From Maribacter antarcticus DSM 21422 (lineage in GTDB: Bacteria > Bacteroidota > Bacteroidia > Flavobacteriales > Flavobacteriaceae), in NCBI RefSeq assembly GCF_000621125.1, contig NZ_JHZC01000007.1, forward strand, positions 124,001 to 188,000: DNA of 64,000 nt, written 5' to 3'. The notes under the pieces are model-generated. The model did no database searches. It was given only the letters and a program-made list of their open reading frames with translations, and had not been told where the DNA came from. A program made the position numbers and the translations under genes. The stretch's first letter is position 1, and each line of letters starts with the position of its first letter. Positions 1-64,000 of the stretch are shown piece after piece.

Positions 1-174
1 ATGAAATACAGAGTAATTGCTTCTCGAGAAGACAAATATACTAATAGGTTTAAATTGGTTTAGCTCGCAATAAAACAGCTGTAGAAGACTTGTTTTAAGT
101 AAACTAAACAAACGGGTATTTATAACACTATAGCGCACTTTTTTCGTATAAAATGATATTTTTGATACGATTCG

Positions 175-1863
175 TTATGAATTTTTCTCTTGGATTTTTG
201 CCCAAGAGTCACGGAGACCCACGGTTCTGTTAAATACCAATTGGTTCTCTGTACTGTCTTTGTCTACGCAGAAATAACCCATACGTTGAAATTGGAAGGT
301 GTCTTCTGGTATTGCCGATTTTAAACTTGGTTCTACATAACCGGTGATTACCTCAAGAGAATCGGGATTGATAAAATCCATAAAACCTTTGTCTTTGCGC
401 GTATCCGGACTTTCATCTGTAAACAAGCGGTCGTATAATCTTATTTCTGCGGATACGGCATGTTTGATAGATACCCAATGCAAGGTGCCTTTAACTTTTC
501 TAAGACTTTCCTCGCTACCGCTACCGCTCTTGCTTTTTGGGTCATAGGTACACTGTACTTCTATAATAGTGCCATCAGCATCTTTCGTGCAGCTCTCTGC
601 TTTTATAATGTATCCACTTTTAAGCCTAACTTCTCGTCCCAATTTAAGACGAAAAAACTTTTTGTTTGCTTCCTCTCTGAAGTCGGCACTTTCTATATAG
701 AGTTCTCTTGAAAAAGGTACTTCTCTACTTCCCAAAGTTTCATCTTCTTGGCTGTTTTCTGAAGTCAACCATTCTTCTTGACCTTCGGGATAATTGGTCA
801 ACACTATTTTTAAGGGGTCTAAAACGCCCATTACCCGCGGTGCTACTTTGTTAAGGTGTTCTCGAACATGAAATTCCAATAGGGACACATCTATTAAGTT
901 ATCCCGCTTGGCAATACCTATGGTATCTGCAAAGTTGCGAATACTTTCTGGGGTGTACCCCCTTCTTCTAAGTCCGGAGATAGTAGGCATGCGGGGATCA
1001 TCCCATCCGTTTACGATAGTATGTTCTACAAGTTGTGCCAGCTTCCTTTTACTTACAACGGTATGGCTTAAGTTACGCCTAGCAAATTCTCGTTGTTTGG
1101 GACGTACTTTTTTTGAATCGTAGACCATATCTAAAAACCAATCGTACAATTCTCGGTGCATGGCAAATTCAAGTGTGCAAAACGAGTGTGATACTTGTTC
1201 TATGTAGTCACTTTCCCCATGGGTCCAGTCATACATAGGGTAAATACACCAATCGGTACTTGTTCTGTGGTGGGCCTTGTGTAAAATGCGATACATGATA
1301 GGGTCGCGCATTAACATATTAGAGGAAGTCATATCTATTTTGGCGCGAAGTACGTGACTACCTTCCGTAAACTCCCCTTTTTTCATGGATTCAAAAAGCA
1401 CAAGATTTTCAGCTACAGATTTATTTCTATTTGGACTTTCGGTGCCGGGTTCTGTCGGTGTACCTTTTTGGATGGCCATTTCTTCGGAGGATTGGTCATC
1501 AACATAGGCTTTACCGTCTTTAATTAATATGACAGCCCAATCGAATAGTTGTTGGAAGTAATCAGACGCATACCGTTCGGTATCCCACTTGTAGCCTAAC
1601 CAGATTACATCACGTTTTATAGCATCTACAAACTCCTGTTCCTCTTTGGTTGGGTTAGTATCATCAAAACGCAAGTTTACGGGCGCGTTATGGCGCAGCC
1701 CTAGTCCAAAATTTAGGCAAATGGAGCTGGCATGCCCAATGTGGAGATACCCGTTCGGTTCGGGTGGAAACCGAAAACGAAGGTCCTTTTCTGCATATCC
1801 ATTTTGAAGATCTTCGGCTATGATTTGTTCGATAAAATTCAAAGACTTTGGTGTCTCGCTCAT
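175..1863 (-). CDS. glnS: Glutamine--tRNA ligase (GlnRS)
   Basis: Cytoplasmic class I aminoacyl-tRNA synthetase that charges tRNA-Gln. The 562 residues match the usual bacterial GlnRS length. The class I signature HIGH is at residues 41-44, preceded by PPEPNGYL, and the second signature is VVSKRK near residue 269, a GlnRS/GluRS-type variant of KMSKS. The motif LRFDDTNP, typical of the GlnRS/GluRS nucleotide-binding fold, is near residue 63. The C-terminal half looks like the beta-barrel anticodon-binding region. The ATG is supported by a TATTTTTG box 19 nt upstream. The gene is divergent from the surface-protein locus to its right and stands alone in this window. Identity is certain from the sequence. 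Confidence 0.97.
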   Translation of the reverse strand: MSETPKSLNFIEQIIAEDLQNGYAEKDLRFRFPPEPNGYLHIGHASSICLNFGLGLRHNAPVNLRFDDTNPTKEEQEFVDAIKRDVIWLGYKWDTERYASDYFQQLFDWAVILIKDGKAYVDDQSSEEMAIQKGTPTEPGTESPNRNKSVAENLVLFESMKKGEFTEGSHVLRAKIDMTSSNMLMRDPIMYRILHKAHHRTSTDWCIYPMYDWTHGESDYIEQVSHSFCTLEFAMHRELYDWFLDMVYDSKKVRPKQREFARRNLSHTVVSKRKLAQLVEHTIVNGWDDPRMPTISGLRRRGYTPESIRNFADTIGIAKRDNLIDVSLLEFHVREHLNKVAPRVMGVLDPLKIVLTNYPEGQEEWLTSENSQEDETLGSREVPFSRELYIESADFREEANKKFFRLKLGREVRLKSGYIIKAESCTKDADGTIIEVQCTYDPKSKSGSGSEESLRKVKGTLHWVSIKHAVSAEIRLYDRLFTDESPDTRKDKGFMDFINPDSLEVITGYVEPSLKSAIPEDTFQFQRMGYFCVDKDSTENQLVFNRTVGLRDSWAKIQEKNS

Positions 1864-1882
1864 ATGCTATTTTTTCAGGCTA

Positions 1883-1890
1883 CAAAAATA
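1883..1890 (-). promoter_or_regulatory. Putative -7 promoter box of glnS
   Basis: On the minus strand this reads TATTTTTG, a perfect match to the Bacteroidota -7 consensus TAnnTTTG, 19 nt before the glnS ATG. No clear -33 TTG is seen at the usual spacing, so the call rests on the -7 box and its position. Confidence 0.4.
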
Positions 1891-2086
1891 ACAAAATTGC
1901 GGTAACCACCACGTTTAAAATAGACTGACCTTATATTGAACCATTTTCACAACAGTTTTAGGGAGTGCTACAACAATAAATTCCACAAACACGCTAAAAG
2001 GAACATATTTGTCGTTGAATAGAAGGTTTGTGAAGATATGCCTTCGATGTTCATAAACGAGTAGGGGCCCAAAACTACAGATTATT

Positions 2087-4333
2087 ATGAAAAATTATTC
2101 CAAAATTTACATCCTAACCACGCTTTTATTACTTTGTGCAATTGTGCAGCTCAGCGCTCAAGCTATTGTAGTAAACGCTCCTGCACCTGCTGATAATCCA
2201 AACTTGGCTGGAAATTCTCCTTGGCCAGCTATTTGTGCCGGTAATGGAGGTTTTAACGAATACTTTGTAAATATTTCTTGGGCGGGAACAACCAATACTG
2301 GCAACGAGTTTATTTTAGAACTATCTGATGCTGCTGGTAATTTTGCCGCGCCAACAACACTTTCTACTATTACCAATAAAAATTCAAATAATGATTTTGA
2401 CGTAAGCTTTGCAGTACCGCTTACTACTAGGGGGCAGGGTTATAGAATGAGAGTTCGTAGCACCAATCCGGTTAGAATCGGAACGGAATCTGATGCCTAC
2501 AACATGTATTATATGGATGTAACCTCTAACCTAAACATTAGTGAAGCAGGAGATGGAGTGCCACCAGGAAGTATTTGTAGCACAAACCCTATAACCTTGC
2601 AGGTAGATAACATAACCAGTCCTGAAACATATCAGTATTCATGGTACAGAAGCGGAACCTTATTGGCGGGTGAAATAGGTCCCACACTTAACGTTACTCA
2701 AAGTGGAATGTATAGTGTATTTATAGATTATGGTCCTATCTGCACAGGATCCGGTAATAGTGATTCTAATATTGTTGATGTTACTATAGGTGCTGGCGGT
2801 TCTGGAATAACAATTTCTTCACCTTCCAATACGGCATTATGTGCAGGTGACACAGAAACCTTAGCAATCGCTATTACTGATTCATCTTGGAGCTACCAGT
2901 GGTATAAAAACGATGTGGTTATTCCTGGAGCGATAGGAACAACCTATACTGTTAATGCAGCTACGGCAGGTTTTGAAGCTGATTATGCTGTTGAGATATC
3001 TGCTCCAGGAGTATGTACTGAGCGCTCAGATGCGATTAGCATAACCAATGCGGACAACTATACTGTAACTAGGGACACCCCTGCAAATGTGGTGATACTA
3101 CCTTCGCAAACACAAACATTGACGGTGAGTACTACGGCAAACGCCCCTACGTACAAATGGTTTCGTAATACAATTGAAATTGCGGGAGAAACAAATAGCA
3201 CCTTAACAATCACTCAAGAAGGTGATTATTATGCAGAAGTAACACAATCGGGAGGGGCTTGTGTCAGTTCTTCAAAGAATTCCGAAACAACGGTTGCCGT
3301 ATCGCCAGCTTCATTCGAACTAATAACGAATTATGCTTCGGCCTACACAAGCTGCGTAAGAACCAATATGGTGTTACAAGTACAAACAATTAATGCTATT
3401 GCAGCTGATGGAACCAGTACAGATGTAACTGCAGATTTAGTCGATGCCTTTACATACCAGTGGCAGTGGAATGGGGCTGATGTTGCCGGGCAAAGCGGTA
3501 AATCTATAAGCCTTGTTTCTAATACAGAGAATGGAGATTATCTTCTAATAGCAACATTGGCATCGTATAACGAGAGTTCCAATACCTTACCGGTGCAATT
3601 ACTCACTAGTGAAACGGTGACGATTACAAGTACGAGTACTATATATTGTAGTGTGGGTGATACAGTTACTGTAAGCACAACGGCCGATTTAATTTCTGCC
3701 AGTTATGAGTGGCAAAAAGATGGAGTAGCAATTGCTGTAACGCAAGAAACATTAACCATTAGCGCACCAGGCACATACCGTTTGGTATTGCAACGAGACG
3801 GTTGTCCTTTAATTTCAAATGAGATTACCATTGCTCCTTTAGACGAAAACCTGATTACTTTAGACCCTGTAGGTGATGTAGTAATACCAGAAGGAACGTC
3901 TAGAACAGTTAGGGCTAGTGGGGGAACAGCCTATAGATGGATTAATGTCTCCAATGTTGAAATGAGTACGTCGGACAGTGTTACGTTTACGAAGCCCGGT
4001 ACGTATACATTAGTAGCGAGCATTGACAATTGTGAGGTGGTAAGGCAGGTTACGGTAAGTGTTTTAGATACGTTTAAAGTACCGAATGTAATTACCGTTA
4101 ATGGAGATGGCATCAACGACCAGTGGATTATTCCAAACGTGTACTCAAATAAAGCGGATATAAACGTTATAATTTATAACGAACAAGGGGCAGAAATCCT
4201 AAACGAATCTAATTATAACAACAACTGGCCGCAGTCTTCTACGTCTTTTCAAAAACAAAATATGGTATTCTACTATAAAATTAGGAATCCCAACGAGGTA
4301 CTTAAACAAGGTACTATCACCGTAATACGATAA
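2087..4333 (+). CDS. Secreted Ig-like repeat protein with T9SS type B sorting domain
   Basis: Predicted cell-surface protein of 748 residues. It begins with a signal peptide (MKNYSKIYILTTLLLLCA, cleavage likely after VQLSAQ). About six Ig-like/PKD-like beta-sandwich modules follow, marked by recurring patterns such as YSWYRSG, YQWYKND, YKWFRNT and YEWQKDG with spaced cysteines. The last ~85 residues form a gliding-motility-associated type B C-terminal domain: VPNVITVNGDGINDQW, then IYNEQG, ending GTITVIR. That domain directs export by the type IX secretion system. It lies 7 bp before a PorP/SprF-family gene, its likely dedicated outer-membrane partner. The position upstream of an SprB-like gene recalls sprC of F. 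johnsoniae, but I cannot prove orthology. Confidence 0.85.
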   Translation: MKNYSKIYILTTLLLLCAIVQLSAQAIVVNAPAPADNPNLAGNSPWPAICAGNGGFNEYFVNISWAGTTNTGNEFILELSDAAGNFAAPTTLSTITNKNSNNDFDVSFAVPLTTRGQGYRMRVRSTNPVRIGTESDAYNMYYMDVTSNLNISEAGDGVPPGSICSTNPITLQVDNITSPETYQYSWYRSGTLLAGEIGPTLNVTQSGMYSVFIDYGPICTGSGNSDSNIVDVTIGAGGSGITISSPSNTALCAGDTETLAIAITDSSWSYQWYKNDVVIPGAIGTTYTVNAATAGFEADYAVEISAPGVCTERSDAISITNADNYTVTRDTPANVVILPSQTQTLTVSTTANAPTYKWFRNTIEIAGETNSTLTITQEGDYYAEVTQSGGACVSSSKNSETTVAVSPASFELITNYASAYTSCVRTNMVLQVQTINAIAADGTSTDVTADLVDAFTYQWQWNGADVAGQSGKSISLVSNTENGDYLLIATLASYNESSNTLPVQLLTSETVTITSTSTIYCSVGDTVTVSTTADLISASYEWQKDGVAIAVTQETLTISAPGTYRLVLQRDGCPLISNEITIAPLDENLITLDPVGDVVIPEGTSRTVRASGGTAYRWINVSNVEMSTSDSVTFTKPGTYTLVASIDNCEVVRQVTVSVLDTFKVPNVITVNGDGINDQWIIPNVYSNKADINVIIYNEQGAEILNESNYNNNWPQSSTSFQKQNMVFYYKIRNPNEVLKQGTITVIR

Positions 4334-4340
4334 CCTTATC

Positions 4341-6419
4341 ATGCTAAAGAAACGTCTTTTATATCTGTTTTTATTACTTCTTGCGCTTACAAAAGTAAAC
4401 GCACAGGAGGAGAATCCTTTTATCTCTTACGATGTGCCAGCACAGAACCTTTTAAAATACAATAGGTTTTTGATTAACCCTACCTTCTCAACAGTTAGGG
4501 AAGATAAGTCATACATCAACCTTTTACACAGAAACCAATCGGTACAGTTTGATGACAATAACCAAAACTACTTTTTGAGTTATAGTGGTCGTGTAAACGA
4601 CAGAACTGGTTTGGGCTTAAGTTTATACACCCAACGTCAGGGTCTATTGAGCAACTTTGGAGTATTGGCCAATTACGCATATGGGGTGAAGTTAAACGAT
4701 AAAAGTAACTTAACCTTTGGGGCAAACATGTCATACTATAATAGTGGTTTTGACGAAGGGAGAGCGAGTACAATAGAAATAGACCCCTTGTTAGCTGGTT
4801 TACAAGACCAGAGCTTATTGTCTATTCAACCGGGTTTAAACTTGTCTTATGGTAAGTTTGATGTAGGTGTGTTTGCGGAAAACTTATTTGACTATAATCT
4901 AAAAACGAGTGAATCTGTTACGGAGTTTAAAGACAAGACTTTTTCGGGACACATACAATATACTCATCAGTTTAAAAATGCATCAGGAATGCTAGAGGAG
5001 GGTAGACTTATGCCTTTGGCACGCGCCAGAAAATTAGGTGAGGAAGACCTTACCTTAGGTGGAAGCTTAATCTTAGACCTACCTAAATTAGGATGGTTAC
5101 AAGCTGGGTACGATAGTTTTTATGGTGCTGCTGCTGGGGTTGGTTTTAACTTAAACAGGCGGATATCTTTAGGCTATACAATGGAAAAGGGTCTTTCCAG
5201 TAATTTTGATAATTTTGGGGTCACCCATGAAATATCTGTTGCATATTCTTTTACACCCAATCTTACAGCGGATAGGGTGTTATTTGAAGATGAGGATATG
5301 GATAATGTAGAAAACGATTTTGAATTGGATGCGAATACTCTAGCCAGTAATGAGGAGGTTGAGGAGCTAAAACGAAAATTGGTGGAGAACGATGCCATCA
5401 TTCAAGAATTGATGTTTCGTCAGGATTCACTTGAATCCTCGCGCCACTCAGATTTGGAGCGTCGGTTTAGTATGGTGATGCGTATGGTACGTAATGAAAC
5501 TAATGGAAACAATCCAGAATTGGAGCGTAGGGCAGAAGCGCTATTTAAGGGAGAAGATAAATCATTAGACGTAGCTTCAATCAAGCCCTCCAATAATAGC
5601 AATACTAGTATGGATGGCGGAAATGAGGCTGTAGGAACAGAACCGAATAAAACTAAGCCTGTAAGTATTGTTGCAACTAAACGTGCCCAATATACATCGC
5701 TTTCCAATTCAGATACCCAAACAAGGGTATCAATTGTTCAAGATAAGATTAAAAGCAGACGATTTAAGGATTTACCCGAAGTTACCGATGGGTATTATGT
5801 GGTTGCCAATGTGTACAAAGGAGTACGGTACATGGACAGCTTTTTGAATAAGCTTAGCGAGACTGGTCTAAATCCGGATTATATAGATAATCCAAACAAT
5901 GGGCTTAAATATGTGTACTTGAATAGGTTTGACACTTTTGAGCAGGCTGAAGCTGCCGCGAAGGGCAATCTCAATGGAAGGTACAAAGGTCCTACTTGGA
6001 TTATGAATGTCGATAATAGATATACTAATGAAGCGTATGCGGATAACGTTAATAAGCTAAAGGAGAAATCTTCTAAGTACGACACAGATGTCTTACGTAA
6101 AAATGTAATCGTTAAAGATAAGGTTGTTGCCAACAGAGCAGAAGACGATAGCTCCAAACTAAAAGGTCTTGGTTCCGGTTATTACCTCATCGCCAATGTC
6201 TTTGCGGTGCCTCGAAACGCGAATCGTTTTGTAGCCCTGTTAAATTCTATTGGCCTTAGTGCAAGCTATTTTATAAATCCAAAAAATAACTATCGGTATG
6301 TATATTTAAAACGTCACGATGACTGGAGCAATGCATTGATATCTTATTACTCTAAGTTGAACGATGCCTACGATGACAAGATGTGGATTATGCGCGTTAG
6401 CTCAGACCAGATGGCCTAG
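4341..6419 (+). CDS. PorP/SprF-family outer-membrane protein with two C-terminal SPOR-like modules
   Basis: 692 residues. After a signal peptide (MLKKRLLYLFLLLLALTKVNAQ), residues ~25-310 follow the PorP/SprF pattern: an N-terminal NPxF segment (RFLINPTFS) and alternating beta-strands suited to an outer-membrane barrel. Residues ~345-385 look coiled-coil (EEVEELKRKLVENDAI). The C-terminal part carries two related ~75-residue modules at ~484-557 and ~613-687, each starting G-Y-Y and ending W-I-M with a central YVYLxR; I interpret these as SPOR-like peptidoglycan-binding units. Ordinary PorP/SprF proteins of ~300 residues lack this extension. It probably works with the preceding type B cargo gene (7-bp gap). 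The position matches sprD of the F. johnsoniae spr operon, unproven. Confidence 0.82.
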   Translation: MLKKRLLYLFLLLLALTKVNAQEENPFISYDVPAQNLLKYNRFLINPTFSTVREDKSYINLLHRNQSVQFDDNNQNYFLSYSGRVNDRTGLGLSLYTQRQGLLSNFGVLANYAYGVKLNDKSNLTFGANMSYYNSGFDEGRASTIEIDPLLAGLQDQSLLSIQPGLNLSYGKFDVGVFAENLFDYNLKTSESVTEFKDKTFSGHIQYTHQFKNASGMLEEGRLMPLARARKLGEEDLTLGGSLILDLPKLGWLQAGYDSFYGAAAGVGFNLNRRISLGYTMEKGLSSNFDNFGVTHEISVAYSFTPNLTADRVLFEDEDMDNVENDFELDANTLASNEEVEELKRKLVENDAIIQELMFRQDSLESSRHSDLERRFSMVMRMVRNETNGNNPELERRAEALFKGEDKSLDVASIKPSNNSNTSMDGGNEAVGTEPNKTKPVSIVATKRAQYTSLSNSDTQTRVSIVQDKIKSRRFKDLPEVTDGYYVVANVYKGVRYMDSFLNKLSETGLNPDYIDNPNNGLKYVYLNRFDTFEQAEAAAKGNLNGRYKGPTWIMNVDNRYTNEAYADNVNKLKEKSSKYDTDVLRKNVIVKDKVVANRAEDDSSKLKGLGSGYYLIANVFAVPRNANRFVALLNSIGLSASYFINPKNNYRYVYLKRHDDWSNALISYYSKLNDAYDDKMWIMRVSSDQMA

Positions 6420-7502
6420 GGAATAATGGCAACTATTTAATCTTTGCTTAAAACCGAAACATTTTGTTACGAGCGGATGATAACAATAGGATGTTGATGA
6501 CACATAGCAAATCAACTTTTTAATTTAAATACTACCATTAATAAGCTGTTATAATAAATGTGGATAAGCCGATAAAAACATAATAAAAGATGCTTTCAAA
6601 AAGCACCTGTTTTTATTTTAGGCCTAATAAACTAGTCGAAATTATTTTATTTGAATGATACGGCCTTATTTTAAAATTGCTTAGCACGTTATAGTTAGTT
6701 AACCTTTTGTCTTTATTTCACTATTTCAAGTTGTAATGTTAGTTTGATTTTCCATTGAAAATAAACCATATTTGCAACCTTTGAAGCATTAAAGCTTTTC
6801 GACATCCTTCGATTAAAACAATGCCTAATTACCTTATTTCCAAAAAGCATAAAAGTACGCTTAGAAATTTTCTAACAAATTTCAACAACGTCGTTTAAAA
6901 TAAATTCACATTAGGTCTCGAAGTAGTAGGCTAAATAAATAGGTTTTTGATGCTTTTTAAATTCTTGCTTATAATCATCAACTGGCACCTATTTTTTGCT
7001 AATAAAACAACAAGACATACCAATCTATTCCGATAGCTTAAGTGGGTCAAAAGCTAAAGTTTTTATAGCAACGCATATTCAGATTATCAGTTGGTTGAAA
7101 ACTATCTGTTGCAAAACAAGGTTCGTAAGATTTCTCTAATTAATATTTCCAAAAGCTCAAATTTCCTTTTAGAAAACTATTGTTTTCTCTGTAATTAGCA
7201 GTGTCAAAGACATCAAACAGGGGCTTTTTTAGTTTTCAGTTAGCGCTCAGACAACTGCTAACTCATATAAAAACCTATGTTTTTTGTTTAACATACTATG
7301 ACAAATCAGTATTTCACAACATAAAAACCGTTCGCTACAACAATAATTTTTACAGGGATTTACTAAAATCAATATTTGTAGTTGGAGGCTTTTATTTCAA
7401 TTTGAAATTATATCTGTTAGGATACCATAAGTAAAAAGCTATTAAAGAAAAGCACTGAAATAAAAATTCAATAGTAGACAAATAATTTTTGATTTGATCA
7501 AA
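6420..7502. other. 1.08-kb non-coding gap upstream of the giant adhesin gene
   Basis: No convincing gene is seen. The region is AT-rich and holds a weak terminator at 6591-6620 and an imperfectly placed 7-bp stem with a 12-nt loop at 7238-7263. A 77-codon open frame at 7201-7434 has low-complexity composition and no recognisable family. No clear TAnnTTTG promoter was found just before the giant gene, so its promoter may be far upstream, giving a long leader. Confidence 0.6.
6591..6620 (+). terminator. Weak Rho-independent terminator after the PorP-SPOR gene
   Basis: A 6-bp stem TGCTTT/AAAGCA with a CAA loop, followed by the T-rich tract CCTGTTTTTATTTT. It lies ~170 bp past the stop codon. 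If functional, it separates the first cargo/PorP pair from the giant gene. Confidence 0.4.
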
Positions 7503-10500
7503 ATGAATAAATTTATACCTAGAGCTGTTTTAATCATTATCCTTTTTTTAGGTACGTTGGCTGGGTTTTCACAGGAATTCACATCCTTTACAAGAACCTA
7601 TCCCTCTGGGGATAATTTTCGGTACCAAACCAACATAAAAGGTGACTTAACCTTCATTGCTAACGACATTGTTAACAGAGATGGTGGCACCACAGATACA
7701 GAGCCGGAAGACCCCTACAACGAAACCGGGAGTAGCTCTACCTACAATGATTGGTTTGATATTAGATATATAGATATAGACACGGATATAGATACCTTCA
7801 ACTCCAGTTCCGCAGATTTTACTTTTGGCCAGCCGGATTGTAACATAATACGCTATGCTGCCCTCTATTGGTCCGCTACCTACGTAAGTAATGAGGATGG
7901 AACACGGTCTACAGATTTTGACCAGGTTAAGTTTAGGGTTCCAGGAGGAGCTTATATTGATGTAAATGCTGATGAGGTTCTTTATGATGGTGGTGTGAGT
8001 GCAGATGCATCAATGAGTGGCAACAGTCCTTATGCATGTTATGCAGATGTCACGGCAGAGGTGACAGCGTTGGCGGACCCATCGGGCACCTATACTGTAG
8101 GGAACATAAGAGTATCTCAAGGTTATGTGCCAGGAGGGGTTTCTGGTGGATGGACTTTAGTTATTGTTTATGAAAACCCAACATTGACGGGGAAACTAAT
8201 CACTACTTATGACGGTTTTGCAAGGGTTAGAAATCAAAACCCAATACTCGATATTGATTACACTGGTTTTACCACGATACCTTCAGGACCAGTTAGGGCT
8301 AACATAGGAGCCGCCGCCCTAGAGGGAGACAATAGAATTACGGGAGATGAAATGGCGATTAGGGCTGCATTAAATTCTGGAGGTTCTTTTTACAGGATTC
8401 GAAACGGTCTAAATCCGGTTGACAATTTTTTTAATAGTAACATTACGTTGAACGGAACGCCACTACTTGGGCGCAACCCATCTAGCGTAAATACACTGGG
8501 CTATGACACCGACCTTTTAAACCTGCCAACCAATACGATTCCCAATAATGAGACTGCGGCTACCTTCAGATTTACTTCTACAGGAGATCAGTATTTTCCT
8601 TTTTTCAACTCCTTTAATATTGAAATTATTGAGCCTGAAATCGTTCTAGAAAAAAGGGTTGAGGATATTGCGGGTAATGACATTACAGGTTTAGGTGTTA
8701 ACCTAGGACAAAATCTAGATTATGTACTTTCCTTTGAAAACATAGGAAACGATGATGCAGACAACTATACCATACGAGATGTTTTACCCATAAACGTAAC
8801 CTTGGATGAAGCTAATATGGTACTGCCTTCTGGAGTAGACCCGCCTGTATACGATTCAGCGACGAGAACTGTACTTTTCACTATCCCAAACAATCTAGTT
8901 ACGGTTACAAGTCCGGTTGCGACCATACGGATGCGGGTTAGGGTAGCCGAAAATTGTTACGATTTTATAGATGCCTGCACCGATCTTATTCAAAATGTTG
9001 CATATTCTACCTATCAAGGCATTGAAAATAGTAATCAAATAACGGATGACCCTAGTGTAACCGATTTTGATACCTGTGGTTTTGTGACTCCTGGCGCTAC
9101 CAACTTCTTATTGGACGATTTATCGGATTGTAATTTTAGGAGAACTATATTGTTATGCGGGGATAATGCCCTTTTGGATGCTGGAGATAATTTTGACACT
9201 TATGTTTGGGTACGAGACGACAATAATAATGGAGAATTGGATGCTACAGACACTGTCTTAAACGACGGCGATTCTGATAACGATGCTAGCACTTTATTGG
9301 TTACAACCCCGGGCACCTATATCGTAGACAAAATAGTTGCTGATCCTTGTAAAGGCTTTAAGGAGATTATTGATGTGGAGCGCTTTGGAGATTCTGATGT
9401 AAACCCGATTATTGATTTTTTTAATAGTTCAAATTCTGATGCGGACCCTACCAATGACATACAAGGTGAAATCGTAAGCTGTTCTGTTGATGGTGATCTG
9501 TTACCTAAGATTTTTCTTTGTGGTATTACCGATGCGCAACTGTTGCAGGTAAATATTATAGATGCGCAAAGTATTGTATGGGAACAATTAGATGAGGATA
9601 GCTGCACTTCTGCCGGTGATGATTGCGCAAACAAAAATCTTACCTGCATTTGGAACGAAGTAAGCACGGGCAATTCTTTTTCTGCTAACGCTGAAGGCAA
9701 GTATAGACTAGTTGTCACCTATCAAAACGGATGTTTTAACAGATTTTATTTTAATGTTTTTCAGAACACACTAGACATTCAATATACGAGTAGGGACGTC
9801 GTTTGTGATTCAGATGGAAACATAACGGTCACCAATATTGGAAGTGGTTACGGTTTTCAGTTGATAGATGTAGCGACCAATACCATTGAAGTGCCTTTTA
9901 GCGCCAATAATGGACCAGTTTTTAACTTTACATCCAACGGTGCATATAGAGTTGAGGTAACACAGCTAGATAATGCCACAGGCCAGCCTATAGATGACGC
10001 CTGTATTTTCAGTACTCCAGAAATAGGTGTTTTAGATAGGGACGTCCAAGTGTACATTACAACTACAGATGCTAATTGTAACAATCAAGGTACTATTCAA
10101 ATAGACGCACTGGATGTTTTTCCAAATTACAGTTATGAGTTACGAGCGGATGATGGAACACCAACACCGAGTGCTGGAAGTCCAGATTATTACCCTGTAC
10201 ACCCAGGAGGTACACTTATAGATTCCGAAACGGCACAACCAGTAAATACCTATACGTTTACCGTAAATGCAGGTGATTATTTTGTTATCACGAGAACAGA
10301 AGATGATTGTTTAGATGTCAAGTCTGTTCGTGTAAATAGAATTCCAGATCCAACCTTGTCCGCATTAACTATTGCGGACATTGGCTGTAGCTCTGGGACG
10401 ATAGAACTTACTAGAACAGGAGGTCAAGGCAGCCCAGATTTTCAATATGCAATATGGAGTAAAGATGGTGTGTTATTACATGACCCGGGAGGCTCGGCGA

Positions 10501-13500
10501 CGGAACAAGAGATTGTTGATAATGTTGACCCAAATGCTTATCAAAATGAGAACGTATTTACTTTTGGCTGGAGGGACACGGACAACGACACTGTCGACGA
10601 ATACTTCCCTGGGGAAGAAGGCACCTATGTTTTTGTAATATTAGATGCTAACAATTGCTATGCCATATCTAACCCAACTACGATTAACGATGTAGGTTTG
10701 ATGACTATCGACTCTGTAGATGAAGTTCAGCCCGCTTGTAGTGGAGATGCTAATGGACAATTAACAATCAATGTATTAGGAGGTATTGCACCTTATCAAT
10801 ACAGTATAGATAACGGAACAACTTATCAACCGACATCTAGTTTTGTAGGCCTTACGGCAGGCCCATACGAATTGCGAGTTTTGGATAGTAGTGGTTGTGA
10901 TGTTACTTTGCCTTACGATTTAACCGAACCCTTCCCTCTTAGTGCGTCCGCAGGTGTTGTAAGAGACGCTACATGTGACCCTAACGGTGCTGAAGTTCGT
11001 GTAACTAATGTTGTTGGAGGTACAGCACCTTACGAATTCAGTTTTGATGGCGGTAGTACTTGGGGAGCTTCATCAACCGAATTATTAGCCCCAGGAGACT
11101 ATACGGTTTTAGTCAGAGACGCTTTTTGTTCTTTTCCTATGAACGTAACCGTAGAAGGACTACCCGCACCTCCAGATGTAGCATTGACACCGGAAGTAGA
11201 TTATAATTGTGACGGTAGTGGAACCATTACCGCTTCACCAAGTATTGCTGGGTATGATTATAGGTACGAACTGGATGGTGTGCCAAACGCTCCAGACCCT
11301 GAAAGTAATGTATTCAACAATGTTGCTCCTGGAACCTACACGGTAACCACATATTATACTTCTCAAACACCGCCCACACCAAGTTTACTCCTTTCTGAGG
11401 ATTTTGGCGTAGGTAACGGTACGATACCTAGCCCAGATACTAGAGGGTATGCTTATGAAGACCAAACTACGAGTACCGCGGGCGGGGGAGATACAAACCG
11501 GAATATTAATGACTTTCAATATAGCGTAACTAATGAAATCGTCGCACCATTTGGCGCTTGGATTAGCCCTAATGACCATACGAATCCATCCGACCTTAAT
11601 GGAAGGTTTTTAGTAATTAATGTGGGTACGCCTAGCCCAGGGCAAATCATTTATACAAAACCTATTAATGATATTATTCCTAACAGGCCATTGCGTATAT
11701 CACTACATATTTTTAATCTTGTTATTTCTTCTAGTACAATTTTAGATCCCGATTTGACTATTGAAATTGTGGATGGTGGCGGTACTGTAATCCAATCAAT
11801 TAGAACAGGTGATATTGCAAAAAATACAGGACCAGATGATTGGGTTTTGTTTACAACCGATTTTGATCCTGGAGCGAATACTACGCTTGATTTTGTTATT
11901 AGAACTGAGAAAATCGGAAATAACGGTAACGATCTTGCTTTAGATGATATTCAAATATTTCAGGCTCCTGAGGTATGTGAATTATTTGTTGAAACTCCGG
12001 TAACTGTTTCGCCAGGTCAAACTTTTGGTGGACAAGTACAAAATACTACAAACGTATCCTGTAATGGATTAACGGATGGAACAATAACATTCCAAGTTGA
12101 AAACTTTGATACCGTTTCGGGATTTGAATATTCTGTAGATAGCGGCACTAATTGGATTGGCTCAACAACTTCGCCTGTAACCACAGGTCCAGTTTTTGGA
12201 GCTGGAACACAAACGATACTACTAAGGAAAGCCAATGAAATCACATGTACAATTTCGATTACTAGAGGTATTACTGAGCCGGTTCCTTTGGTGGCAACAG
12301 CAAATACTACAACAGAGCTTACCTGTACGAATGGCGCTACCATTACCGCTGCGGCAAGCGGAGGATCACCAGGATATGTGTATCAATTAGAAGATGGTGT
12401 CGGGAATGTAATAGGAAGCTTTGATTTTCTGAACAACGGAAATAATAGAATATTTTCTGGATTATCCGAAGGAGATTACACTATACGCACCAGAGACCTT
12501 AATAGCTGCGAAGCGGACACTGATTTGGCCGTTGCTCCTTTAAACCCGGTTGAATTTACAACGACTCCAACAGTTTGCTATGACGGCACCAACAATGCGA
12601 CCATTCAGGTAGATGTTACCAACGGAAATGGGGGCTATCAGTTTAGAATAAATGCAGGACCATGGCTAACACCTACGCCAGTAGCTGCTACTACATATGT
12701 CTTTCAAAACCTTTCTAGTGGTTCGTATGATATAGATGTAAGAGACCAAAATGGGTGTCCATTGACCTTGGCTACACAAACGGTAGTAATCAACCCGGCT
12801 TTGACGCTAGCCGCAACGGCGCCGAATATCTCTGCTTGTGATACGGATTCGGACGTTACGATTATAGCCAATGGTGGTGATGGTAATTATACCTTTGCTA
12901 TTGTTGCAAGTGGAGCTACGCCTTTGGATACTGATTTTAACACGACGAATCCAGTAATTGGTTTTGTGGCCGGAAATTATGATGTCTATGTAAGGGACAA
13001 TACTGGCAATACTGGCTACTGTTCAGGTAGTTTCCCACTGACCATTACACAGGATGCTCCTATAAACTTTACCCCAACCCCAATAGATGTCAGTTGTTTT
13101 GGAGGTGCCGATGGTGCTATTTCGGTTGTAATGGATTCCGGTGGACAAGCACCTTTTATGTACAGCATAGACAATGGTGTAAGTTATAGTACTGGAACAA
13201 ATTTCCCCAACTTAATTGAAGGAACATACCAAGTACGTATAAGGGATGCTAACTTATGTGAATCTGTTGTAACAGCTATAGTTGTTGATCAGCCAGACGA
13301 ACTAGTAGCAGAAGCCTTACAAACACAAGACTATACCTGTATCCAGCTGGGACAGATAACGGTCGGCAGCATTACACCAACAATAGGTGGTTCTGGAAAT
13401 TATCAATACCGTATTAACGGTGGTTCATGGACTGTGAGTACTACAGGAGGACATACTTTTACAGATGTATCCGATGGGACGTATATTATACATGTTCGGG

Positions 13501-16500
13501 ACGCTAGCGCGACAGGTTGTGTAATTACATTAGCAGCTGTTGTAATCGACGCCTTACCTATTGCTCCAATGGTAGATTACTCGGTGGCATATAATTGTGA
13601 TGGAACAGGAAATGTGACAATTACACCTTTCGACAATACGTTTATATATACATTGAACGGAACCACCCAAGGTCCAGGAGTAGCGGCCAATATGTTTGAC
13701 AATATAGCCGTTGGCATACAAACGTTGAGGGTTGAGTATAGCCCAGACTGTTTTGTGGACACCTCGGTATCCATACAAGATGGCAATGCTTTTGAAGCGT
13801 CTATTACAGCTTTTGACAACCTAGATTGTAATGGAGACAGTACAGGTAGTATCACTATTGATGCCGCTAATTATGGAGCAGGAGGTTTTCAATATAATGT
13901 AAATGGCAGTGCCTTTGTTGGTCCTTTTACTTCTATCCAAACAATTACCGCGCTTAATGCACAAACACATAATATAGTTGTTCAGGATGTGAACGAGCCT
14001 ACATCATGTACCATTCCGCTTAGTCAAGTTTTAACGGAGCCAGCTGCAGTTCAGGTTAACGCTGCCATAACAACGCAATTCACATGTAATAATACAGGTG
14101 CTACGATTACCGCTAGTACAACCGGAGGTACACCAACATATCAATATCAATTAGAAATTTGTGATGATGCAGACCTTTCGGCACCTTACAATAGCATTAT
14201 TTCAGTAGAAAGAACCTATCAAAACTCTCATATTTTCACTAATGTTCCCGCAAGTAGCGTTGGTGAGAGCTATGTAGTTCGAGTTAGGGACACTAATAAT
14301 TGCGAAGATGTTATCGATGCTGCCATTATAGTAACAGGACCTGAGCTTATTGTTTTTGATACAACGCCTACTGCTTGTTACACCGGAAATAATGACGGTT
14401 CTATTGTCGTTAATGTTACCGCTGGAAATAGCGGGTATCAGTTTAGCTTAGATGGTGGTCCTTGGAGAGCTCCAACCCCAACAACTGCGACTACCTATAC
14501 CTTCGAAGATTTATCCAATGGCACTTATACTATCGAAGTTAGAGATCAGTTTGGATGTCCATTAGTGTCAAATACACAAACAGTTTTTTTAAACCCTAAC
14601 CTGAATGCAACAGTTGATGTAGTAAATATAAGTTGTGTTGATGGTAGTCTTACTGTAACTGCAATGGGAGGCGACGGTAATTTCGTTTATGCGTTCATGC
14701 CAACCGGTAATGTACCAGTGTTTACAGACTTTGGCGCTTCCAATACCTTTACAGTTACCGCCGGGAATGAGGGGGATTATGATGTTTATGTTTGGGACAA
14801 TAATGGGGTAGATCCACATTGTACATTTATGGTTACCGAAACAGTAGCTCCAGCAGTTGCACTAGCCTATACGGCAACACCAGCAGATCCGCAGTGTTAT
14901 AATGGCACAGGCAGTATTGCAGTGAATATTACCTCAGGCGATAGTCCTTACACTATTGAACTTATCGATTTGGATAATGGTGGCGCAGCTAACCAAACGA
15001 GCACGAATGTAGTCGCTACCGTACAGAACTATTTTAATCTTCCCGTAGGAAATTATACTACTATAATTACGGACGCTAATGGCTGTGATGTTACCCAAAC
15101 ACCAATAACCATTGTTAATCCAGATGAGCTTACGGCAGATATTGAAGGAATAGCTCCTGTAAACTGCGACCCTGACCCGAACATGTATGGGTTTAGATTT
15201 ATTAATTATCCGATGACCTTAGGTGCCCTAGAATTTAGTGCGGATGGTGGTGCAAATTGGCAGACTAGTGATACGTTTATCGGTGCTGCTTTTGCTTCTG
15301 GTACAGAAGTGGAACCTTCCATTAGAACGGTGTCTGGTGCAGTTCAACTCTGTAGAACAGATCTTTTGCGCTATACCATTCCTTATCCTTTGGATGATTT
15401 GGATATTAGTATTTCGGCCATTATTGTAGACTGTAATGATCTTCAGGTTACGGTTCAAGGTACGGAAGGATTTGGACCCTATGAATACACCTATACCGAG
15501 GACCCAGTTAACTTTAATCCAGCTACTGCAACTTGGCAACCTGGAGGAGCACTTGATCCTGCGGGTAATACTGTTCCAGTAGGGGAGGGCCGTTATATAT
15601 TTACCGGATTAGTTCCAGGGAGAACATACGTTTTTTACGTTCGAGATTCTAGTCCTTGTGTAAGACAGAGTTCTCAAAACGTAAATATGCTGGCCCCACC
15701 ACCAGTACAAATTAGTGCAGATGTAACTCCTACCTGTGATGGTGTTACGAATGGTCAGATTACCTATACCGTCACAGAAACAAACCCTGGGGAACTTGGA
15801 GGTTCTTTTAGTTGGGATTTTTATAGATTAGACGATGTTGGGCCTATAGGACCTCCTGTATTGGTTTCTTCCGGCACAGAAACCGGCTTTATATCTGGGG
15901 ATTCATTTGTGGTGCCAGCACCAGCCACTCTAAGCGAAGGAGATTACTTTGTTGAAATAAGTAGCGGCGCTCCCAATAATTGTATTATTGGAAGTGAAAA
16001 TATACGTTTGGAACAATTGAATCCTATAACATTTACACCAAGTGTATTGGCTCATATTACATGTGCAAATCCGGGATTAATTGAAATCCAGAATCCGCAA
16101 GGGGGAGGAGGAACATATACCTATACCCTAAGCAGTCTAAACTTTAGTTCCAATATTGTTACAACAGCAAATCCTATAGAAGTTCCTATTGGCCATTTGG
16201 TAGATGCAACTGCAACACCTTTTAACGTGCTTGTAGAAATTGCCGACCAGTATAATTGTCCCGTGACAACTTTACCGTCACATACCATTTCCATGGATAT
16301 TTCACAGAGCCCTACGGTTACCAGTGTAACTACAAACTGTGCCACTCCATTCGGGATAACGGTAAACGCTAGTGGAGGAACTGGAACTTACTTATATTCT
16401 ATCAATGGCGGAATAAATTACGTTGATAACGGCGGTGTTTTTAATAACGTTCCAGTAGGCGCCTATGTTATTTCCATAATAGATGCGAATGGATGTACAG

Positions 16501-19500
16501 CGGCAGATTCGGCGGAAATCTATCCGACCTTACAGGCAAGTGCTATCATAACGAAAACTCTCGACTGTACTATTACTCCAGATGCTATAATCAGTATTTC
16601 AGCTACAGATGGCTCGGGCTTGTATGATTATGAAATAGACGGACCTGGAATAAATGATCAGCTAAGAACTGTTTTGCCATCTCCTGGAAATACAGAAGAT
16701 TGGTCAACGGCAGTAGCTGGAACATATACGGTATTGGTTTATGATAATAACAGACCAACTTGCCCAGCGAGGAGCTTTACAGTTGAGGTTCCTGCCAGAT
16801 TGGAACCCTTGGTTGATATTATTAACTCAACTCCTGTCTCGTGTATCGGGTATTCTGACGGTACGATTACTATATCTGCCGTAGATAATGCCATAGGGCC
16901 TTATACCTTTGAAATTACTTCTTTAGACGGAGCACCGACAAGTATAAGCCCAACAAGCACTGCAAATACGAGTGCAACTTTTACAGGTCTTGTAGCTACT
17001 GCAGGGGTAGGTTATATAGTAACCATTACTGCAGATGCTGCAAACGCATGCAGCACTACAAGTGCTCCTATCGTAATAGCGGAACCTGCCGCCATAGCGG
17101 TTACTATGAATGCGTCAATAGAATTTGGGTGTACTGTTGGGAACAACGCTAACAACGCCAGTATTTCGGTGCAAAGCGTAACTGGTGGTTCAAATACCTT
17201 TGTGCGCTACCAATTCTTCAACAACTTGGATTTGGTAACACCGCTACAAGATGGTTCTAACGACACCTATATCGAAATCAATACTGTAGGAGGTAATTAT
17301 ACTATCGTGGTTTTTGATGATAACGGTTGCCAAGGCACTGCAGCTGCAACTATTGCTCCGTTTGATGAGCAATTGCCAGCAACGGTTACAGTTGACCAGG
17401 TTATTTCCTGTATCGCGGGAGAAAATATTACGATAAATGCTTTCGGTACATTAACTGATTCCACTACACCAGCCGGACTTGCTAATTATGAGTTTAGGCT
17501 ATTACCAAGTGCTTTTGGACCATCAAATGTATTTACAGGATTACCTGCGGGCACCCATACTTTTGAAGTTAGAAATATAAATACCAATTGTGTAGTATCT
17601 CTTTCACATACGGTTGGTCAACCCAATAATTTTGAGGTTACGTCAACGGTAGAAAATGTGGTTTGTGACGGAACCGACGGTTCTGTGAGCTTTACGATAA
17701 ATGATTCAATTACGTCTTATACAGGTGGTTTCTCTTGGCAAATATATAATTCGCAAGGTACAGCTGCTATAGGGGATGATATTATCATCGTCAGCGCTAA
17801 CGGCACCTCTGCGAACGTTGGCCCAACAACTCCTTTTGCACTTGGAGAGGGTGAGTACAGGGTAGATATTGTTCAAGACAGTAATCCTAACTGTACTATA
17901 ACCGATTTCTTTACTGTCGCTGGCCCTAACGGTCCAATAACAGGAAACACGCAGGTTGAACCTATCACTTGTGCGCTTAATGATGGCGTAATCGAAATCA
18001 TTGATGTTCAGGGCGGTTGGGGAACATTTACTTATTTTGTGGCTCCGGGTACGGATCCTGCACCACTAGCAGGAAGTTTTGTGACCAACCCAAGGTTTAC
18101 AGGTCTTTCCGGTGTTGCAACACCTGGAACGGATTATCAAGTTTGGATTAAAGACCAGAATGATTGTATGCAAAGATTACCGGATGTGACTTTAAGTAAT
18201 CTGGAACCAATTGCGGCAGACCTACGAGTCAACCAAGGGAATTGTACGGATTTCTCTGGAGAAATTGAAGTTATCAGCGTAACAGGAGGTCAGGGCAGTA
18301 ATTATACCTTTCAACTTTTGCTAAATGGAAGTGTGTTTGGAGCGCCTCAGCCAACGACAATTTTCTCAGGATTGGGTGCTGGCTCTTATGACGTTAGGAT
18401 TACCGATCAATTAGCTTGTTCCGTAACAACAACAGCAATAATATTATATGATGTTATTGCACCAAGAGCGGATATTATTAAAACTATCGATTGTAATTCT
18501 GGTGGAGAGATTAGGATTACGCAGAGCGGAGGTTCGGGCACTTTTGATTACACAGTGACCTTCCCTGACGCATCAACACCTCAGCCAGCTGTTCTAGCAA
18601 TGGCATCGGCCACGTTTACTAACCTAACTATGGTCGGGGATTATGTATTCACGGTTACGGATATCGCAACCGGTCATACCTGTAGTACAACCGTAACACA
18701 ACGATTGGAAGACAGCGTTTTGCCCAACATAAGCATTGATACTTTTACCGATGCAACTTGTAATGGTGCCGATGACGGAACTATAAGTGTAAATGCCAGT
18801 CCCGATAACGGAATTGGCCCCTATACCTTTACCATTATATCAGGTCCTGGAAGTACTGCTGTATTCCCAGTTGTAGCTTCAAGTAATACAAATGCTATGG
18901 CAGTATTCACCGGTTTGGAAGCAACGGTTGCAGGGATAACATACACGATAAGAGTGGCGTCTCCGAACGGTTGTACAAGGGATATAACCCAAGTCATAAC
19001 CGAACCTAACGTGATTTCAAACTTTACCATAACAACCGAACAATTTGCATGTACTGTGGGTAACAATGCCAATACGGCAAGTATTTCTGTTGATTTATTA
19101 AGTTTATCCGGGGGCTCTAATAATTTTGTAAGATATCTGTTTGTAAATACCACAACAGGTGTTACTGTTCAAAACGGGGCAAACAGTAATTATATAGAAA
19201 CTAACTATGCTGGTGGTGCATATGAAATTACCGCATTTGACGACAATGGTTGTGCAAGTCCCGTTGTAACGGAAAATATCGACCCATTTATTGAAATTTC
19301 CGATCCAACGGTAACCACCTTGTTAGAGCTAACCTGTAACCCAGGAAACGATTCGCAGATACAAGTAGGAATAACTGTAAATCCATCAAGCGCTGCACCT
19401 AATTTGGAATATATGTTGAATGGAATCAACGTTATATACACATCCACTAACGCCACTGGATTATTTACAGGGCTAGGTGCCGGAAACTATAGTGTCACCA

Positions 19501-22109
19501 TTACCAATTTGGATACGAATTGTATTATTGATACAGTTCATACAATCGACGCTCCTGAGGAGATGCAGATTGTTGCCACAAAATTAACTGATGAGGAATG
19601 TTTGAATAATGGTGTGGACGACGGAAGCTTTAGTGTAGGCATAACCAACTATGCTGGCACGTATGGCTATCAGGTCTTTGATAACACGAATACTCTCGTT
19701 GCTGGTCTGTTTGGTAATGGTGATACAGCAAGTGCCTTACCTCCGATTACAAATTTACCAGGAGGTGTTTATTATGTTAGAATAACCCAAACACAGGCTC
19801 CTTTTTGTGTTGAAAACTCTAATGTGATTACCGTCTTGGCACCAGATGCACCAATAGCCCTTACTCCGGTTGAAGTGTTGGGCGTTAGTTGTGCTAATGA
19901 CCAAGGTAGTATATCCGTTATTCCAACGGGTGGAGAGGCGCCTTACAACATAGCTTGGAACAATGCAACAACGGGGCAATCCGGAACACAGGTTAATGTA
20001 TCGGCCTACGTTTTCAGTGATCTTGCTGCTGGAGACTATACGTTTACAATTACGGATGCCTTTAGCTGTACAGAAACTGCTGCTATCACTTTGGTACGGC
20101 CAGATGATATTATTGCAACCATAGCTGCAACGACACTTTCTTGCTTTGGAGATGATACGGCATCTGTTACCGCTACTGTAGCACCAAGAACTGCTGTTGC
20201 AACATATCAGTATCAATTGAATGTGTATTCGGATATGAGTGCTGCAGTTCCGTTGCAAACAACGCCAAGGCAAGCTTTGGACATATTTAACAACCTAGGA
20301 GCTGGCTACTATAGCATTACTGTTTTGGATGACCTTGGATGTAGTGTAGAGACCCTAAGAGTTCAAATTATACAGCCGACGGAAGTATTCGCCCAACTGT
20401 TTAGGACAGGGGAACTTACATGCACGAATCTGGCAGAACTAGAACTCAGGGCAGTAGGAGGAACAGGCCCTTATAGTTACAGCGAAGACGGAATTACATT
20501 CTTGTCAATGAATTTATTGAACGGTCCAAATACGCATGTATTCAGTAATATTTCCGCAGGTACATACAGATACTTTGTTAGAGACGCTTTTAATTGTTCT
20601 TCTATTATGTCCAACCAGATTACAGAAGACCCTATTATGCAATTGACTTTAACCGTTGATGCTGCTGCCGCTTTTGTAAATTGTGCAGGCGACAGTACGG
20701 CTGGTATTGTAGTATCCGCAGACGGGGGATTGGGCAACTATGAATATGCCTTATATACAGATAGCTCTTTGAGTGTAGCATCAAGAATTGTGGGGCCACA
20801 AACGCAAGGCGTGTTTAATGGATTAGCAGCAGGCACTTATTATGTAGCGGTAACAAGTGAAGATTGTACCGTAGCTCCTGTGGAAGCAGTTATTATTGAA
20901 CCTGTTCCCTTAAGCTATGTAGAAGATATCGTAAACATCTCTTGTTTTGGCGAAAATAATGGCAGCGTCACAGTTACCTTGAGTGGTGGTGCAGGAGGAT
21001 ATCAGTATGCTATTTCACCTAATTTGAATCAATTTGATAGCGTAAATACGTTTACGGATTTAAGCCCAGGTGATTATACGGTAATAGCGCAGGATGCGAA
21101 TGGTTGTTTTGAACAATTATTGTATACAATTACCGAACCTTCATTGCTTATGGTTACCGCAACACCTACCCCAGAGGTATGTGCGGGAAGTGCCGATGGT
21201 ACCATAACCTTAAATATTGGAGGAGGGGTTGCTCCTTATAGCACAAGTTTAAACTCGAATGCTGCTGCAGATTTTGTACAAGACCGAGTAGCGTTCTCTG
21301 GATTAGCAGGAGGTAATTACCTAGTATTTGTTAGGGACGCGAACGGCTGTGATACCAATGTTGTTATTGATATTACTCCAGGAGTAAACTTAAATGCAAC
21401 CATAACGCCTGTTTACGATTGTGATGGGGATACACCTGATAACTATGTGAACATTACTCTAGAGGACCAAACAGTATTAGGAGAGGTGTTGTACGCTTTG
21501 GACTCTACAGATTCAGCGGAGATGCAGTTGAATCCTGATTTTAGAAACACGGCTCCGGGCACACACTATATTGCCATGGCGCATTCTAATGGTTGTGTGC
21601 AGACTTTTGAGTTTGAAATAGAAGCTTTTGACCCATTGACCTTAATATTGGAACAGCCCGGTATCAATCAAATAACTGCGAATGTGCTTGGTGGTAGACC
21701 TGGTTACACGTATTATTTAGAAGACAGAGAAATGGGAGAAGAGAACGTATTTACCATCTATAGAACGGATACTTATCTAGTTACCGTGGTCGATGAAAAT
21801 GGTTGTGAAGTGCAAGCGAGTATTTTTGTGGAATTTATAGACGTAGAATTCCCCAACTTCTTTACCCCGGACGGGACAGGTCAAAATGATTTTTGGATAC
21901 CTAGAAACATGGAAATCTTTCCTGAAATACTAATCATAATATTTGATCGTTATGGTAGGGAGGTACACCGAATGAGTGCAAATGATTTAGGTTGGGACGG
22001 TTTATACAAAGAGTCCGAGCTACCTACTGGTGATTATTGGTATGCAGTGAGGCTCAACGGTGTTGAAGACAATAGAGAATTAATAGGACATTTCACATTA
22101 TATAGATAA
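7503..22109 (+). CDS. sprB: Giant SprB-like cell-surface adhesin (4868 aa), T9SS type B cargo
   Basis: Predicted mobile cell-surface adhesin of gliding motility. An ATG at 7503 precedes a good signal peptide (MNKFIPRAVLIIILFLGTLAGFSQ); a TTG three codons upstream is less likely. An N-terminal region of ~370 residues with many W/Y and D is followed by a DUF11-like module (~residues 385-510, VLEKRVEDIAG, LSFENIGNDDADN). From about residue 1075 come dozens of SprB-type repeats with the pattern GGxxPYxYSxDGG...F.xLxAGxYxVxVxDxxGC. A jelly-roll-like insert interrupts them at ~1298-1499. The C-terminus is a type B sorting domain (VEFPNFFTPDGTGQNDFW, IFDRYGRE, ending GHFTLYR). The stop overlaps the start of a SprF-like gene by one base (TAATG). 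The SprB assignment rests on architecture and this pairing, not on alignment. Confidence 0.88.
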   Translation: MNKFIPRAVLIIILFLGTLAGFSQEFTSFTRTYPSGDNFRYQTNIKGDLTFIANDIVNRDGGTTDTEPEDPYNETGSSSTYNDWFDIRYIDIDTDIDTFNSSSADFTFGQPDCNIIRYAALYWSATYVSNEDGTRSTDFDQVKFRVPGGAYIDVNADEVLYDGGVSADASMSGNSPYACYADVTAEVTALADPSGTYTVGNIRVSQGYVPGGVSGGWTLVIVYENPTLTGKLITTYDGFARVRNQNPILDIDYTGFTTIPSGPVRANIGAAALEGDNRITGDEMAIRAALNSGGSFYRIRNGLNPVDNFFNSNITLNGTPLLGRNPSSVNTLGYDTDLLNLPTNTIPNNETAATFRFTSTGDQYFPFFNSFNIEIIEPEIVLEKRVEDIAGNDITGLGVNLGQNLDYVLSFENIGNDDADNYTIRDVLPINVTLDEANMVLPSGVDPPVYDSATRTVLFTIPNNLVTVTSPVATIRMRVRVAENCYDFIDACTDLIQNVAYSTYQGIENSNQITDDPSVTDFDTCGFVTPGATNFLLDDLSDCNFRRTILLCGDNALLDAGDNFDTYVWVRDDNNNGELDATDTVLNDGDSDNDASTLLVTTPGTYIVDKIVADPCKGFKEIIDVERFGDSDVNPIIDFFNSSNSDADPTNDIQGEIVSCSVDGDLLPKIFLCGITDAQLLQVNIIDAQSIVWEQLDEDSCTSAGDDCANKNLTCIWNEVSTGNSFSANAEGKYRLVVTYQNGCFNRFYFNVFQNTLDIQYTSRDVVCDSDGNITVTNIGSGYGFQLIDVATNTIEVPFSANNGPVFNFTSNGAYRVEVTQLDNATGQPIDDACIFSTPEIGVLDRDVQVYITTTDANCNNQGTIQIDALDVFPNYSYELRADDGTPTPSAGSPDYYPVHPGGTLIDSETAQPVNTYTFTVNAGDYFVITRTEDDCLDVKSVRVNRIPDPTLSALTIADIGCSSGTIELTRTGGQGSPDFQYAIWSKDGVLLHDPGGSATEQEIVDNVDPNAYQNENVFTFGWRDTDNDTVDEYFPGEEGTYVFVILDANNCYAISNPTTINDVGLMTIDSVDEVQPACSGDANGQLTINVLGGIAPYQYSIDNGTTYQPTSSFVGLTAGPYELRVLDSSGCDVTLPYDLTEPFPLSASAGVVRDATCDPNGAEVRVTNVVGGTAPYEFSFDGGSTWGASSTELLAPGDYTVLVRDAFCSFPMNVTVEGLPAPPDVALTPEVDYNCDGSGTITASPSIAGYDYRYELDGVPNAPDPESNVFNNVAPGTYTVTTYYTSQTPPTPSLLLSEDFGVGNGTIPSPDTRGYAYEDQTTSTAGGGDTNRNINDFQYSVTNEIVAPFGAWISPNDHTNPSDLNGRFLVINVGTPSPGQIIYTKPINDIIPNRPLRISLHIFNLVISSSTILDPDLTIEIVDGGGTVIQSIRTGDIAKNTGPDDWVLFTTDFDPGANTTLDFVIRTEKIGNNGNDLALDDIQIFQAPEVCELFVETPVTVSPGQTFGGQVQNTTNVSCNGLTDGTITFQVENFDTVSGFEYSVDSGTNWIGSTTSPVTTGPVFGAGTQTILLRKANEITCTISITRGITEPVPLVATANTTTELTCTNGATITAAASGGSPGYVYQLEDGVGNVIGSFDFLNNGNNRIFSGLSEGDYTIRTRDLNSCEADTDLAVAPLNPVEFTTTPTVCYDGTNNATIQVDVTNGNGGYQFRINAGPWLTPTPVAATTYVFQNLSSGSYDIDVRDQNGCPLTLATQTVVINPALTLAATAPNISACDTDSDVTIIANGGDGNYTFAIVASGATPLDTDFNTTNPVIGFVAGNYDVYVRDNTGNTGYCSGSFPLTITQDAPINFTPTPIDVSCFGGADGAISVVMDSGGQAPFMYSIDNGVSYSTGTNFPNLIEGTYQVRIRDANLCESVVTAIVVDQPDELVAEALQTQDYTCIQLGQITVGSITPTIGGSGNYQYRINGGSWTVSTTGGHTFTDVSDGTYIIHVRDASATGCVITLAAVVIDALPIAPMVDYSVAYNCDGTGNVTITPFDNTFIYTLNGTTQGPGVAANMFDNIAVGIQTLRVEYSPDCFVDTSVSIQDGNAFEASITAFDNLDCNGDSTGSITIDAANYGAGGFQYNVNGSAFVGPFTSIQTITALNAQTHNIVVQDVNEPTSCTIPLSQVLTEPAAVQVNAAITTQFTCNNTGATITASTTGGTPTYQYQLEICDDADLSAPYNSIISVERTYQNSHIFTNVPASSVGESYVVRVRDTNNCEDVIDAAIIVTGPELIVFDTTPTACYTGNNDGSIVVNVTAGNSGYQFSLDGGPWRAPTPTTATTYTFEDLSNGTYTIEVRDQFGCPLVSNTQTVFLNPNLNATVDVVNISCVDGSLTVTAMGGDGNFVYAFMPTGNVPVFTDFGASNTFTVTAGNEGDYDVYVWDNNGVDPHCTFMVTETVAPAVALAYTATPADPQCYNGTGSIAVNITSGDSPYTIELIDLDNGGAANQTSTNVVATVQNYFNLPVGNYTTIITDANGCDVTQTPITIVNPDELTADIEGIAPVNCDPDPNMYGFRFINYPMTLGALEFSADGGANWQTSDTFIGAAFASGTEVEPSIRTVSGAVQLCRTDLLRYTIPYPLDDLDISISAIIVDCNDLQVTVQGTEGFGPYEYTYTEDPVNFNPATATWQPGGALDPAGNTVPVGEGRYIFTGLVPGRTYVFYVRDSSPCVRQSSQNVNMLAPPPVQISADVTPTCDGVTNGQITYTVTETNPGELGGSFSWDFYRLDDVGPIGPPVLVSSGTETGFISGDSFVVPAPATLSEGDYFVEISSGAPNNCIIGSENIRLEQLNPITFTPSVLAHITCANPGLIEIQNPQGGGGTYTYTLSSLNFSSNIVTTANPIEVPIGHLVDATATPFNVLVEIADQYNCPVTTLPSHTISMDISQSPTVTSVTTNCATPFGITVNASGGTGTYLYSINGGINYVDNGGVFNNVPVGAYVISIIDANGCTAADSAEIYPTLQASAIITKTLDCTITPDAIISISATDGSGLYDYEIDGPGINDQLRTVLPSPGNTEDWSTAVAGTYTVLVYDNNRPTCPARSFTVEVPARLEPLVDIINSTPVSCIGYSDGTITISAVDNAIGPYTFEITSLDGAPTSISPTSTANTSATFTGLVATAGVGYIVTITADAANACSTTSAPIVIAEPAAIAVTMNASIEFGCTVGNNANNASISVQSVTGGSNTFVRYQFFNNLDLVTPLQDGSNDTYIEINTVGGNYTIVVFDDNGCQGTAAATIAPFDEQLPATVTVDQVISCIAGENITINAFGTLTDSTTPAGLANYEFRLLPSAFGPSNVFTGLPAGTHTFEVRNINTNCVVSLSHTVGQPNNFEVTSTVENVVCDGTDGSVSFTINDSITSYTGGFSWQIYNSQGTAAIGDDIIIVSANGTSANVGPTTPFALGEGEYRVDIVQDSNPNCTITDFFTVAGPNGPITGNTQVEPITCALNDGVIEIIDVQGGWGTFTYFVAPGTDPAPLAGSFVTNPRFTGLSGVATPGTDYQVWIKDQNDCMQRLPDVTLSNLEPIAADLRVNQGNCTDFSGEIEVISVTGGQGSNYTFQLLLNGSVFGAPQPTTIFSGLGAGSYDVRITDQLACSVTTTAIILYDVIAPRADIIKTIDCNSGGEIRITQSGGSGTFDYTVTFPDASTPQPAVLAMASATFTNLTMVGDYVFTVTDIATGHTCSTTVTQRLEDSVLPNISIDTFTDATCNGADDGTISVNASPDNGIGPYTFTIISGPGSTAVFPVVASSNTNAMAVFTGLEATVAGITYTIRVASPNGCTRDITQVITEPNVISNFTITTEQFACTVGNNANTASISVDLLSLSGGSNNFVRYLFVNTTTGVTVQNGANSNYIETNYAGGAYEITAFDDNGCASPVVTENIDPFIEISDPTVTTLLELTCNPGNDSQIQVGITVNPSSAAPNLEYMLNGINVIYTSTNATGLFTGLGAGNYSVTITNLDTNCIIDTVHTIDAPEEMQIVATKLTDEECLNNGVDDGSFSVGITNYAGTYGYQVFDNTNTLVAGLFGNGDTASALPPITNLPGGVYYVRITQTQAPFCVENSNVITVLAPDAPIALTPVEVLGVSCANDQGSISVIPTGGEAPYNIAWNNATTGQSGTQVNVSAYVFSDLAAGDYTFTITDAFSCTETAAITLVRPDDIIATIAATTLSCFGDDTASVTATVAPRTAVATYQYQLNVYSDMSAAVPLQTTPRQALDIFNNLGAGYYSITVLDDLGCSVETLRVQIIQPTEVFAQLFRTGELTCTNLAELELRAVGGTGPYSYSEDGITFLSMNLLNGPNTHVFSNISAGTYRYFVRDAFNCSSIMSNQITEDPIMQLTLTVDAAAAFVNCAGDSTAGIVVSADGGLGNYEYALYTDSSLSVASRIVGPQTQGVFNGLAAGTYYVAVTSEDCTVAPVEAVIIEPVPLSYVEDIVNISCFGENNGSVTVTLSGGAGGYQYAISPNLNQFDSVNTFTDLSPGDYTVIAQDANGCFEQLLYTITEPSLLMVTATPTPEVCAGSADGTITLNIGGGVAPYSTSLNSNAAADFVQDRVAFSGLAGGNYLVFVRDANGCDTNVVIDITPGVNLNATITPVYDCDGDTPDNYVNITLEDQTVLGEVLYALDSTDSAEMQLNPDFRNTAPGTHYIAMAHSNGCVQTFEFEIEAFDPLTLILEQPGINQITANVLGGRPGYTYYLEDREMGEENVFTIYRTDTYLVTVVDENGCEVQASIFVEFIDVEFPNFFTPDGTGQNDFWIPRNMEIFPEILIIIFDRYGREVHRMSANDLGWDGLYKESELPTGDYWYAVRLNGVEDNRELIGHFTLYR
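12040..15130 (+). repeat. Block duplication inside the adhesin gene (period about 1.77 kb)
   Basis: The protein encoded from ~12.04 kb and that from ~13.80 kb repeat the same ordered series of diverged SprB modules. Marker pairs are TELTCTNGATITAAASGG / TQFTCNNTGATITASTTGG, PTVCYDGTNNATIQVDV / PTACYTGNNDGSIVVNV, and the GYQF...GPW...TPT-ATTY stretches. Copies lie ~1.76-1.80 kb apart. They are diverged, so this is an old duplication of a multi-module block. Confidence 0.75.
15700..20640 (+). repeat. Higher-order repeat of about 1.92 kb, two clear copies and one partial
   Basis: Ordered marker segments recur at ~1.92-1.93 kb spacing. FGCTVGNNANNASISV near 17.13 kb pairs with FACTVGNNANTASISV near 19.05 kb. 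DGTITISAVDNAIGPYTF near 16.86 kb pairs with DGTISVNASPDNGIGPYTF near 18.78 kb. A third series of modules opening with TCDG / VCDG / ECLN occurs near 15.73, 17.66 and 19.60 kb. The first copy is recognisable only in part. Confidence 0.75.
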
Positions 22110-23071
22110 TGCTTAACCTAAAGAATATGCTTAGAAAATTATTGGTGCTTGCTCTATTTATAGGAGCTTTTGCGCTAAGAGGTCAAGAACTTACGATTCC
22201 TCAGTTATCCCAATACCTGGCAGACAACCCTTTTGTGATGTCCCCTACCTATGCAGGTATCGGGGATCATGTAAAAATCAGGATAAACGGTCTTACGCAA
22301 TGGGTTGGTGTTAAAGATGCCCCAGACACCCAATCTTTGGCAGCCGATATGCGGGTAGGTGAAAAATCTGGTGTCGGCGCCTTACTTTATAATGATAGTA
22401 ACGGACAGACCAAGCAGCGTGGTGCCCGAATTTCTTTTGCCCACCACTTAACCTTGGATCGCTACGATGATGAGTTTTTATCTTTCGGCATCTCATATAA
22501 TTTTAATCAGTTTAGAATCGATATAGAAAACTTTGATGCTTTGGATCCAAGTGTAACGGATGACAGGGCTACTACCAACCACAATTTTGATGTTGGTCTA
22601 CTTTATCGTTATGACAAATTTTATATCAGTGCAAATGCATCAAACCTGTTAGAAAAAGATTTAACAAAATTCAACCCAATCTTTGAACCAAACACATTAC
22701 GTAATTATTATTTGTACACAGGATATCGATATAGCAAAAGTAAAAACAGCAACTTGGAGATAGAGCCTTCGGTTTTCTTTCAGCTTTTTGAAAGTGATGG
22801 TAGATCGGTAACGGATTTGAACGTAAAGTTTCGCTGGTACGATTTTGAAGATTATTACTATGCTGGGCTAACATATCGTTTTTTAAATGACCAGATTGGA
22901 GACCCCTTGTACATAGCACCGATCGTAGGTCTTAAAAAGGATAATTTTTATTTTGGTTATTCCTATCAAGTTATTTTAAACGAAATTTTAGGTTATAGTA
23001 GCGGTACCCATGTGGTCACTTTAGGGGTAGATCTTTTCCAGGGGATAAGTAATTGTAGGTGTACCTATTAG
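22109..23071 (+). CDS. sprF: PorP/SprF-family T9SS outer-membrane protein
   Basis: 320 residues with a signal peptide (MLRKLLVLALFIGAFALRGQ) and the PorP/SprF hallmarks: YLADNPFVMSPTYAGIG near the N-terminus, RINGLTQWVG, then GVGALLYND and a beta-rich barrel ending in GVDLF. In F. johnsoniae, SprF is required for secretion of SprB. Its translational coupling here (a 1-base TAATG overlap with the adhesin stop) supports the same cognate role. An in-frame ATG six codons further in could be the true start. It lacks the C-terminal extension of the other PorP-type protein in this window. Confidence 0.88.
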   Translation: MLNLKNMLRKLLVLALFIGAFALRGQELTIPQLSQYLADNPFVMSPTYAGIGDHVKIRINGLTQWVGVKDAPDTQSLAADMRVGEKSGVGALLYNDSNGQTKQRGARISFAHHLTLDRYDDEFLSFGISYNFNQFRIDIENFDALDPSVTDDRATTNHNFDVGLLYRYDKFYISANASNLLEKDLTKFNPIFEPNTLRNYYLYTGYRYSKSKNSNLEIEPSVFFQLFESDGRSVTDLNVKFRWYDFEDYYYAGLTYRFLNDQIGDPLYIAPIVGLKKDNFYFGYSYQVILNEILGYSSGTHVVTLGVDLFQGISNCRCTY

Positions 23072-23089
23072 ATTTTGGATGTTTTATCT

Positions 23090-23097
23090 TAGTTTTG
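23090..23097 (+). promoter_or_regulatory. Putative -7 promoter box of folB
   Basis: TAGTTTTG matches TAnnTTTG and lies 19 nt before the folB ATG. No good -33 TTG is present at 17-23 bp. Confidence 0.35.
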
Positions 23098-23116
23098 CCA
23101 AAATTTTAAGCTATTC

Positions 23117-23473
23117 ATGGGAACCGTACATGTTGAAAATATTAAGGTTTATGCCCGCCATGGCTGCCTTCCAGAAGAAACTATCATAGGTAGCGACTAT
23201 CTTGTAACGATTCAAGTCAAAACCAATCTTTCCAGAGCGGCGGTAAGCGATAACTTGGCCGACACCGTAGATTACGTTCACATCAACAAAATAGTAGAGG
23301 AAGAGATGGCTGTGCCATCCAAACTGTTAGAGCATGTAGCCAAAAGAATAGGTGACAGGCTTTTTAATGAAATCCCAATGGTTAAAAAATCAAAAATATC
23401 GGTCTCTAAAATAAACCCTCCAATGAACGGAGATGTAGAAAAAGTAACGATTGTTCTAAAGTCGAAAAGATGA
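23117..23473 (+). CDS. folB: Dihydroneopterin aldolase
   Basis: 118 residues, the normal FolB length. It cleaves 7,8-dihydroneopterin to 6-hydroxymethyl-dihydropterin and glycolaldehyde in folate synthesis, in the cytoplasm. Family features seen are VHVENIKVYARHGCLPEE at the N-terminus (with the pterin-binding segment), the VDYVHINKIVEEE stretch with the conserved Y, LLEHVAKRI containing the conserved glutamate, and the terminal basic beta-strand (KVTIVLKSKR). It appears to be a monocistronic gene upstream of the tRNA-Cys gene, with its own -7 box. Confidence 0.93.
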   Translation: MGTVHVENIKVYARHGCLPEETIIGSDYLVTIQVKTNLSRAAVSDNLADTVDYVHINKIVEEEMAVPSKLLEHVAKRIGDRLFNEIPMVKKSKISVSKINPPMNGDVEKVTIVLKSKR

Positions 23474-23485
23474 GGATTATATCTT

Positions 23486-23516
23486 TTTGAAATCTTGAAA
23501 TAAGGCATTACCTTTA
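23486..23516 (+). promoter_or_regulatory. Promoter of the tRNA-Cys gene
   Basis: TTTG at 23486-23489, a 19-bp spacer, and TACCTTTA at 23509-23516 (one mismatch to TAnnTTTG). Transcription would begin a few bases before the mature tRNA 5' end at 23529. Confidence 0.6.
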
Positions 23517-23528
23517 CAATCACATTTT

Positions 23529-23599
23529 GGCATCGTGGCCGAGTGGCTAGGCGCAGCTCTGCAAAAGCTTGTACAACGGTTCGAATCCGTTCGATGCCT
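23529..23599 (+). tRNA. tRNA-Cys (anticodon GCA)
   Basis: A full cloverleaf folds by hand. The acceptor stem GGCATCG pairs with CGATGCC, the D stem is GCC/GGC, and the anticodon arm has loop CTGCAAA with anticodon GCA. The T stem AACGG/CCGTT has loop TTCGAAT. The discriminator base is T, which is the identity base expected for tRNA-Cys. The 3' CCA is not encoded. The first anticodon-stem pair (C-T) is mismatched, the rest pair. A terminator follows directly. Confidence 0.95.
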
Positions 23600-23604
23600 C
23601 AAAA

Positions 23605-23635
23605 AAACCCTTCCTTATGGAGGGGTTTTTGTTTT
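23605..23635 (+). terminator. Rho-independent terminator after tRNA-Cys
   Basis: A 10-bp stem AAACCCTTCC / GGAGGGGTTT (one T-G wobble) with a TTAT loop, followed by TTGTTTT, beginning 6 nt after the tRNA discriminator base. Confidence 0.85.
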
Positions 23636-23804
23636 ACTGATATTCTGTACAGCGGTTTCCCCGAGACTTCAGGGCGCTCGTTGCCTTTAAGACCAACCTT
23701 TTTTATCGATTTTATCTGGTGCAATGCAGAGGTAGGACGACTTTCTGATTGTTAAAAAGTGACATAAACGGTATTTTATATACCTAGCTACAGTACATAT
23801 GCTA

Positions 23805-24203
23805 TTACATCTGCAAAAGAAAAACCAAGAAAATAGTGGGAATAAAATATACTGCAATCGTTCGAGCACCTTCGTAGTTCTTTGCAATCCGCTGACCGAA
23901 CAACAACATAAGTAGCGCAATACTGGACAGTATTGCACCATAGAGTGCCAAGGTTGGGTCTTGCGACAGTAAAAGCTGAAAGACACCTAGAAGACAAAGA
24001 ACTCCGGCAATAACTTCCGTTACGAGTACAGTGCCTAATAGTAGTGGAACCATATTCTTAAAAGGAGTTTCGGAAAAATGCCCCGTTAACCAACCTAGAT
24101 TTCCTTTCCAGTCTGTAATTTTATCAATACCACTTTGTAAGAAGGTAATGATAAGAAATAGTAGTAATAAAATCTCTGTGGCGTGGGTAAGAAAGTTTTC
24201 CAT
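23805..24203 (-). CDS. DoxX-like small membrane protein
   Basis: 132 residues with four predicted membrane helices: residues ~8-25, ~50-72, ~80-105 and ~112-131. The first helix ends in FLQSGIDKITDW, a segment typical of DoxX-family proteins, and a WLTGHFSETPF loop follows. The family's biochemical role in this lineage is not settled. It starts 22 bp downstream of holB on the same strand and is probably co-transcribed with it. About 170 bp between its stop and the tRNA terminator hold nothing recognisable. Confidence 0.7.
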   Translation of the reverse strand: MENFLTHATEILLLLFLIITFLQSGIDKITDWKGNLGWLTGHFSETPFKNMVPLLLGTVLVTEVIAGVLCLLGVFQLLLSQDPTLALYGAILSSIALLMLLFGQRIAKNYEGARTIAVYFIPTIFLVFLLQM

Positions 24204-24225
24204 AACGAATTGATTTTTAAAACAA

Positions 24226-25404
24226 TTAAACAGGTGTATTTTTATGTTGTAAGGGACTCTTTTTTTTATGCAGTAGCCTAGTCAACTTAATGGATAGGTC
24301 GGTAAAGATAATTTTAGCATTACCGTTTCTTTCGACATGATATATCGCATTCTCAAGCTCTTCAACAATAGGGAGAATATTATTTTCATGTACGAACGGC
24401 GCAAATTTTTTCAATTGAAAACCATCTACATGTATTTTCATATATGCAAGTTTCTCAGCGCCATAGTTTAGCAGTAATGCCTGGCGCATTACTATAATAC
24501 AGTAGTGTAAAAATTTTTTTTGTGTTTCCCTTCCTGTTTTGGCCAGCTCTTCGCTCCAAAGAATCAGTTCATGAATGGCCGCCTTATTGCCTTTTGCCTT
24601 AAACGCACTTCGTACCCATTGTACGAACCATTTTTCAAACACTAAGTCTTCAGAATCGTTATGAAACAGGTCTAAGGCTTTATTAAAATTGCCATTTGCT
24701 TCATGGGCCACGCGCATCGCCTCTTCTTTTGTGGCACCTTTATCGATTAAACCAGTAACTATGGCTTCTTCTGCCAACGGAGGAAAATGCAATACTTGGC
24801 AGCGCGACTTTATGGTTTGGATGATTTGTTCTTCATCTTGGCAAAGCAGCAAAAAGATTGTCTTATCTGGTGGCTCCTCTATCAGTTTTAGGAGCTTGTT
24901 TGAAGCGGCGGTGTTCATTCGCTCTGCCATCCAGATGACCATCACTTTGTAACCACCTTCATAGGACTTCAAGGAAAGCTTTTTTAAAACTGCCTGAGCT
25001 TCGTCTACCCCTATCTGTCCCTGTTTTTTTTCAATTTCTATGAGCCTATACCAATCAAAAAGGTTTCCGTATGGTTGTTCGGTCATAAAATTGCGCCATT
25101 CCTGAATATAATTGTCGCTTACTGCACGTGTTTTTGCTTTCTCCGAGTTTGCAACCGGAAAAGCAAAATGCATGTCTGGGTGCGAAAAAGAATTGAACTT
25201 TAGATTACATGCTACTTCCCCTCCTTCATTTTCACTATCCGAGTTATTGCAAATTACATATTGTGCATAGGCCAAGGCCATAGGTAAAAGACCTGACCCT
25301 TCTGGTCCTACGAATAATTGGGCATGTGCTATCCTGCCGGCATCGGCACTCAAAGTCAAATGATTCTTAATGTGGGAAAGTCCTAAAATATTTTTGAAAA
25401 GCAT
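24226..25404 (-). CDS. holB: DNA polymerase III delta' subunit (clamp-loader subunit)
   Basis: 392 residues. An AAA+ fold of the HolB/DnaX type begins NILGLSHIKNHLTLSADAGRIAHAQLFVGPEGSG; the P-loop position reads GPEGSG without GKT/S, as expected for the non-ATP-binding delta' subunit. Further family features are QGQIGVDEAQAVLKKLSLKSYEGGYKVMVIW, then NKLLKLIEEPPDKTIFLLL and the SRC motif (IKSRCQVLHFPPL). The C-terminal ~150 residues are helical, as in the clamp-loader collar. It is divergent from pgk, and a -7 box lies only 5 nt before its ATG. Confidence 0.9.
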   Translation of the reverse strand: MLFKNILGLSHIKNHLTLSADAGRIAHAQLFVGPEGSGLLPMALAYAQYVICNNSDSENEGGEVACNLKFNSFSHPDMHFAFPVANSEKAKTRAVSDNYIQEWRNFMTEQPYGNLFDWYRLIEIEKKQGQIGVDEAQAVLKKLSLKSYEGGYKVMVIWMAERMNTAASNKLLKLIEEPPDKTIFLLLCQDEEQIIQTIKSRCQVLHFPPLAEEAIVTGLIDKGATKEEAMRVAHEANGNFNKALDLFHNDSEDLVFEKWFVQWVRSAFKAKGNKAAIHELILWSEELAKTGRETQKKFLHYCIIVMRQALLLNYGAEKLAYMKIHVDGFQLKKFAPFVHENNILPIVEELENAIYHVERNGNAKIIFTDLSIKLTRLLHKKKSPLQHKNTPV

Positions 25405-25409
25405 ACTTT

Positions 25410-25417
25410 CAAATATA
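25410..25417 (-). promoter_or_regulatory. -7 promoter box of holB immediately before the start codon
   Basis: On the minus strand this reads TATATTTG, an exact TAnnTTTG match, separated from the holB ATG by only 5 nt. With the usual geometry the transcript would begin at or next to the A of the ATG. No -33 TTG was found. Confidence 0.45.
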
Positions 25418-25476
25418 GGTGTTTTTAAAGCAGTAGGGAATAACCATTTTAGGCTTTAAATTTACGTTAAGAGAGT

Positions 25477-25507
25477 TTTATACCCATCCTATTAATCTCT
25501 ACATTTG
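25477..25507 (+). promoter_or_regulatory. Promoter of pgk
   Basis: TTTA at 25477-25480 (near-match to the -33 TTTG), a 19-bp spacer, then TACATTTG at 25500-25507 (exact -7 match), 25 nt before the pgk ATG. Confidence 0.6.
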
Positions 25508-25532
25508 TGCCTTATTTGAAAAGCAGAATCTT

Positions 25533-26726
25533 ATGAAAAAACTAGACGATTATAATTTTGAAAACAAAAAAGCATTGATACGGGTAGACTTTAATGTTCC
25601 TTTAAACGAGAACTTTGAAGTCACGGATATTAATAGAATAGAAGCTGCAAAACCTACAATCATAAAGATTTTGGAAGATGGCGGCAGTGCAGTACTCATG
25701 AGTCACTTGGGAAGACCAAAAGGCGAAAGGAACCCAGACTTGTCTTTAAAACACATCTGTGCAACAGTTTCTGACGTAATCGGTGTTGCCATAAAGTTCG
25801 TAGATGATTGTGTTGGAGAAAAGGCAGAAAAGGCCGTTGCTGAGCTTAAAAGCGGAGAAGTATTGTTATTGGAGAACCTAAGATACCATGCAGAAGAGGA
25901 AAAAGGAGACAAAGCATTTGCTGAACAATTATCAAAATTAGGAGATATTTATGTGAACGATGCTTTTGGTACTGCACACAGGGCCCACGCTTCTACCGCT
26001 ATAGTTGCAAAATATTTTACAGATGCAAAGTGTTTTGGATATTTGTTGGCTAAAGAGATAAAAGCGATAGAAAAAGTAATGCGCACAGGAGAGAAACCTG
26101 TTTTGGCAATATTAGGAGGAGCAAAGGTATCTTCCAAGATTACCATTATAGAAAACATTCTAGATAAGGTAGACGACCTGATTATCGGCGGTGGAATGAC
26201 CTATACGTTTGTAAAGGCGCAAGGAGGCCAAGTAGGAGATTCTATATGTGAGGACGATAAAATGGAATTGGCCATGGAGATATTAAAACAGGCCAAAGAA
26301 AAGGGGGTTAACGTGCATATTCCTGTAGATGTTATTGCAGCCGACGATTTTAGTAACACTGCGAACACCAAAATAGTTGATGTAGATAAAATTCCGGATG
26401 GCTGGCAAGGTTTGGATGCAGGCCCTAGAACCTTAGAGAACTTCAAGAAGGTTATTCTTGGTGCAAAGACCATTCTTTGGAACGGCCCTATTGGTGTTTT
26501 TGAAATGGAAAGTTTTGCCAATGGCACTATTTCCGTAGGTAACGCTATAGACCAAGCTACCCAAAACGGAGCCTTCTCTTTAGTTGGCGGAGGAGATTCT
26601 GTAGCTGCCGTTAAACAGTTCGGTTTTGAAAACAAGGTCAGTTATGTATCTACTGGTGGTGGTGCAATGTTAGAGAGTCTGGAAGGTAAAACCTTACCCG
26701 GTATTGCGGCAATATTAGCATTGTAG
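25533..26726 (+). CDS. pgk: Phosphoglycerate kinase
   Basis: 397 residues, the normal size. It converts 1,3-bisphosphoglycerate plus ADP to 3-phosphoglycerate plus ATP in glycolysis, in the cytoplasm. Signatures are the PGK pattern [11 protein letters not shown] at residues ~19-29, [26 protein letters not shown], the hinge-side GGAKVSSKI, and the nucleotide-binding GGGDSVAAV near residue 352. It is alone in its operon with a clear promoter and is divergent from holB. Confidence 0.97.
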
Positions 26727-26842
26727 GGACGTTATCGATAAACGGGGCTTGTTGAATTTTATTTATTTTAAGGAATAATATTTTATTCTGTCAATAAAAT
26801 GTACGATTTTCGTGAGTCCCCGCCTATAAAATTTCGTGAGTT

Positions 26843-28480
26843 ATGTGCATCCCAAAATCAAAAAAATTAGTTTTAGTAGGATTGTTTTCGGTGTTGTTTG
26901 GCGCTCATGCGCAGCAAAAGGATTCTATACTAGGAACCACACCGCTAACGACTGCTTTACTGGCAGCAACAGATAGCCTCGCTCAAGAGACAGTGTCAGA
27001 CCAAATAGAAGGACTGGAAGGCGCTAAACTACCAGAAGCACCCTTCTCTCTTTTTAAGACAACTGAGTCAAAGCATTACGATTTAAAAGATCATAAAGCT
27101 GCCGCTAAATTCGATAGCCTATGGATGAAAGAGCTGCTGCATAACGCTTCTCTTTTTGACGAAATGTACGAAGAGGTGGTCAGTGTCGATACCGACACTA
27201 CCAATACGCTTCACATAGAGTTAAACACCGATACGCTTAAACTCCGTTTGGAAAGGTTAAATCATAAAACACCCTTTAATGTCGCCTATAATCCATCTTT
27301 GGAAAAAGTCATTAAATCTTTTTTGACGAGAAGGCGAGGTCTCATGGAGCGTATGATGACAGCGAGCCAATTTTATTTTCCGCTTTTTGAACAGAAACTT
27401 GACAATCATGATATTCCTCTGGAAATGAAATATTTGGCTATTGTTGAATCTGCGCTGAATCCAAAAGCAAGGTCACGTGTTGGCGCTACGGGGTTGTGGC
27501 AGTTCATGTATGGAACTGGGCGCGAAATGAAATTGAAGATAGACAGCTATGTAGATGAGCGTAGCGATATAATAAAATCTACTGAAGCTGCTTGTAAATA
27601 TTTAAACAGGCTCTACAGTATTTATGAGGATTGGGATTTGGCACTGGCCGCGTATAACTCTGGTCCTGGCAATGTAAATAAGGCAATAAGAAGGTCTGGC
27701 GGACACCGGAACTATTGGAACCTCAGGAGCTATTTGCCCAGGGAAACCGCTGGGTATGTGCCTGCATTCTTGGCTACTATGTACATATTTGAGTATGCAG
27801 AGGAGCATGGTATACGAGGAAAAAAAGCAGAACGAAATTATTTTGAAACTGATACCATACATGTTAAGAGCCTGATAACCTTTAATCAAATAGCTGAATT
27901 AACAGGTATGGACAAAGAGGAGATTGCGCTTTTAAATCCGTCGTACAAGTTAGAGGCAATACCTTATATAACAGGAGAAAAAAACGCCTTGCGATTGCCT
28001 TGGGATGTAATGGGTAAGTTCGTTGCCAATGAGGAGGCGATTTATGCCCATGTGAAAAAAGAGTTAAAAAGTAAGGAAAGTCCCTTACCTAAGCTTGTTC
28101 AGCAGGCAGAAGGAAACAGGATACGCTATAAGGTGCGTAGTGGTGATTTTTTGGGAAAAATAGCCGAGCGTTACGGTGTGGGTGTTAGCCAACTAAAGCG
28201 ATGGAATGGTCTTAGGAGTAACAACTTGCGTATTGGGCAACGATTAACCATATATCCGAAAAGAAACGGAAAAATCTCCGTAACACCTAAAAACCCGCCT
28301 TCTAGAACAGCTTTAGCTACTAATAGTAAGGTGCACGAGGTACAGAGTGGGGACTCCCTTTGGACCATTTCTAGAAAATATCCTGGAATTAGTATTGAAA
28401 ATTTACGAAAATGGAATGGTATTAGCGGTAGCAATCTAAAACTAGGCACAAAGTTGAAATTGTGTGATTGTTCATCCTAA
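26843..28480 (+). CDS. MltD-like membrane-bound lytic transglycosylase with LysM domains
   Basis: 545 residues with an N-terminal signal peptide ending near GAHAQQ. A central SLT (lysozyme-like) domain covers residues ~190-310: LEMKYLAIVESALNPKARS (catalytic Glu in IVESALNP), GATGLWQFMYGTG, then LALAAYNSGPGNVNKAI. LysM modules follow at ~430-475 (YKVRSGDFLGKIAERYG) and ~498-543 (HEVQSGDSLWTISRKY). It would cleave peptidoglycan glycan strands in the periplasm during wall remodelling. A DUF4837 lipoprotein gene begins 15 bp downstream and is probably in the same operon. Confidence 0.9.
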   Translation: MCIPKSKKLVLVGLFSVLFGAHAQQKDSILGTTPLTTALLAATDSLAQETVSDQIEGLEGAKLPEAPFSLFKTTESKHYDLKDHKAAAKFDSLWMKELLHNASLFDEMYEEVVSVDTDTTNTLHIELNTDTLKLRLERLNHKTPFNVAYNPSLEKVIKSFLTRRRGLMERMMTASQFYFPLFEQKLDNHDIPLEMKYLAIVESALNPKARSRVGATGLWQFMYGTGREMKLKIDSYVDERSDIIKSTEAACKYLNRLYSIYEDWDLALAAYNSGPGNVNKAIRRSGGHRNYWNLRSYLPRETAGYVPAFLATMYIFEYAEEHGIRGKKAERNYFETDTIHVKSLITFNQIAELTGMDKEEIALLNPSYKLEAIPYITGEKNALRLPWDVMGKFVANEEAIYAHVKKELKSKESPLPKLVQQAEGNRIRYKVRSGDFLGKIAERYGVGVSQLKRWNGLRSNNLRIGQRLTIYPKRNGKISVTPKNPPSRTALATNSKVHEVQSGDSLWTISRKYPGISIENLRKWNGISGSNLKLGTKLKLCDCSS

Positions 28481-28495
28481 ACCACAAATCCAAAA

Positions 28496-29485
28496 ATGAA
28501 AAAATTACTTACCCTAAGCCTAATTTCAATACTTGTTTTATCTTCTTGTAAAGATGGTGAGAAGCAAGATTACTTACCAAATTCTATCGGAGCTTATAAT
28601 ACCCTTACCATAGTTATAGAAAACGAACTATGGAAAAGTGAGGTAGGGGATAGAATACGAGAAAATTTTGCCGCTCCGGCTCTGGGACTTACTTGGGACG
28701 AAGCGTTATTCAGTATTACTCAAGTACCGCCACAAGTATTTACCGGAGCAGTAAGGAACACGAGGAACGTGCTTTATGTAATGGAAGACTCTTTGGATAT
28801 AGCGCATATGAAGTCAAACATGTTTGCTAAACCACAAAAAGTAGGGGTACTCAAAGGACGTAGTAAGGCTGAGATAATTGAAAACCTCAATGAAATGGCC
28901 TCAGAATTTATTGAAACATTCAAAAAACAGGAAATAGAAGAAGCGCAAAGACGCTTTTTAAAGTCTTTGAACAAAGAAAAGGCACTTGAGGAACATTTGG
29001 GAATAACATTAAACGTTCCTTCAGCATTTAAAGTAGGAAGGGAGGAGGATAACTTTATTTGGATTGATAGGCAGATACAAAAAGGCACTATGAATATTAT
29101 AGCGTATAGTGTGCCTTGGAATACGTTCGATAACGATAGCACCTTTGTACAGGATATTATAAAGATGCGTGATTCTATCGGTAAACTATTCGTTCCTGGA
29201 GCGGATATTCCTGGAAAGGAGAACTATATGATTACCGAAAAAGCTTTTTCACCCTACGTATTCCCTGCAGAAGTCTCTGGAAGAAAAGCTGCTGAGGTCA
29301 GAGGAATATGGGAAATGTCTGGATATCCCATGGCAGGACCTTTTATAACCTATATCATTGATGACAAGCCAAACGATAGAAAACTAGTATTAGAAGGCTT
29401 TACATTTGCACCAGCTACAGCGAAGAGAGACTATATGTTTGAGTTGGAGGCCGTACTTAAAACCCTCAAATTCAACACACCATAA
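28496..29485 (+). CDS. DUF4837-family lipoprotein
   Basis: 329 residues. The N-terminus MKKLLTLSLISILVLSSCKDG is a lipoprotein signal peptide with a lipobox (LSSC), so the mature protein is probably anchored in the outer or inner membrane. The rest resembles the Bacteroidota DUF4837 family as I recall it (paired domains, with GIWEMSGYPMAGPF late in the chain). The function is unknown. It follows the MltD-like gene by 15 bp, suggesting a cell-wall-related role (inference). A strong bidirectional terminator follows. Confidence 0.75.
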   Translation: MKKLLTLSLISILVLSSCKDGEKQDYLPNSIGAYNTLTIVIENELWKSEVGDRIRENFAAPALGLTWDEALFSITQVPPQVFTGAVRNTRNVLYVMEDSLDIAHMKSNMFAKPQKVGVLKGRSKAEIIENLNEMASEFIETFKKQEIEEAQRRFLKSLNKEKALEEHLGITLNVPSAFKVGREEDNFIWIDRQIQKGTMNIIAYSVPWNTFDNDSTFVQDIIKMRDSIGKLFVPGADIPGKENYMITEKAFSPYVFPAEVSGRKAAEVRGIWEMSGYPMAGPFITYIIDDKPNDRKLVLEGFTFAPATAKRDYMFELEAVLKTLKFNTP

Positions 29486-29501
29486 GCAACATAAGATTCA
29501 A

Positions 29502-29548
29502 ATCATATAAAAAAGCTTTAGGAATCTCCTAAAGCTTTTTTATATGAT
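29502..29548. terminator. Bidirectional terminator with a perfect 22-bp stem
   Basis: The arms 29502-29523 and 29527-29548 are exact reverse complements with a 3-nt loop (ATC). The arm includes a run of six A/T, so it gives a T-rich tail on both strands. It sits between two convergent genes and can serve both. Confidence 0.9.
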
Positions 29549-29554
29549 TTTGTT

Positions 29555-29731
29555 CTAAAGATTACCAAAGGCAAATCCTGTAGACAGTCTAAAAATAAAT
29601 GCGTAAATAGTAATTGCAATTAAGGTGAAGCACACAACGGTCCAAATTTTAAAATAGTTTTTTATAATGAGGTGTTTCCAGTTTTTAAATGCTTCAATAT
29701 AAATTTCTTTTACAAGTAGAATTTTTTCCAT
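29555..29731 (-). CDS. Small membrane protein, DUF6747-like
   Basis: 58 residues from the MEKILLVKEIYIEAFKNW start; an upstream ATG nine codons earlier is less likely because the family usually begins near this Met. It has one membrane helix (~residues 30-48, WTVVCFTLIAITIYAFIF) and ends RLSTGFAFGNL. The amphipathic start and the FRLxTGFAF tail resemble small proteins I know from Flavobacteriaceae as DUF6747. The function is unknown. It is convergent with the DUF4837 gene through the shared terminator. Confidence 0.6.
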   Translation of the reverse strand: MEKILLVKEIYIEAFKNWKHLIIKNYFKIWTVVCFTLIAITIYAFIFRLSTGFAFGNL

Positions 29732-30040
29732 AAGTTGAGGGTTTTGTGTTCTTAACAATCAAATATCTATTTTTTTACGGAAGACCGAATATAGATTAGA
29801 CCAAACCCTTATTTTTTCTGTTGAGCGTATACCTTAATTTTGAAAAATCTGTGAACGGTTGTTTTATCCGATGAAATAGTAGCAGTTTTTCCATTGGTTT
29901 ATTTTCTGAAAGAAAATGGATTAAAGCCTTTCTTTTTCTAGGGTCAAAGAAACTAAAGATATTTTCAATTACGATAGGATAAGAGAAAGAAACCATCGAG
30001 GTATATATCGACGGTTTCAAAATGTATGTGAGGAAATGTT

Positions 30041-32473
30041 TTACATATTTACTATAATGAATTCTGATCTACGGTTTAGGTAGTGTTTTTCTTTTGAGCA
30101 ATTAACCCTACCGTTACATTCGTTAAGCAATTGTTGTTCTCCGTAACCTATAGCGCTTTCGATACGCTTGGCATCAATACCTTGGGAGACAATATACTTC
30201 TTAGTAGCTTTTGCTCTGTTGTTTGAAAGGTAATCGTTATATACCTTACTACCTCTAGAATCGGTATGGGACCTAATCTTTATGACCATATTAGGATAAT
30301 CCGTCATTACTTCGATAAGCTTATCCAATTCTCTAATTGCATTCGGTCTGATATAAGATTTGTCAAAATCAAAATGAATCATTCCTATTTTCAACTTTCG
30401 AATACCATCTTCTACTGCGATCATTGCCTTGATCTTTTTCATGGCAATGTCTACGTGAGTGGTATCATTTTCCGTAGTAGTTACCTCTAGCTCGTTTACA
30501 AAAAATATTTTCTTATTCGTTTTTAAGATGTACTTGGTATCTGCATCTAAATCCTCGAATATAAAGCTACCGTTCTCACCTGTTTCTATTTCCTTCAGTT
30601 TAACATTGTTTTCATCTAGGAGTTGTACCAATGCTTTAGGCATAACATGGCTTGTAACGAGCTCTGTAACGACACCCGCTATAGCATTTGTGGTAACTTC
30701 TTCTGCGATGAGGTGTTTAAAGGAATAGATGTCATCAAAGCCTTTACCACCTTCGCGGTTAGAAGCAAAAAAACCTTTTTTAGTTTCTTTGTTTATAATA
30801 TAAGAGAAGTCGTCCTTATTACTGTTAATCGGCTTCCCAAGATTTTTTACTTCCGAAAATCCATTTTCTTTGTCAAATAGCGCTTCGTAAATATCTAAAC
30901 CACCCAATCCGGTATGACCGTTGGAAGAGAAGTATAATTTGTCATCATTAATAAAAGGGAACATTTCCTTTTGTTCTGTGTTTATTTCAGGGCCAAGGTT
31001 TTTAGGGGAAGAAAAGCTGCCATCTCTAAGAACATCAACTACGAAAATATCCGAATCACCCATGCTGCCCGGCATATCTGAAACGAAGTAAAGTTTTTTC
31101 CCGTCTTTACTTAGAGCAGGATGGCCTGTGGAATATGAGTCGCTATTAAAAGCAACTTCGGTAGCTTCTGTCCATTCACCATCTACTTTTTGTGCTCGGT
31201 AGATTTTTAAATGATTAATCCCCTTACTGTCTCTTTTAAGTTTTTTACCATAGTTATTTCTAGTAAAATACATGGTTGTATTGTCAGGAGAGAAGGTCAC
31301 CGCAGCCTCATGATATTTTGTGTTTATTTGCTTAGAGAATTTTATTGCATTTTTAATATCGGATGACTCTTCGTTTAGTTGTCCTATATATAAATCTAAA
31401 TAAGGTTGGTTATTCCATTTATACCTTCTAGTAGTTAAAAAGGATGAATCGTTTGCAGAGGCAAATACAACATCATTTTCATTATGGAACATAGGAGCAA
31501 AATCGGAGTATTCTGAATTGACACTCAGATTTAGGATTTCAAACTTCTTAGGAGCGTTTAATATTTTATCCAGTACTATTTCGTTTTTTTCAACTTTAGA
31601 GGGAGTCTCGCTTTCGCTTAGCATCTTTTTATTATAAAGACGCATAAGTCTTTTTGATCTGGCGTATTTACCGTTTCCTTTTAAGGAATGTGCATATTTG
31701 AAAACATTGTCTGCAGACATTTCCTCTTCGTATTCTTCGTACAAAATAGTATACCATTTATAGGCTTGTTCCATATTGGTGTTAAAGTAGTTTGCATCAC
31801 CTGCTTTTTCCAACACCTCAAAAGAGTAATTGCTATTATCCTGTAAAGCCTGTTCGTAAAAATACGATGCTTCGGCATACCACATTTTATTAAAATACTC
31901 GTCGGCTCTTTTAATAAGTTTATTGACCGAGCTTGATGTAGCAAATGTAGAATCCTTTTTTTTCTCTGGAACACTCGTTTTGACTATTGCGTTCTTGGAT
32001 GGCACTTCCGTATTAGGTAGGCTATTCGTAACTTCGAGTATCCAAACATCATCCTTAAATTTATTATCGAATTTAGATTGATGGTCTTCTATGGCACTTT
32101 CCCAATCGTTATGTCGATTTACATATAGATAGAATAGGTCGTTTTCTGGATTTTTAAAAACCCCTGAATCAAATCCTTTTTTAGAAAGTTTCTTTACTAG
32201 CTCGCCTAATCTCTTCGATTGACTAAAAACACCTGAAACTAAGTAGAAGCCCTTATTTACGTTTGGGACATCACTAAATGTTCGCTGTGGTATGCCGTTT
32301 TCCAAGGCTGCAATAATAAAAGCATCTTGGTTACTAGGTTCTGCATATTGTGGCTGATACGTCTTAGAGACATTCGCCACGGTATTTTGGCTTGTAGCCT
32401 TTATTTCTTGGAAGCTTTGTGCAGATACTAAATAGCAGAAAAGAAGCACATAAGCACTTAAATAATTCTTCAT
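30041..32473 (-). CDS. OmpA-family protein with SPOR-like, TPR, beta-propeller and carboxypeptidase-regulatory-like modules (PorE-like)
   Basis: 810 residues. A signal peptide (ends LVSAQ) is followed by a SPOR-like module at ~70-155 (GFYLVSGVFSQSKR ... LYVNRHNDW ... VWILEV). TPR-like helices lie at ~185-275 and PD40/WD40-like propeller blades at ~320-590 (SPDNTTMYFTRNN, SKDGKKLYFVSDMPGS, DDKLYFSSNGHTGLGGLDIY). A CarboxypepD_reg-like beta-sandwich covers ~595-680, and the C-terminal OmpA domain (IHFDFDKSYIRPNA, IRSHTDSRGS, NNRAKATKKYI) can bind peptidoglycan. The TPR-propeller-CRD-OmpA order matches PorE of the Porphyromonas type IX system, where it is an outer-membrane-associated component. 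Here the role is inferred. The gene appears monocistronic. Confidence 0.88.
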   Translation of the reverse strand: MKNYLSAYVLLFCYLVSAQSFQEIKATSQNTVANVSKTYQPQYAEPSNQDAFIIAALENGIPQRTFSDVPNVNKGFYLVSGVFSQSKRLGELVKKLSKKGFDSGVFKNPENDLFYLYVNRHNDWESAIEDHQSKFDNKFKDDVWILEVTNSLPNTEVPSKNAIVKTSVPEKKKDSTFATSSSVNKLIKRADEYFNKMWYAEASYFYEQALQDNSNYSFEVLEKAGDANYFNTNMEQAYKWYTILYEEYEEEMSADNVFKYAHSLKGNGKYARSKRLMRLYNKKMLSESETPSKVEKNEIVLDKILNAPKKFEILNLSVNSEYSDFAPMFHNENDVVFASANDSSFLTTRRYKWNNQPYLDLYIGQLNEESSDIKNAIKFSKQINTKYHEAAVTFSPDNTTMYFTRNNYGKKLKRDSKGINHLKIYRAQKVDGEWTEATEVAFNSDSYSTGHPALSKDGKKLYFVSDMPGSMGDSDIFVVDVLRDGSFSSPKNLGPEINTEQKEMFPFINDDKLYFSSNGHTGLGGLDIYEALFDKENGFSEVKNLGKPINSNKDDFSYIINKETKKGFFASNREGGKGFDDIYSFKHLIAEEVTTNAIAGVVTELVTSHVMPKALVQLLDENNVKLKEIETGENGSFIFEDLDADTKYILKTNKKIFFVNELEVTTTENDTTHVDIAMKKIKAMIAVEDGIRKLKIGMIHFDFDKSYIRPNAIRELDKLIEVMTDYPNMVIKIRSHTDSRGSKVYNDYLSNNRAKATKKYIVSQGIDAKRIESAIGYGEQQLLNECNGRVNCSKEKHYLNRRSEFIIVNM

Positions 32474-32870
32474 GATTAACGCTTGTGTTTAAAATAAACA
32501 TCAACTTGTTTAGTTATAATTGATTGTTAATGCTTCTGTGCCACTAAAATAGAGGTATTGGAGGAGTAGAATTATCTTTTGTTGTGAAAGCTTGATAATC
32601 TGTAGTGTATAATAATAAAAATGATTTATGGAAATTTAAATAGCATATGGGAAAGCAGAAAGTTTCGCTCGATTCTTCCATAAGAAGACAATATAACATT
32701 TGGTATATTGTTTAAAATCAGAACAAATTTAAAGACGTATTTGGGCTGGTGTAACTAAAAGTTTACGACTTGCTTCACGTACAAACATTGCAGGCCAAAT
32801 AAGAGACTTTAAAATTAAAAAGCCACAAAATGAACTTGTGGCTAAGATTTTAAAAAAAAGTATTGTGCGG
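32474..32870. other. Intergenic region between the PorE-like gene and tatA
   Basis: About 400 bp without a convincing gene. It holds the tatA terminator (32811-32843) and a loose inverted repeat ACAATATA/TATATTGT at 32688-32711. The promoter of the OmpA-family gene should lie near 32474, but I could not pick a clear TAnnTTTG. Confidence 0.6.
32811..32843 (-). terminator. Rho-independent terminator of tatA
   Basis: Stem AGCCACAA/TTGTGGCT (8 bp) with a 7-nt loop. On the minus strand it is followed by TTTTAATTTT, ~30 nt past the tatA stop. Confidence 0.8.
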
Positions 32871-33056
32871 CTAGTCTTTTTTTGTTTCGTCTAGCTGCTC
32901 ATCCTCCTTAGAGGCATCTTTAAATTCTTTGATACCACTGCCGAGACCGCGCATTAATTCAGGAATTTTCTTTCCTCCAAAAAGCAAAAGCACAACCAAT
33001 ACTACGATGCCAATCTGCCATGGACCAATAACTAATATTATGTTTGAAAATGTCAT
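32871..33056 (-). CDS. tatA: Sec-independent (twin-arginine) translocase subunit TatA/E
   Basis: 61 residues with the whole TatA/E plan: a short N-terminus, one membrane helix (~residues 10-25, [18 protein letters not shown]), the [14 protein letters not shown] amphipathic helix, and a short acidic/lysine tail. It forms the protein-conducting part of the Tat system, exporting folded proteins across the inner membrane. No tatC is in this window. It is divergent from the M23 peptidase gene. Confidence 0.93.
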
Positions 33057-33079
33057 ATCGTTATGTTTTTAAACTGTAA

Positions 33080-33087
33080 CGAAGGTA
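33080..33087 (-). promoter_or_regulatory. Near-consensus -7 box of tatA
   Basis: On the minus strand this reads TACCTTCG, one mismatch from TAnnTTTG, 23 nt before the tatA ATG. The -33 is not evident. Confidence 0.3.
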
Positions 33088-33247
33088 ATAAAATCTAATT
33101 TATATAGCTAGCATATTAACGTATGTAAATGCGAATTACATATTATGAGGAAAATACGCATCTTTGGGAGCTAAACCTATATAACGTAGGTGCTCCCGTA
33201 CTATTTATATTTTTTGAACGAATAGCTCGTATTTTAATTTCTAAGTT

Positions 33248-33255
33248 TATCTTTG
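33248..33255 (+). promoter_or_regulatory. -7 promoter box immediately before the M23 peptidase start
   Basis: TATCTTTG is an exact TAnnTTTG match ending 5 nt before the ATG at 33261, the same spacing seen at holB. It supports 33261 as the start and suggests a leaderless transcript. No -33 TTG at 19 bp. Confidence 0.45.
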
Positions 33256-33260
33256 TTACA

Positions 33261-34130
33261 ATGACCAAAAAGCAAAAAAAAAGAAAGGAAATCAAACGAA
33301 AATTGCTTCACAAGTATCGGTTGGTGATACTTAATGAAAGTACTTTCGAGGAAAAGATATCCTTTAAACTAAGTAGGTTAAATGTTTTTGTTACTGGTTC
33401 TTTATTAATGATTGTTCTAATTGGCTTAACTATATTATTAATTGCCTTTACTGCATTGAGGGAATATATACCAGGTTATTCTTCGACCAAACTTAAAAAG
33501 CAGGCCACAGAGCTTACGTACAAAACGGACTCCTTAGTGCGAATCCTAAGGTATACCAATAGGTATTTAGATAATATTAGAATGGTGCTCAAAGGAGATA
33601 TAGAAAATAATGAGGTAAACAGAGACTCGTTATTCCAACAATTTAAAATAGACCCCGCATCTATAGATTTAACGCCAACTAGGCAGGACTCCTTGTTAAG
33701 GGCAGAAGTTGCCTTGGAGGACAAGTACAATTTGTTTGAAAGAAATTCAGATAAAAAAAGCATGGTGCTTTTTCCGCCAATAACAGGAAGCGTTACCATG
33801 CCCTTTAATGCAGAAGAGAAACACTACGCGGTGGATGTGGTTGCGCCAATAGATACTCCAGTAAAAGCAGCTGCCAATGGCACTGTAATTTTTTCAGAAT
33901 GGACAGCAGAGACTGGTTATGTTATCATTTTGGAGCATGAGGGCGGCTTACTTACTGTTTACAAACACAATGGTTCCTTGGCCAAATCCCAGGGTGCAGT
34001 GGTGCAGGGCGGTGAAGTAATTGCTTCGGTAGGAAACACCGGCGAGCTTACAACAGGGCCACATTTACACTTCGAACTTTGGGACAACGGAACTCCGGTG
34101 AATCCCTTAGACTTCATTGATTTTAATTAA
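33261..34130 (+). CDS. M23-family metallopeptidase, membrane-anchored
   Basis: 289 residues from the ATG at 33261. The open frame extends upstream to 33129, but the added 44 residues look unlike the family, and a -7 box sits just before 33261. A lysine-rich cytoplasmic start (MTKKQKKRKEIKRKLLHKYR) is followed by one membrane helix (~50-75), a coiled-coil-like stretch and a C-terminal LytM/M23 domain: HYAVDVVAPIDTPVKAAANG, then GPHLHFELWDNGTPVNPLDF. HxxxD and HxH zinc-ligand positions are present (HYAVD, HLHFE). It is a likely periplasmic peptidoglycan endopeptidase or septation-type factor. The GH3-like gene follows after 5 bp. Confidence 0.88.
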   Translation: MTKKQKKRKEIKRKLLHKYRLVILNESTFEEKISFKLSRLNVFVTGSLLMIVLIGLTILLIAFTALREYIPGYSSTKLKKQATELTYKTDSLVRILRYTNRYLDNIRMVLKGDIENNEVNRDSLFQQFKIDPASIDLTPTRQDSLLRAEVALEDKYNLFERNSDKKSMVLFPPITGSVTMPFNAEEKHYAVDVVAPIDTPVKAAANGTVIFSEWTAETGYVIILEHEGGLLTVYKHNGSLAKSQGAVVQGGEVIASVGNTGELTTGPHLHFELWDNGTPVNPLDFIDFN

Positions 34131-34135
34131 AAACT

Positions 34136-35635
34136 ATGTTCCTAAAAGAAGTAGCCGCTAAGGTTTTCGCAAGTTATATACATGGAAAGACCCAAAAATG
34201 GGTCAATAATCCAATACAAACACAGCAGAGGGTTTTACGGGAGCTTTTAGAAAAAGCTGCCGATACTAAATTTGGCAAGGATCATGGTTTTAAAACTATT
34301 CGCTCTTTTGAGGATTTTTCAAAACAGGTTCCAATACGAGATTATGAAGAATTGAAACCTTACGTAAATAAAGTCGTGGAGGGAGAAAGTGATATACTCT
34401 GGCCAGGACAACCGGTATATTTTGCAAAAACATCGGGCACCACTTCCGGGGCTAAATACATCCCCATAACAAAGGAGTCTATTAAATATCAAATTGAGGC
34501 GTCTAGAAACGCTATGCTCAATTATATTCATGAAACGGGAAAGGCTGGTTTTGTAAATGGGAAAATGATATTTTTACAGGGTAGTCCGGAGCTTCAAGAA
34601 AAAAACGGTGTTAAATTGGGCAGACTTTCTGGTATAGCTGCTCATTATATTCCTAATTATTTACAAAAGAATAGATTACCAAGCTGGGAAACGAATTGCA
34701 TCGACGATTGGGAAACCAAGGTAAATGCAGTAGTAGAAGAGACCAAGGACCAAGACATGACTATAATTGCAGGAATTCCTTCTTGGGTACAGATGTATTT
34801 TGAGAAGCTGCAAGAAAAAACCAATCGGAATATTGGTGAGCTTTTTGAAAATTTTGAACTTTTTATCTACGGGGGTGTAAATTACGAACCGTACCGGAAA
34901 AAGTTTGAGAGCCTTATAGGAAAGCAAGTTGCAAGTATCGAATTATTTCCTGCCAGCGAGGGTTTTTTCGCTTATCAAAACTCCCAACAAGACAAAGGAT
35001 TATTGCTGCTTCTGAATGCTGGAATTTTTTATGAATTTGTTAGGGCAGATGAATTTTTTTCGGAAAGCAGGATACGAATTACACTCAAAGACGTGGTCAA
35101 AGATGTTGATTATGTCATGATTATATCTACAAACGCAGGTTTATGGGCATATAACCTAGGAGATACCGTTCGGTTTACTTCTTTAAAGCCCTTTAAAATA
35201 ATAGTTTCAGGAAGAATAAAACATTTCATTTCTGCTTTTGGGGAACATGTGATTGCAAAAGAAGTGGAAGAGGCTATGGTAGAGGCTGCCGAAAAGACAG
35301 GAGCAAGCGTAAACGAGTTCACTGTAGCTCCCCAAATTATACCAGAAAACAATCAACTTCCCTATCACGAATGGCTAATTGAATTTGAAAAGGAACCAAA
35401 TGATATGGCTGCATTCATACAAATATTAGATAAGGCGCTTCAACTTCAGAATAGTTATTATGACGATTTAATAACAGGAAAAATATTGCAGACTTTGAAA
35501 ATTACGTCCATACAACTAGGAGGGTTTAGGGCCTACATGAAATCTATTGGTAAGTTGGGCGGACAAAACAAGGTACAGCGCCTTTCCAACGACAGGAAGG
35601 TGGCAGAAAAACTATTAAGCTACAAACGAGCGTAA
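34136..35635 (+). CDS. GH3-family acyl-adenylate/amido-synthetase-like protein
   Basis: 499 residues with the GH3 (auxin-responsive family) fold of the adenylate-forming superfamily. The ATP-binding motif YFAKTSGTTSGAKYIPIT lies near residue 101, and SIELFPASEGFFAYQ and YNLGDTVRFTS come later. Plant GH3 enzymes conjugate amino acids to acyl acids. Bacterial members are widespread in Bacteroidota but their substrates are unknown, so the name gives only the chemistry. It is probably in an operon with the M23 peptidase (5-bp gap). Confidence 0.85.
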   Translation: MFLKEVAAKVFASYIHGKTQKWVNNPIQTQQRVLRELLEKAADTKFGKDHGFKTIRSFEDFSKQVPIRDYEELKPYVNKVVEGESDILWPGQPVYFAKTSGTTSGAKYIPITKESIKYQIEASRNAMLNYIHETGKAGFVNGKMIFLQGSPELQEKNGVKLGRLSGIAAHYIPNYLQKNRLPSWETNCIDDWETKVNAVVEETKDQDMTIIAGIPSWVQMYFEKLQEKTNRNIGELFENFELFIYGGVNYEPYRKKFESLIGKQVASIELFPASEGFFAYQNSQQDKGLLLLLNAGIFYEFVRADEFFSESRIRITLKDVVKDVDYVMIISTNAGLWAYNLGDTVRFTSLKPFKIIVSGRIKHFISAFGEHVIAKEVEEAMVEAAEKTGASVNEFTVAPQIIPENNQLPYHEWLIEFEKEPNDMAAFIQILDKALQLQNSYYDDLITGKILQTLKITSIQLGGFRAYMKSIGKLGGQNKVQRLSNDRKVAEKLLSYKRA

Positions 35636-35668
35636 AAAACCAAGCAGTAGCAACTTAAATTTTAATCG

Positions 35669-35676
35669 TAGTTTTG
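35669..35676 (+). promoter_or_regulatory. Putative -7 promoter box before the DUF6909 gene
   Basis: TAGTTTTG, an exact TAnnTTTG match 14 nt before the ATG at 35691. It could drive DUF6909 and, through a 4-bp gap, the first polysaccharide genes. Confidence 0.4.
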
Positions 35677-35690
35677 TTTGAAATCCTAAA

Positions 35691-37373
35691 ATGGGAAAAA
35701 CAGTAACACCATCACGCGCCCAAGAATCTACGAACGCAATTGAACGTTTGTATATTACCATGCGGCACCTTTTTAACCGAGGTTTTTTCAAACCAAATGG
35801 CGTTTCGGGCGAAGCACTTAAAAATGCGCTTTTAGCCTTGCGTCCAGAAATTTATGGTTCGGTTGCAGAGGACAAGGCAGAGCTTAACGGACTTGTCTAT
35901 GTATTAGAGAGACTTCCTGCGGGTATCGAACAATGCAAATTCATTAATCTTACCTCGGATGAAGGTTTTGGGAATTCGCACATGGATGCTATTATACCAC
36001 CAAAGCGAAGAAGAAATTGTTATCGCATAGATGACGAACAAATGAATATTGAAATTACCAGGGGAAGATCAGATATTTATGATATCCTTACCCACCTGAC
36101 CTTCCTTTTTATAGAGTCCGATAAAATTTGCAAACGTGTTTTGATTCCTGATACGGAAAGGACCATACGCGACTGGTCTAAATTGGAAGCAACTATACAA
36201 AAGGACGAAATAAACAAAGAAGAAAGGGAAATCGCCTTAATCCATACCGCTAATATATTAGGCAGATCCTTTGAGGAAATACTTGAAATTTACGAGAAGT
36301 TCAAAACCGAGCAGAATCCAGAGCGTTTTCTTAAAATAATATATTGGTTGGGCAAATTATCCATAGAAGAAGAGATTACAGGGGAGAAGCGCACGATTAC
36401 GTTTAGTTCCCTTTTGCGAGAAAGTTTAGGGCATCATATTCATGGGGAACGCTGGGCCAACAATATAAAAGAGGTATTAAAAAAGCACAAATTATTAGAG
36501 AGACCATTACATATTATTTCCGCTAACATGCACAGCGTAATGAATTCCTTGTTCGCTAGAAAAGCCCTTACAAGTGATTTTAAAGATGTCAATTCACTCG
36601 AAATTTATAAAGCGTTAAGTAGTTCCGATAATGGGGAGTTAAGGGACAAAGTAAAGAAAGTAGCAGAAGAAAATGGAATGATTTCCTTGGACGATACTTC
36701 AGGAACCAATATTGACGTCCAGATTTTTGATGTGGCTAAATTTGGTTCTGGAGTTTGTTGTTATGATGTAAAAGAGGAACCGGACGAAACAAAACCCGTT
36801 ATTTTTGTGATGGACTATGCGTTTGGGGAGCAAGCCTATGAAACTATTGATGAATTGTTGAGGCCCTTTGCCAGTAAAAAGGACAACGCTATTTTCTTAA
36901 ATGTAGCCTCTATTTCCATTATGGGAAAAGCAGGAATACTTGAAGGGGGGAAAGGAGATTTAATGATTCCGTCGGCGCACATTTTTGAAGGTACGGCTGA
37001 TAATTATCCATTTAAGAACGAGCTCTGCGCTTCAGATTTTGAAGGGTACGGGTTAAAGGTTTTTGAGGGAACAATGGTTACGGTGCTAGGAACTTCCCTA
37101 CAAAACAAGGATATCCTAAAGTTTTTTCACAAATCCACGTGGAGTGTCATAGGGTTAGAAATGGAAGGGGTGCACTATCAAAAAGCCATACAATCCGCTT
37201 CCAGGATTAGAAAAAGTATACGAGAAGACGTAAAGGTAAGATACGCCTATTATGCATCGGACAACCCCTTGGAAACAGGAAGCACTTTAGCTTCTGGAGG
37301 GCTTGGAACTACAGGGGTAAAACCTACCTATTTGATTACAGACAAGATTTTAAAACAGATTTTTAATTCATAG
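35691..37373 (+). CDS. DUF6909-like protein with a nucleosidase-like C-terminal region
   Basis: 560 residues, no signal peptide, probably cytoplasmic. I recognise it as the conserved Flavobacteriia protein family catalogued as DUF6909. The N-terminal half is helical and charged (KPNGVSGEALKNALLALRP, RGRSDIYDILTHLTFLFIES). The C-terminal ~190 residues contain features reminiscent of nucleoside phosphorylase/nucleosidase folds: IMGKAGILEGGKGDLMIPSA, then VTVLGTSLQNKD and IGLEMEGVHYQKAI, the last close to the EMEG active-site motif of MTA/SAH and AMP nucleosidases. The function is therefore a nucleotide-related guess. It ends 4 bp before the chain-length gene. Confidence 0.65.
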   Translation: MGKTVTPSRAQESTNAIERLYITMRHLFNRGFFKPNGVSGEALKNALLALRPEIYGSVAEDKAELNGLVYVLERLPAGIEQCKFINLTSDEGFGNSHMDAIIPPKRRRNCYRIDDEQMNIEITRGRSDIYDILTHLTFLFIESDKICKRVLIPDTERTIRDWSKLEATIQKDEINKEEREIALIHTANILGRSFEEILEIYEKFKTEQNPERFLKIIYWLGKLSIEEEITGEKRTITFSSLLRESLGHHIHGERWANNIKEVLKKHKLLERPLHIISANMHSVMNSLFARKALTSDFKDVNSLEIYKALSSSDNGELRDKVKKVAEENGMISLDDTSGTNIDVQIFDVAKFGSGVCCYDVKEEPDETKPVIFVMDYAFGEQAYETIDELLRPFASKKDNAIFLNVASISIMGKAGILEGGKGDLMIPSAHIFEGTADNYPFKNELCASDFEGYGLKVFEGTMVTVLGTSLQNKDILKFFHKSTWSVIGLEMEGVHYQKAIQSASRIRKSIREDVKVRYAYYASDNPLETGSTLASGGLGTTGVKPTYLITDKILKQIFNS

Positions 37374-37377
37374 TATA

Positions 37378-38373
37378 ATGGCAGAAAAACAACCAACTAA
37401 TCCCCAAAACAATTCCGACGAAATAGACTTGGGACAATTGTTCCGTATGATTGGAAAAGGATTTAATAGTTTGTTTAGTCGATTTTTAAGGTTTTTTCTT
37501 TATTTAAAGAAAAATGCTATTATCCTCATTGGACTTATTGTTTTAGGTGTTGTTGCTGGTTATGTTTTAAGTAAAGTAACTTCTAAAAAATACAAAACAG
37601 AGGTTATTGTAAAGCCTCAAATCGATAGTAAAAACTATTTATACGATGTAATTGATGAATTGACGGCTAATATAAAAGCTAAGGATACTGCTTTTTTTGA
37701 AACCATTGGGATGCAAGCTCCTAATTTTAATGGGTTAGAAATTACTATCAATAAAGTAAATGGAGAAATAAGCACAGAAAATGATGAACAATATTTAGAA
37801 ATGCTTAAAAGTTTTGAAGACACGGATGCTATTGCTGACATTGTTAGAGCTGAACTCCAAAACAAGAGTTCTTATAATCATAGGATTACTTTTTATTATA
37901 GGAATAAAGAAAAAAGTAAAGAGTTTATAGAAGGTGTTCTGAGATATATAAATACTAATCAATACTTTAAAGGACTTATTGCCATTTACAGGGAAAATTC
38001 CTTATCTAGAATTGAGGAAAACAAACAAGTATTAAAACAGCTTGATGAAATTATTTTTAATTACTCTAAGCAGATTGCAAAATCTGAAAGTTTCGCAGGT
38101 AACGATAGAATAATTATGGATAATAAAGAAACTGTAAACATAACGGGTTTGTTTAGCTTAAAGAATAGTTTGATAGCAGATATAGAAAGTAAGAAAATAG
38201 AAATAGAGCAAAGAAAGGAAGCGGTTAGAATTATTAATTTAGGAAAGACTCAGCAGGTCCAAAAACAATTTTTCGGAAAAAAAATAGTCTTTATACCTCT
38301 GTTTTTAATTGGGTTATTTTTTATGGTGTCAATCGTTAGATTTTTAAATAAAAGAGCTGCTGAAATAATCTGA
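37378..38373 (+). CDS. Polysaccharide chain-length determinant (Wzz-like)
   Basis: 331 residues with the Wzz plan: an N-terminal cytoplasmic segment, TM1 at ~46-65 (AIILIGLIVLGVVAGYVL), a long periplasmic helical region with coiled-coil (NSLSRIEENKQVLKQLDEIIFNYSKQIA), and TM2 at ~302-323. It has no attached tyrosine-kinase domain. It would set polymer length with the Wzy/Wzx-type proteins encoded downstream. Its stop overlaps the rfbB start by one base, so it is the first gene of the polysaccharide cluster. Confidence 0.82.
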   Translation: MAEKQPTNPQNNSDEIDLGQLFRMIGKGFNSLFSRFLRFFLYLKKNAIILIGLIVLGVVAGYVLSKVTSKKYKTEVIVKPQIDSKNYLYDVIDELTANIKAKDTAFFETIGMQAPNFNGLEITINKVNGEISTENDEQYLEMLKSFEDTDAIADIVRAELQNKSSYNHRITFYYRNKEKSKEFIEGVLRYINTNQYFKGLIAIYRENSLSRIEENKQVLKQLDEIIFNYSKQIAKSESFAGNDRIIMDNKETVNITGLFSLKNSLIADIESKKIEIEQRKEAVRIINLGKTQQVQKQFFGKKIVFIPLFLIGLFFMVSIVRFLNKRAAEII

Positions 38374-39401
38374 TGTTTAAAATGAGTTTGAACAACCTGC
38401 AAAAAACAATATTAGTTACTGGGGGTGCTGGATTTATTGGGAGTAACTTTATTCCCTATTTTTTAGAGGCCAATAAACACCTTAGTGTTTTAAACCTAGA
38501 TAAACTTACTTATGCAGGTAATTTAGATAACCTTTGTGTTGTAGCAAATAAGAAAAGATATTCTTTTATTAAAGGAGATATAACCAATAGACAAATAGTT
38601 GAAAAGGTTTTTAAAGAAAATCAAATAGATGGTGTAATTCATTTTGCGGCAGAATCTCATGTAGATAATTCTATACATAACCCTGGTAGTTTTATAAAAA
38701 CGAATATAGATGGCACATTTGTTTTGTTAGAAGCCGCTAAAGACAGTTGGGGAGAACATAATATTGATAAACGATTCCACCACATATCTACAGATGAGGT
38801 TTATGGTAGTTTAGGTCAATTTGGTTTTTTTACAGAGGAAACACCATATGCTCCAAACAGTCCATACAGCGCATCTAAAGCAGCTTCAGATTTTTTAGTA
38901 AGAAGCTATGGTAAAACCTATGGTTTAAATGTTGTTACCACAAATTGCTCCAATAATTTTGGACCAAAACAACATGATGAAAAACTCATACCTACGGTTA
39001 TTAGAAAAGCAATAGAGCTTGAAAAAATTCCGATATATGGGAATGGAAAAAATATCAGGGATTGGCTTTATGTAATTGATCATTGTGAAGGTATTAATGA
39101 GGTTTTTCATAATGGAAAGTCTGGCGAAACGTATTTGTTTGGTGGAAACAATGAATACAATAACCTTCAGATTGCCAATAAAATATGTAGCATATTAGAT
39201 ATTATCAAACCAAGACCATTTGGAAGTTATATGGAGCAGATAACATTTGTCACGGACAGAAAAGGTCATGATTATAGATATGCAATCAATGCACATAAAT
39301 GTAAAGAAGAATTAGGTTGGGAACCAAGTGGTAATTTTGATTCAGTATTGAAGAAAACTGTTCAATGGTATATAGAAAAATATAATAAGCTAAAAAAATG
39401 A
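38373..39401 (+). CDS. rfbB: dTDP-glucose 4,6-dehydratase
   Basis: 342 residues, extended SDR family. It converts dTDP-glucose to dTDP-4-keto-6-deoxyglucose using NAD. The Rossmann motif [10 protein letters not shown] lies near residue 16. [12 protein letters not shown] is the RmlB signature, STDEVYGSL precedes the catalytic YSASK, and [17 protein letters not shown] is also typical. Starts at residue 1 or 4 (MSLNNLQK) are both possible. It overlaps rfbA by 4 bases (ATGA). No rmlC or rmlD is in this window, so the final sugar is not defined. Confidence 0.95.
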
Positions 39402-40255
39402 AAGGAATTATATTAGCTGCGGGATTAGGAACACGTCTTGCGCCACTTACATTGGTAATAAGTAAACAACTCATGCCTGTTTATGACAAACCAATGATAT
39501 ACTACCCATTATCAACTCTCATGTCTGCTGGAATTACAGAAATTTTGATTATCACTACGGAGACAGATGCACCTTTATTCGTAAATTTATTAGGCGATGG
39601 ATCTCAGTTTGGCTGTTCATTTAGTTATGCCAAGCAAAAGACTCCTAAAGGTTTAGCAGACGCATTTATTATTGGAGAAGATTTTATTGGAACAGATAAA
39701 GTTGCTCTAATTTTAGGTGATAATATTTTTTATGGTTCAGGATTATCAAATATATTACTCTCAAATACTAACCCAGAAGGTGGTGTTATTTATGCTTATC
39801 ATGTTAATGACCCTAAACGGTATGGAGTAGTAGATTTTGATATTTATGGTAATGCTACCTCAATCCAAGAGAAGCCTAATTCTCCAAAATCAAACTACGC
39901 AGTACCTGGCATCTATTTTTATGATAATAAAGTGGTTAATATCGCAAAAAAGATACGTCCGAGTAAAAGAGGGGAGTTAGAAATTACCGATGTAAATAAA
40001 GAATATCTTAGAAATGGGAATCTAAAAGTTAGTGTTATGGATAAAGGTATAGCTTGGTTAGATACAGGTACTTTTACTTCTTTGATGCAGGCTTCCCAAT
40101 TTGTACAAGTAATTGAGGAAAGACAAGGCTTGAAAATTGGTTCAATTGAGCAAGTAGCTTATGAAATGGGTTTTATATCTAAGGACCAATTGCATAGGTT
40201 GGCGGAACCATTAAGGAAAAGTGGATATGGTGAATACCTACTTCAACTCCGTTAA
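39398..40255 (+). CDS. rfbA: Glucose-1-phosphate thymidylyltransferase
   Basis: 285 residues, typical RmlA. It makes dTDP-glucose from dTTP and glucose 1-phosphate. The signature [16 protein letters not shown] is at the N-terminus, followed by [20 protein letters not shown] and [19 protein letters not shown], then [13 protein letters not shown]. It is co-transcribed with rfbB through an ATGA overlap. A 286-bp gap follows before pseB, which contains a new promoter and an imperfect AT hairpin just after the stop. Confidence 0.95.
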
Positions 40256-40465
40256 ACTAAAAAATTATAGTTTTTTATAGTATAAAGGTTTATTCAAAAA
40301 GTTGAACTAATCTGGTCAACTCTGTGATTTGCCAACTGTTCACTTATTTCCGTTTTGAATGATTTTCTTTGGTTTAAAGAAATAAAAATCATGAGATAAT
40401 TCAGAGTTACTATTTGAAAAACAAAAAAAACCTTTTACGGAACATTCTGCAAGAGAATTTGTAGC

Positions 40466-40495
40466 TTGTTCCTTACTGGAATTATCGTATTTTTG
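40466..40495 (+). promoter_or_regulatory. Promoter of the pse operon
   Basis: TTG at 40466-40468, a 19-bp spacer, and TATTTTTG at 40488-40495, both exact matches to the Flavobacterium consensus. The ATG of pseB is 46 nt further on. This marks a second transcription unit inside the polysaccharide cluster. Confidence 0.65.
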
Positions 40496-40541
40496 TTAAT
40501 ATACCAACAGCGATGTTTTTACAACAAACTAATTATTACAA

Positions 40542-41555
40542 ATGAATTTTAAAGGTAAATCACTTCTAATAACCGGGGGTACAGGTTCTTTAGGAAAGGC
40601 ATTAACAACACATATTTTATTTAAATATCCAGAAATAAGAAGGCTAATTATTTTTTCTAGAGACGAACAAAAACAATTTGTAATGGCTCAAGAATTTCCA
40701 ATAAATGAATTTCCTCAGATACGATTTTTTATAGGAGACGTACGAGATAAAAGTAGACTTGCAAGGGCATTTAAGGGTGTAGATTACGTTATTCATGCTG
40801 CTGCAATGAAACATGTGCATTTAGCGGAGTATAACCCAGAAGAGTGTATTAAAACAAATATTGGCGGCGCCCAAAATGTAGTTGATGCATGTTTTTCTAC
40901 GAATGTTGAAAGAGTGGTTGCTTTATCTACAGATAAAGCTTGTGCGCCAATAAATTTGTATGGAGCCACCAAGTTAACTTCAGATAAATTATTTGTAGCC
41001 GCAAATAATATTAAAGGAGATAGCCCTATTCGTTTTTCTGTTGTTAGATATGGAAATGTTATGGGCTCTAACGGTTCAGTAATTCCTTTTTTTATTAACA
41101 AGAAAAAAGAGGGCTCATTACCTATAACCGACCCTAACATGACACGTTTTAATATTTCGCTTCAGGGCGGTGTAGATATGGTAATGTACGCTTTAGAAAA
41201 CGCATGGGGCGGAGAAATATATATCCCCAAAATTCCATCTTACAGGATAATGGACGTAGCAAAGGCAATTGGACCAGATTGTAAAAAACCTATTGTTGGG
41301 ATTAGACCAGGAGAAAAGGTACACGAAGAAATGATTACCACTTCCGACTCATATTACACTTATGATTTAGGTAGATATTATGCAATATTACCCGCTACCC
41401 ATAAGTGGACGACAGATGACTTTATAACAACATTTAAAGCCAAAAAAGTAGCTGAAAATTTTAGTTACAATTCAGGAGAAAATGATGTTTGGGAAACTGT
41501 AGAAAGTTTAAGATCGCTTATCAAGGAGCATGTAGATTCAAATTTTGAGGCATAG
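40542..41555 (+). CDS. pseB: UDP-N-acetylglucosamine 4,6-dehydratase (inverting)
   Basis: 337 residues, SDR family of the PseB/FlaA1 type. It makes UDP-2-acetamido-2,6-dideoxy-beta-L-arabino-hex-4-ulose, the first pseudaminic-acid intermediate. Motifs are SLLITGGTGSLGKAL (nucleotide binding), HAAAMKHVHLAEYNPEECI (PseB-typical, with the Met-Lys catalytic environment), STDKACAPINLYGATK (catalytic Y-x3-K) and the terminal GEKVHEEMITTSDS. PseC follows after 2 bp. Confidence 0.95.
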   Translation: MNFKGKSLLITGGTGSLGKALTTHILFKYPEIRRLIIFSRDEQKQFVMAQEFPINEFPQIRFFIGDVRDKSRLARAFKGVDYVIHAAAMKHVHLAEYNPEECIKTNIGGAQNVVDACFSTNVERVVALSTDKACAPINLYGATKLTSDKLFVAANNIKGDSPIRFSVVRYGNVMGSNGSVIPFFINKKKEGSLPITDPNMTRFNISLQGGVDMVMYALENAWGGEIYIPKIPSYRIMDVAKAIGPDCKKPIVGIRPGEKVHEEMITTSDSYYTYDLGRYYAILPATHKWTTDDFITTFKAKKVAENFSYNSGENDVWETVESLRSLIKEHVDSNFEA

Positions 41556-41557
41556 TA

Positions 41558-42706
41558 ATGAGTAATAAAATTATACCCTACGGACGGCAGAATATAGAGC
41601 AAGACGACATAGATGCTGTAGTTTCTACTTTAACTGGAGACTTTTTAACACAGGGTCCAAAGGTTAAGGAATTTGAAGATAAGTTTGCAGCTTATGTGGG
41701 ATCCAAGTTTGCGGTAGCTGTTTCTAATGCTACTGCTGGTTTGCACATAGCCGTTGCCGCTTTAGGATTAAAAAAAGGAGAACGTGTTATTACTAGTCCA
41801 ATTACATTTGCAGCTTCGGCCAACTGTGTAAGATATTCTGGAGGAGAGGTTTGGTTTGCAGATATTAATCCAAATTCTTATTTGTTATCGTTCGATAGTA
41901 CAAGACAACTTATAGAAAGCAAACCTAAAGGGTTTTTTAAAGGTATAATTCCAGTAGATTTTGCAGGGTTACCAGTAAACCTAGAAGATTTTCATGAATT
42001 AGCTAAAGAACACGGCCTTTGGGTTATTGAAGACGCAGCCCATGCCCCAGGAGGTTATTTCACAGATTCTAATAATCTTAAACAAAATTGCGGTAATGGC
42101 ATTTATTCGGATCTTACTGTATTTTCTTTTCATCCAGTAAAACATATTGCCTGTGGTGAAGGTGGTATGGTGACAACCAATTCCGAGCTACTTTATAACA
42201 GCTTGTGTTCGCTACGAAGTCACGGAATCGTAAAGGAAAATATGAAGGAAAACCACGGCGGATGGTATTATGAAATGCAAGAGTTAGGTTATAACTATAG
42301 GCTTACAGATATTCAATCTGCTTTAGGAATTACTCAGCTTGCAAAAAATAATGATGGTTTAGCAAGAAGAAATGAAATAGCGGATAATTATAAAAAGGTT
42401 TTTAGAGGTAAGGTAAAATTCCAAAGTTTACCAAAAAATACTTTAAATGCACATCACTTATTTGTTATAGAGGTTGATGATAGAAAAGCGTTGTACGAAT
42501 TCTTAAGGACAAAAAATATTTTTGCACAAATACACTACATCCCTGTTCATAAACTTCCTTATTACAAGGAGATTGGATATTCAGGAGCAGACTTAAGCCA
42601 TTCAGAACACTATTACTCTAAGTGTATTAGTTTGCCTATGTATCCAAGCTTAACGAACGATGAGCAGGATTACGTAATTAATTGTGTTCATGAATTTTAT
42701 AGCTAA
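41558..42706 (+). CDS. pseC: UDP-4-amino-4,6-dideoxy-N-acetyl-beta-L-altrosamine transaminase
   Basis: 382 residues, DegT/DnrJ/EryC1 PLP-dependent aminotransferase. It aminates the PseB product. Features: GRQNIEQDDIDAVVSTL, GDFLTQGPKVKEFE, the ITFAASANCVRYSGG segment, EDAAHAPGG, and the PLP lysine in FSFHPVKHIACGEGG near residue 197. Its length and proximity to pseB (2-bp gap) make the PseC assignment more likely than other DegT families. Confidence 0.93.
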   Translation: MSNKIIPYGRQNIEQDDIDAVVSTLTGDFLTQGPKVKEFEDKFAAYVGSKFAVAVSNATAGLHIAVAALGLKKGERVITSPITFAASANCVRYSGGEVWFADINPNSYLLSFDSTRQLIESKPKGFFKGIIPVDFAGLPVNLEDFHELAKEHGLWVIEDAAHAPGGYFTDSNNLKQNCGNGIYSDLTVFSFHPVKHIACGEGGMVTTNSELLYNSLCSLRSHGIVKENMKENHGGWYYEMQELGYNYRLTDIQSALGITQLAKNNDGLARRNEIADNYKKVFRGKVKFQSLPKNTLNAHHLFVIEVDDRKALYEFLRTKNIFAQIHYIPVHKLPYYKEIGYSGADLSHSEHYYSKCISLPMYPSLTNDEQDYVINCVHEFYS

Positions 42707-42772
42707 TACTTTTTAATTCAGCCGAATTTATTTTTTTTCAATTGTATATTATTTGTCGAAACACAGGTATAA

Positions 42773-43096
42773 GTGATTAATATTATTGGTTGCCATTTAA
42801 TCTTTCTAAATAGCATGGAAACCAGAATATATTTTACTTGTAATGGGTCATATCTAAGAAACTATATTTTAAATTACCCAGAGGAGGAGACAAAGAAAAA
42901 GTTGAATGATGTGTGGTTAGAAAATTCAAATATGGACGATATTTATTTTTTGGATTATAGTAATAATGATAAATTTAATTTGAAAGACTATTATGATTAC
43001 ATACATCTAAATAGTAGGGGAGCGGACAAATTTTCTATTATTTTAAACCAAGACATATCAAATTTATTAAAAGACAAAAATGCTTCTAAATTCTAA
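42773..43096 (+). pseudogene. C-terminal remnant of an SGNH/DUF1574-like hydrolase
   Basis: An open frame of 107 codons from a GTG, or 93 from the ATG at 42815. It contains DIYFLDYSNNDKFN followed by YYDYIHLNSRGADKF, the block V pattern (D-x2-H-L) of SGNH hydrolases with the family's catalytic Asp and His. The N-terminal GDS block and the whole front part are missing, and only ~110 bp separate it from pseC, so this looks like the residue of a deletion. A small separate protein is possible but less likely. It overlaps the following aldo/keto reductase gene by 17 bp. Confidence 0.6.
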
Positions 43097-43931
43097 AATA
43101 GGAATCGGCACTGTTCAATTTGGATTAGATTATGGGATTTCAAATAACCAAGGAAAGACTTTAGTTCATGAAGTATCAAAAATTTTAGAGTTTGCTATAA
43201 ATAACAATGTTAATTATCTTGACACAGCATATGCATATGGCACTGCTGAGGAGGTAATTGGAAATTTTAACTTAGATAAGTTTAAGATTATTTCTAAATA
43301 TGTATCTAATTCAAAAAATACACTAGAAGAACAAATAGCAACTTCTTTAACAAGATTAAATCAAAAATCAGTTTATGGATATTTAGCCCATAGACCGTTA
43401 GATTTGATAGATAACAATAAAGAAAATTGGAAAAAGTTACAGCAACAAAAAGCTAGTGGTACAATAACCAAAATAGGCGCCTCTTTTAACACGATAGCAG
43501 AAATAGAGAAGGTGTTAGATTCTGGTATACAGTTAGATATAATTCAAGTTCCATATAATTATTTAGATTCGAGGTTTGAAAATTATATGAAGATTTTATC
43601 TAAGCAGGGTTGTGAAATACACACTCGCTCAACATTTTTACAAGGTCTCTTCTTTTGTAATATAGATAAACTGGATTCGTTTTTTAATACAGTTAAACCT
43701 ATTTTAAAAGAAATCCAAAAGTTTGAAAACCTATCTGGTTGTTTGTTGCAATATGTTTTAGAAAAAGAATATGTATCCGTAGCAAATATTGGTGTTAATA
43801 ATTTAGAACAATTAAAGAATAATTTGTTGTTAATTGGAAAGGAGAACAACAGATTACTTAACACGGATTTTAAAATTAAATCTGAAATATTAATGCCTTC
43901 TAATTGGCCTAAAAAAATAAACAATGACTAG
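43080..43931 (+). CDS. Aldo/keto reductase family protein
   Basis: 283 residues with the AKR TIM-barrel pattern. The catalytic tetrad is visible: Asp and Tyr in NYLDTAYAYGTAEEVIG (~49-65), Lys in KIISKY (~78-83), His in GYLAHRPLDL (~104). The N-terminus IGIGTVQFGLDYGIS resembles AKRs that occur in nonulosonate clusters. It probably oxidises or reduces a sugar or acyl intermediate; the substrate is unknown. It overlaps the next SDR gene by 8 bp, implying a shared operon. Confidence 0.82.
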   Translation: MLLNSKIGIGTVQFGLDYGISNNQGKTLVHEVSKILEFAINNNVNYLDTAYAYGTAEEVIGNFNLDKFKIISKYVSNSKNTLEEQIATSLTRLNQKSVYGYLAHRPLDLIDNNKENWKKLQQQKASGTITKIGASFNTIAEIEKVLDSGIQLDIIQVPYNYLDSRFENYMKILSKQGCEIHTRSTFLQGLFFCNIDKLDSFFNTVKPILKEIQKFENLSGCLLQYVLEKEYVSVANIGVNNLEQLKNNLLLIGKENNRLLNTDFKIKSEILMPSNWPKKINND

Positions 43932-44718
43932 CATATTTGATTTAACCGATAAAGTTATTATTGTGACTGGAGGTTACGGCCACTTGGGCAGTGGAATAGT
44001 AAACTCTTTGTTAGGCTTTGGCGCTAAAGTTATTGTTGCGGGAAGGACAAAAGAAAAATATCAAGAAAAGTTTAAAGACATTAAAAAGGCTAATTTGTTT
44101 TTCGAAAAATTTGATATTAGTCAAAGTGGTGAGGATTTCATGAGTCAATTCAAGGAATTTAAAAGTAAATACGGATCTATTGATGTCGTATTTAATAATG
44201 CACATTTTGCTAGAGGGTCTAACCAAGAAAATATGTCAGATGAAGACTGGAGCTATACCATGGAGGGTGTATTGGCATCTGTCCAAAAGAGCATAAAGGC
44301 TTCCATTCCAATAATGAGAGAGCAAAAGCATGGTAAAATTATTAATATAGCGTCCATGTATGGACATATAAGTCCAAACTTTAAACGATTGTATGAAGGT
44401 GATGATTGTGAAAAGTACACTAATCCGCCACATTATGGAGCAGCAAAGGCAGGTGTAATACAGCTTACCAAGTATTATGCTGTTCTATTAGGTAAAGAGA
44501 ATATTTATGTTAATGCTATTTCTCCCGGACCTTTCTCTAAGGACCAAATTCAAGAAGATAATCCTGCTTTTATAAAAAAATTAGAGCAATCTAACCCATT
44601 AAATAGAATTGGACAACCTAAAGATTTAGCAGGGATAAGTGTATTATTAAGCAGTGAGGCTTCTAACTTTATAACAGGACAGAATTTTGCTGTTGATGGT
44701 GGTTGGACAATTTGGTAA
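43924..44718 (+). CDS. Short-chain dehydrogenase/reductase
   Basis: 264 residues, classical SDR. The cofactor motif TGGYGHLGSGIV is near residue 16, followed by FNNAHFARG. The catalytic Ser is in NIASMYGHI and Y-x3-K in HYGAAKAGVIQL; the C-terminus is the usual SSEASNFITGQNFAVDGGW. The sequence is closest in style to SDRs of polysaccharide and nonulosonate clusters, but the substrate cannot be told. It sits between the AKR and the SpsF-like gene, both overlapping or nearly so. Confidence 0.85.
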   Translation: MTSIFDLTDKVIIVTGGYGHLGSGIVNSLLGFGAKVIVAGRTKEKYQEKFKDIKKANLFFEKFDISQSGEDFMSQFKEFKSKYGSIDVVFNNAHFARGSNQENMSDEDWSYTMEGVLASVQKSIKASIPIMREQKHGKIINIASMYGHISPNFKRLYEGDDCEKYTNPPHYGAAKAGVIQLTKYYAVLLGKENIYVNAISPGPFSKDQIQEDNPAFIKKLEQSNPLNRIGQPKDLAGISVLLSSEASNFITGQNFAVDGGWTIW

Positions 44719-44722
44719 GATT

Positions 44723-45547
44723 ATGAAAATAGGAGCAGTAATACAAGCTAGGTATGATTCTACAAGGCTTCCGGGTAAAGTTTTAATGAACTTGCCTTTT
44801 AACGAGAATAAAACAATTTTAAATCAAATTGTAAATCGTTTACAAAAGGTAAAGTTAATTGATGAAATTATAATTGCTACAAGTAATAACCCAAAAGATG
44901 CCGTAATAGAAACTTTTGCACGAGAGCAAAGAATAAAATGTATTAGAGGAGACGAAAACAATGTTCTTAAAAGATTTGTGCAAGTTATTAAAGAAGAGAA
45001 TTTAGATGTGGTAATCAGAATCACTGGCGATAACCCCGTTGTTTTGATTGATATTCTAGAAAAAGCCTTACAACAACATTTAAAATCGAATTTTGATTAT
45101 ACTAGAAACTTAAACCTTCCTTATGGAACCAGTTTTGAAATCGTCAATGCCAATGTACTTGAAAAAGTTAGTCAAGAGCCCGATTTGAGTGAAAGCGATA
45201 AAGAACATGTCACAATTTATATAAAAAATAACAGAAAGACTTTCTCTATTTTAGAACTTGATCACAAGGTTAATTATTCTGATTTTAGGTTTACAGTAGA
45301 CTATCCATCAGATTACGGCGCTATGAACATTATATATCAGTATCTTTCTACTTTAGATTACAATTATAATTTGAAAACTTTGTTAGAGTTTCTTGAGGAT
45401 AACAGTTGGATTCAAGGTATAAATAATTCTAATCTTCAAAAAAAACAAGGCAACAACCTTGAAGAAGAATTAGAAATTGCCGTTGGAGTTTTGGGTAGTT
45501 TAGAATTGAATAGAGTGGTCTTATTTTTAAAAGATAAATTAGGTTGA
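44723..45547 (+). CDS. SpsF/NeuA-like cytidylyltransferase family protein
   Basis: 274 residues from the ATG at 44723; a longer open frame from 44687 adds twelve residues with no family support. The N-terminus MKIGAVIQARYDSTRLPGKV is the SpsF signature of nucleotidyltransferases related to CMP-KDO/CMP-NeuA synthetases, followed by IIIATSNNPKD, RGDENNVLKRF and ITGDNPVV. It is the only candidate in the cluster for activating the nonulosonic acid (PseF step), although canonical PseF proteins are shorter and start differently. The last ~60 residues form an extra C-terminal extension. Confidence 0.8.
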   Translation: MKIGAVIQARYDSTRLPGKVLMNLPFNENKTILNQIVNRLQKVKLIDEIIIATSNNPKDAVIETFAREQRIKCIRGDENNVLKRFVQVIKEENLDVVIRITGDNPVVLIDILEKALQQHLKSNFDYTRNLNLPYGTSFEIVNANVLEKVSQEPDLSESDKEHVTIYIKNNRKTFSILELDHKVNYSDFRFTVDYPSDYGAMNIIYQYLSTLDYNYNLKTLLEFLEDNSWIQGINNSNLQKKQGNNLEEELEIAVGVLGSLELNRVVLFLKDKLG

Positions 45548-45631
45548 AAAAAAATCACTGTTTTAACATTGATAAAGAAACAAAGCAGAATTTTAGAACA
45601 TAATGGTTACTAAATTAAAATAAGCGATAAA

Positions 45632-46456
45632 ATGGAATCCTTTTTTTTTGTTCCGGCATCTAAAATTAATAAGATACTAGAATTCCGCGGTTTAGAAATT
45701 AGTGAATTCATAATTGATTTAGAAGATGCCATAAAGGCTTCTCAGAGAAATGCTTTTTTTTTGGAAATAGACAATTTTGAACACTCTAGAGATTGTTATC
45801 TAAGGGTTCCCTTGCATAGTTTAGTAAAACCTATGGAATTGGATTTATCTTTAATAAAGTCATTCATAAACAAAGGATTTAATAAATATGTACTGCCAAA
45901 AATAAATTCGGTAACAGAATTGGAGCTGGTTTTAAAAGTTTTGTACAATGATTTCTTAGATGTTATCTTGCTAGTAGAAACACCTATGCTATATTTAGAG
46001 CTCTTAACCATGACTTTTAAGAATTCAAAAAAACTCACAGGAATTGGATTGGGTAGTCATGATTTTATGTCAATCATTGGAGGTAAGCATCAATTAGAAA
46101 ACTTAGAGCTTATACGCCAAAACATATTATATTTAGCAAGGGCTTGGGACATTACTGCGATAGATATTGCCTCTATGGAGATGAATAATGATGATGATTT
46201 TAAGAAAGAAATTGTTGATGGGCATGATAAGGGTTATGATGCCAAATTCATTATTCATCCTAAACAGCACAAAATACTTAACAGCTTTCAATTTTATACA
46301 GAAGAAGAATATTTATTTGCTCTTAGAGTTAATAAGGTGGTATCTAAATTGGAGAATAATAAGGAGTTTAATCCTATAATCATAGATGGGAAGATAATAG
46401 AGCAACCTCATTTAAATAGGATACAAAAAATTATAAAAAATTATAAAAAACTATAA
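45632..46456 (+). CDS. HpcH/HpaI aldolase/CitE-like lyase (first copy)
   Basis: 274 residues, CitE/malyl-CoA-lyase-like TIM barrel. The start SFFFVPASKINKIL and FIIDLEDAIKASQR give the family's conserved acidic residues near 30. Later features are ILLVETPMLYLEL (metal-binding Glu), the GLGSHDFMSIIGG segment, and DAKFIIHPKQHKILN. CitE-type enzymes join or split acetyl- or propionyl-CoA with glyoxylate or related 2-oxo acids. The substrate here is unknown. It is followed by a MaoC-like gene (8-bp gap) and a second CitE-like gene, an unusual trio for a polysaccharide cluster. Confidence 0.82.
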   Translation: MESFFFVPASKINKILEFRGLEISEFIIDLEDAIKASQRNAFFLEIDNFEHSRDCYLRVPLHSLVKPMELDLSLIKSFINKGFNKYVLPKINSVTELELVLKVLYNDFLDVILLVETPMLYLELLTMTFKNSKKLTGIGLGSHDFMSIIGGKHQLENLELIRQNILYLARAWDITAIDIASMEMNNDDDFKKEIVDGHDKGYDAKFIIHPKQHKILNSFQFYTEEEYLFALRVNKVVSKLENNKEFNPIIIDGKIIEQPHLNRIQKIIKNYKKL

Positions 46457-46464
46457 AATATAAC

Positions 46465-46920
46465 ATGAAAGCGTTTGAGTTAGGAAACTATTTTGAGGAT
46501 TTTAAGGTTGGTGAGATTATAAATCACAGCACCTCTAAGACTATTTTTGAGAGTGATAATAATTTGTTCAGTCTTTTAACAATGAACCATCATCCGGTAC
46601 ACACCAATTTAGATTTTGTTAAAGATCATCAGCATAAAAAAATATTAGTAGTAGGAACTTTAGTTTTTAGTTTGGCAGTTGGAATTACTGTTCCAGATAT
46701 CAGTGGCAAGGCAATTGCTAATCTCGAATATGAAACAGTAAAGCATTTGGGACCAGTCTTTATTAACGACACTATTTATGCGAAAACCAAAATTCTAGAT
46801 AAATGGATTACAAAATCTAATAATACCAGAGGTATTGTTTACGTAGAAACAATAGCTTACAATCAAAAAAAGCAACCCGTATTAAGTTTTAGAAGAAAAG
46901 TGCTAATTCCTAAAAAATAA
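46465..46920 (+). CDS. MaoC-like (R)-enoyl-CoA hydratase/mesaconyl-CoA-hydratase-type protein
   Basis: 151 residues, single hot-dog domain. The opening FEDFKVGEIINHSTSKTI and DNNLFSLLTMNHHPVHTN match the MaoC/mesaconyl-CoA-hydratase style, in which D and H of the ...N-x2-P-[IVL]-H motif are catalytic; here they read DNN and HPVH. The later FSLAVGITVPDISGK and NLEYETVKHLGPVF are also family-like. It could hydrate an unsaturated acyl-CoA such as mesaconyl-CoA, whose product a CitE-type lyase would split or, in reverse, build. It lies between two CitE-like genes with gaps of 8 and 5 bp. Confidence 0.82.
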   Translation: MKAFELGNYFEDFKVGEIINHSTSKTIFESDNNLFSLLTMNHHPVHTNLDFVKDHQHKKILVVGTLVFSLAVGITVPDISGKAIANLEYETVKHLGPVFINDTIYAKTKILDKWITKSNNTRGIVYVETIAYNQKKQPVLSFRRKVLIPKK

Positions 46921-46925
46921 CTCTA

Positions 46926-47810
46926 ATGGACAAGATGTTAATGAGGAGTCTAATGTTTGTTCCTGCTCATAGTGAAAAATTAATGACAAGTGCCACTAAA
47001 CTATCCGCAGACGTTTTATTGCTAGATATTGAGGACTCCGTACAACCTTTAAAAAACAAACAAATAGCTCGGGATATGGTACTTAAATATCTTGAAGAGG
47101 GGAAATTTAAAGGCAAACATATTTTTCCAAGGATTAACGACAGAGAAAGTGGGCAATTGTTAAAGGATGTCACCCAACTTTCAGTAAAAGGAGTAGATGG
47201 GTTTATGTACCCAAAAGCAAAAACAGGAAAGGATATCTATTTTTTTGATAAACTTTTAGAAACCATAGAATATGAAAAAGGAATAGAAACGGGAACATTT
47301 AAAATTATACCTTTAATAGAGACTGCTTCTGCAGTAATGAATGTCCAAGAAATTTGTTCTGTTTCTAAAAGAGTGATAGCCGTAGCATACGGCTCAGAAG
47401 ACTTTATAACCGATTTAGAAGGAATACATGACAATGAACATTTGAGTTTGTTTACGCCAAGAGCATTAATAGCTATGGGAGCAAGAGCGCAAAATGTAAT
47501 TCCTATCGACACAGTTCATGTACGAGTAAAAGATTTAGTGGATTTGGAGGAGAACTTAAAGCTTTCTGTGAAGCTCGGATTTGAGGGAATGCTGGTTTTA
47601 AATCCTATAGAACTAGAATTGGTTCACCAATACTATTCTCCAACTCTTGATCAAGTAAAACATTCCCAAACTATTTTAGAATTAGATGAGGAGGCAAAGA
47701 AAGACGGGAAAGGAGTAGCGATAATAAAGGGTAAGTTTATTGGCCCGCCATTTGTAGCAAAAGCAAAAAAAATATTAAAAAAGCACAAACTAGTACTTAA
47801 TAAGAAGTAA
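46926..47810 (+). CDS. HpcH/HpaI aldolase/CitE-like lyase (second copy)
   Basis: 294 residues. Features: RSLMFVPAHSEKLM, VLLLDIEDSVQPLK (conserved acidic residues), HIFPRINDRESG, LIETASAVMNVQEI, the AYGSEDFITDLEG segment, and GFEGMLVLNPIELELVH. It is closer than the first copy to standard CitE/malyl-CoA-lyase-like proteins. Two diverged CitE paralogues flanking a MaoC hydratase suggest one acyl-CoA pathway, perhaps a two-subunit lyase or two sequential reactions. Its stop overlaps the acyltransferase gene by one base. Confidence 0.85.
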   Translation: MDKMLMRSLMFVPAHSEKLMTSATKLSADVLLLDIEDSVQPLKNKQIARDMVLKYLEEGKFKGKHIFPRINDRESGQLLKDVTQLSVKGVDGFMYPKAKTGKDIYFFDKLLETIEYEKGIETGTFKIIPLIETASAVMNVQEICSVSKRVIAVAYGSEDFITDLEGIHDNEHLSLFTPRALIAMGARAQNVIPIDTVHVRVKDLVDLEENLKLSVKLGFEGMLVLNPIELELVHQYYSPTLDQVKHSQTILELDEEAKKDGKGVAIIKGKFIGPPFVAKAKKILKKHKLVLNKK

Positions 47811-48466
47811 TGAAAAAGTTAATTATTATCGGAGGTTATGGCAATGGTACTGTTGTTCAATCAACAGTGGAAGATATAAATCAGGTAAAGCCAGAATGGG
47901 AGCTTTTAGGTTTTTTAAATGACAACGAAAAGAAGCCTATTAATGGCTATCCTGTTTTAGGGGGAATAGATAAAGTAACGGTAAATAAATATTTATTAGA
48001 TGACACTGTTTATTTTTTTTACAGCCTCATATCTGTTAAACTAAATCATAAATTTTTATTTAAATTACTTGACCTAGAAATACCAAAAAAGAAATTTGCT
48101 ACATTAATCCATCCAACCGCAGTGGTGTCTAAACATGCTGAAATTGGTCATGGTGTTTGTATTCAACCTTTTGTGTCAATAGGTCCAAATACAACCATAG
48201 GTAATTTTGTGCAAATTTTTGCACAGTCTTTAGTAGGTCATGGCGCTAAACTAGACGATTATAGTTATGTTGCCAACAATGCTTGTATAGGAGCAGATGT
48301 ACACCTAAAGGAAGGTGCCTATTTAGGCACCAATGCAACTACTTTAGAATATGTTACTCTAGGTAAATGGTCTATAACAGGTATAGGGGCGGTAGTATTA
48401 AAGGATGTAGATGATTATACAAAAGTGGTAGGAAGTCCTGCTAGAGTTATTGGTTCAACAAAATAA
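47810..48466 (+). CDS. NeuD/PglD-like sugar N-acyltransferase
   Basis: 218 residues. An N-terminal nucleotide-sugar-binding Rossmann-type domain (KLIIIGGYGNGTVVQSTV, then LGFLNDNEKKPINGYPVLGG) is followed by left-handed beta-helix hexapeptide repeats (HPTAVVSKHAEIGHGVCIQP ... VGHGAKLDDYSYVANNACI ... GSPARVIG). Catalytic His is likely in VGHGAKL. It probably transfers an acyl group from acyl-CoA to an amino sugar. No GNAT-type PseH is seen in the cluster, so this may be the acyltransferase for the 4-amino group. It follows the CitE trio with a 1-base overlap. Confidence 0.85.
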   Translation: MKKLIIIGGYGNGTVVQSTVEDINQVKPEWELLGFLNDNEKKPINGYPVLGGIDKVTVNKYLLDDTVYFFYSLISVKLNHKFLFKLLDLEIPKKKFATLIHPTAVVSKHAEIGHGVCIQPFVSIGPNTTIGNFVQIFAQSLVGHGAKLDDYSYVANNACIGADVHLKEGAYLGTNATTLEYVTLGKWSITGIGAVVLKDVDDYTKVVGSPARVIGSTK

Positions 48467-48472
48467 ACTTTA

Positions 48473-49477
48473 TTGAATAAAAAAATACTTTTTAGGGTTG
48501 ATGCTGGTGAAAAGGTTGGCTTAGGCCATTTTTTTAGAAGTTATAATTTAGCTCAAGCTTTAGCGGAGAAAGCATATTCGGTTACTTTTGCACATGCAAA
48601 ATCTACCTTTTGGAATAGTATTAAGAACTTTCAATTTCCACATTTAGAATTGGATGGACAAAATATTAATAATGAAACAATTAATATTTGCTTAAATAAC
48701 CAGTATGATTTGCTTTATGTTGATGGTATTTTGGATTTTGAAACTGAAAGTTTCAAGAAACTCAAAAATAGAACTAAAGTTATTTTTTATCAAAATTTAA
48801 GTGAATCTAGACATTTCGCAGATATTTATATTTTACCGTCCATTCACCAAGAGGCATCCTATTTTTTAAAATTTGACAAACTAAAAACAAAAATTTATCA
48901 AGGGCTTGAATATTTTACATTTAATGCTAAAATTAACAAGTTAGCCCCAAAACAAATTAACCTTAATAACGATTTAAGTGAAATTGGAATTATATGTGGA
49001 GGAAGTGACCCAAGAAATGTAACGAGTAAGCTGTACGATTTAATCGATTTTCCAAAATGGAATACTATTACATTTAATTTCTATTTGGGTGAAAATTATA
49101 TGTACTCAAATAGTATCCCTCAACCATACTTCATGAATGTTAATTTTTTACCCTATGACATGAATGTAATATATAATAGCGATTTGCTTATAGCTGCATT
49201 TGGAGTAAGTACATATGAATTTATGGCCTTAGGTATGCCCATCATAAGTATTGGTCATCAAGAGTCCAATGCACATGCTTCTAAAGTGTTAAATGAAAAA
49301 ACGAAGGCTATTTTTCATTTAGGTTTAATAGATTTGTTAAAGGCAGACACCCTAAATGAAACGATTGGCGAACTTGTAAATGACACGACCATCCGTAAAT
49401 TATTAAGCGAGAAATCTAAAGTAATATTAGATTTTAAAGGAATAGATAGAATAGTAGAAATTATAGAGCGTATTTGA
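48473..49477 (+). CDS. pseG: UDP-sugar hydrolase of pseudaminic-acid synthesis (PseG-like)
   Basis: 334 residues, GT-B-like hydrolase. It removes UDP from UDP-2,4-diacetamido-2,4,6-trideoxy-altrose. The start uses TTG at 48473, 6 nt after the stop of the preceding gene; no in-frame ATG lies between that stop and the conserved start ILFRVDAGEKVGLGHFFRS, where GLGHFFR carries the catalytic-type His. The later IICGGSDPRN, MPIISIGHQESNAHA and FEFMALG-like segment are as in PseG. pseI follows after a 1-bp gap. Confidence 0.85.
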   Translation: MNKKILFRVDAGEKVGLGHFFRSYNLAQALAEKAYSVTFAHAKSTFWNSIKNFQFPHLELDGQNINNETINICLNNQYDLLYVDGILDFETESFKKLKNRTKVIFYQNLSESRHFADIYILPSIHQEASYFLKFDKLKTKIYQGLEYFTFNAKINKLAPKQINLNNDLSEIGIICGGSDPRNVTSKLYDLIDFPKWNTITFNFYLGENYMYSNSIPQPYFMNVNFLPYDMNVIYNSDLLIAAFGVSTYEFMALGMPIISIGHQESNAHASKVLNEKTKAIFHLGLIDLLKADTLNETIGELVNDTTIRKLLSEKSKVILDFKGIDRIVEIIERI

Positions 49478-49478
49478 A

Positions 49479-50489
49479 ATGATAAATCCAGAAAAAGTAT
49501 TTGTAATAGCAGAGTTATCCGCCAATCACAATAATGATTTAAACCTAGCAAAAAAAACTATTGATGCCATAGCGGAATCAGGAGCAGATGCAGTAAAGGT
49601 ACAAACATACACAGCAGATTCACTAACGCTAAATGTGGATAACGAGCACTTTGGACCTAGAAAAGATGGCTTGTGGAAAGGAAAAACCTTATATGAGCTT
49701 TTTACGGAAGGGAGCTTGCCCTATGAGTGGCATCCAGAGTTAAAAAAATACTCAGAATCTTTAGGTTTGATTTTTTTTTCATCACCTTTTGATAGGGAAG
49801 GAGTAGACTTTTTGGAGTTATTAAATGTAGGTCTCTATAAGATTGCATCTCCTGAAATAACGGACATACCTTTAATTTCATATGTTGCATCAAAAGGTAA
49901 ACCTATGATTATGTCTACGGGTCTTGCAAGCTTAGCAGACATACAACTAGCTGTTGACACTTGTAGGAAAGAGGGAAATAATGATATTACCCTATTAAAA
50001 TGCACATCTGAGTATCCCGCAACACCAGACATGGCAAATTTATTAACTATACCTAATCTTAAAGAGACTTTTAACGTTAAGGTAGGATTGTCTGATCATA
50101 GTTTTGGGAGCACAGTACCAGTAGTAGCAGTATCACTTGGAGCTACTGTTGTAGAAAAGCATTTTGTTTTAAACAGAGAAAAAGGAGGTATTGATGCAGC
50201 TTTTTCAATGGAGCCCCATGAGTTTAAACACATGGTTTCATCAGTTAAAGATGCAAAAGATGCGCTAGGTAGTGTTTCTTATAATTTAACAGATAGAAAT
50301 AAGAATAGAAGACGATCCATCTTTATTTATAAAGATGTTAAGAAAAACGATAAAATTTCTATTGAGAATGTTAAATGTATTAGGCCTGGAAACGGTCTAC
50401 ATCCAATGTATTACAATGAAATTATAAATAAAAAATTTAGTCAAGATTTAAAAGCTGGAACACCCTTGAGTTGGGAATTGTTATGCTAA
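49479..50489 (+). CDS. pseI: Pseudaminic acid synthase
   Basis: 336 residues, NeuB family. An N-terminal TIM barrel begins FVIAELSANHNNDLNLAKKT, with ADAVKVQTYTADSLT, FFSSPFDREGVDFLE, and MSTGLASLADIQ. A C-terminal SAF (antifreeze-like) domain runs from ~280 (NRRRSIFIYKDVKKNDKI ... RPGNGLHPMYY). It condenses the altrose sugar with phosphoenolpyruvate to make the nonulosonic acid. The ANHN and KVQTYTAD motifs are PseI-like, though legionaminate synthases are similar; pseB/pseC/pseG context favours pseudaminic acid. Confidence 0.92.
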   Translation: MINPEKVFVIAELSANHNNDLNLAKKTIDAIAESGADAVKVQTYTADSLTLNVDNEHFGPRKDGLWKGKTLYELFTEGSLPYEWHPELKKYSESLGLIFFSSPFDREGVDFLELLNVGLYKIASPEITDIPLISYVASKGKPMIMSTGLASLADIQLAVDTCRKEGNNDITLLKCTSEYPATPDMANLLTIPNLKETFNVKVGLSDHSFGSTVPVVAVSLGATVVEKHFVLNREKGGIDAAFSMEPHEFKHMVSSVKDAKDALGSVSYNLTDRNKNRRRSIFIYKDVKKNDKISIENVKCIRPGNGLHPMYYNEIINKKFSQDLKAGTPLSWELLC

Positions 50490-51727
50490 ATAAAAAAAAT
50501 CTTGAAAAGGCACTTACACTTGCTTGTAGACTTCTGGGATTAGGGTCAAGATTTCTATTAACTTTTTTAATTACCAAGGAAATATCCTTAGAGTTTCAAG
50601 GCGAATATACTTTAGTCACAACAACCGTTGCGTTATTGATAATATTCTTTGGATTTGATTTTTATGTTTATTCAAATAGGTTAATTATTAAAGGGAACGA
50701 GCGTAAGATTTTTTACTTTAAAAACTCTCTTATTTTTTACTCTTTTTCCTATGTCTTGTTACTTCCTATTATTTGGACGATATATAATTATGTAACTTTT
50801 ATTGATTTAGGTTCTTTTTGGGTCTTATATTTTTTGATAATTTTTGAGCATCTAGGACAAGAATTTTTTAGGACCTATATTTCTTTACGAAATCCATTAT
50901 TTGCAAATATTTTGCTTTTTATTAGAACAGGTATTTGGGCAGGTATTATTGTGATTAATTTAGTTTTTAATCAAGGTTTTACCATAAGTATTGCTGAAAT
51001 TTTGCAATTATGGTTATGCTTTGCTTTTTTAACATCTGTTCTCGGCATTTGTTTCTATCCTGGAATAACTGGATTTTTTAGCGCTCAAGTAGATTTTTCT
51101 TGGATAAAGAAGGGCATTGGTGTAGGCTTAACTATGTTTTTATCCACTATTTGTTTAAAGATAATAGAATATTCAGATCGGTATTTAATTACTTACTTTT
51201 TAGGTAAAGTAGATTTAGGTGTTTATGCCTTATATTTCCAATTGGCTAATCTAATTAATGTAATGGTGTTTACAATGTATATATCATTTGTATATCCAGA
51301 TATCATTCAAGCTGTACATGAGAAAGACTTAACAGGAATTAATAAGGGAATGAAAACGATAAAAAATAAAACATTCTTGTTAATAGGTATCTATGCTATT
51401 TGCTCAATAGTATTCATTCCTTTTTTTCTAAATTACATAGGTAAAGAGGAACTATATGCAAACGTTCCAATTTTTTATATTTTATTGACAGGTTGCTTAT
51501 TGTTAAACTTAAGTTTTTCTTATCATTATTTGATAGTGGGGTATGAAAAGGAGAGTCAGATTTTAAAAGCAACACTCTTAGCTTGCGTTTTTAATGTAGC
51601 CGCCAATATCATACTCATTCCTCTTTTAGGAATATACGGCGCTGCTATCTCGCTTTTAATAGGTAATATTTGTCTTTTTATTTTTAAAAGAAAGTATAGT
51701 AACAAAATAATAGCACAATGGAAATAA
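50483..51727 (+). CDS. Polysaccharide flippase (Wzx-like)
   Basis: 414 residues from the ATG at 50483, which overlaps pseI by 7 bases; a TTG four codons upstream is less likely. About 12 membrane helices are visible as alternating hydrophobic blocks (TTTVALLIIFFGFDFYVYS, TMFLSTICLKII ... YSDRYLITYFLGKVDLGVY), the MATE/Wzx-like fold. It would flip undecaprenyl-linked repeat units across the inner membrane. The YSDRY segment resembles the SDR/YLI motif region typical of Wzx proteins. Confidence 0.8.
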   Translation: MLNKKNLEKALTLACRLLGLGSRFLLTFLITKEISLEFQGEYTLVTTTVALLIIFFGFDFYVYSNRLIIKGNERKIFYFKNSLIFYSFSYVLLLPIIWTIYNYVTFIDLGSFWVLYFLIIFEHLGQEFFRTYISLRNPLFANILLFIRTGIWAGIIVINLVFNQGFTISIAEILQLWLCFAFLTSVLGICFYPGITGFFSAQVDFSWIKKGIGVGLTMFLSTICLKIIEYSDRYLITYFLGKVDLGVYALYFQLANLINVMVFTMYISFVYPDIIQAVHEKDLTGINKGMKTIKNKTFLLIGIYAICSIVFIPFFLNYIGKEELYANVPIFYILLTGCLLLNLSFSYHYLIVGYEKESQILKATLLACVFNVAANIILIPLLGIYGAAISLLIGNICLFIFKRKYSNKIIAQWK

Positions 51728-52740
51728 AAAATATTATCATAGTGTTGACGCCGTTTCAGAAGGATACTATGGAGCGATTATTTGAAAACTTATTCAAACA
51801 AAAAAGTACATTAATCTACCATAGCGAGCATACATCATTTAAAACGTACAACAGTGAGATACTTACAATTAATAATTTCAAATTTTCCAAAAATAGGTTA
51901 CTCAATTATAAATATTACTTAGAATGCAAAAAAGCAATAGCTATAATTAGAAAAGAGATAAATGGTTTAGAAGCCAAATATTCGTTTCATGAAAAACTCA
52001 ATATGTATATTGGTAGTGAAAAAGATATTTTCACACAAATGTTTTTACAAACTCCTTTTATAAACAGTAAATTAAATGACTTAATAGCTATAGAAGAGGG
52101 CTTAGGCTACTATAAATATAAATCTAATTGGAAAATAACATTGACAAAGTATGTTTATCAATGTTTGACTCCACTACTTTTTAAGGAAAAATTAAAATAC
52201 ATATATACATTAGGGCTTTATCCTAGAATTAATAAAGTCTATGCAAGATTACCACAGATGCTCCCTATCAAAAGGGAAAATGTAGAGTACTTAAGTATTG
52301 ATGCAACTAAAAGAAAAGTAACTAAAAAATATAATGCTCATTCCAATAAAATTTTGATATTTTCATTACCTAATCAAGATTATGATCTTAACGAAGAAGA
52401 AAAATTTAGAATATTTTCTAAATTAATAAATTCATTTGTAGGAAAAGCAATTATAATTAAACCCCACCCTAGGGAGAATGCACTCTTATTTGATAGATTT
52501 TCTAATAATAAAGATGTTCAGATATTAAGGAAGGATGAAATTGGCGAGAGCATTGATTATTTTGAATTTGAGAAGATTTTTAATTTTTCATCTTCAGTGA
52601 TTATTGATATTTTAACAACAGGGTATCCTAAAAAGGCAGTGCATACCATTTTCATAAAAGGAAGTTCAAATTTGATTTTTTTCAAAGAGACAACTTGTAT
52701 TAAATTAATAGAACTAGAAAATTATAATTTTGAAAGTTAA
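51718..52740 (+). CDS. Sialyltransferase-like (GT52/polysialyltransferase-type) glycosyltransferase
   Basis: 340 residues, no signal peptide. Bacterial sialyltransferase-like motifs are present in order: an acidic-acidic-Gly motif in LIAIEEGLGYYKY (~134-140), an HP motif in IIIKPHPREN (~245-250), and a serine pair in NFSSSVIIDIL (~288-296). These CMP-sugar-binding hallmarks are shared by families such as GT38, GT52 and GT80. In this cluster it is a strong candidate for the transferase of CMP-pseudaminic acid or a related CMP-nonulosonate. It overlaps the flippase gene by 10 bases. Substrate unproven. Confidence 0.65.
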   Translation: MEIKNIIIVLTPFQKDTMERLFENLFKQKSTLIYHSEHTSFKTYNSEILTINNFKFSKNRLLNYKYYLECKKAIAIIRKEINGLEAKYSFHEKLNMYIGSEKDIFTQMFLQTPFINSKLNDLIAIEEGLGYYKYKSNWKITLTKYVYQCLTPLLFKEKLKYIYTLGLYPRINKVYARLPQMLPIKRENVEYLSIDATKRKVTKKYNAHSNKILIFSLPNQDYDLNEEEKFRIFSKLINSFVGKAIIIKPHPRENALLFDRFSNNKDVQILRKDEIGESIDYFEFEKIFNFSSSVIIDILTTGYPKKAVHTIFIKGSSNLIFFKETTCIKLIELENYNFES

Positions 52741-53869
52741 TTTTGGTATCAATTTTTTCTTAAAAATAGTATTGGCATACCCAATTCTACTTGGACTATT
52801 ATTTTTTTTTAAAATACAGCCATTTTTTATTACTGCCCCCTATTTCTTTATTGTTTTACTGCTCTTGTCTATAAATATTGGCAAAAAAGACAATTTGATT
52901 TTTAAGAAATCTAATAGCCTTAATATTATCCTTACGCTAATTCTATTTGGAATTTCAGTCCTAAACTACTCAACTATCAGATATAGCTTAGTGATCTTAT
53001 TTTCGTTTTATGTGATGATATTTCATCTGTTTATAATAGTGTTGTCGAAAAACTCCGTTTGTATTGACGAAAAGGTAGTTTTTAAGTTTTTTATTTGCTA
53101 TTTATTATTGTCCGTGCCATTTCTGTTTTTAGACCAAGGACATATGGAAATTGGAAATCGTTTTGTTGGCTTCACAGCTTCACCAACTACTTTCTCAGGA
53201 ATATTAGTAGTTATTTTTATACTTGTAGATGCTACACTAAAGCCATTTAGCAGAACAAGGCTTATGCTCTTATTTATAGTTCTATTACTAGTTTATCTTT
53301 CTAAGACTAGATTGGTTCTTTTATTTTTAATAGCATACCCATTTTTAGTTTTTTTTATTAAAAAAAAAGCAATGAGTTTGGGTTTAGTTTTTTTAGCTGT
53401 TTTTACAACATTGTTTTTTGTTTACGGACTTTATGGTTTGGTAATAGAGAGATTCCCGGAATTAATCACCTTGAGATATGAAGATGCAAGGGATGCTTCT
53501 TTTGGTTTAAGATACCAGATGTATAAGGTAGTTGAATTAGATTTTTATTCTGGTACTATTTGGGAAATGTTATTTGGTAAAGGGAACGAGTATTCTAGAC
53601 TTTTAATTATTGATGAAATAGGGAAAGACTTTTTTCCGCATAATGATTTTATCAGAATCATTAATGATTGGGGTATTGTAGGGGCTTCAGTGTTTTTTAT
53701 ATTTTTGTATCGAATATCAACAAAGAATATTACTGGTTTACTAGTTTCACTGTTATATTTAATTTTATGGTATTCAAATATGATATTTAATTTATTTCTT
53801 ATTTCTATTCTTCTAATAGCCTCTTTTCAGTTAGTTTCAAAAGAAAATTTAGAATTTAATAGGTCTTAG
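52730..53869 (+). CDS. O-antigen polymerase-like membrane protein (Wzy candidate)
   Basis: 379 residues, about ten membrane helices, and a TTG start at 52730 overlapping the previous gene by 11 bases (no suitable upstream ATG; the first in-frame Met lies far inside). A large loop between late helices contains EDARDASFGLRYQMYKV and LFGKGNEYSR, then FFPHNDFIRIINDWGIVG, a polymerase/ligase-like pattern with PHNDFxxxxNDxGxxG. It is probably the repeat-unit polymerase or a ligase. The neighbouring gene has the same kind of pattern, so which is which cannot be told. Confidence 0.65.
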   Translation: MKVNFGINFFLKIVLAYPILLGLLFFFKIQPFFITAPYFFIVLLLLSINIGKKDNLIFKKSNSLNIILTLILFGISVLNYSTIRYSLVILFSFYVMIFHLFIIVLSKNSVCIDEKVVFKFFICYLLLSVPFLFLDQGHMEIGNRFVGFTASPTTFSGILVVIFILVDATLKPFSRTRLMLLFIVLLLVYLSKTRLVLLFLIAYPFLVFFIKKKAMSLGLVFLAVFTTLFFVYGLYGLVIERFPELITLRYEDARDASFGLRYQMYKVVELDFYSGTIWEMLFGKGNEYSRLLIIDEIGKDFFPHNDFIRIINDWGIVGASVFFIFLYRISTKNITGLLVSLLYLILWYSNMIFNLFLISILLIASFQLVSKENLEFNRS

Positions 53870-55150
53870 ATGAAACTTAATCAGAGATATTTATCTAGAA
53901 AAAAAATACAAAAAATAAGGAAAAACGTTTTTCCTTTGTTTGCATATCTATGTGCTTTTTCTTTGGCTCTTTCACCAATATTTACATCGCTATCGCTGCT
54001 ATTATTTGTTTTAGTAGCGCTGATGAATATTCATAAAATAGATTTAAAAAAGAAGGAGTTTCTTTCTATTGGATGCTTTTCTTTTCTTTTTATTTTATAT
54101 GTTTTTGGGTTATTTACTACCGATTTTTTACCCAGAGCAATAGAATTAATAATAAGAATATCTCCAATATTTTTTATTCCTCTACTTATAGTACTTACAC
54201 AAGCTTACAATAAAATTAATTATACAAAGTTTAGACTTTCATTTTGTATTGGAATATTTATATCTTGTTTGATATCATTTGGGTATGGTTTTGTTCGATA
54301 TATTTTATATGATGATATAAAGTATTTATTTTATTTTGAATTTACATCATTATTTGATCTTCATCCAACATATTATGCGTTGTATATTATTACTGCTATG
54401 TGGTTTGTTAATGAATCTAGTGTTAAGGTCCAGTTTAAAATAATAGGATATAGTGTTTACTTTTGTTGCCTTGTATTTCTTCAGTCAAAAATTGGAATAG
54501 TTTTATTTATTTTGTTGCTCTTATATACAATATTAAATAGCGATAATAAGGGTAAAATAGTATGGTTTGTTTTTGGATTTTCATCAATCTGTATACTAAT
54601 GGCGTTCACTTTCATTAACAAAGAAAGCCGAATTAATGAGTTGTTTAAAACAAGAAATAGTTTAGACGTTGGAACAAATAATGAAGATGGTATATCGCAA
54701 CGTTTTTGGCTTTGGAATACTGCTATAAGTCAATTAAATGAACGGCCACTCACTGGCTTTGGATTAGGTGCGAAAGAGAAGCTTTTTAGTTGGAAAGTTC
54801 AAAAAGATATTTTGGAATCAAATTATGGGTACGCCCACAAGAAAGCTCTAAAGTCAATTTCAAACTTAAACCTTCATAACAATTATATACAATTAGCTTA
54901 TGAGTTTGGGGCAGTTGGTCTTATTTTATATCTTATTAGTATTATTTATATCGTAAAAATTGCAAGGACTAGTAATAATGTATGTTTCCTTGTAATTTAT
55001 ACTTTTTTTTTAATCGTTCTTTTTGTGGAGGTTGCTTTAAACCGTCAGATGGGAATTTATTTTTTCGCTTATATTTTAGGAATACTTTTTTTTGAGCCAA
55101 GAAAGAATACTAATAAAGATGAGAACGAAGTATGTATACTAACAAGTTAA
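53870..55150 (+). CDS. O-antigen ligase/polymerase-like membrane protein (Wzy_C)
   Basis: 426 residues with ~11 membrane helices. The Wzy_C-type large loop has RPLTGFGLGAKEKLF and then LNLHNNYIQLAYEFGAVGLI, where H-N-x-Y-I-x-x-x-x-x-x-G is the family signature. It would polymerise the repeat or attach the finished polymer to its acceptor. The start ATG directly follows the previous stop. The gene ends 19 bases into the next frame. Confidence 0.78.
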   Translation: MKLNQRYLSRKKIQKIRKNVFPLFAYLCAFSLALSPIFTSLSLLLFVLVALMNIHKIDLKKKEFLSIGCFSFLFILYVFGLFTTDFLPRAIELIIRISPIFFIPLLIVLTQAYNKINYTKFRLSFCIGIFISCLISFGYGFVRYILYDDIKYLFYFEFTSLFDLHPTYYALYIITAMWFVNESSVKVQFKIIGYSVYFCCLVFLQSKIGIVLFILLLLYTILNSDNKGKIVWFVFGFSSICILMAFTFINKESRINELFKTRNSLDVGTNNEDGISQRFWLWNTAISQLNERPLTGFGLGAKEKLFSWKVQKDILESNYGYAHKKALKSISNLNLHNNYIQLAYEFGAVGLILYLISIIYIVKIARTSNNVCFLVIYTFFLIVLFVEVALNRQMGIYFFAYILGILFFEPRKNTNKDENEVCILTS

Positions 55151-55647
55151 AATCTTTCTTTTTTTTAAAAAGGACATGTGTTTTGGTTTTTCTATCCATT
55201 TTGTGTTTCTCGTGTAAAAATAACGCGGACAGAAAAATCCAAATTGAAAACATTGAGAAATCAAAAATAAGTTTAGAAGATGAAAAGTTTCAGAAGGATT
55301 TAAAATCCGCAACATTTTTTAAAAATTCGAATGACTTTTGTATCTTATTTACAAAAGAGGTGTTATACATAGTTTCGTCGGATGCTATGAATTTAAAGTA
55401 TAAATTCATGATGCATTTTATATTGGTAGATAATACCTTTAAAAATTATTCTTTTACGTTTGCTAAAAAAGAGATTAACACATCTTTTGAGAATTTTAGA
55501 GTAGCTAAGATTAATATACCACCTGGAGATTTTTTTAAATTTCGCATAGGGCAGTATAATTCAAAGGGTAATATTTGGGCACAAGAATTTTCACCAACAG
55601 AGGCTATGGCAAATCCATTGTTAAAATATAATAATGAATTTGAATAA
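55132..55647 (+). CDS. Small putative lipoprotein of unknown function
   Basis: 171 residues. A basic, hydrophobic N-terminus (KRTCVLVFLSILCFSCKNN) ends in a cysteine with a Bacteroidota-tolerant lipobox (CFSC), so a lipoprotein is likely. The rest is beta-rich with no family I recognise (FMMHFILVDNTFKNYSF, NIPPGDFFKFRIGQYNSKGN). It overlaps both neighbours (by 19 and 14 bases), so it is translated with the polysaccharide genes. I cannot assign a function. Confidence 0.6.
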   Translation: MYTNKLKSFFFLKRTCVLVFLSILCFSCKNNADRKIQIENIEKSKISLEDEKFQKDLKSATFFKNSNDFCILFTKEVLYIVSSDAMNLKYKFMMHFILVDNTFKNYSFTFAKKEINTSFENFRVAKINIPPGDFFKFRIGQYNSKGNIWAQEFSPTEAMANPLLKYNNEFE

Positions 55648-56371
55648 AAAAAAGAATAATATAGCGATTTTAGAATCTAAAATTAACTCGGGAGATAAGT
55701 TTTGGGATAATGGCATTACTGCTTATCTGAACCCTTTTAGTTATCTTTTTTACAGAAAGAACATAGTGGTTTTTGCTCAGTTCGATAATATTGCAATAGA
55801 TGGTCAGTTACTTGTGGTATTGTTAAATCTGTTTGTTAACTCAAATAAAAAGAAACTAAAACGTTTTAGTTTTGATATGACTTCGGTAGCCCCTTTAGTT
55901 TTAAAGAAGTGTGTGTATGAAAAAAAATCTATATTATTTATTGGCTCAACTCAGCTCAATATAGTTGGTTTTATCAATCAAATTTCAAAAAAATATACAA
56001 CTCTGAACATAGTAGGTTATCGAAACGGATATTTTGACACAGAAGAAGATAAAGATTTGTATATAAGGGAAGTTATTGCACAGAAACCTGACTTCGTCAT
56101 CGTCGGAATGGGTTCGCCCTATCAGGAATTATTTCTATTAAAATTAAAAATAGCGGGTTTTCAGGGGGTTGGTCATACTTGTGGAGGCTTTATGCATCAA
56201 ACAGCCAAATCGTTTGATTATTACCCTATTTGGACAGATAAATTACATTTAAGATGGGCGTACAGGATTTGGGATGAGCCAGTTTTGTTTAGAAGATATT
56301 TTGTTGATTATCCAATTTCAGTATTTTTATTTTTAAAGGATGCTTTGGTCTATAAATTCAGTAAACGGTAG
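55634..56371 (+). CDS. WecG/TagA/CpsF-family glycosyltransferase (GT26)
   Basis: 245 residues. GT26 features are FAQFDNIAIDGQLLVVLLN near residue 50, FIGSTQLNIVGFINQI, PDFVIVGMGSPYQELFL (the family's conserved GxGxPxQE) and GHTCGGFMHQTA ... PIWTDKLHLRWAYRIW. It adds a sugar, classically N-acetylmannosamine or its acid, to lipid-linked intermediates at the inner membrane. The exact sugar here is unknown. Confidence 0.85.
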   Translation: MNLNKKKNNIAILESKINSGDKFWDNGITAYLNPFSYLFYRKNIVVFAQFDNIAIDGQLLVVLLNLFVNSNKKKLKRFSFDMTSVAPLVLKKCVYEKKSILFIGSTQLNIVGFINQISKKYTTLNIVGYRNGYFDTEEDKDLYIREVIAQKPDFVIVGMGSPYQELFLLKLKIAGFQGVGHTCGGFMHQTAKSFDYYPIWTDKLHLRWAYRIWDEPVLFRRYFVDYPISVFLFLKDALVYKFSKR

Positions 56372-56456
56372 TTCTTAAGAATTTAATAAAGATTTCATGT
56401 ATTTTGGATTAGTCCTAGTTCTATAAGTTATATTTTAGGCTTAGATTAAAAGTAAT

Positions 56457-57809
56457 ATGTTTTTTAACCAACACAGATATTCCAACTTAATATATCCAAT
56501 TTCATGTGGGATTGACTTATTGGCATTAAATCTTTTTGCTTATTACTTACCAATTAATTTTGTTAACCCATACCTATTCCATACTTATATTACTCTCGCT
56601 TGGTTAGTTATATCATTTAAAACTGAATTTTACAAAGTCTATAGATATAGTAAAGTTGTTTATATTTTACGACTTCTTCTTATTCAGTTTGTGTTTTTTT
56701 TCTTAATTCTTTACGCATTTATAGGTTTTTTTAAACAGCCTAACATAAGTCGACTTGCATTGGGTCAATACTTTATATTTGTCTTTTTAGCTATATTTTC
56801 ATTAAAGTTTTTGAATTACGTATTGTTAATGCAGTATCGTGAAAGGGTAAAAGGAAATATAAGAAATGTAGTAGTTATAGGTAAGAGCAAAAAAGCAAAT
56901 CAACTTATAGAAATATTTAACACAAGAAGAGAGTTTGGGTATAATTTTTCGGAACAGTTTGTTCCGCGAGACAAGGATTTTGATCTTTTGGCATGTTTTC
57001 GTTACATTGTCAATAATAATATTGATGAAATTTACTGTTCAGTTTCGGAGTTAAAGAACGCTGAGCTAAACGCGTTCATAAATTTTGCAGATAACAACTT
57101 GAAAACGCTTAAGTTTTTGCCAGACAATAAGAATATTTTTGCTAAAAAACTTAAGTTTGAGTATTATGACTACTTACCTATATTATCGCTACGAGATATT
57201 CCATTGCACAATTCATTGAATGCCTTATTAAAAAGAGCTTTTGATATTGTTTTCTCTTTATTTGTGATTTTCGGATTGCTATTATGGTTAGGCCCTCTTT
57301 TAGCCCTATTAATAAGGCTGGAATCTAAAGGGCCTGTATTTTTTATTCAAAAAAGAACAGGTTTTGACAATAATGAGTTTCAATGCTTTAAATTTCGTTC
57401 CATGGCGGTGAATGAAAATGCGGACGCTAAACAAGCAGGAAAGAATGATATGCGCGTGACTAAGATTGGAAAATTTATTAGGAAAACCAGTATAGACGAG
57501 TTACCACAATTTTATAATGTATTATTTGGTAATATGTCTGTTGTTGGGCCTAGACCTCATATGCTTAAACATACTGATGAGTACGCCAACAGAGTGGACA
57601 AATATATGCTGCGGCATTTTGTAAAGCCAGGAATAACTGGTTTAGCTCAAGTTAGGGGATATCGCGGAGAGATTGAAAATGACATTGATATTCAAAATAG
57701 AATAAAATTTGATATTTTCTATGTTGAAAACTGGTCCTTTTTTTTAGATTTGAAAATAGTCGTTCAAACAATTGTTAATGCAATTAAAGGCGAAGAAAAG
57801 GCCTATTAG
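56457..57809 (+). CDS. Exopolysaccharide polyprenyl glycosylphosphotransferase (WcaJ-like)
   Basis: 450 residues. Four or five N-terminal membrane helices, a central Rossmann-like region (IRNVVVIGKSKKANQLIE), then a C-terminal bacterial sugar-transferase domain: KRAFDIVFSLFVIFGLLLW, SKGPVFFIQKRTGFDNNEFQ, FKFRSM, RKTSIDELPQFYNVLFG (conserved D-E-L-P-Q), and VGPRPHM. It starts synthesis by moving a hexose- or HexNAc-phosphate to undecaprenyl phosphate; the sugar is not predictable. It is the likely initiating enzyme for the whole cluster. Confidence 0.9.
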   Translation: MFFNQHRYSNLIYPISCGIDLLALNLFAYYLPINFVNPYLFHTYITLAWLVISFKTEFYKVYRYSKVVYILRLLLIQFVFFFLILYAFIGFFKQPNISRLALGQYFIFVFLAIFSLKFLNYVLLMQYRERVKGNIRNVVVIGKSKKANQLIEIFNTRREFGYNFSEQFVPRDKDFDLLACFRYIVNNNIDEIYCSVSELKNAELNAFINFADNNLKTLKFLPDNKNIFAKKLKFEYYDYLPILSLRDIPLHNSLNALLKRAFDIVFSLFVIFGLLLWLGPLLALLIRLESKGPVFFIQKRTGFDNNEFQCFKFRSMAVNENADAKQAGKNDMRVTKIGKFIRKTSIDELPQFYNVLFGNMSVVGPRPHMLKHTDEYANRVDKYMLRHFVKPGITGLAQVRGYRGEIENDIDIQNRIKFDIFYVENWSFFLDLKIVVQTIVNAIKGEEKAY

Positions 57810-57815
57810 GAATCT

Positions 57816-58788
57816 ATGAAAAAAATACTAATTACAGGTGCAACAGGCTTTTTGGGGTCACATTTATGCGATAGGTTTATAAAGGAAGGATATTATTGGT
57901 ATGGACAACCTAATAACAGGTGATTTAAAAAACATAGCCCACCTTTTTCCTTTAGAACACTTTGAGTTTCATCATCATGATGTTTCAAATTTTGTGCACT
58001 TGGAAGGGAAGTTGGATTATATCCTGCATTTTGTCTCGCCAGCAAGTCCTATAGATTATTTAAAAATACCAATCGAAACACTAAAAGTGGGCTCTTTGGG
58101 AACGCTTAATCTTTTGGGACTGGCAAAAGATAAAAATGCACGGATTTTAGTAGCCTCTACGTCTGAGGTTTATGGAGATTCATTGGTGCATCCCCAAAAC
58201 GAGGAGTATTACGGGAATGTTAGTCCAGTTGGTCCAAGGGGCGTATATGACGAGGCCAAACGTTTTATGGAATCTATTACCATGGCGTACCATAGGTTTC
58301 ATGGTTTAGAAACACGTACCGTGCGTATTTTTAGTGCTTACGGACCCAGAAGGAGACTTAATAATCGGCGTGTTGCTCTAAGCATTCATGGGATAAGTAT
58401 TAAGAGGGGAAGATTTAACCGTAATTGGTGATGGTTCTTAGACACGTTTGTCCCGTTATATAGAAGATTTAGCAGAAGGTATATACTGATTGTTATTTAG
58501 TGATGATGCTGAGCTTATGAATAGCGGTAATCCGCACGAAACCGCTATTAAGGAATTTGCAGAGGAAATTTTGGCGCTTACAGGAGCGAATCAAATGAAA
58601 ATCTATAAAGCGTTACCCAAGGACGACCCCACGCAACGGCAACGGGATATGACTAAGGCCAAGGAAATACTAGGATGGGAGTCAAAAGAAGGGCGTTCGG
58701 AAGGATTAATATCGTATACGATTATTTTAAGTCACTCACAAAGCCATACTTACAAAAGAAAGAACACCGGAATTTTTCCAATATATAA
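57816..58788 (+). pseudogene. Decayed UDP-glucuronate decarboxylase/UDP-xylose synthase-like gene
   Basis: Reading in pieces recovers an extended-SDR gene: [20 protein letters not shown] (frame 1), then [16 protein letters not shown] to VRIFSAYGP (a second frame from 57901), then [10 protein letters not shown]-stop-TR and IEDLAEGIY-stop-LLFSDD in another frame. After a last shift near 58.71 kb comes YDYFKSLTKPYLQKKEH. Frameshifts lie near 57.90, ~58.35-58.40 and ~58.71 kb, with in-frame stops TAG at 58439-58441 and TGA at 58487-58489. Catalytic Y-x3-K survives as YDEAK. The gene cannot make a full protein, so UDP-xylose supply from it is lost. Confidence 0.9.
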
Positions 58789-58819
58789 TTTAGTATAAGC
58801 AAGGCAAGTACTATGTTTG
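58789..58819 (+). promoter_or_regulatory. Promoter of purD
   Basis: TTTA at 58789-58792, a 19-bp spacer, then TATGTTTG at 58812-58819 (exact -7), 17 nt before the purD ATG. It is the same TTTA-N19-TAnnTTTG arrangement as at pgk, and the TTTA abuts the end of the pseudogene. Confidence 0.6.
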
Positions 58820-58836
58820 CTAAAATTTAAAAATAA

Positions 58837-60108
58837 ATGAACATTCTTATCCTTGGCTCCGGAGGCCGTGAACATGCATTGGCTTGGAAACTAAAACAAA
58901 GTAACAAGCTAAAGAAGCTTTTTGTGGCGCCAGGTAATGCTGGAACAGCAAGCATCGCAGAAAATATAACGATTGGTGTAAATGATTTTGACGCTATCGG
59001 AAAATTTGTAGTGGATATTGGTATAGATATGGTCATTGTAGGCCCTGAAGATCCTTTAGTAAACGGAATACATGATTATTTTCTTAATGACCAAAAGTTA
59101 GCGGCTATTCCCCTAATCGGCCCACAGAAAATGGCTGCTACCTTGGAAGGCAGTAAGGAGTTTGCAAAGGAGTTTATGATGCGCCACCATATTCCCACAG
59201 CACGTTACGAGAGCTTCACTTCTAAAACGGTGACCCAAGGGTATGAATTCTTGGAAACACTTACCCCTCCTTATGTATTAAAGGCAGATGGCCTTGCCGC
59301 AGGAAAGGGAGTGGTAATTCTTAACGACTTAGAAGAAGCCAAGGCCGAGCTTACAGCGATGCTTGTAGACGAGAAATTCGGTTCAGCAAGTGCCACTGTG
59401 GTCATCGAAGAGTTTTTGGATGGCATAGAATTAAGCGTTTTTGTGCTAACTGATGGTGAAAATTATAAAGTATTACCCACGGCTAAGGACTATAAACGTA
59501 TCGGTGAAGGTGATACTGGACTTAATACAGGGGGTATGGGGGCTATTTCCCCCGTTCCCTTTGCCGATGAGAAGCTAATGAATAAGATAGAGCGGCTGAT
59601 AGTAAAGCCTACCGTAGAAGGGCTTAAAAAGGATAACCTGCCGTATAAAGGTTTTATATTCATTGGGCTAATAAAAGTAGGGGATGACCCCAAGGTGATT
59701 GAATACAATGTGCGTTTGGGTGATCCAGAGACAGAAGTAGTGCTGCCGCGTATTAAAAATGATTTGGTGGAATTGTTTCAAGCCGTTGCAAATGGCAGTT
59801 TGGATGCGATTGACCTAGAAATTGATCAACGTAGCGCAACAACGGTAATGACGGTTTCTGGCGGATATCCTGGGAGTTACGAGAAAGGAAAGGAAATTAC
59901 GGGAATAGAGACCATTACCGATTCCCTTGTATTTCAAGCTGGCACAACGGTTAAGGATGGAAAAATAGTAACCAATGGTGGTCGCGTGATAGCCATCACT
60001 TCTTTTGGAGAGGATTTTAAATCGGCCTTGAAAACATCGTATAAGAATGTTGGAAAACTTTCGTTTGAGGGTATAAATTACAGAAAGGATATCGGATTTG
60101 ACTTATAA
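58837..60108 (+). CDS. purD: Phosphoribosylamine--glycine ligase
   Basis: 423 residues, usual GARS length. An N-terminal Rossmann-like fold (NILILGSGGREHALAWKL), an ATP-grasp core (PYVLKADGLAAGKGVVI, EEFLDGIELSVF, TGLNTGGMGAISP), and the terminal GIETI...SFEGINYRKDIG region are all canonical. It makes glycinamide ribonucleotide in de novo purine synthesis. It is monocistronic with a good promoter and a bidirectional terminator. Confidence 0.97.
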   Translation: MNILILGSGGREHALAWKLKQSNKLKKLFVAPGNAGTASIAENITIGVNDFDAIGKFVVDIGIDMVIVGPEDPLVNGIHDYFLNDQKLAAIPLIGPQKMAATLEGSKEFAKEFMMRHHIPTARYESFTSKTVTQGYEFLETLTPPYVLKADGLAAGKGVVILNDLEEAKAELTAMLVDEKFGSASATVVIEEFLDGIELSVFVLTDGENYKVLPTAKDYKRIGEGDTGLNTGGMGAISPVPFADEKLMNKIERLIVKPTVEGLKKDNLPYKGFIFIGLIKVGDDPKVIEYNVRLGDPETEVVLPRIKNDLVELFQAVANGSLDAIDLEIDQRSATTVMTVSGGYPGSYEKGKEITGIETITDSLVFQAGTTVKDGKIVTNGGRVIAITSFGEDFKSALKTSYKNVGKLSFEGINYRKDIGFDL

Positions 60109-60129
60109 TCCATTCAATCTATAAAAAAT

Positions 60130-60177
60130 AAAAGCATCGTTTGATTATAAATTTAAAACAAAGTAAACGGTGCTTTT
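60130..60177. terminator. Bidirectional terminator between purD and the DUF6341 gene
   Basis: Arms AAAAGCATCGTTT (60130-60142) and AAACGGTGCTTTT (60165-60177) pair with one G-T wobble around a 22-nt AT loop. The A/T runs give a T tail on both strands of these convergent genes. Confidence 0.7.
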
Positions 60178-60197
60178 AAATTGTAAGGAAAAGCACC

Positions 60198-60419
60198 TTA
60201 CAAATAAGAGTGAGAAGTGACAGACTTATCTTCTTCACCCGTATCGTTGTATTTTTTCAACTGTAACATCCAATAAATAAAAGCTGCAGAACCAATCAAC
60301 ATAAAAAACCAATTTATGCTATTGGAGAGTGTCCAGCTTTCCATAAATCGTAAAACATCAAACGGTGTAAATAGCACATTTACAAATAAATCGGCGATAC
60401 CTTCAAATAATGACTTCAT
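60198..60419 (-). CDS. Small membrane protein, DUF6341-like
   Basis: 73 residues from the ATG at 60419; a longer frame adds 23 residues upstream but would overlap the promoter and lacks family character. MKSLFEGIADLFVNVLFTPF is followed by a membrane helix (~38-56, NWFFMLIGSAAFIYWML), QLKKYNDTGEEDKS and SHSYL, matching small Flavobacteriaceae proteins I know as DUF6341. The function is unknown. It is divergent from the DUF6427 gene, with a 41-bp gap holding both promoters. Confidence 0.7.
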   Translation of the reverse strand: MKSLFEGIADLFVNVLFTPFDVLRFMESWTLSNSINWFFMLIGSAAFIYWMLQLKKYNDTGEEDKSVTSHSYL

Positions 60420-60427
60420 GTTATTCC

Positions 60428-60435
60428 TATATTTA
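60428..60435 (+). promoter_or_regulatory. Near-consensus -7 box of the DUF6427 gene
   Basis: TATATTTA, one mismatch to TAnnTTTG, 25 nt before the ATG at 60461. The -33 would fall inside the divergent DUF6341 coding region. Confidence 0.3.
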
Positions 60436-60440
60436 CAATA

Positions 60441-60470
60441 CAAAAATATAAAAATCGTAGATGATTTCAA
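60441..60470 (-). promoter_or_regulatory. Promoter of the DUF6341 gene
   Basis: On the minus strand, TTG at 60470-60468, a 19-bp spacer and TATTTTTG at 60448-60441, both exact. The -33 lies inside the first codons of the divergent DUF6427 gene. The ATG is 21 nt downstream. Confidence 0.6.
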
Positions 60471-61399
60471 GCATTTTTGGAAAAACAAAACCTATAAATT
60501 TTATAATTTTACTAGGTTTTTTATTCCTTTTTTATTGGACGGTGCAAGTTTACCTTTTCGAGACCGATTTTTCTACCAAGCAAATGGCGGTAGAAATCCT
60601 TGTTTTGAGTATTCTTTTGTTCAGTGTTTTTATTGTTGATTTCATAGTAAACAGGAACAAGCTTACTGGGGCAAATTCGTATGCGATATTTTTTTACACG
60701 CTCTTGTTCGTAGTTTTTCCAGAAACATTATCGGATAGTAATGCCATCCTATGTAGTTTGTTTCTATTGCTTGCAACCAGAAGGGTGTTGAGCATAAAGT
60801 CTTTAAAGAATATAAGGTCAAAAGCTTTTGATGCTACGCTCTGGGTTCTTGCCGCTAGTTTGTTCTATGACTGGGCTATATTATATATGGTTCTGGTCTT
60901 TGTTACTATTTATATTTATGAACCTAAGGATATCAAGAATTGGCTGGTAATTTTGTCCGCAGGGTTTTCATTTTTTATGATAACATATGTGGTTTTGGTA
61001 CTGGCTAACAGTTCTGATTTTTTAATACAACACTATAGCTTCGAGATTGACTATGCGGCTATTTATGCCCCCAAATGGGATTCCAGTATTAAAGTAAGCG
61101 CGTACATCAGCATTAATCTGATACTCGCTTTTTGGTGTTTTTTGGCATTAGGGAAAGCCGGTGCAGGTAAAATCATCACCATTAGGCTTGTGGCACTCTC
61201 CTTCGTTCTAGGGTTGCTGTTAAATTTATTGGTGCAAACGGAAAGCACCTATGCAATTATGATTACTTTTTTCCCCTCTGTTATTTTTATTTGTAATTAC
61301 ATAGAATCTATAAAAAGGCAAAATATTTTGGAGCTGGCACTTGTGCTAAGTGTCGTAGTGCCCTTGCTTGCATTTTTAGCCAAACTATGGGTTGGGTAA
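60461..61399 (+). CDS. Multi-pass membrane protein, DUF6427-like
   Basis: 312 residues with about nine membrane helices (IILLGFLFLFYWTVQVYLF, AVEILVLSILLFSVFIVDF, and onward to VVPLLAFLAKLWVG). The start MISSIFGKTKPINF resembles the Flavobacteriaceae DUF6427 family. The function is unknown; its divergent link with the DUF6341 gene is one I recall as recurring in this group. The next gene lies 30 bp downstream with its own -7 box. Confidence 0.7.
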   Translation: MISSIFGKTKPINFIILLGFLFLFYWTVQVYLFETDFSTKQMAVEILVLSILLFSVFIVDFIVNRNKLTGANSYAIFFYTLLFVVFPETLSDSNAILCSLFLLLATRRVLSIKSLKNIRSKAFDATLWVLAASLFYDWAILYMVLVFVTIYIYEPKDIKNWLVILSAGFSFFMITYVVLVLANSSDFLIQHYSFEIDYAAIYAPKWDSSIKVSAYISINLILAFWCFLALGKAGAGKIITIRLVALSFVLGLLLNLLVQTESTYAIMITFFPSVIFICNYIESIKRQNILELALVLSVVVPLLAFLAKLWVG

Positions 61400-61406
61400 T
61401 TAGAAT

Positions 61407-61414
61407 TATATTTG
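61407..61414 (+). promoter_or_regulatory. -7 promoter box of the DUF4254 gene
   Basis: TATATTTG, an exact TAnnTTTG match 15 nt before the ATG at 61430. No clear -33 at 19 bp. Confidence 0.45.
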
Positions 61415-61429
61415 TAAAAAAGTAGCCTT

Positions 61430-62041
61430 ATGTTCAGTAAACTTACAATCGATATTTTTGGGGAGAGTATAGAAAAATATCATTTAAAAGACGATGTCTA
61501 CCAATCGTTTGCCAACCCTTATGAGATGGATAGTATTGAGCATTTACTCTACCGAAAAAACTGGATAGACACAGTTCAGTGGCATTACGAAGATATTATC
61601 CGTGATCCGCAAATTGAACCGAATGCCGCATTGACGTTGAAACGTAAGATTGATGCCAGTAACCAAGATAGGACAGATTTGGTAGAATTTATAGACAGTT
61701 ACTTCTTAAATAAATACCAATCGGTTGAAATCAAAAAGGATGCCACGATAAATACCGAAAGTCCCGCATGGGCCATTGATCGACTCTCTATTTTGACCTT
61801 AAAAATATATCATATGAACGAAGAGGCCATCCGTACAGATGCTTCTCCGGAACATTTAGAAAAGTGTAAAACGAAACTTGCCATATTATTGGAACAGCGT
61901 GTAGATTTGTCTAAGGCAATTGATCAGCTTTTGACCAATATAGAAGCGGGAAATAAATACATGAAAGTCTACAAGCAAATGAAGATGTATAATGATGATG
62001 AGTTAAATCCAGTATTAAGGAAGACAACGAAAGAGAAGTAG
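61430..62041 (+). CDS. DUF4254 family protein
   Basis: 203 residues, no signal peptide, helical and acidic. The opening MFSKLTIDIFGESIEKYH, ANPYEMDSIEHLLYRKNWID, VQWHYEDIIRDP and SPAWAIDRLSILTLKIYHM segments match the bacterial DUF4254 family. That family often sits next to glycosyltransferase family 9 genes, as here (63 bp upstream of one). The function is unknown; the context suggests an envelope-glycan role (inference). Confidence 0.82.
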   Translation: MFSKLTIDIFGESIEKYHLKDDVYQSFANPYEMDSIEHLLYRKNWIDTVQWHYEDIIRDPQIEPNAALTLKRKIDASNQDRTDLVEFIDSYFLNKYQSVEIKKDATINTESPAWAIDRLSILTLKIYHMNEEAIRTDASPEHLEKCKTKLAILLEQRVDLSKAIDQLLTNIEAGNKYMKVYKQMKMYNDDELNPVLRKTTKEK

Positions 62042-62104
62042 AATAACACAAGTTGCTTTATTTTTTGGCACTACTAATTCATAATAGTTTTAATTTTTTG
62101 AGTG

Positions 62105-63202
62105 ATGGGTTCGGATTCAAGTTCAAGCACTACTTTGAAACCTTCCAATAGGAACGCGCAACATTTGCTAGTTATTCGTCTTTCGGCGATGGGTGATGTC
62201 GCCATGACCGTTCCTGTGTTGATTGCCTTGACTCAAAAATATCCTTATTTAAAAATCACTGTACTTACCAAACCTTTCTTTGAACCTATCTTTGCTCAAA
62301 TACCAAATGTTACTGTTCACAAGGCTGAGGTAAAGGGAAGACATAAGGGTGTTTTAGGTCTTTGGAAACTATATAAAGAGCTTAAACCTACAGGAATTAA
62401 TAGTGTTGCCGACCTCCATAACGTACTTAGAAGTTCTATTTTAAAACGATTTTTTAAGTTTCAAGGAATTCCGTTTATACAGGTAGATAAAGCAAGAAAG
62501 GAGAAGAAGGCACTGACGGCAACTGAAAACAAAATATTTGAACCTTTAAAACCAATGTATTTACGTTATGCGGATGTAGTTGCATCGCTAGGTTTTCCGG
62601 TACATTTAGAAAATAGGCATATACTTTCTAGCTTGGGGTTAACACCTAAGTTAAAGCAAGCTCTTAGCTTACAAGTCAAGCACTATATCGGTGTAGCCCC
62701 GTTTGCTGCCTTTTCTGGAAAAATGTATCCTTTGCATCTTATGAAAGAGGCCTTAGAACAATTGAATTCCTTGGGAGCATATCAAATTTTATTATTTGGT
62801 GGCGGTACCACGGAAAAGAAACAATTGGAAGTATGGGAACAGGAACTGGAACATTGTGTAAGTGTAGTAGGTAAGATTAATTTTGAAGAAGAACTAGCCC
62901 TTATTTCTAACTTGGACCTTATGGTAGCAATGGACAGTGGTAACTCCCATTTAGCTGCCATGTATGGGATTCCAACAATAACACTCTGGGGTGTAACACA
63001 CCCATATACCGGATTTTATCCCTTTGGACAAGCGCAAGAAAATGCACTACTATCCGATAGAGATAAATATCCTTTGATACCTACATCGGTCTATGGTAAT
63101 AGATTTCCTAAGGGTTATGACCGTGCTATGGAAACCATAGCTCCGGAACAAGTAATTCAAAAAATAAAAGGAGTATTGCGTTTCGAAGAAACTAAACCGT
63201 AA
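62105..63202 (+). CDS. Glycosyltransferase family 9 (heptosyltransferase-like)
   Basis: 365 residues from the ATG at 62105; a GTG one codon upstream is an alternative. GT9 features: HLLVIRLSAMGDVAMTVPVL (N-terminal nucleotide-sugar-binding loop, ~20 residues in), VADLHNVLRSSILKRF, IGVAPFAAFSGKMYPLH, and the C-terminal MAMDSGNSHLAAMYGIPTITLWG with the D-S-G-x-x-H pattern. It probably acts on the LPS core. Its last 11 bases overlap the end of the convergent tetR gene. Confidence 0.9.
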   Translation: MGSDSSSSTTLKPSNRNAQHLLVIRLSAMGDVAMTVPVLIALTQKYPYLKITVLTKPFFEPIFAQIPNVTVHKAEVKGRHKGVLGLWKLYKELKPTGINSVADLHNVLRSSILKRFFKFQGIPFIQVDKARKEKKALTATENKIFEPLKPMYLRYADVVASLGFPVHLENRHILSSLGLTPKLKQALSLQVKHYIGVAPFAAFSGKMYPLHLMKEALEQLNSLGAYQILLFGGGTTEKKQLEVWEQELEHCVSVVGKINFEEELALISNLDLMVAMDSGNSHLAAMYGIPTITLWGVTHPYTGFYPFGQAQENALLSDRDKYPLIPTSVYGNRFPKGYDRAMETIAPEQVIQKIKGVLRFEETKP

Positions 63203-63809
63203 CGTTTTTAGCTTCGATTAATCTGAAGTATTGTTTAAGCTGACCCATAAAACGATATTTTCTAGCACTAGGTGAAGCTCCTGCCATTAGTGTTCGTACT
63301 CCAAAGTAAGCACTCATTAGGTATGTGGCAACGGCCTCACAGTCTACATGACGGTCTAAATGGTCATTAGACTTTCCTTTTTGTAAGGCATAAACAAGAT
63401 TTACTTCCCAGATAGAAAGAATATCGTTTAGATGCTTCATAATGGTTTCGTTTCGCCCGTTAAATTCTGATAAAAAATTACTGAGAAGACAACCAAAATC
63501 CATCTCGTTATTAACTGCGCTTTCTAGGACATCTTCAAAACATTTGGTAATATTCCAAATAGGGTTCTCATGGCCTTCAATAGGTTCGATTAAAGTGCTG
63601 TAGACCTTCCTAGCTAGTAAATTCTGAACAATCTGTATAAAGAAGTCTTCTTTAGAATCAAAGTGATAGTAAAATGCGCCTTTGCTCATAGAGAGCTCCT
63701 TTAAAACATCATCTACACTTGTGTTATAGTATCCTTTTGAATAGAATAACTCTAATCCTTTAGCCTGCATACGTTGCATGGTAGCCATGCGTTTTAGTGA
63801 TTTTTCCAT
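63192..63809 (-). CDS. TetR-family transcriptional regulator
   Basis: 205 residues from the ATG at 63809; a longer frame starts at 63851. The N-terminal DNA-binding domain reads MQAKGLELFYSKGYYNTSVD then VLKELSMSKGAFYYHFDSKEDFF, the TetR helix-turn-helix with its GxFYYHFxxKExL signature. The C-terminal ~140 residues are a helical ligand/dimer domain. A candidate operator lies ~150 bp upstream (63957-63974). It probably controls an efflux or lipid gene beyond the right edge (inference). It overlaps the GT9 gene end by 11 bases. Confidence 0.9.
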   Translation of the reverse strand: MEKSLKRMATMQRMQAKGLELFYSKGYYNTSVDDVLKELSMSKGAFYYHFDSKEDFFIQIVQNLLARKVYSTLIEPIEGHENPIWNITKCFEDVLESAVNNEMDFGCLLSNFLSEFNGRNETIMKHLNDILSIWEVNLVYALQKGKSNDHLDRHVDCEAVATYLMSAYFGVRTLMAGASPSARKYRFMGQLKQYFRLIEAKNVTV

Positions 63810-63956
63810 AATTCCAAGATTTGGGTTAATCCGACCATGTGGTCTATACAAAGAACCCTCAGATTGTATTTAGGAACAGGATATTTGGATATGCGGATAC
63901 AAATAATCGGCCAAAGTGCAAAATATCGATGTACTACCCATTATTTGAAAATAGTT

Positions 63957-63974
63957 ACCGACCGAGTCGTCGGT
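63957..63974. promoter_or_regulatory. Candidate TetR-type operator
   Basis: An imperfect palindrome with arms ACCGAC and GTCGGT around a 6-nt centre, of the ACCGACyGn(n)-type used by several TetR regulators in Bacteroidota and elsewhere. It lies upstream of tetR and at the edge of whatever gene is divergent beyond 64000. Function inferred from position and symmetry. Confidence 0.5.
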
Positions 63975-64000
63975 TTAAGTGACTTATTTTTTGGTTTAAA

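Follow-up and report, generated by a model that had tools for sequence, protein, structure and literature searches.

A CitE–MaoC–CitE gene cassette of Bacteroidota amino-sugar clusters as a candidate acyl-CoA source for sugar N-acylation

In the pseudaminic acid pathway the product of PseC is N-acylated by PseH, a GNAT enzyme working with acetyl-CoA. The itaconate pathway interconverts itaconyl-CoA and mesaconyl-C4-CoA, (S)-citramalyl-CoA, acetyl-CoA and pyruvate, as outlined in PMC12290011, and the RipB/RipC (Ich/Ccl) pair consists of a MaoC-type hydratase and a CitE-like lyase, the same combination that is described below. In the CitE superfamily (PF03328; malyl-CoA lyase and CLYBL) Glu and Asp residues ligate Mg, further Glu and Asp residues form a second shell and an Arg binds the substrate, while a catalytic Asp of the C-terminal lid (Asp299 of MCLR) is said to be conserved throughout; the accessible text of that paper reports a lid Glu for the malyl-CoA thioesterase group and mentions no lid Gly (PMC3832036). 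Among glycan clusters, the O-antigen R-group genes of Flavobacterium psychrophilum place a PglD-like acyltransferase beside genes for a predicted 3,5-dihydroxyhexanoyl N-acyl group of an amino sugar, according to PMC6519341. There, as in our case, an acyltransferase adjoins genes for an unusual N-acyl group, but the predicted builders are an acyl carrier protein and ketoacyl-ACP synthases instead of CitE and MaoC homologues. A CitE–MaoC–CitE cassette in a glycan cluster was not described in any of the papers listed by our literature searches, judged by their titles and the beginnings of their abstracts; for the longer lists this covers the first entries.

Our window is a stretch of 64,000 nucleotides from Maribacter antarcticus DSM 21422, and all genes named here lie on its forward strand. 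The nonulosonic-acid cluster begins with pseB (inverting UDP-GlcNAc 4,6-dehydratase, 40542..41555) and pseC (UDP-4-keto sugar aminotransferase, 41558..42706), whose products pass the cut-offs of the respective pseudaminic-pathway NCBIfam models (TIGR03589, 498.5 bits, cut-off 407.75; TIGR03588, 450 bits, cut-off 423.5). Further downstream are citE1 (45632..46456, 274 aa; PF03328 48.8 bits, cut-off 25), maoC (46465..46920, 151 aa; PF01575 58.7 bits, above cut-off), encoding a hydratase/dehydratase, and citE2 (46926..47810, 294 aa; PF03328 135.7 bits, same cut-off). They are followed by a gene for a NeuD-like hexapeptide acyltransferase (47810..48466, 218 aa; PF00132 52 bits, PF17836 31 bits), a pseG-like UDP-sugar hydrolase gene (48473..49477) and pseI, a NeuB-type nonulosonate synthase gene (49479..50489; PF03102 291.9 bits, SAF domain 40 bits). 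PseG is called divergent because its 84.8 bits are far under the TIGR03590 cut-off of 153.55. A preliminary description of this DNA had placed the trio between pseB/pseC and pseG/pseI, running into a NeuD-like gene, and the open reading frames and profiles agree with it. The ORF coordinates also return the junctions it gave (citE1/maoC 8 bp, maoC/citE2 5 bp, citE2/neuD −1 bp), and the likeness it saw between MaoC and mesaconyl-CoA hydratase is borne out by PF19315 (62.9 bits, above cut-off).

The cassette recurs. Of 230 maoC loci found we examined the 80 that match best; these are the closest relatives and not a random draw. citE2 is next or next but one after maoC in 79 of them, the 80th (L075) ending at a contig end. 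A NeuD-like gene is found within −3 to +4 genes of maoC in 65/80 loci and a DegT-type aminotransferase gene at most eight genes away in 60/80; citE1 is directly upstream of maoC in 26/80. Among 394 sampled Bacteroidota genomes, 11 match maoC at E≤1e-20, including the window's own. Seven other sampled matches had at least 59% identity: citE2 was next in all seven, citE1 was present in five, and a NeuD-like gene occurred within the examined 1.5 kb in five. Position of the cassette is conserved across families and orders. It is nevertheless uncommon in the window's family, being present in two of the 38 PseC-bearing genomes among 397; 15 of the 38 match maoC at E≤0.001, and 13 of these matches are weak (26–30% identity) and were excluded from the count. 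As to mobile elements, 315 plasmid records match maoC, all below 60% identity, the best among the matches listed having 48%. The preliminary description had proposed a search for conserved linkage of the trio with pse genes; such linkage is found at eight Pse-type loci from several Bacteroidota families, and the cassette occurs in many other amino-sugar clusters besides.

Comparison of Pse loci with and without the cassette suggests what it replaces. A GNAT or formyltransferase match is present in none of the eight cassette-bearing Pse loci versus 31 of the 32 loci that have pseC and pseI but lack the cassette (Fisher p 1.2e-7, in a test that ignores shared ancestry). It is important to note that six of the eight came from the maoC scan and the comparison loci from the window's family, that the profiles used for GNATs and formyltransferases derive from matches within the loci counted, and that the stretches are of unequal length (11 to 20 kb for the cassette loci). 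Seven of the formyltransferases are confirmed by PF00551. L107 was counted on a weak GNAT match of 35 bits, so the figure becomes 30/32 without it, and L110, with neither enzyme, is the sole cassette-free exception. The 32 do not include four further loci that lack a pseI match: L086 carries a GNAT close to pseC, L087 and L088 have GNAT and formyltransferase matches, respectively, beyond the counted interval, and L109, a contig of 3.5 kb, has none. On the cassette side, L006 is taken as Pse-type by its pseG, pseI and CTP_transf_3 (PF02348) genes, the fetched stretch containing neither pseB nor pseC. A NeuD-like gene shows the reverse distribution: it is present in 8/8 cassette Pse loci versus 3/36 cassette-free ones, and these three have 29–34% identity and lie outside the pseC–pseI interval. 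No GNAT was matched in positions 37001–55700 of the window, and in the whole genome the PseH model reaches 52.7 bits at best (cut-off 93.1). These comparisons suggest that the cassette, together with the NeuD that belongs to it, takes the place of the N-acylating enzyme found in other Pse loci. In both pathway and cluster NeuD would occupy the position of PseH; PseH is a GNAT that uses acetyl-CoA, whereas this hexapeptide enzyme presumably draws on a dedicated acyl-CoA supply.

The same cassette is present in bacillosamine-type and FdtA-type clusters, together with other acyltransferases. In L005 and L009, for example, it is followed by genes for NeuD, a sugar transferase, an ATP-grasp protein and a DegT aminotransferase. 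We read the seven nearest non-Pse cassette loci as bacillosamine-type. NeuD splits by cluster type, with 70–94% identity among Pse loci and at most 51% (median 32%) to the NeuDs of other cassette loci, whereas CitE2 is equally similar across Pse and bacillosamine types as within Pse (median identity 72% among Pse loci, 73% against the seven read as bacillosamine-type and 62% against the remaining ones). In a tree the window NeuD clusters with those of the seven other Pse-type loci (SH-aLRT 100); our trees are quick searches with long-branch warnings. Since this tree holds NeuDs of cassette loci only, the association of NeuD with the cassette is drawn from the Pse-locus comparison and not from the tree. 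We propose that NeuD is the N-acyltransferase of the cluster. Its hexapeptide repeats and PglD N-terminal domain are above the Pfam cut-offs, and it scores 150.1 bits with TIGR03570 (NeuD/PglD/VioB), just short of the cut-off of 160.8.

In the whole 4.85 Mb genome citE1 and citE2 are the only genes above the PF03328 cut-off, a third match having 22.5 bits; like the recurrence, this indicates that the arrangement is more than chance. Both proteins have the fold, metal ligands and substrate Arg of the CitE superfamily. D34, E36, D37, R69, E132 and D159 of CitE2 are present in 80/80 aligned sequences from cassette loci; in CitE1 the Mg ligands, second-shell residues and substrate Arg are kept in 27/27, save a second-shell Asp in 26/27. 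The difference is in the lid. The Asp of malyl-CoA lyase/CLYBL-type enzymes, present in this column in all five solved relatives compared, is absent from both proteins: CitE2 has Gly (Gly273 in the window; 79/79 sequences with a letter at this position) and CitE1 has Glu (Glu257; 27/27). The reaction therefore cannot simply be read from central metabolism, and, with the Asp missing, CitE2 may not be a C–C lyase. The AF2 model of CitE2 (pLDDT 91.3) has malyl-CoA lyase 5ugr as its best VIA match (Z 35.2, rmsd 2.5 over 291), with another malyl-CoA lyase, 4l9y, level with it (Z 35.0). For CitE1 (pLDDT 86.8) the best match is 5vxs (Z 24.5, rmsd 3.0 over 266), level with 9nzb (Z 24.1). In MaoC, N41 and H46 are invariant in 81/81 sequences, and the best NCBIfam match is RipB/Ich (NF038241, 123 bits, cut-off 340). 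RipC/Ccl (NF038242, cut-off 375) gives 70.1 bits for CitE1 and 117.1 for CitE2. CitE1, MaoC, CitE2 and NeuD thus score below every NCBIfam cut-off shown, which makes naming of their substrates tentative. Besides these scores far under the equivalog cut-offs and the missing lid Asp, the cassette differs from RipB/RipC in having a second CitE at some loci and in residing in glycan clusters with acyltransferases, where it would probably run in the synthetic direction.

Taken together, we find it rather probable that the trio works as a portable acyl-CoA factory, serving the N-acylation of NDP-amino sugars and acting in M. antarcticus in place of PseH. In such a route a CitE-like enzyme would form a hydroxy-dicarboxylyl-CoA by condensation of acetyl-CoA and a 2-oxo acid, for which pyruvate is the likeliest candidate; the acyl group would then already be activated and no CoA ligase would be needed. 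The MaoC hydratase would set the final level, hydroxy or dehydrated, giving a group of citramalyl, mesaconyl or itaconyl type. With this group the NeuD-like enzyme would acylate the PseC product at its 4-amino group, which we take to be the most likely acceptor and the later N-7 of the pseudaminic acid; once PseG, PseI and the cytidylyltransferase have acted, the acyl group would be the 7-N-acyl of a pseudaminic-type acid. The direction of the condensation and the way CitE1 and CitE2 would share the work are, like acyl group and acceptor, what we infer. The route draws on what the sequences offer: gene order, homology, conserved residues, recurrence, slot replacement, the partition of the acyltransferases and the lack of a CoA-ligase match in the Pse-type loci. 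More specifically, no CaiC-type ligase or CaiB-type CoA transferase was matched in the eight Pse-type loci (a ligase-like match occurs in 2/80 cassette loci), which suggests that the acyl-CoA is probably built by C–C lyases. In-cluster production of an acyl-CoA for N-acylation, as the preliminary description had it, gains from the recurrence, the slot replacement and the lack of a ligase match; its acceptor, the finished nonulosonic acid, gives way to the likely PseC product.

A bolder form of this proposal, possible but doubtful, is that lid-Gly CitE2 and lid-Glu CitE1 work together as a functional pair new to the CitE superfamily, perhaps in a mixed complex in which lids are shared. The pair would catalyse a non-canonical C–C bond formation dedicated to sugar decoration, and the resulting N-acyl group would be new to bacterial glycans. 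An obligate CitE1–CitE2 complex is unsupported, because citE1 adjoins maoC in a minority of the loci in which CitE2 has its Gly; the count covers adjacency to maoC, and citE1 may lie elsewhere in the remaining genomes.

As for the acyl group itself, a malyl or β-methylmalyl group that NeuD would transfer, formed from glyoxylate with either acetyl-CoA or propionyl-CoA, is unlikely. Marine polysaccharides are described with 4-D-malyl and L-malyl as N-acyl groups, malyl groups being listed for Pseudoalteromonas, Shewanella and a Vibrio, and with 2-hydroxyglutaryl on a diamino sugar of Flexibacter maritimus (PMC3210612). The CitE2 model is closest to malyl-CoA lyases, and acetyl-CoA plus glyoxylate would give malyl activated at C4. 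However, the lid Asp of malyl-CoA lyase is missing, and for plain malyl-CoA the MaoC step would be superfluous. In addition, no match to isocitrate lyase turned up in the genome, and RipB/Ich is the closest family to MaoC, so we favour a pyruvate-derived acyl group of citramalyl/mesaconyl type on the sequence comparisons; glyoxylate could be obtained by other routes than isocitrate lyase. Rather improbable, too, is that NeuD transfers acetyl from acetyl-CoA and that the trio does another job, such as acid detoxification or a second sugar modification. The nearest PDB relatives of NeuD include VioB and perosamine N-acetyltransferase, the nearest named ones being acetyltransferases, and the lid of CitE2 fits with another job. 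Against this speak the NeuD-like gene a few genes from the cassette in most loci and the lack of a close NeuD in the cassette-free Pse loci examined, most of which have a GNAT instead.

Two further explanations we consider very improbable. Resemblance to RipB and, for CitE2, RipC could mean that an operon for itaconate or citramalate breakdown was inserted by chance into the glycan cluster. The scores are below both cut-offs, though, the position is conserved across families and orders, and a scan of ten cluster genes gave no CoA transferase, the enzyme expected in a RipABC operon. More distant relatives (L130–L132, 38–41% identity to maoC) keep the lid Asp and have no NeuD in the stretch examined. 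We reject chance insertion of a metabolic operon on account of recurrence, slot replacement and lid residues. Nor does it seem at all probable that CitE1 and CitE2 act on the nonulosonate carbon skeleton in an aldol-type step instead of on an acyl donor. CitE-like enzymes are C–C lyases, and PseI forms a C–C bond as well, but the same cassette is found in bacillosamine-type and FdtA-type clusters, where the window PseI has no match in the stretches examined.

If the acyl-CoA factory proposed above is real, enzymes of central-metabolism type would have become a plug-in: several different surface sugars would receive an exotic acyl group from it, and the acyltransferase alone would be exchanged. 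maoC–citE2 with a lid Gly in CitE2 would be a gene-level predictor of unusual N-acyl groups across Bacteroidota and would flag Pse clusters for which di-N-acetyl pseudaminic acid should not be given as the product. The origin of N-acyl diversity would become directly testable in vitro, and the question is raised how a CitE fold works without the lid Asp.

Between pseC and citE1 there is an interval (43080–45547) that the preliminary description did not mention, with genes for an aldo/keto reductase (43080..43931; PF00248 90.4 bits), a short-chain dehydrogenase (SDR, 43924..44718; PF13561 147.8 bits) and a cytidylyltransferase (44723..45547; PF02348 113.4 bits, scored on the longer listed ORF 44687–45547, within which the ATG start was picked). 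The last of these, which we take to be SpsF-like, is presumed to be the CMP-nonulosonate synthetase replacing PseF; the PseF-type protein of a sister locus (L004) has a genome match over only 66 residues (44%). The aldo/keto reductase probably acts on the sugar independently of the cassette, and matches to it are found in cassette-free Pse loci too, e.g. L090 and L107.

The CitE-MaoC-CitE trio lies at 45632–47810, as the preliminary description had it: citE1 (45632–46456), maoC (46465–46920) and citE2 (46926–47810) are all on the forward strand and run into the NeuD-like acyltransferase gene neuD (47810–48466), the junctions being 8, 5 and −1 bp. Both lyases exceed the Pfam cut-off of PF03328 (citE1 48.8 bits, citE2 135.7 bits), and a genome-wide profile search gave no further match over that cut-off. 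The resemblance of maoC to mesaconyl-CoA hydratase was also borne out, its product passing the Pfam cut-offs of both MaoC_dehydratas and the mesaconyl-CoA hydratase family. In NCBIfam, the top match of MaoC is RipB/Ich at 123 bits, below the cut-off of 340, and both CitEs match the citE and RipC models, all well under the equivalog cut-offs. At the superfamily level the folds and families of the cassette enzymes are known ones, and none of these enzymes qualifies as one of the named equivalogs. Assignments of pseB (40542) and pseC (41558) are secure in NCBIfam, while pseG (48473) is divergent. Between pseC and the aldo/keto reductase (AKR) gene there is an ORF with a GTG start (42773–43096, 107 aa) that has no Pfam match.

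Residues conserved in the CitE superfamily are, in the available part of PMC3832036, the metal ligands, second-shell acids, an arginine and the catalytic aspartate of the C-terminal lid. In CitE2, D34, E36, D37, R69, E132 and D159 are kept in 80/80 rows, and in CitE1 D29, E31, R58, E116 and D144 are kept in 27/27 (D32 in 26/27). The lid position is Gly273 in all 79 CitE2 rows with a residue there and Glu257 in 27/27 CitE1 rows; Asp occupies this column in the solved relatives 5ugr, 5vxc, 4l9y, 1sgj and 4l7z. The same source, as far as available, describes Glu at the lid position for the malyl-CoA thioesterase group. With lids altered in this way, the CitEs may catalyse another reaction entirely. 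Among solved structures, the best match of the predicted CitE2 model (pLDDT 91.3) is 5ugr, with Z 35.2 and an rmsd of 2.5 across 291 residues, and that of the CitE1 model (pLDDT 86.8) is 5vxs, with Z 24.5 and an rmsd of 3.0 across 266. N41 and H46 of MaoC are invariant (81/81).

A maoC scan of genome contigs gave 230 relatives, and the best 80 of these were fetched. Among these 80, citE2 is found 3' of maoC in 79 (the next gene in 78, the next but one in 1), the stretch of the remaining locus, L075, stopping at a contig end. A citE1 match lies immediately upstream of maoC in 26 of the 80; 65 have a NeuD-like hexapeptide gene in the range of −3 to +4 genes, and 60 a DegT-type aminotransferase at most 8 genes away. 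Since the best 80 are the closest relatives, a second sample of 394 evenly drawn Bacteroidota genomes was used. It contains 11 genomes with a maoC match at E ≤ 1e-20, the window's own included. In seven of the ten others identity is at least 59%; here citE2 is next in 7/7, citE1 upstream in 5/7 and a NeuD-like gene present within the 1.5 kb fetched in 5/7. In the other three (38–41% to maoC, one genus) the adjoining CitE is only 26–27% identical, and citE1 and NeuD were not found in the stretches. Distribution of the cassette is patchy but recurrent. The CitEs of these distant loci (L130, L131 and L132) also have the lid Asp, and their maoC-citE pair adjoins a 473–475 aa protein on the opposite strand.

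Linkage of the trio with pseudaminic acid (Pse) genes elsewhere, a check proposed earlier, was found in eight Pse-type loci including the window; the others are from Maribacter (L004), Flammeovirgaceae (L006), Bacteroidales (L008), Bacteroidia (L021), Flagellimonas (L030), Allomuricauda (L051) and the window's own family (L092, genome G190). Six of the eight have the order pseC, PseF-type gene, citE1, maoC, citE2, neuD, pseG, pseI, where the PseF type is assigned by Pfam (PF02348) in L006 and by sequence likeness in the other loci. In L006 pseI is on the other strand, and pseB and pseC are absent from the stretch. The window differs in having, at the place of the PseF-type gene between pseC and citE1, genes for AKR, SDR and an SpsF-like cytidylyltransferase (43080–45547, forward strand), followed by the cassette, neuD, pseG and pseI (49479). 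The PseF type of the other loci has only a short, weak match in the window's genome, and the SpsF-like enzyme may be a CMP-nonulosonate synthetase. In L092 (about 4860–8780) citE1 and pseG each look interrupted, the cluster otherwise appearing whole.

The cassette most likely stands in for PseH, the usual GNAT-type N-acetyltransferase, in the window's cluster. PseC is over cut-off in 38 of the 397 genomes of the window's family, and a close maoC is present in only two of the 38, namely G190 and the genome of the window; in another 13 the maoC matches are weak (26–30% identity). Stretches around pseC from the 37 of these genomes other than the window's served for comparison, 36 without the cassette, 32 of which have both pseC and pseI. 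A GNAT or formyltransferase match lies inside the pseC-pseI interval in 31 of these 32 cassette-free loci and nowhere in the stretches of the eight cassette loci (Fisher p 1.2e-7, ignoring shared ancestry; the counting profiles derive from the same loci, and for six of the eight loci with the cassette the source is a different scan than for the comparison loci). A NeuD-like gene is present in 8/8 cassette loci versus 3/36 cassette-free ones, where it is distant (29–34% identity; Fisher p 9.3e-7, shared ancestry again ignored). Seven formyltransferases are confirmed by PF00551. Most GNATs in this slot are PseH-like and not PseH by the curated model, because only 2/38 PseC-bearing genomes exceed the TIGR03585 cut-off. 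A PseG-like protein is fused to a GNAT or formyltransferase in five loci at 486–498 aa (L091, L095, L114, L116, L117) and in L093 and L115 at 643 and 629 aa; in these natural fusions the hydrolase and the N-acylating step are joined. In the sole exception among the 32, L110 (4322–10567), the interval includes a gene for an ATP-grasp protein, and the N-acylation route is perhaps a different one. In two cassette-free loci, L112 (11087–14070) and L111 (6473–9502), AKR, SpsF-like and class III aminotransferase genes stand in a row (PF00202 for L112, sequence likeness for L111), which may make an 8-amino nonulosonate.

The cassette is a real, recurrent unit, probably supplying an acyl donor and tied to no single sugar. 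In a tree of NeuDs from 67 cassette loci, the eight Pse-type proteins form one branch (SH-aLRT 100), with 70–94% identity among themselves; their identity to NeuDs of other cassette clusters does not exceed 51% (median 32%). CitE2 has no such split: its median identity is 72% among the Pse loci, 73% against the seven closest non-Pse loci and 62% against the remaining ones. In the MaoC+CitE2 tree these seven group with the eight Pse rows as 15 rows in all (SH-aLRT 94), and two changes of the Pse label are required. Other cluster types carry the cassette too. In L005, L009 and L012 it is followed by a NeuD-like gene, a sugar transferase, an ATP-grasp type gene and a DegT aminotransferase, read from sequence as a putative UDP-QuiNAc4N (bacillosamine) type module (Pfam run on L005 and L009 genes; the L009 aminotransferase scores 397, below the LegC cut-off of 420). 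FdtA-type family proteins are near the cassette in 10 of the best 80 of 230 loci, the ketoisomerase identity resting on one scanned member, L078 (PF05523). A split NeuD, an unsplit CitE2 and these other clusters are as expected of a cassette that makes the donor, with recognition of the acceptor left to the hexapeptide enzyme. Our title- and abstract-level search of leading literature matches, outside subscription papers, found no description of the cassette in a glycan cluster.

The preliminary description had suggested that an unusual hydroxy-acyl-CoA is made for N-acylation. Isocitrate lyase has no match in the window's genome (the control search was positive in 8/14 named genomes). Together with the kinship of MaoC to RipB/Ich, this favours pyruvate, rather than glyoxylate, as the 2-oxo acid, and a citramalyl, mesaconyl or itaconyl group from pyruvate would thus be the favoured acyl; Ich-Ccl chemistry is described in the available part of PMC12290011. 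Malyl is a possible acyl group, and marine polysaccharides do carry malyl N-acyl groups, according to the accessible part of PMC3210612. A C–C bond-forming lyase would yield an activated acyl group without CoA ligase or transferase. CaiC-type CoA ligase and CaiB-type CoA transferase have no match in the eight Pse-type loci, and ligase-like proteins occur in two of the best 80 of 230 loci (L052 and L060). In these two the AMP-ligase-like protein is upstream in the stretch and citE2 is duplicated (copy starts at 8475 and about 9371), both copies having Gly at the lid.
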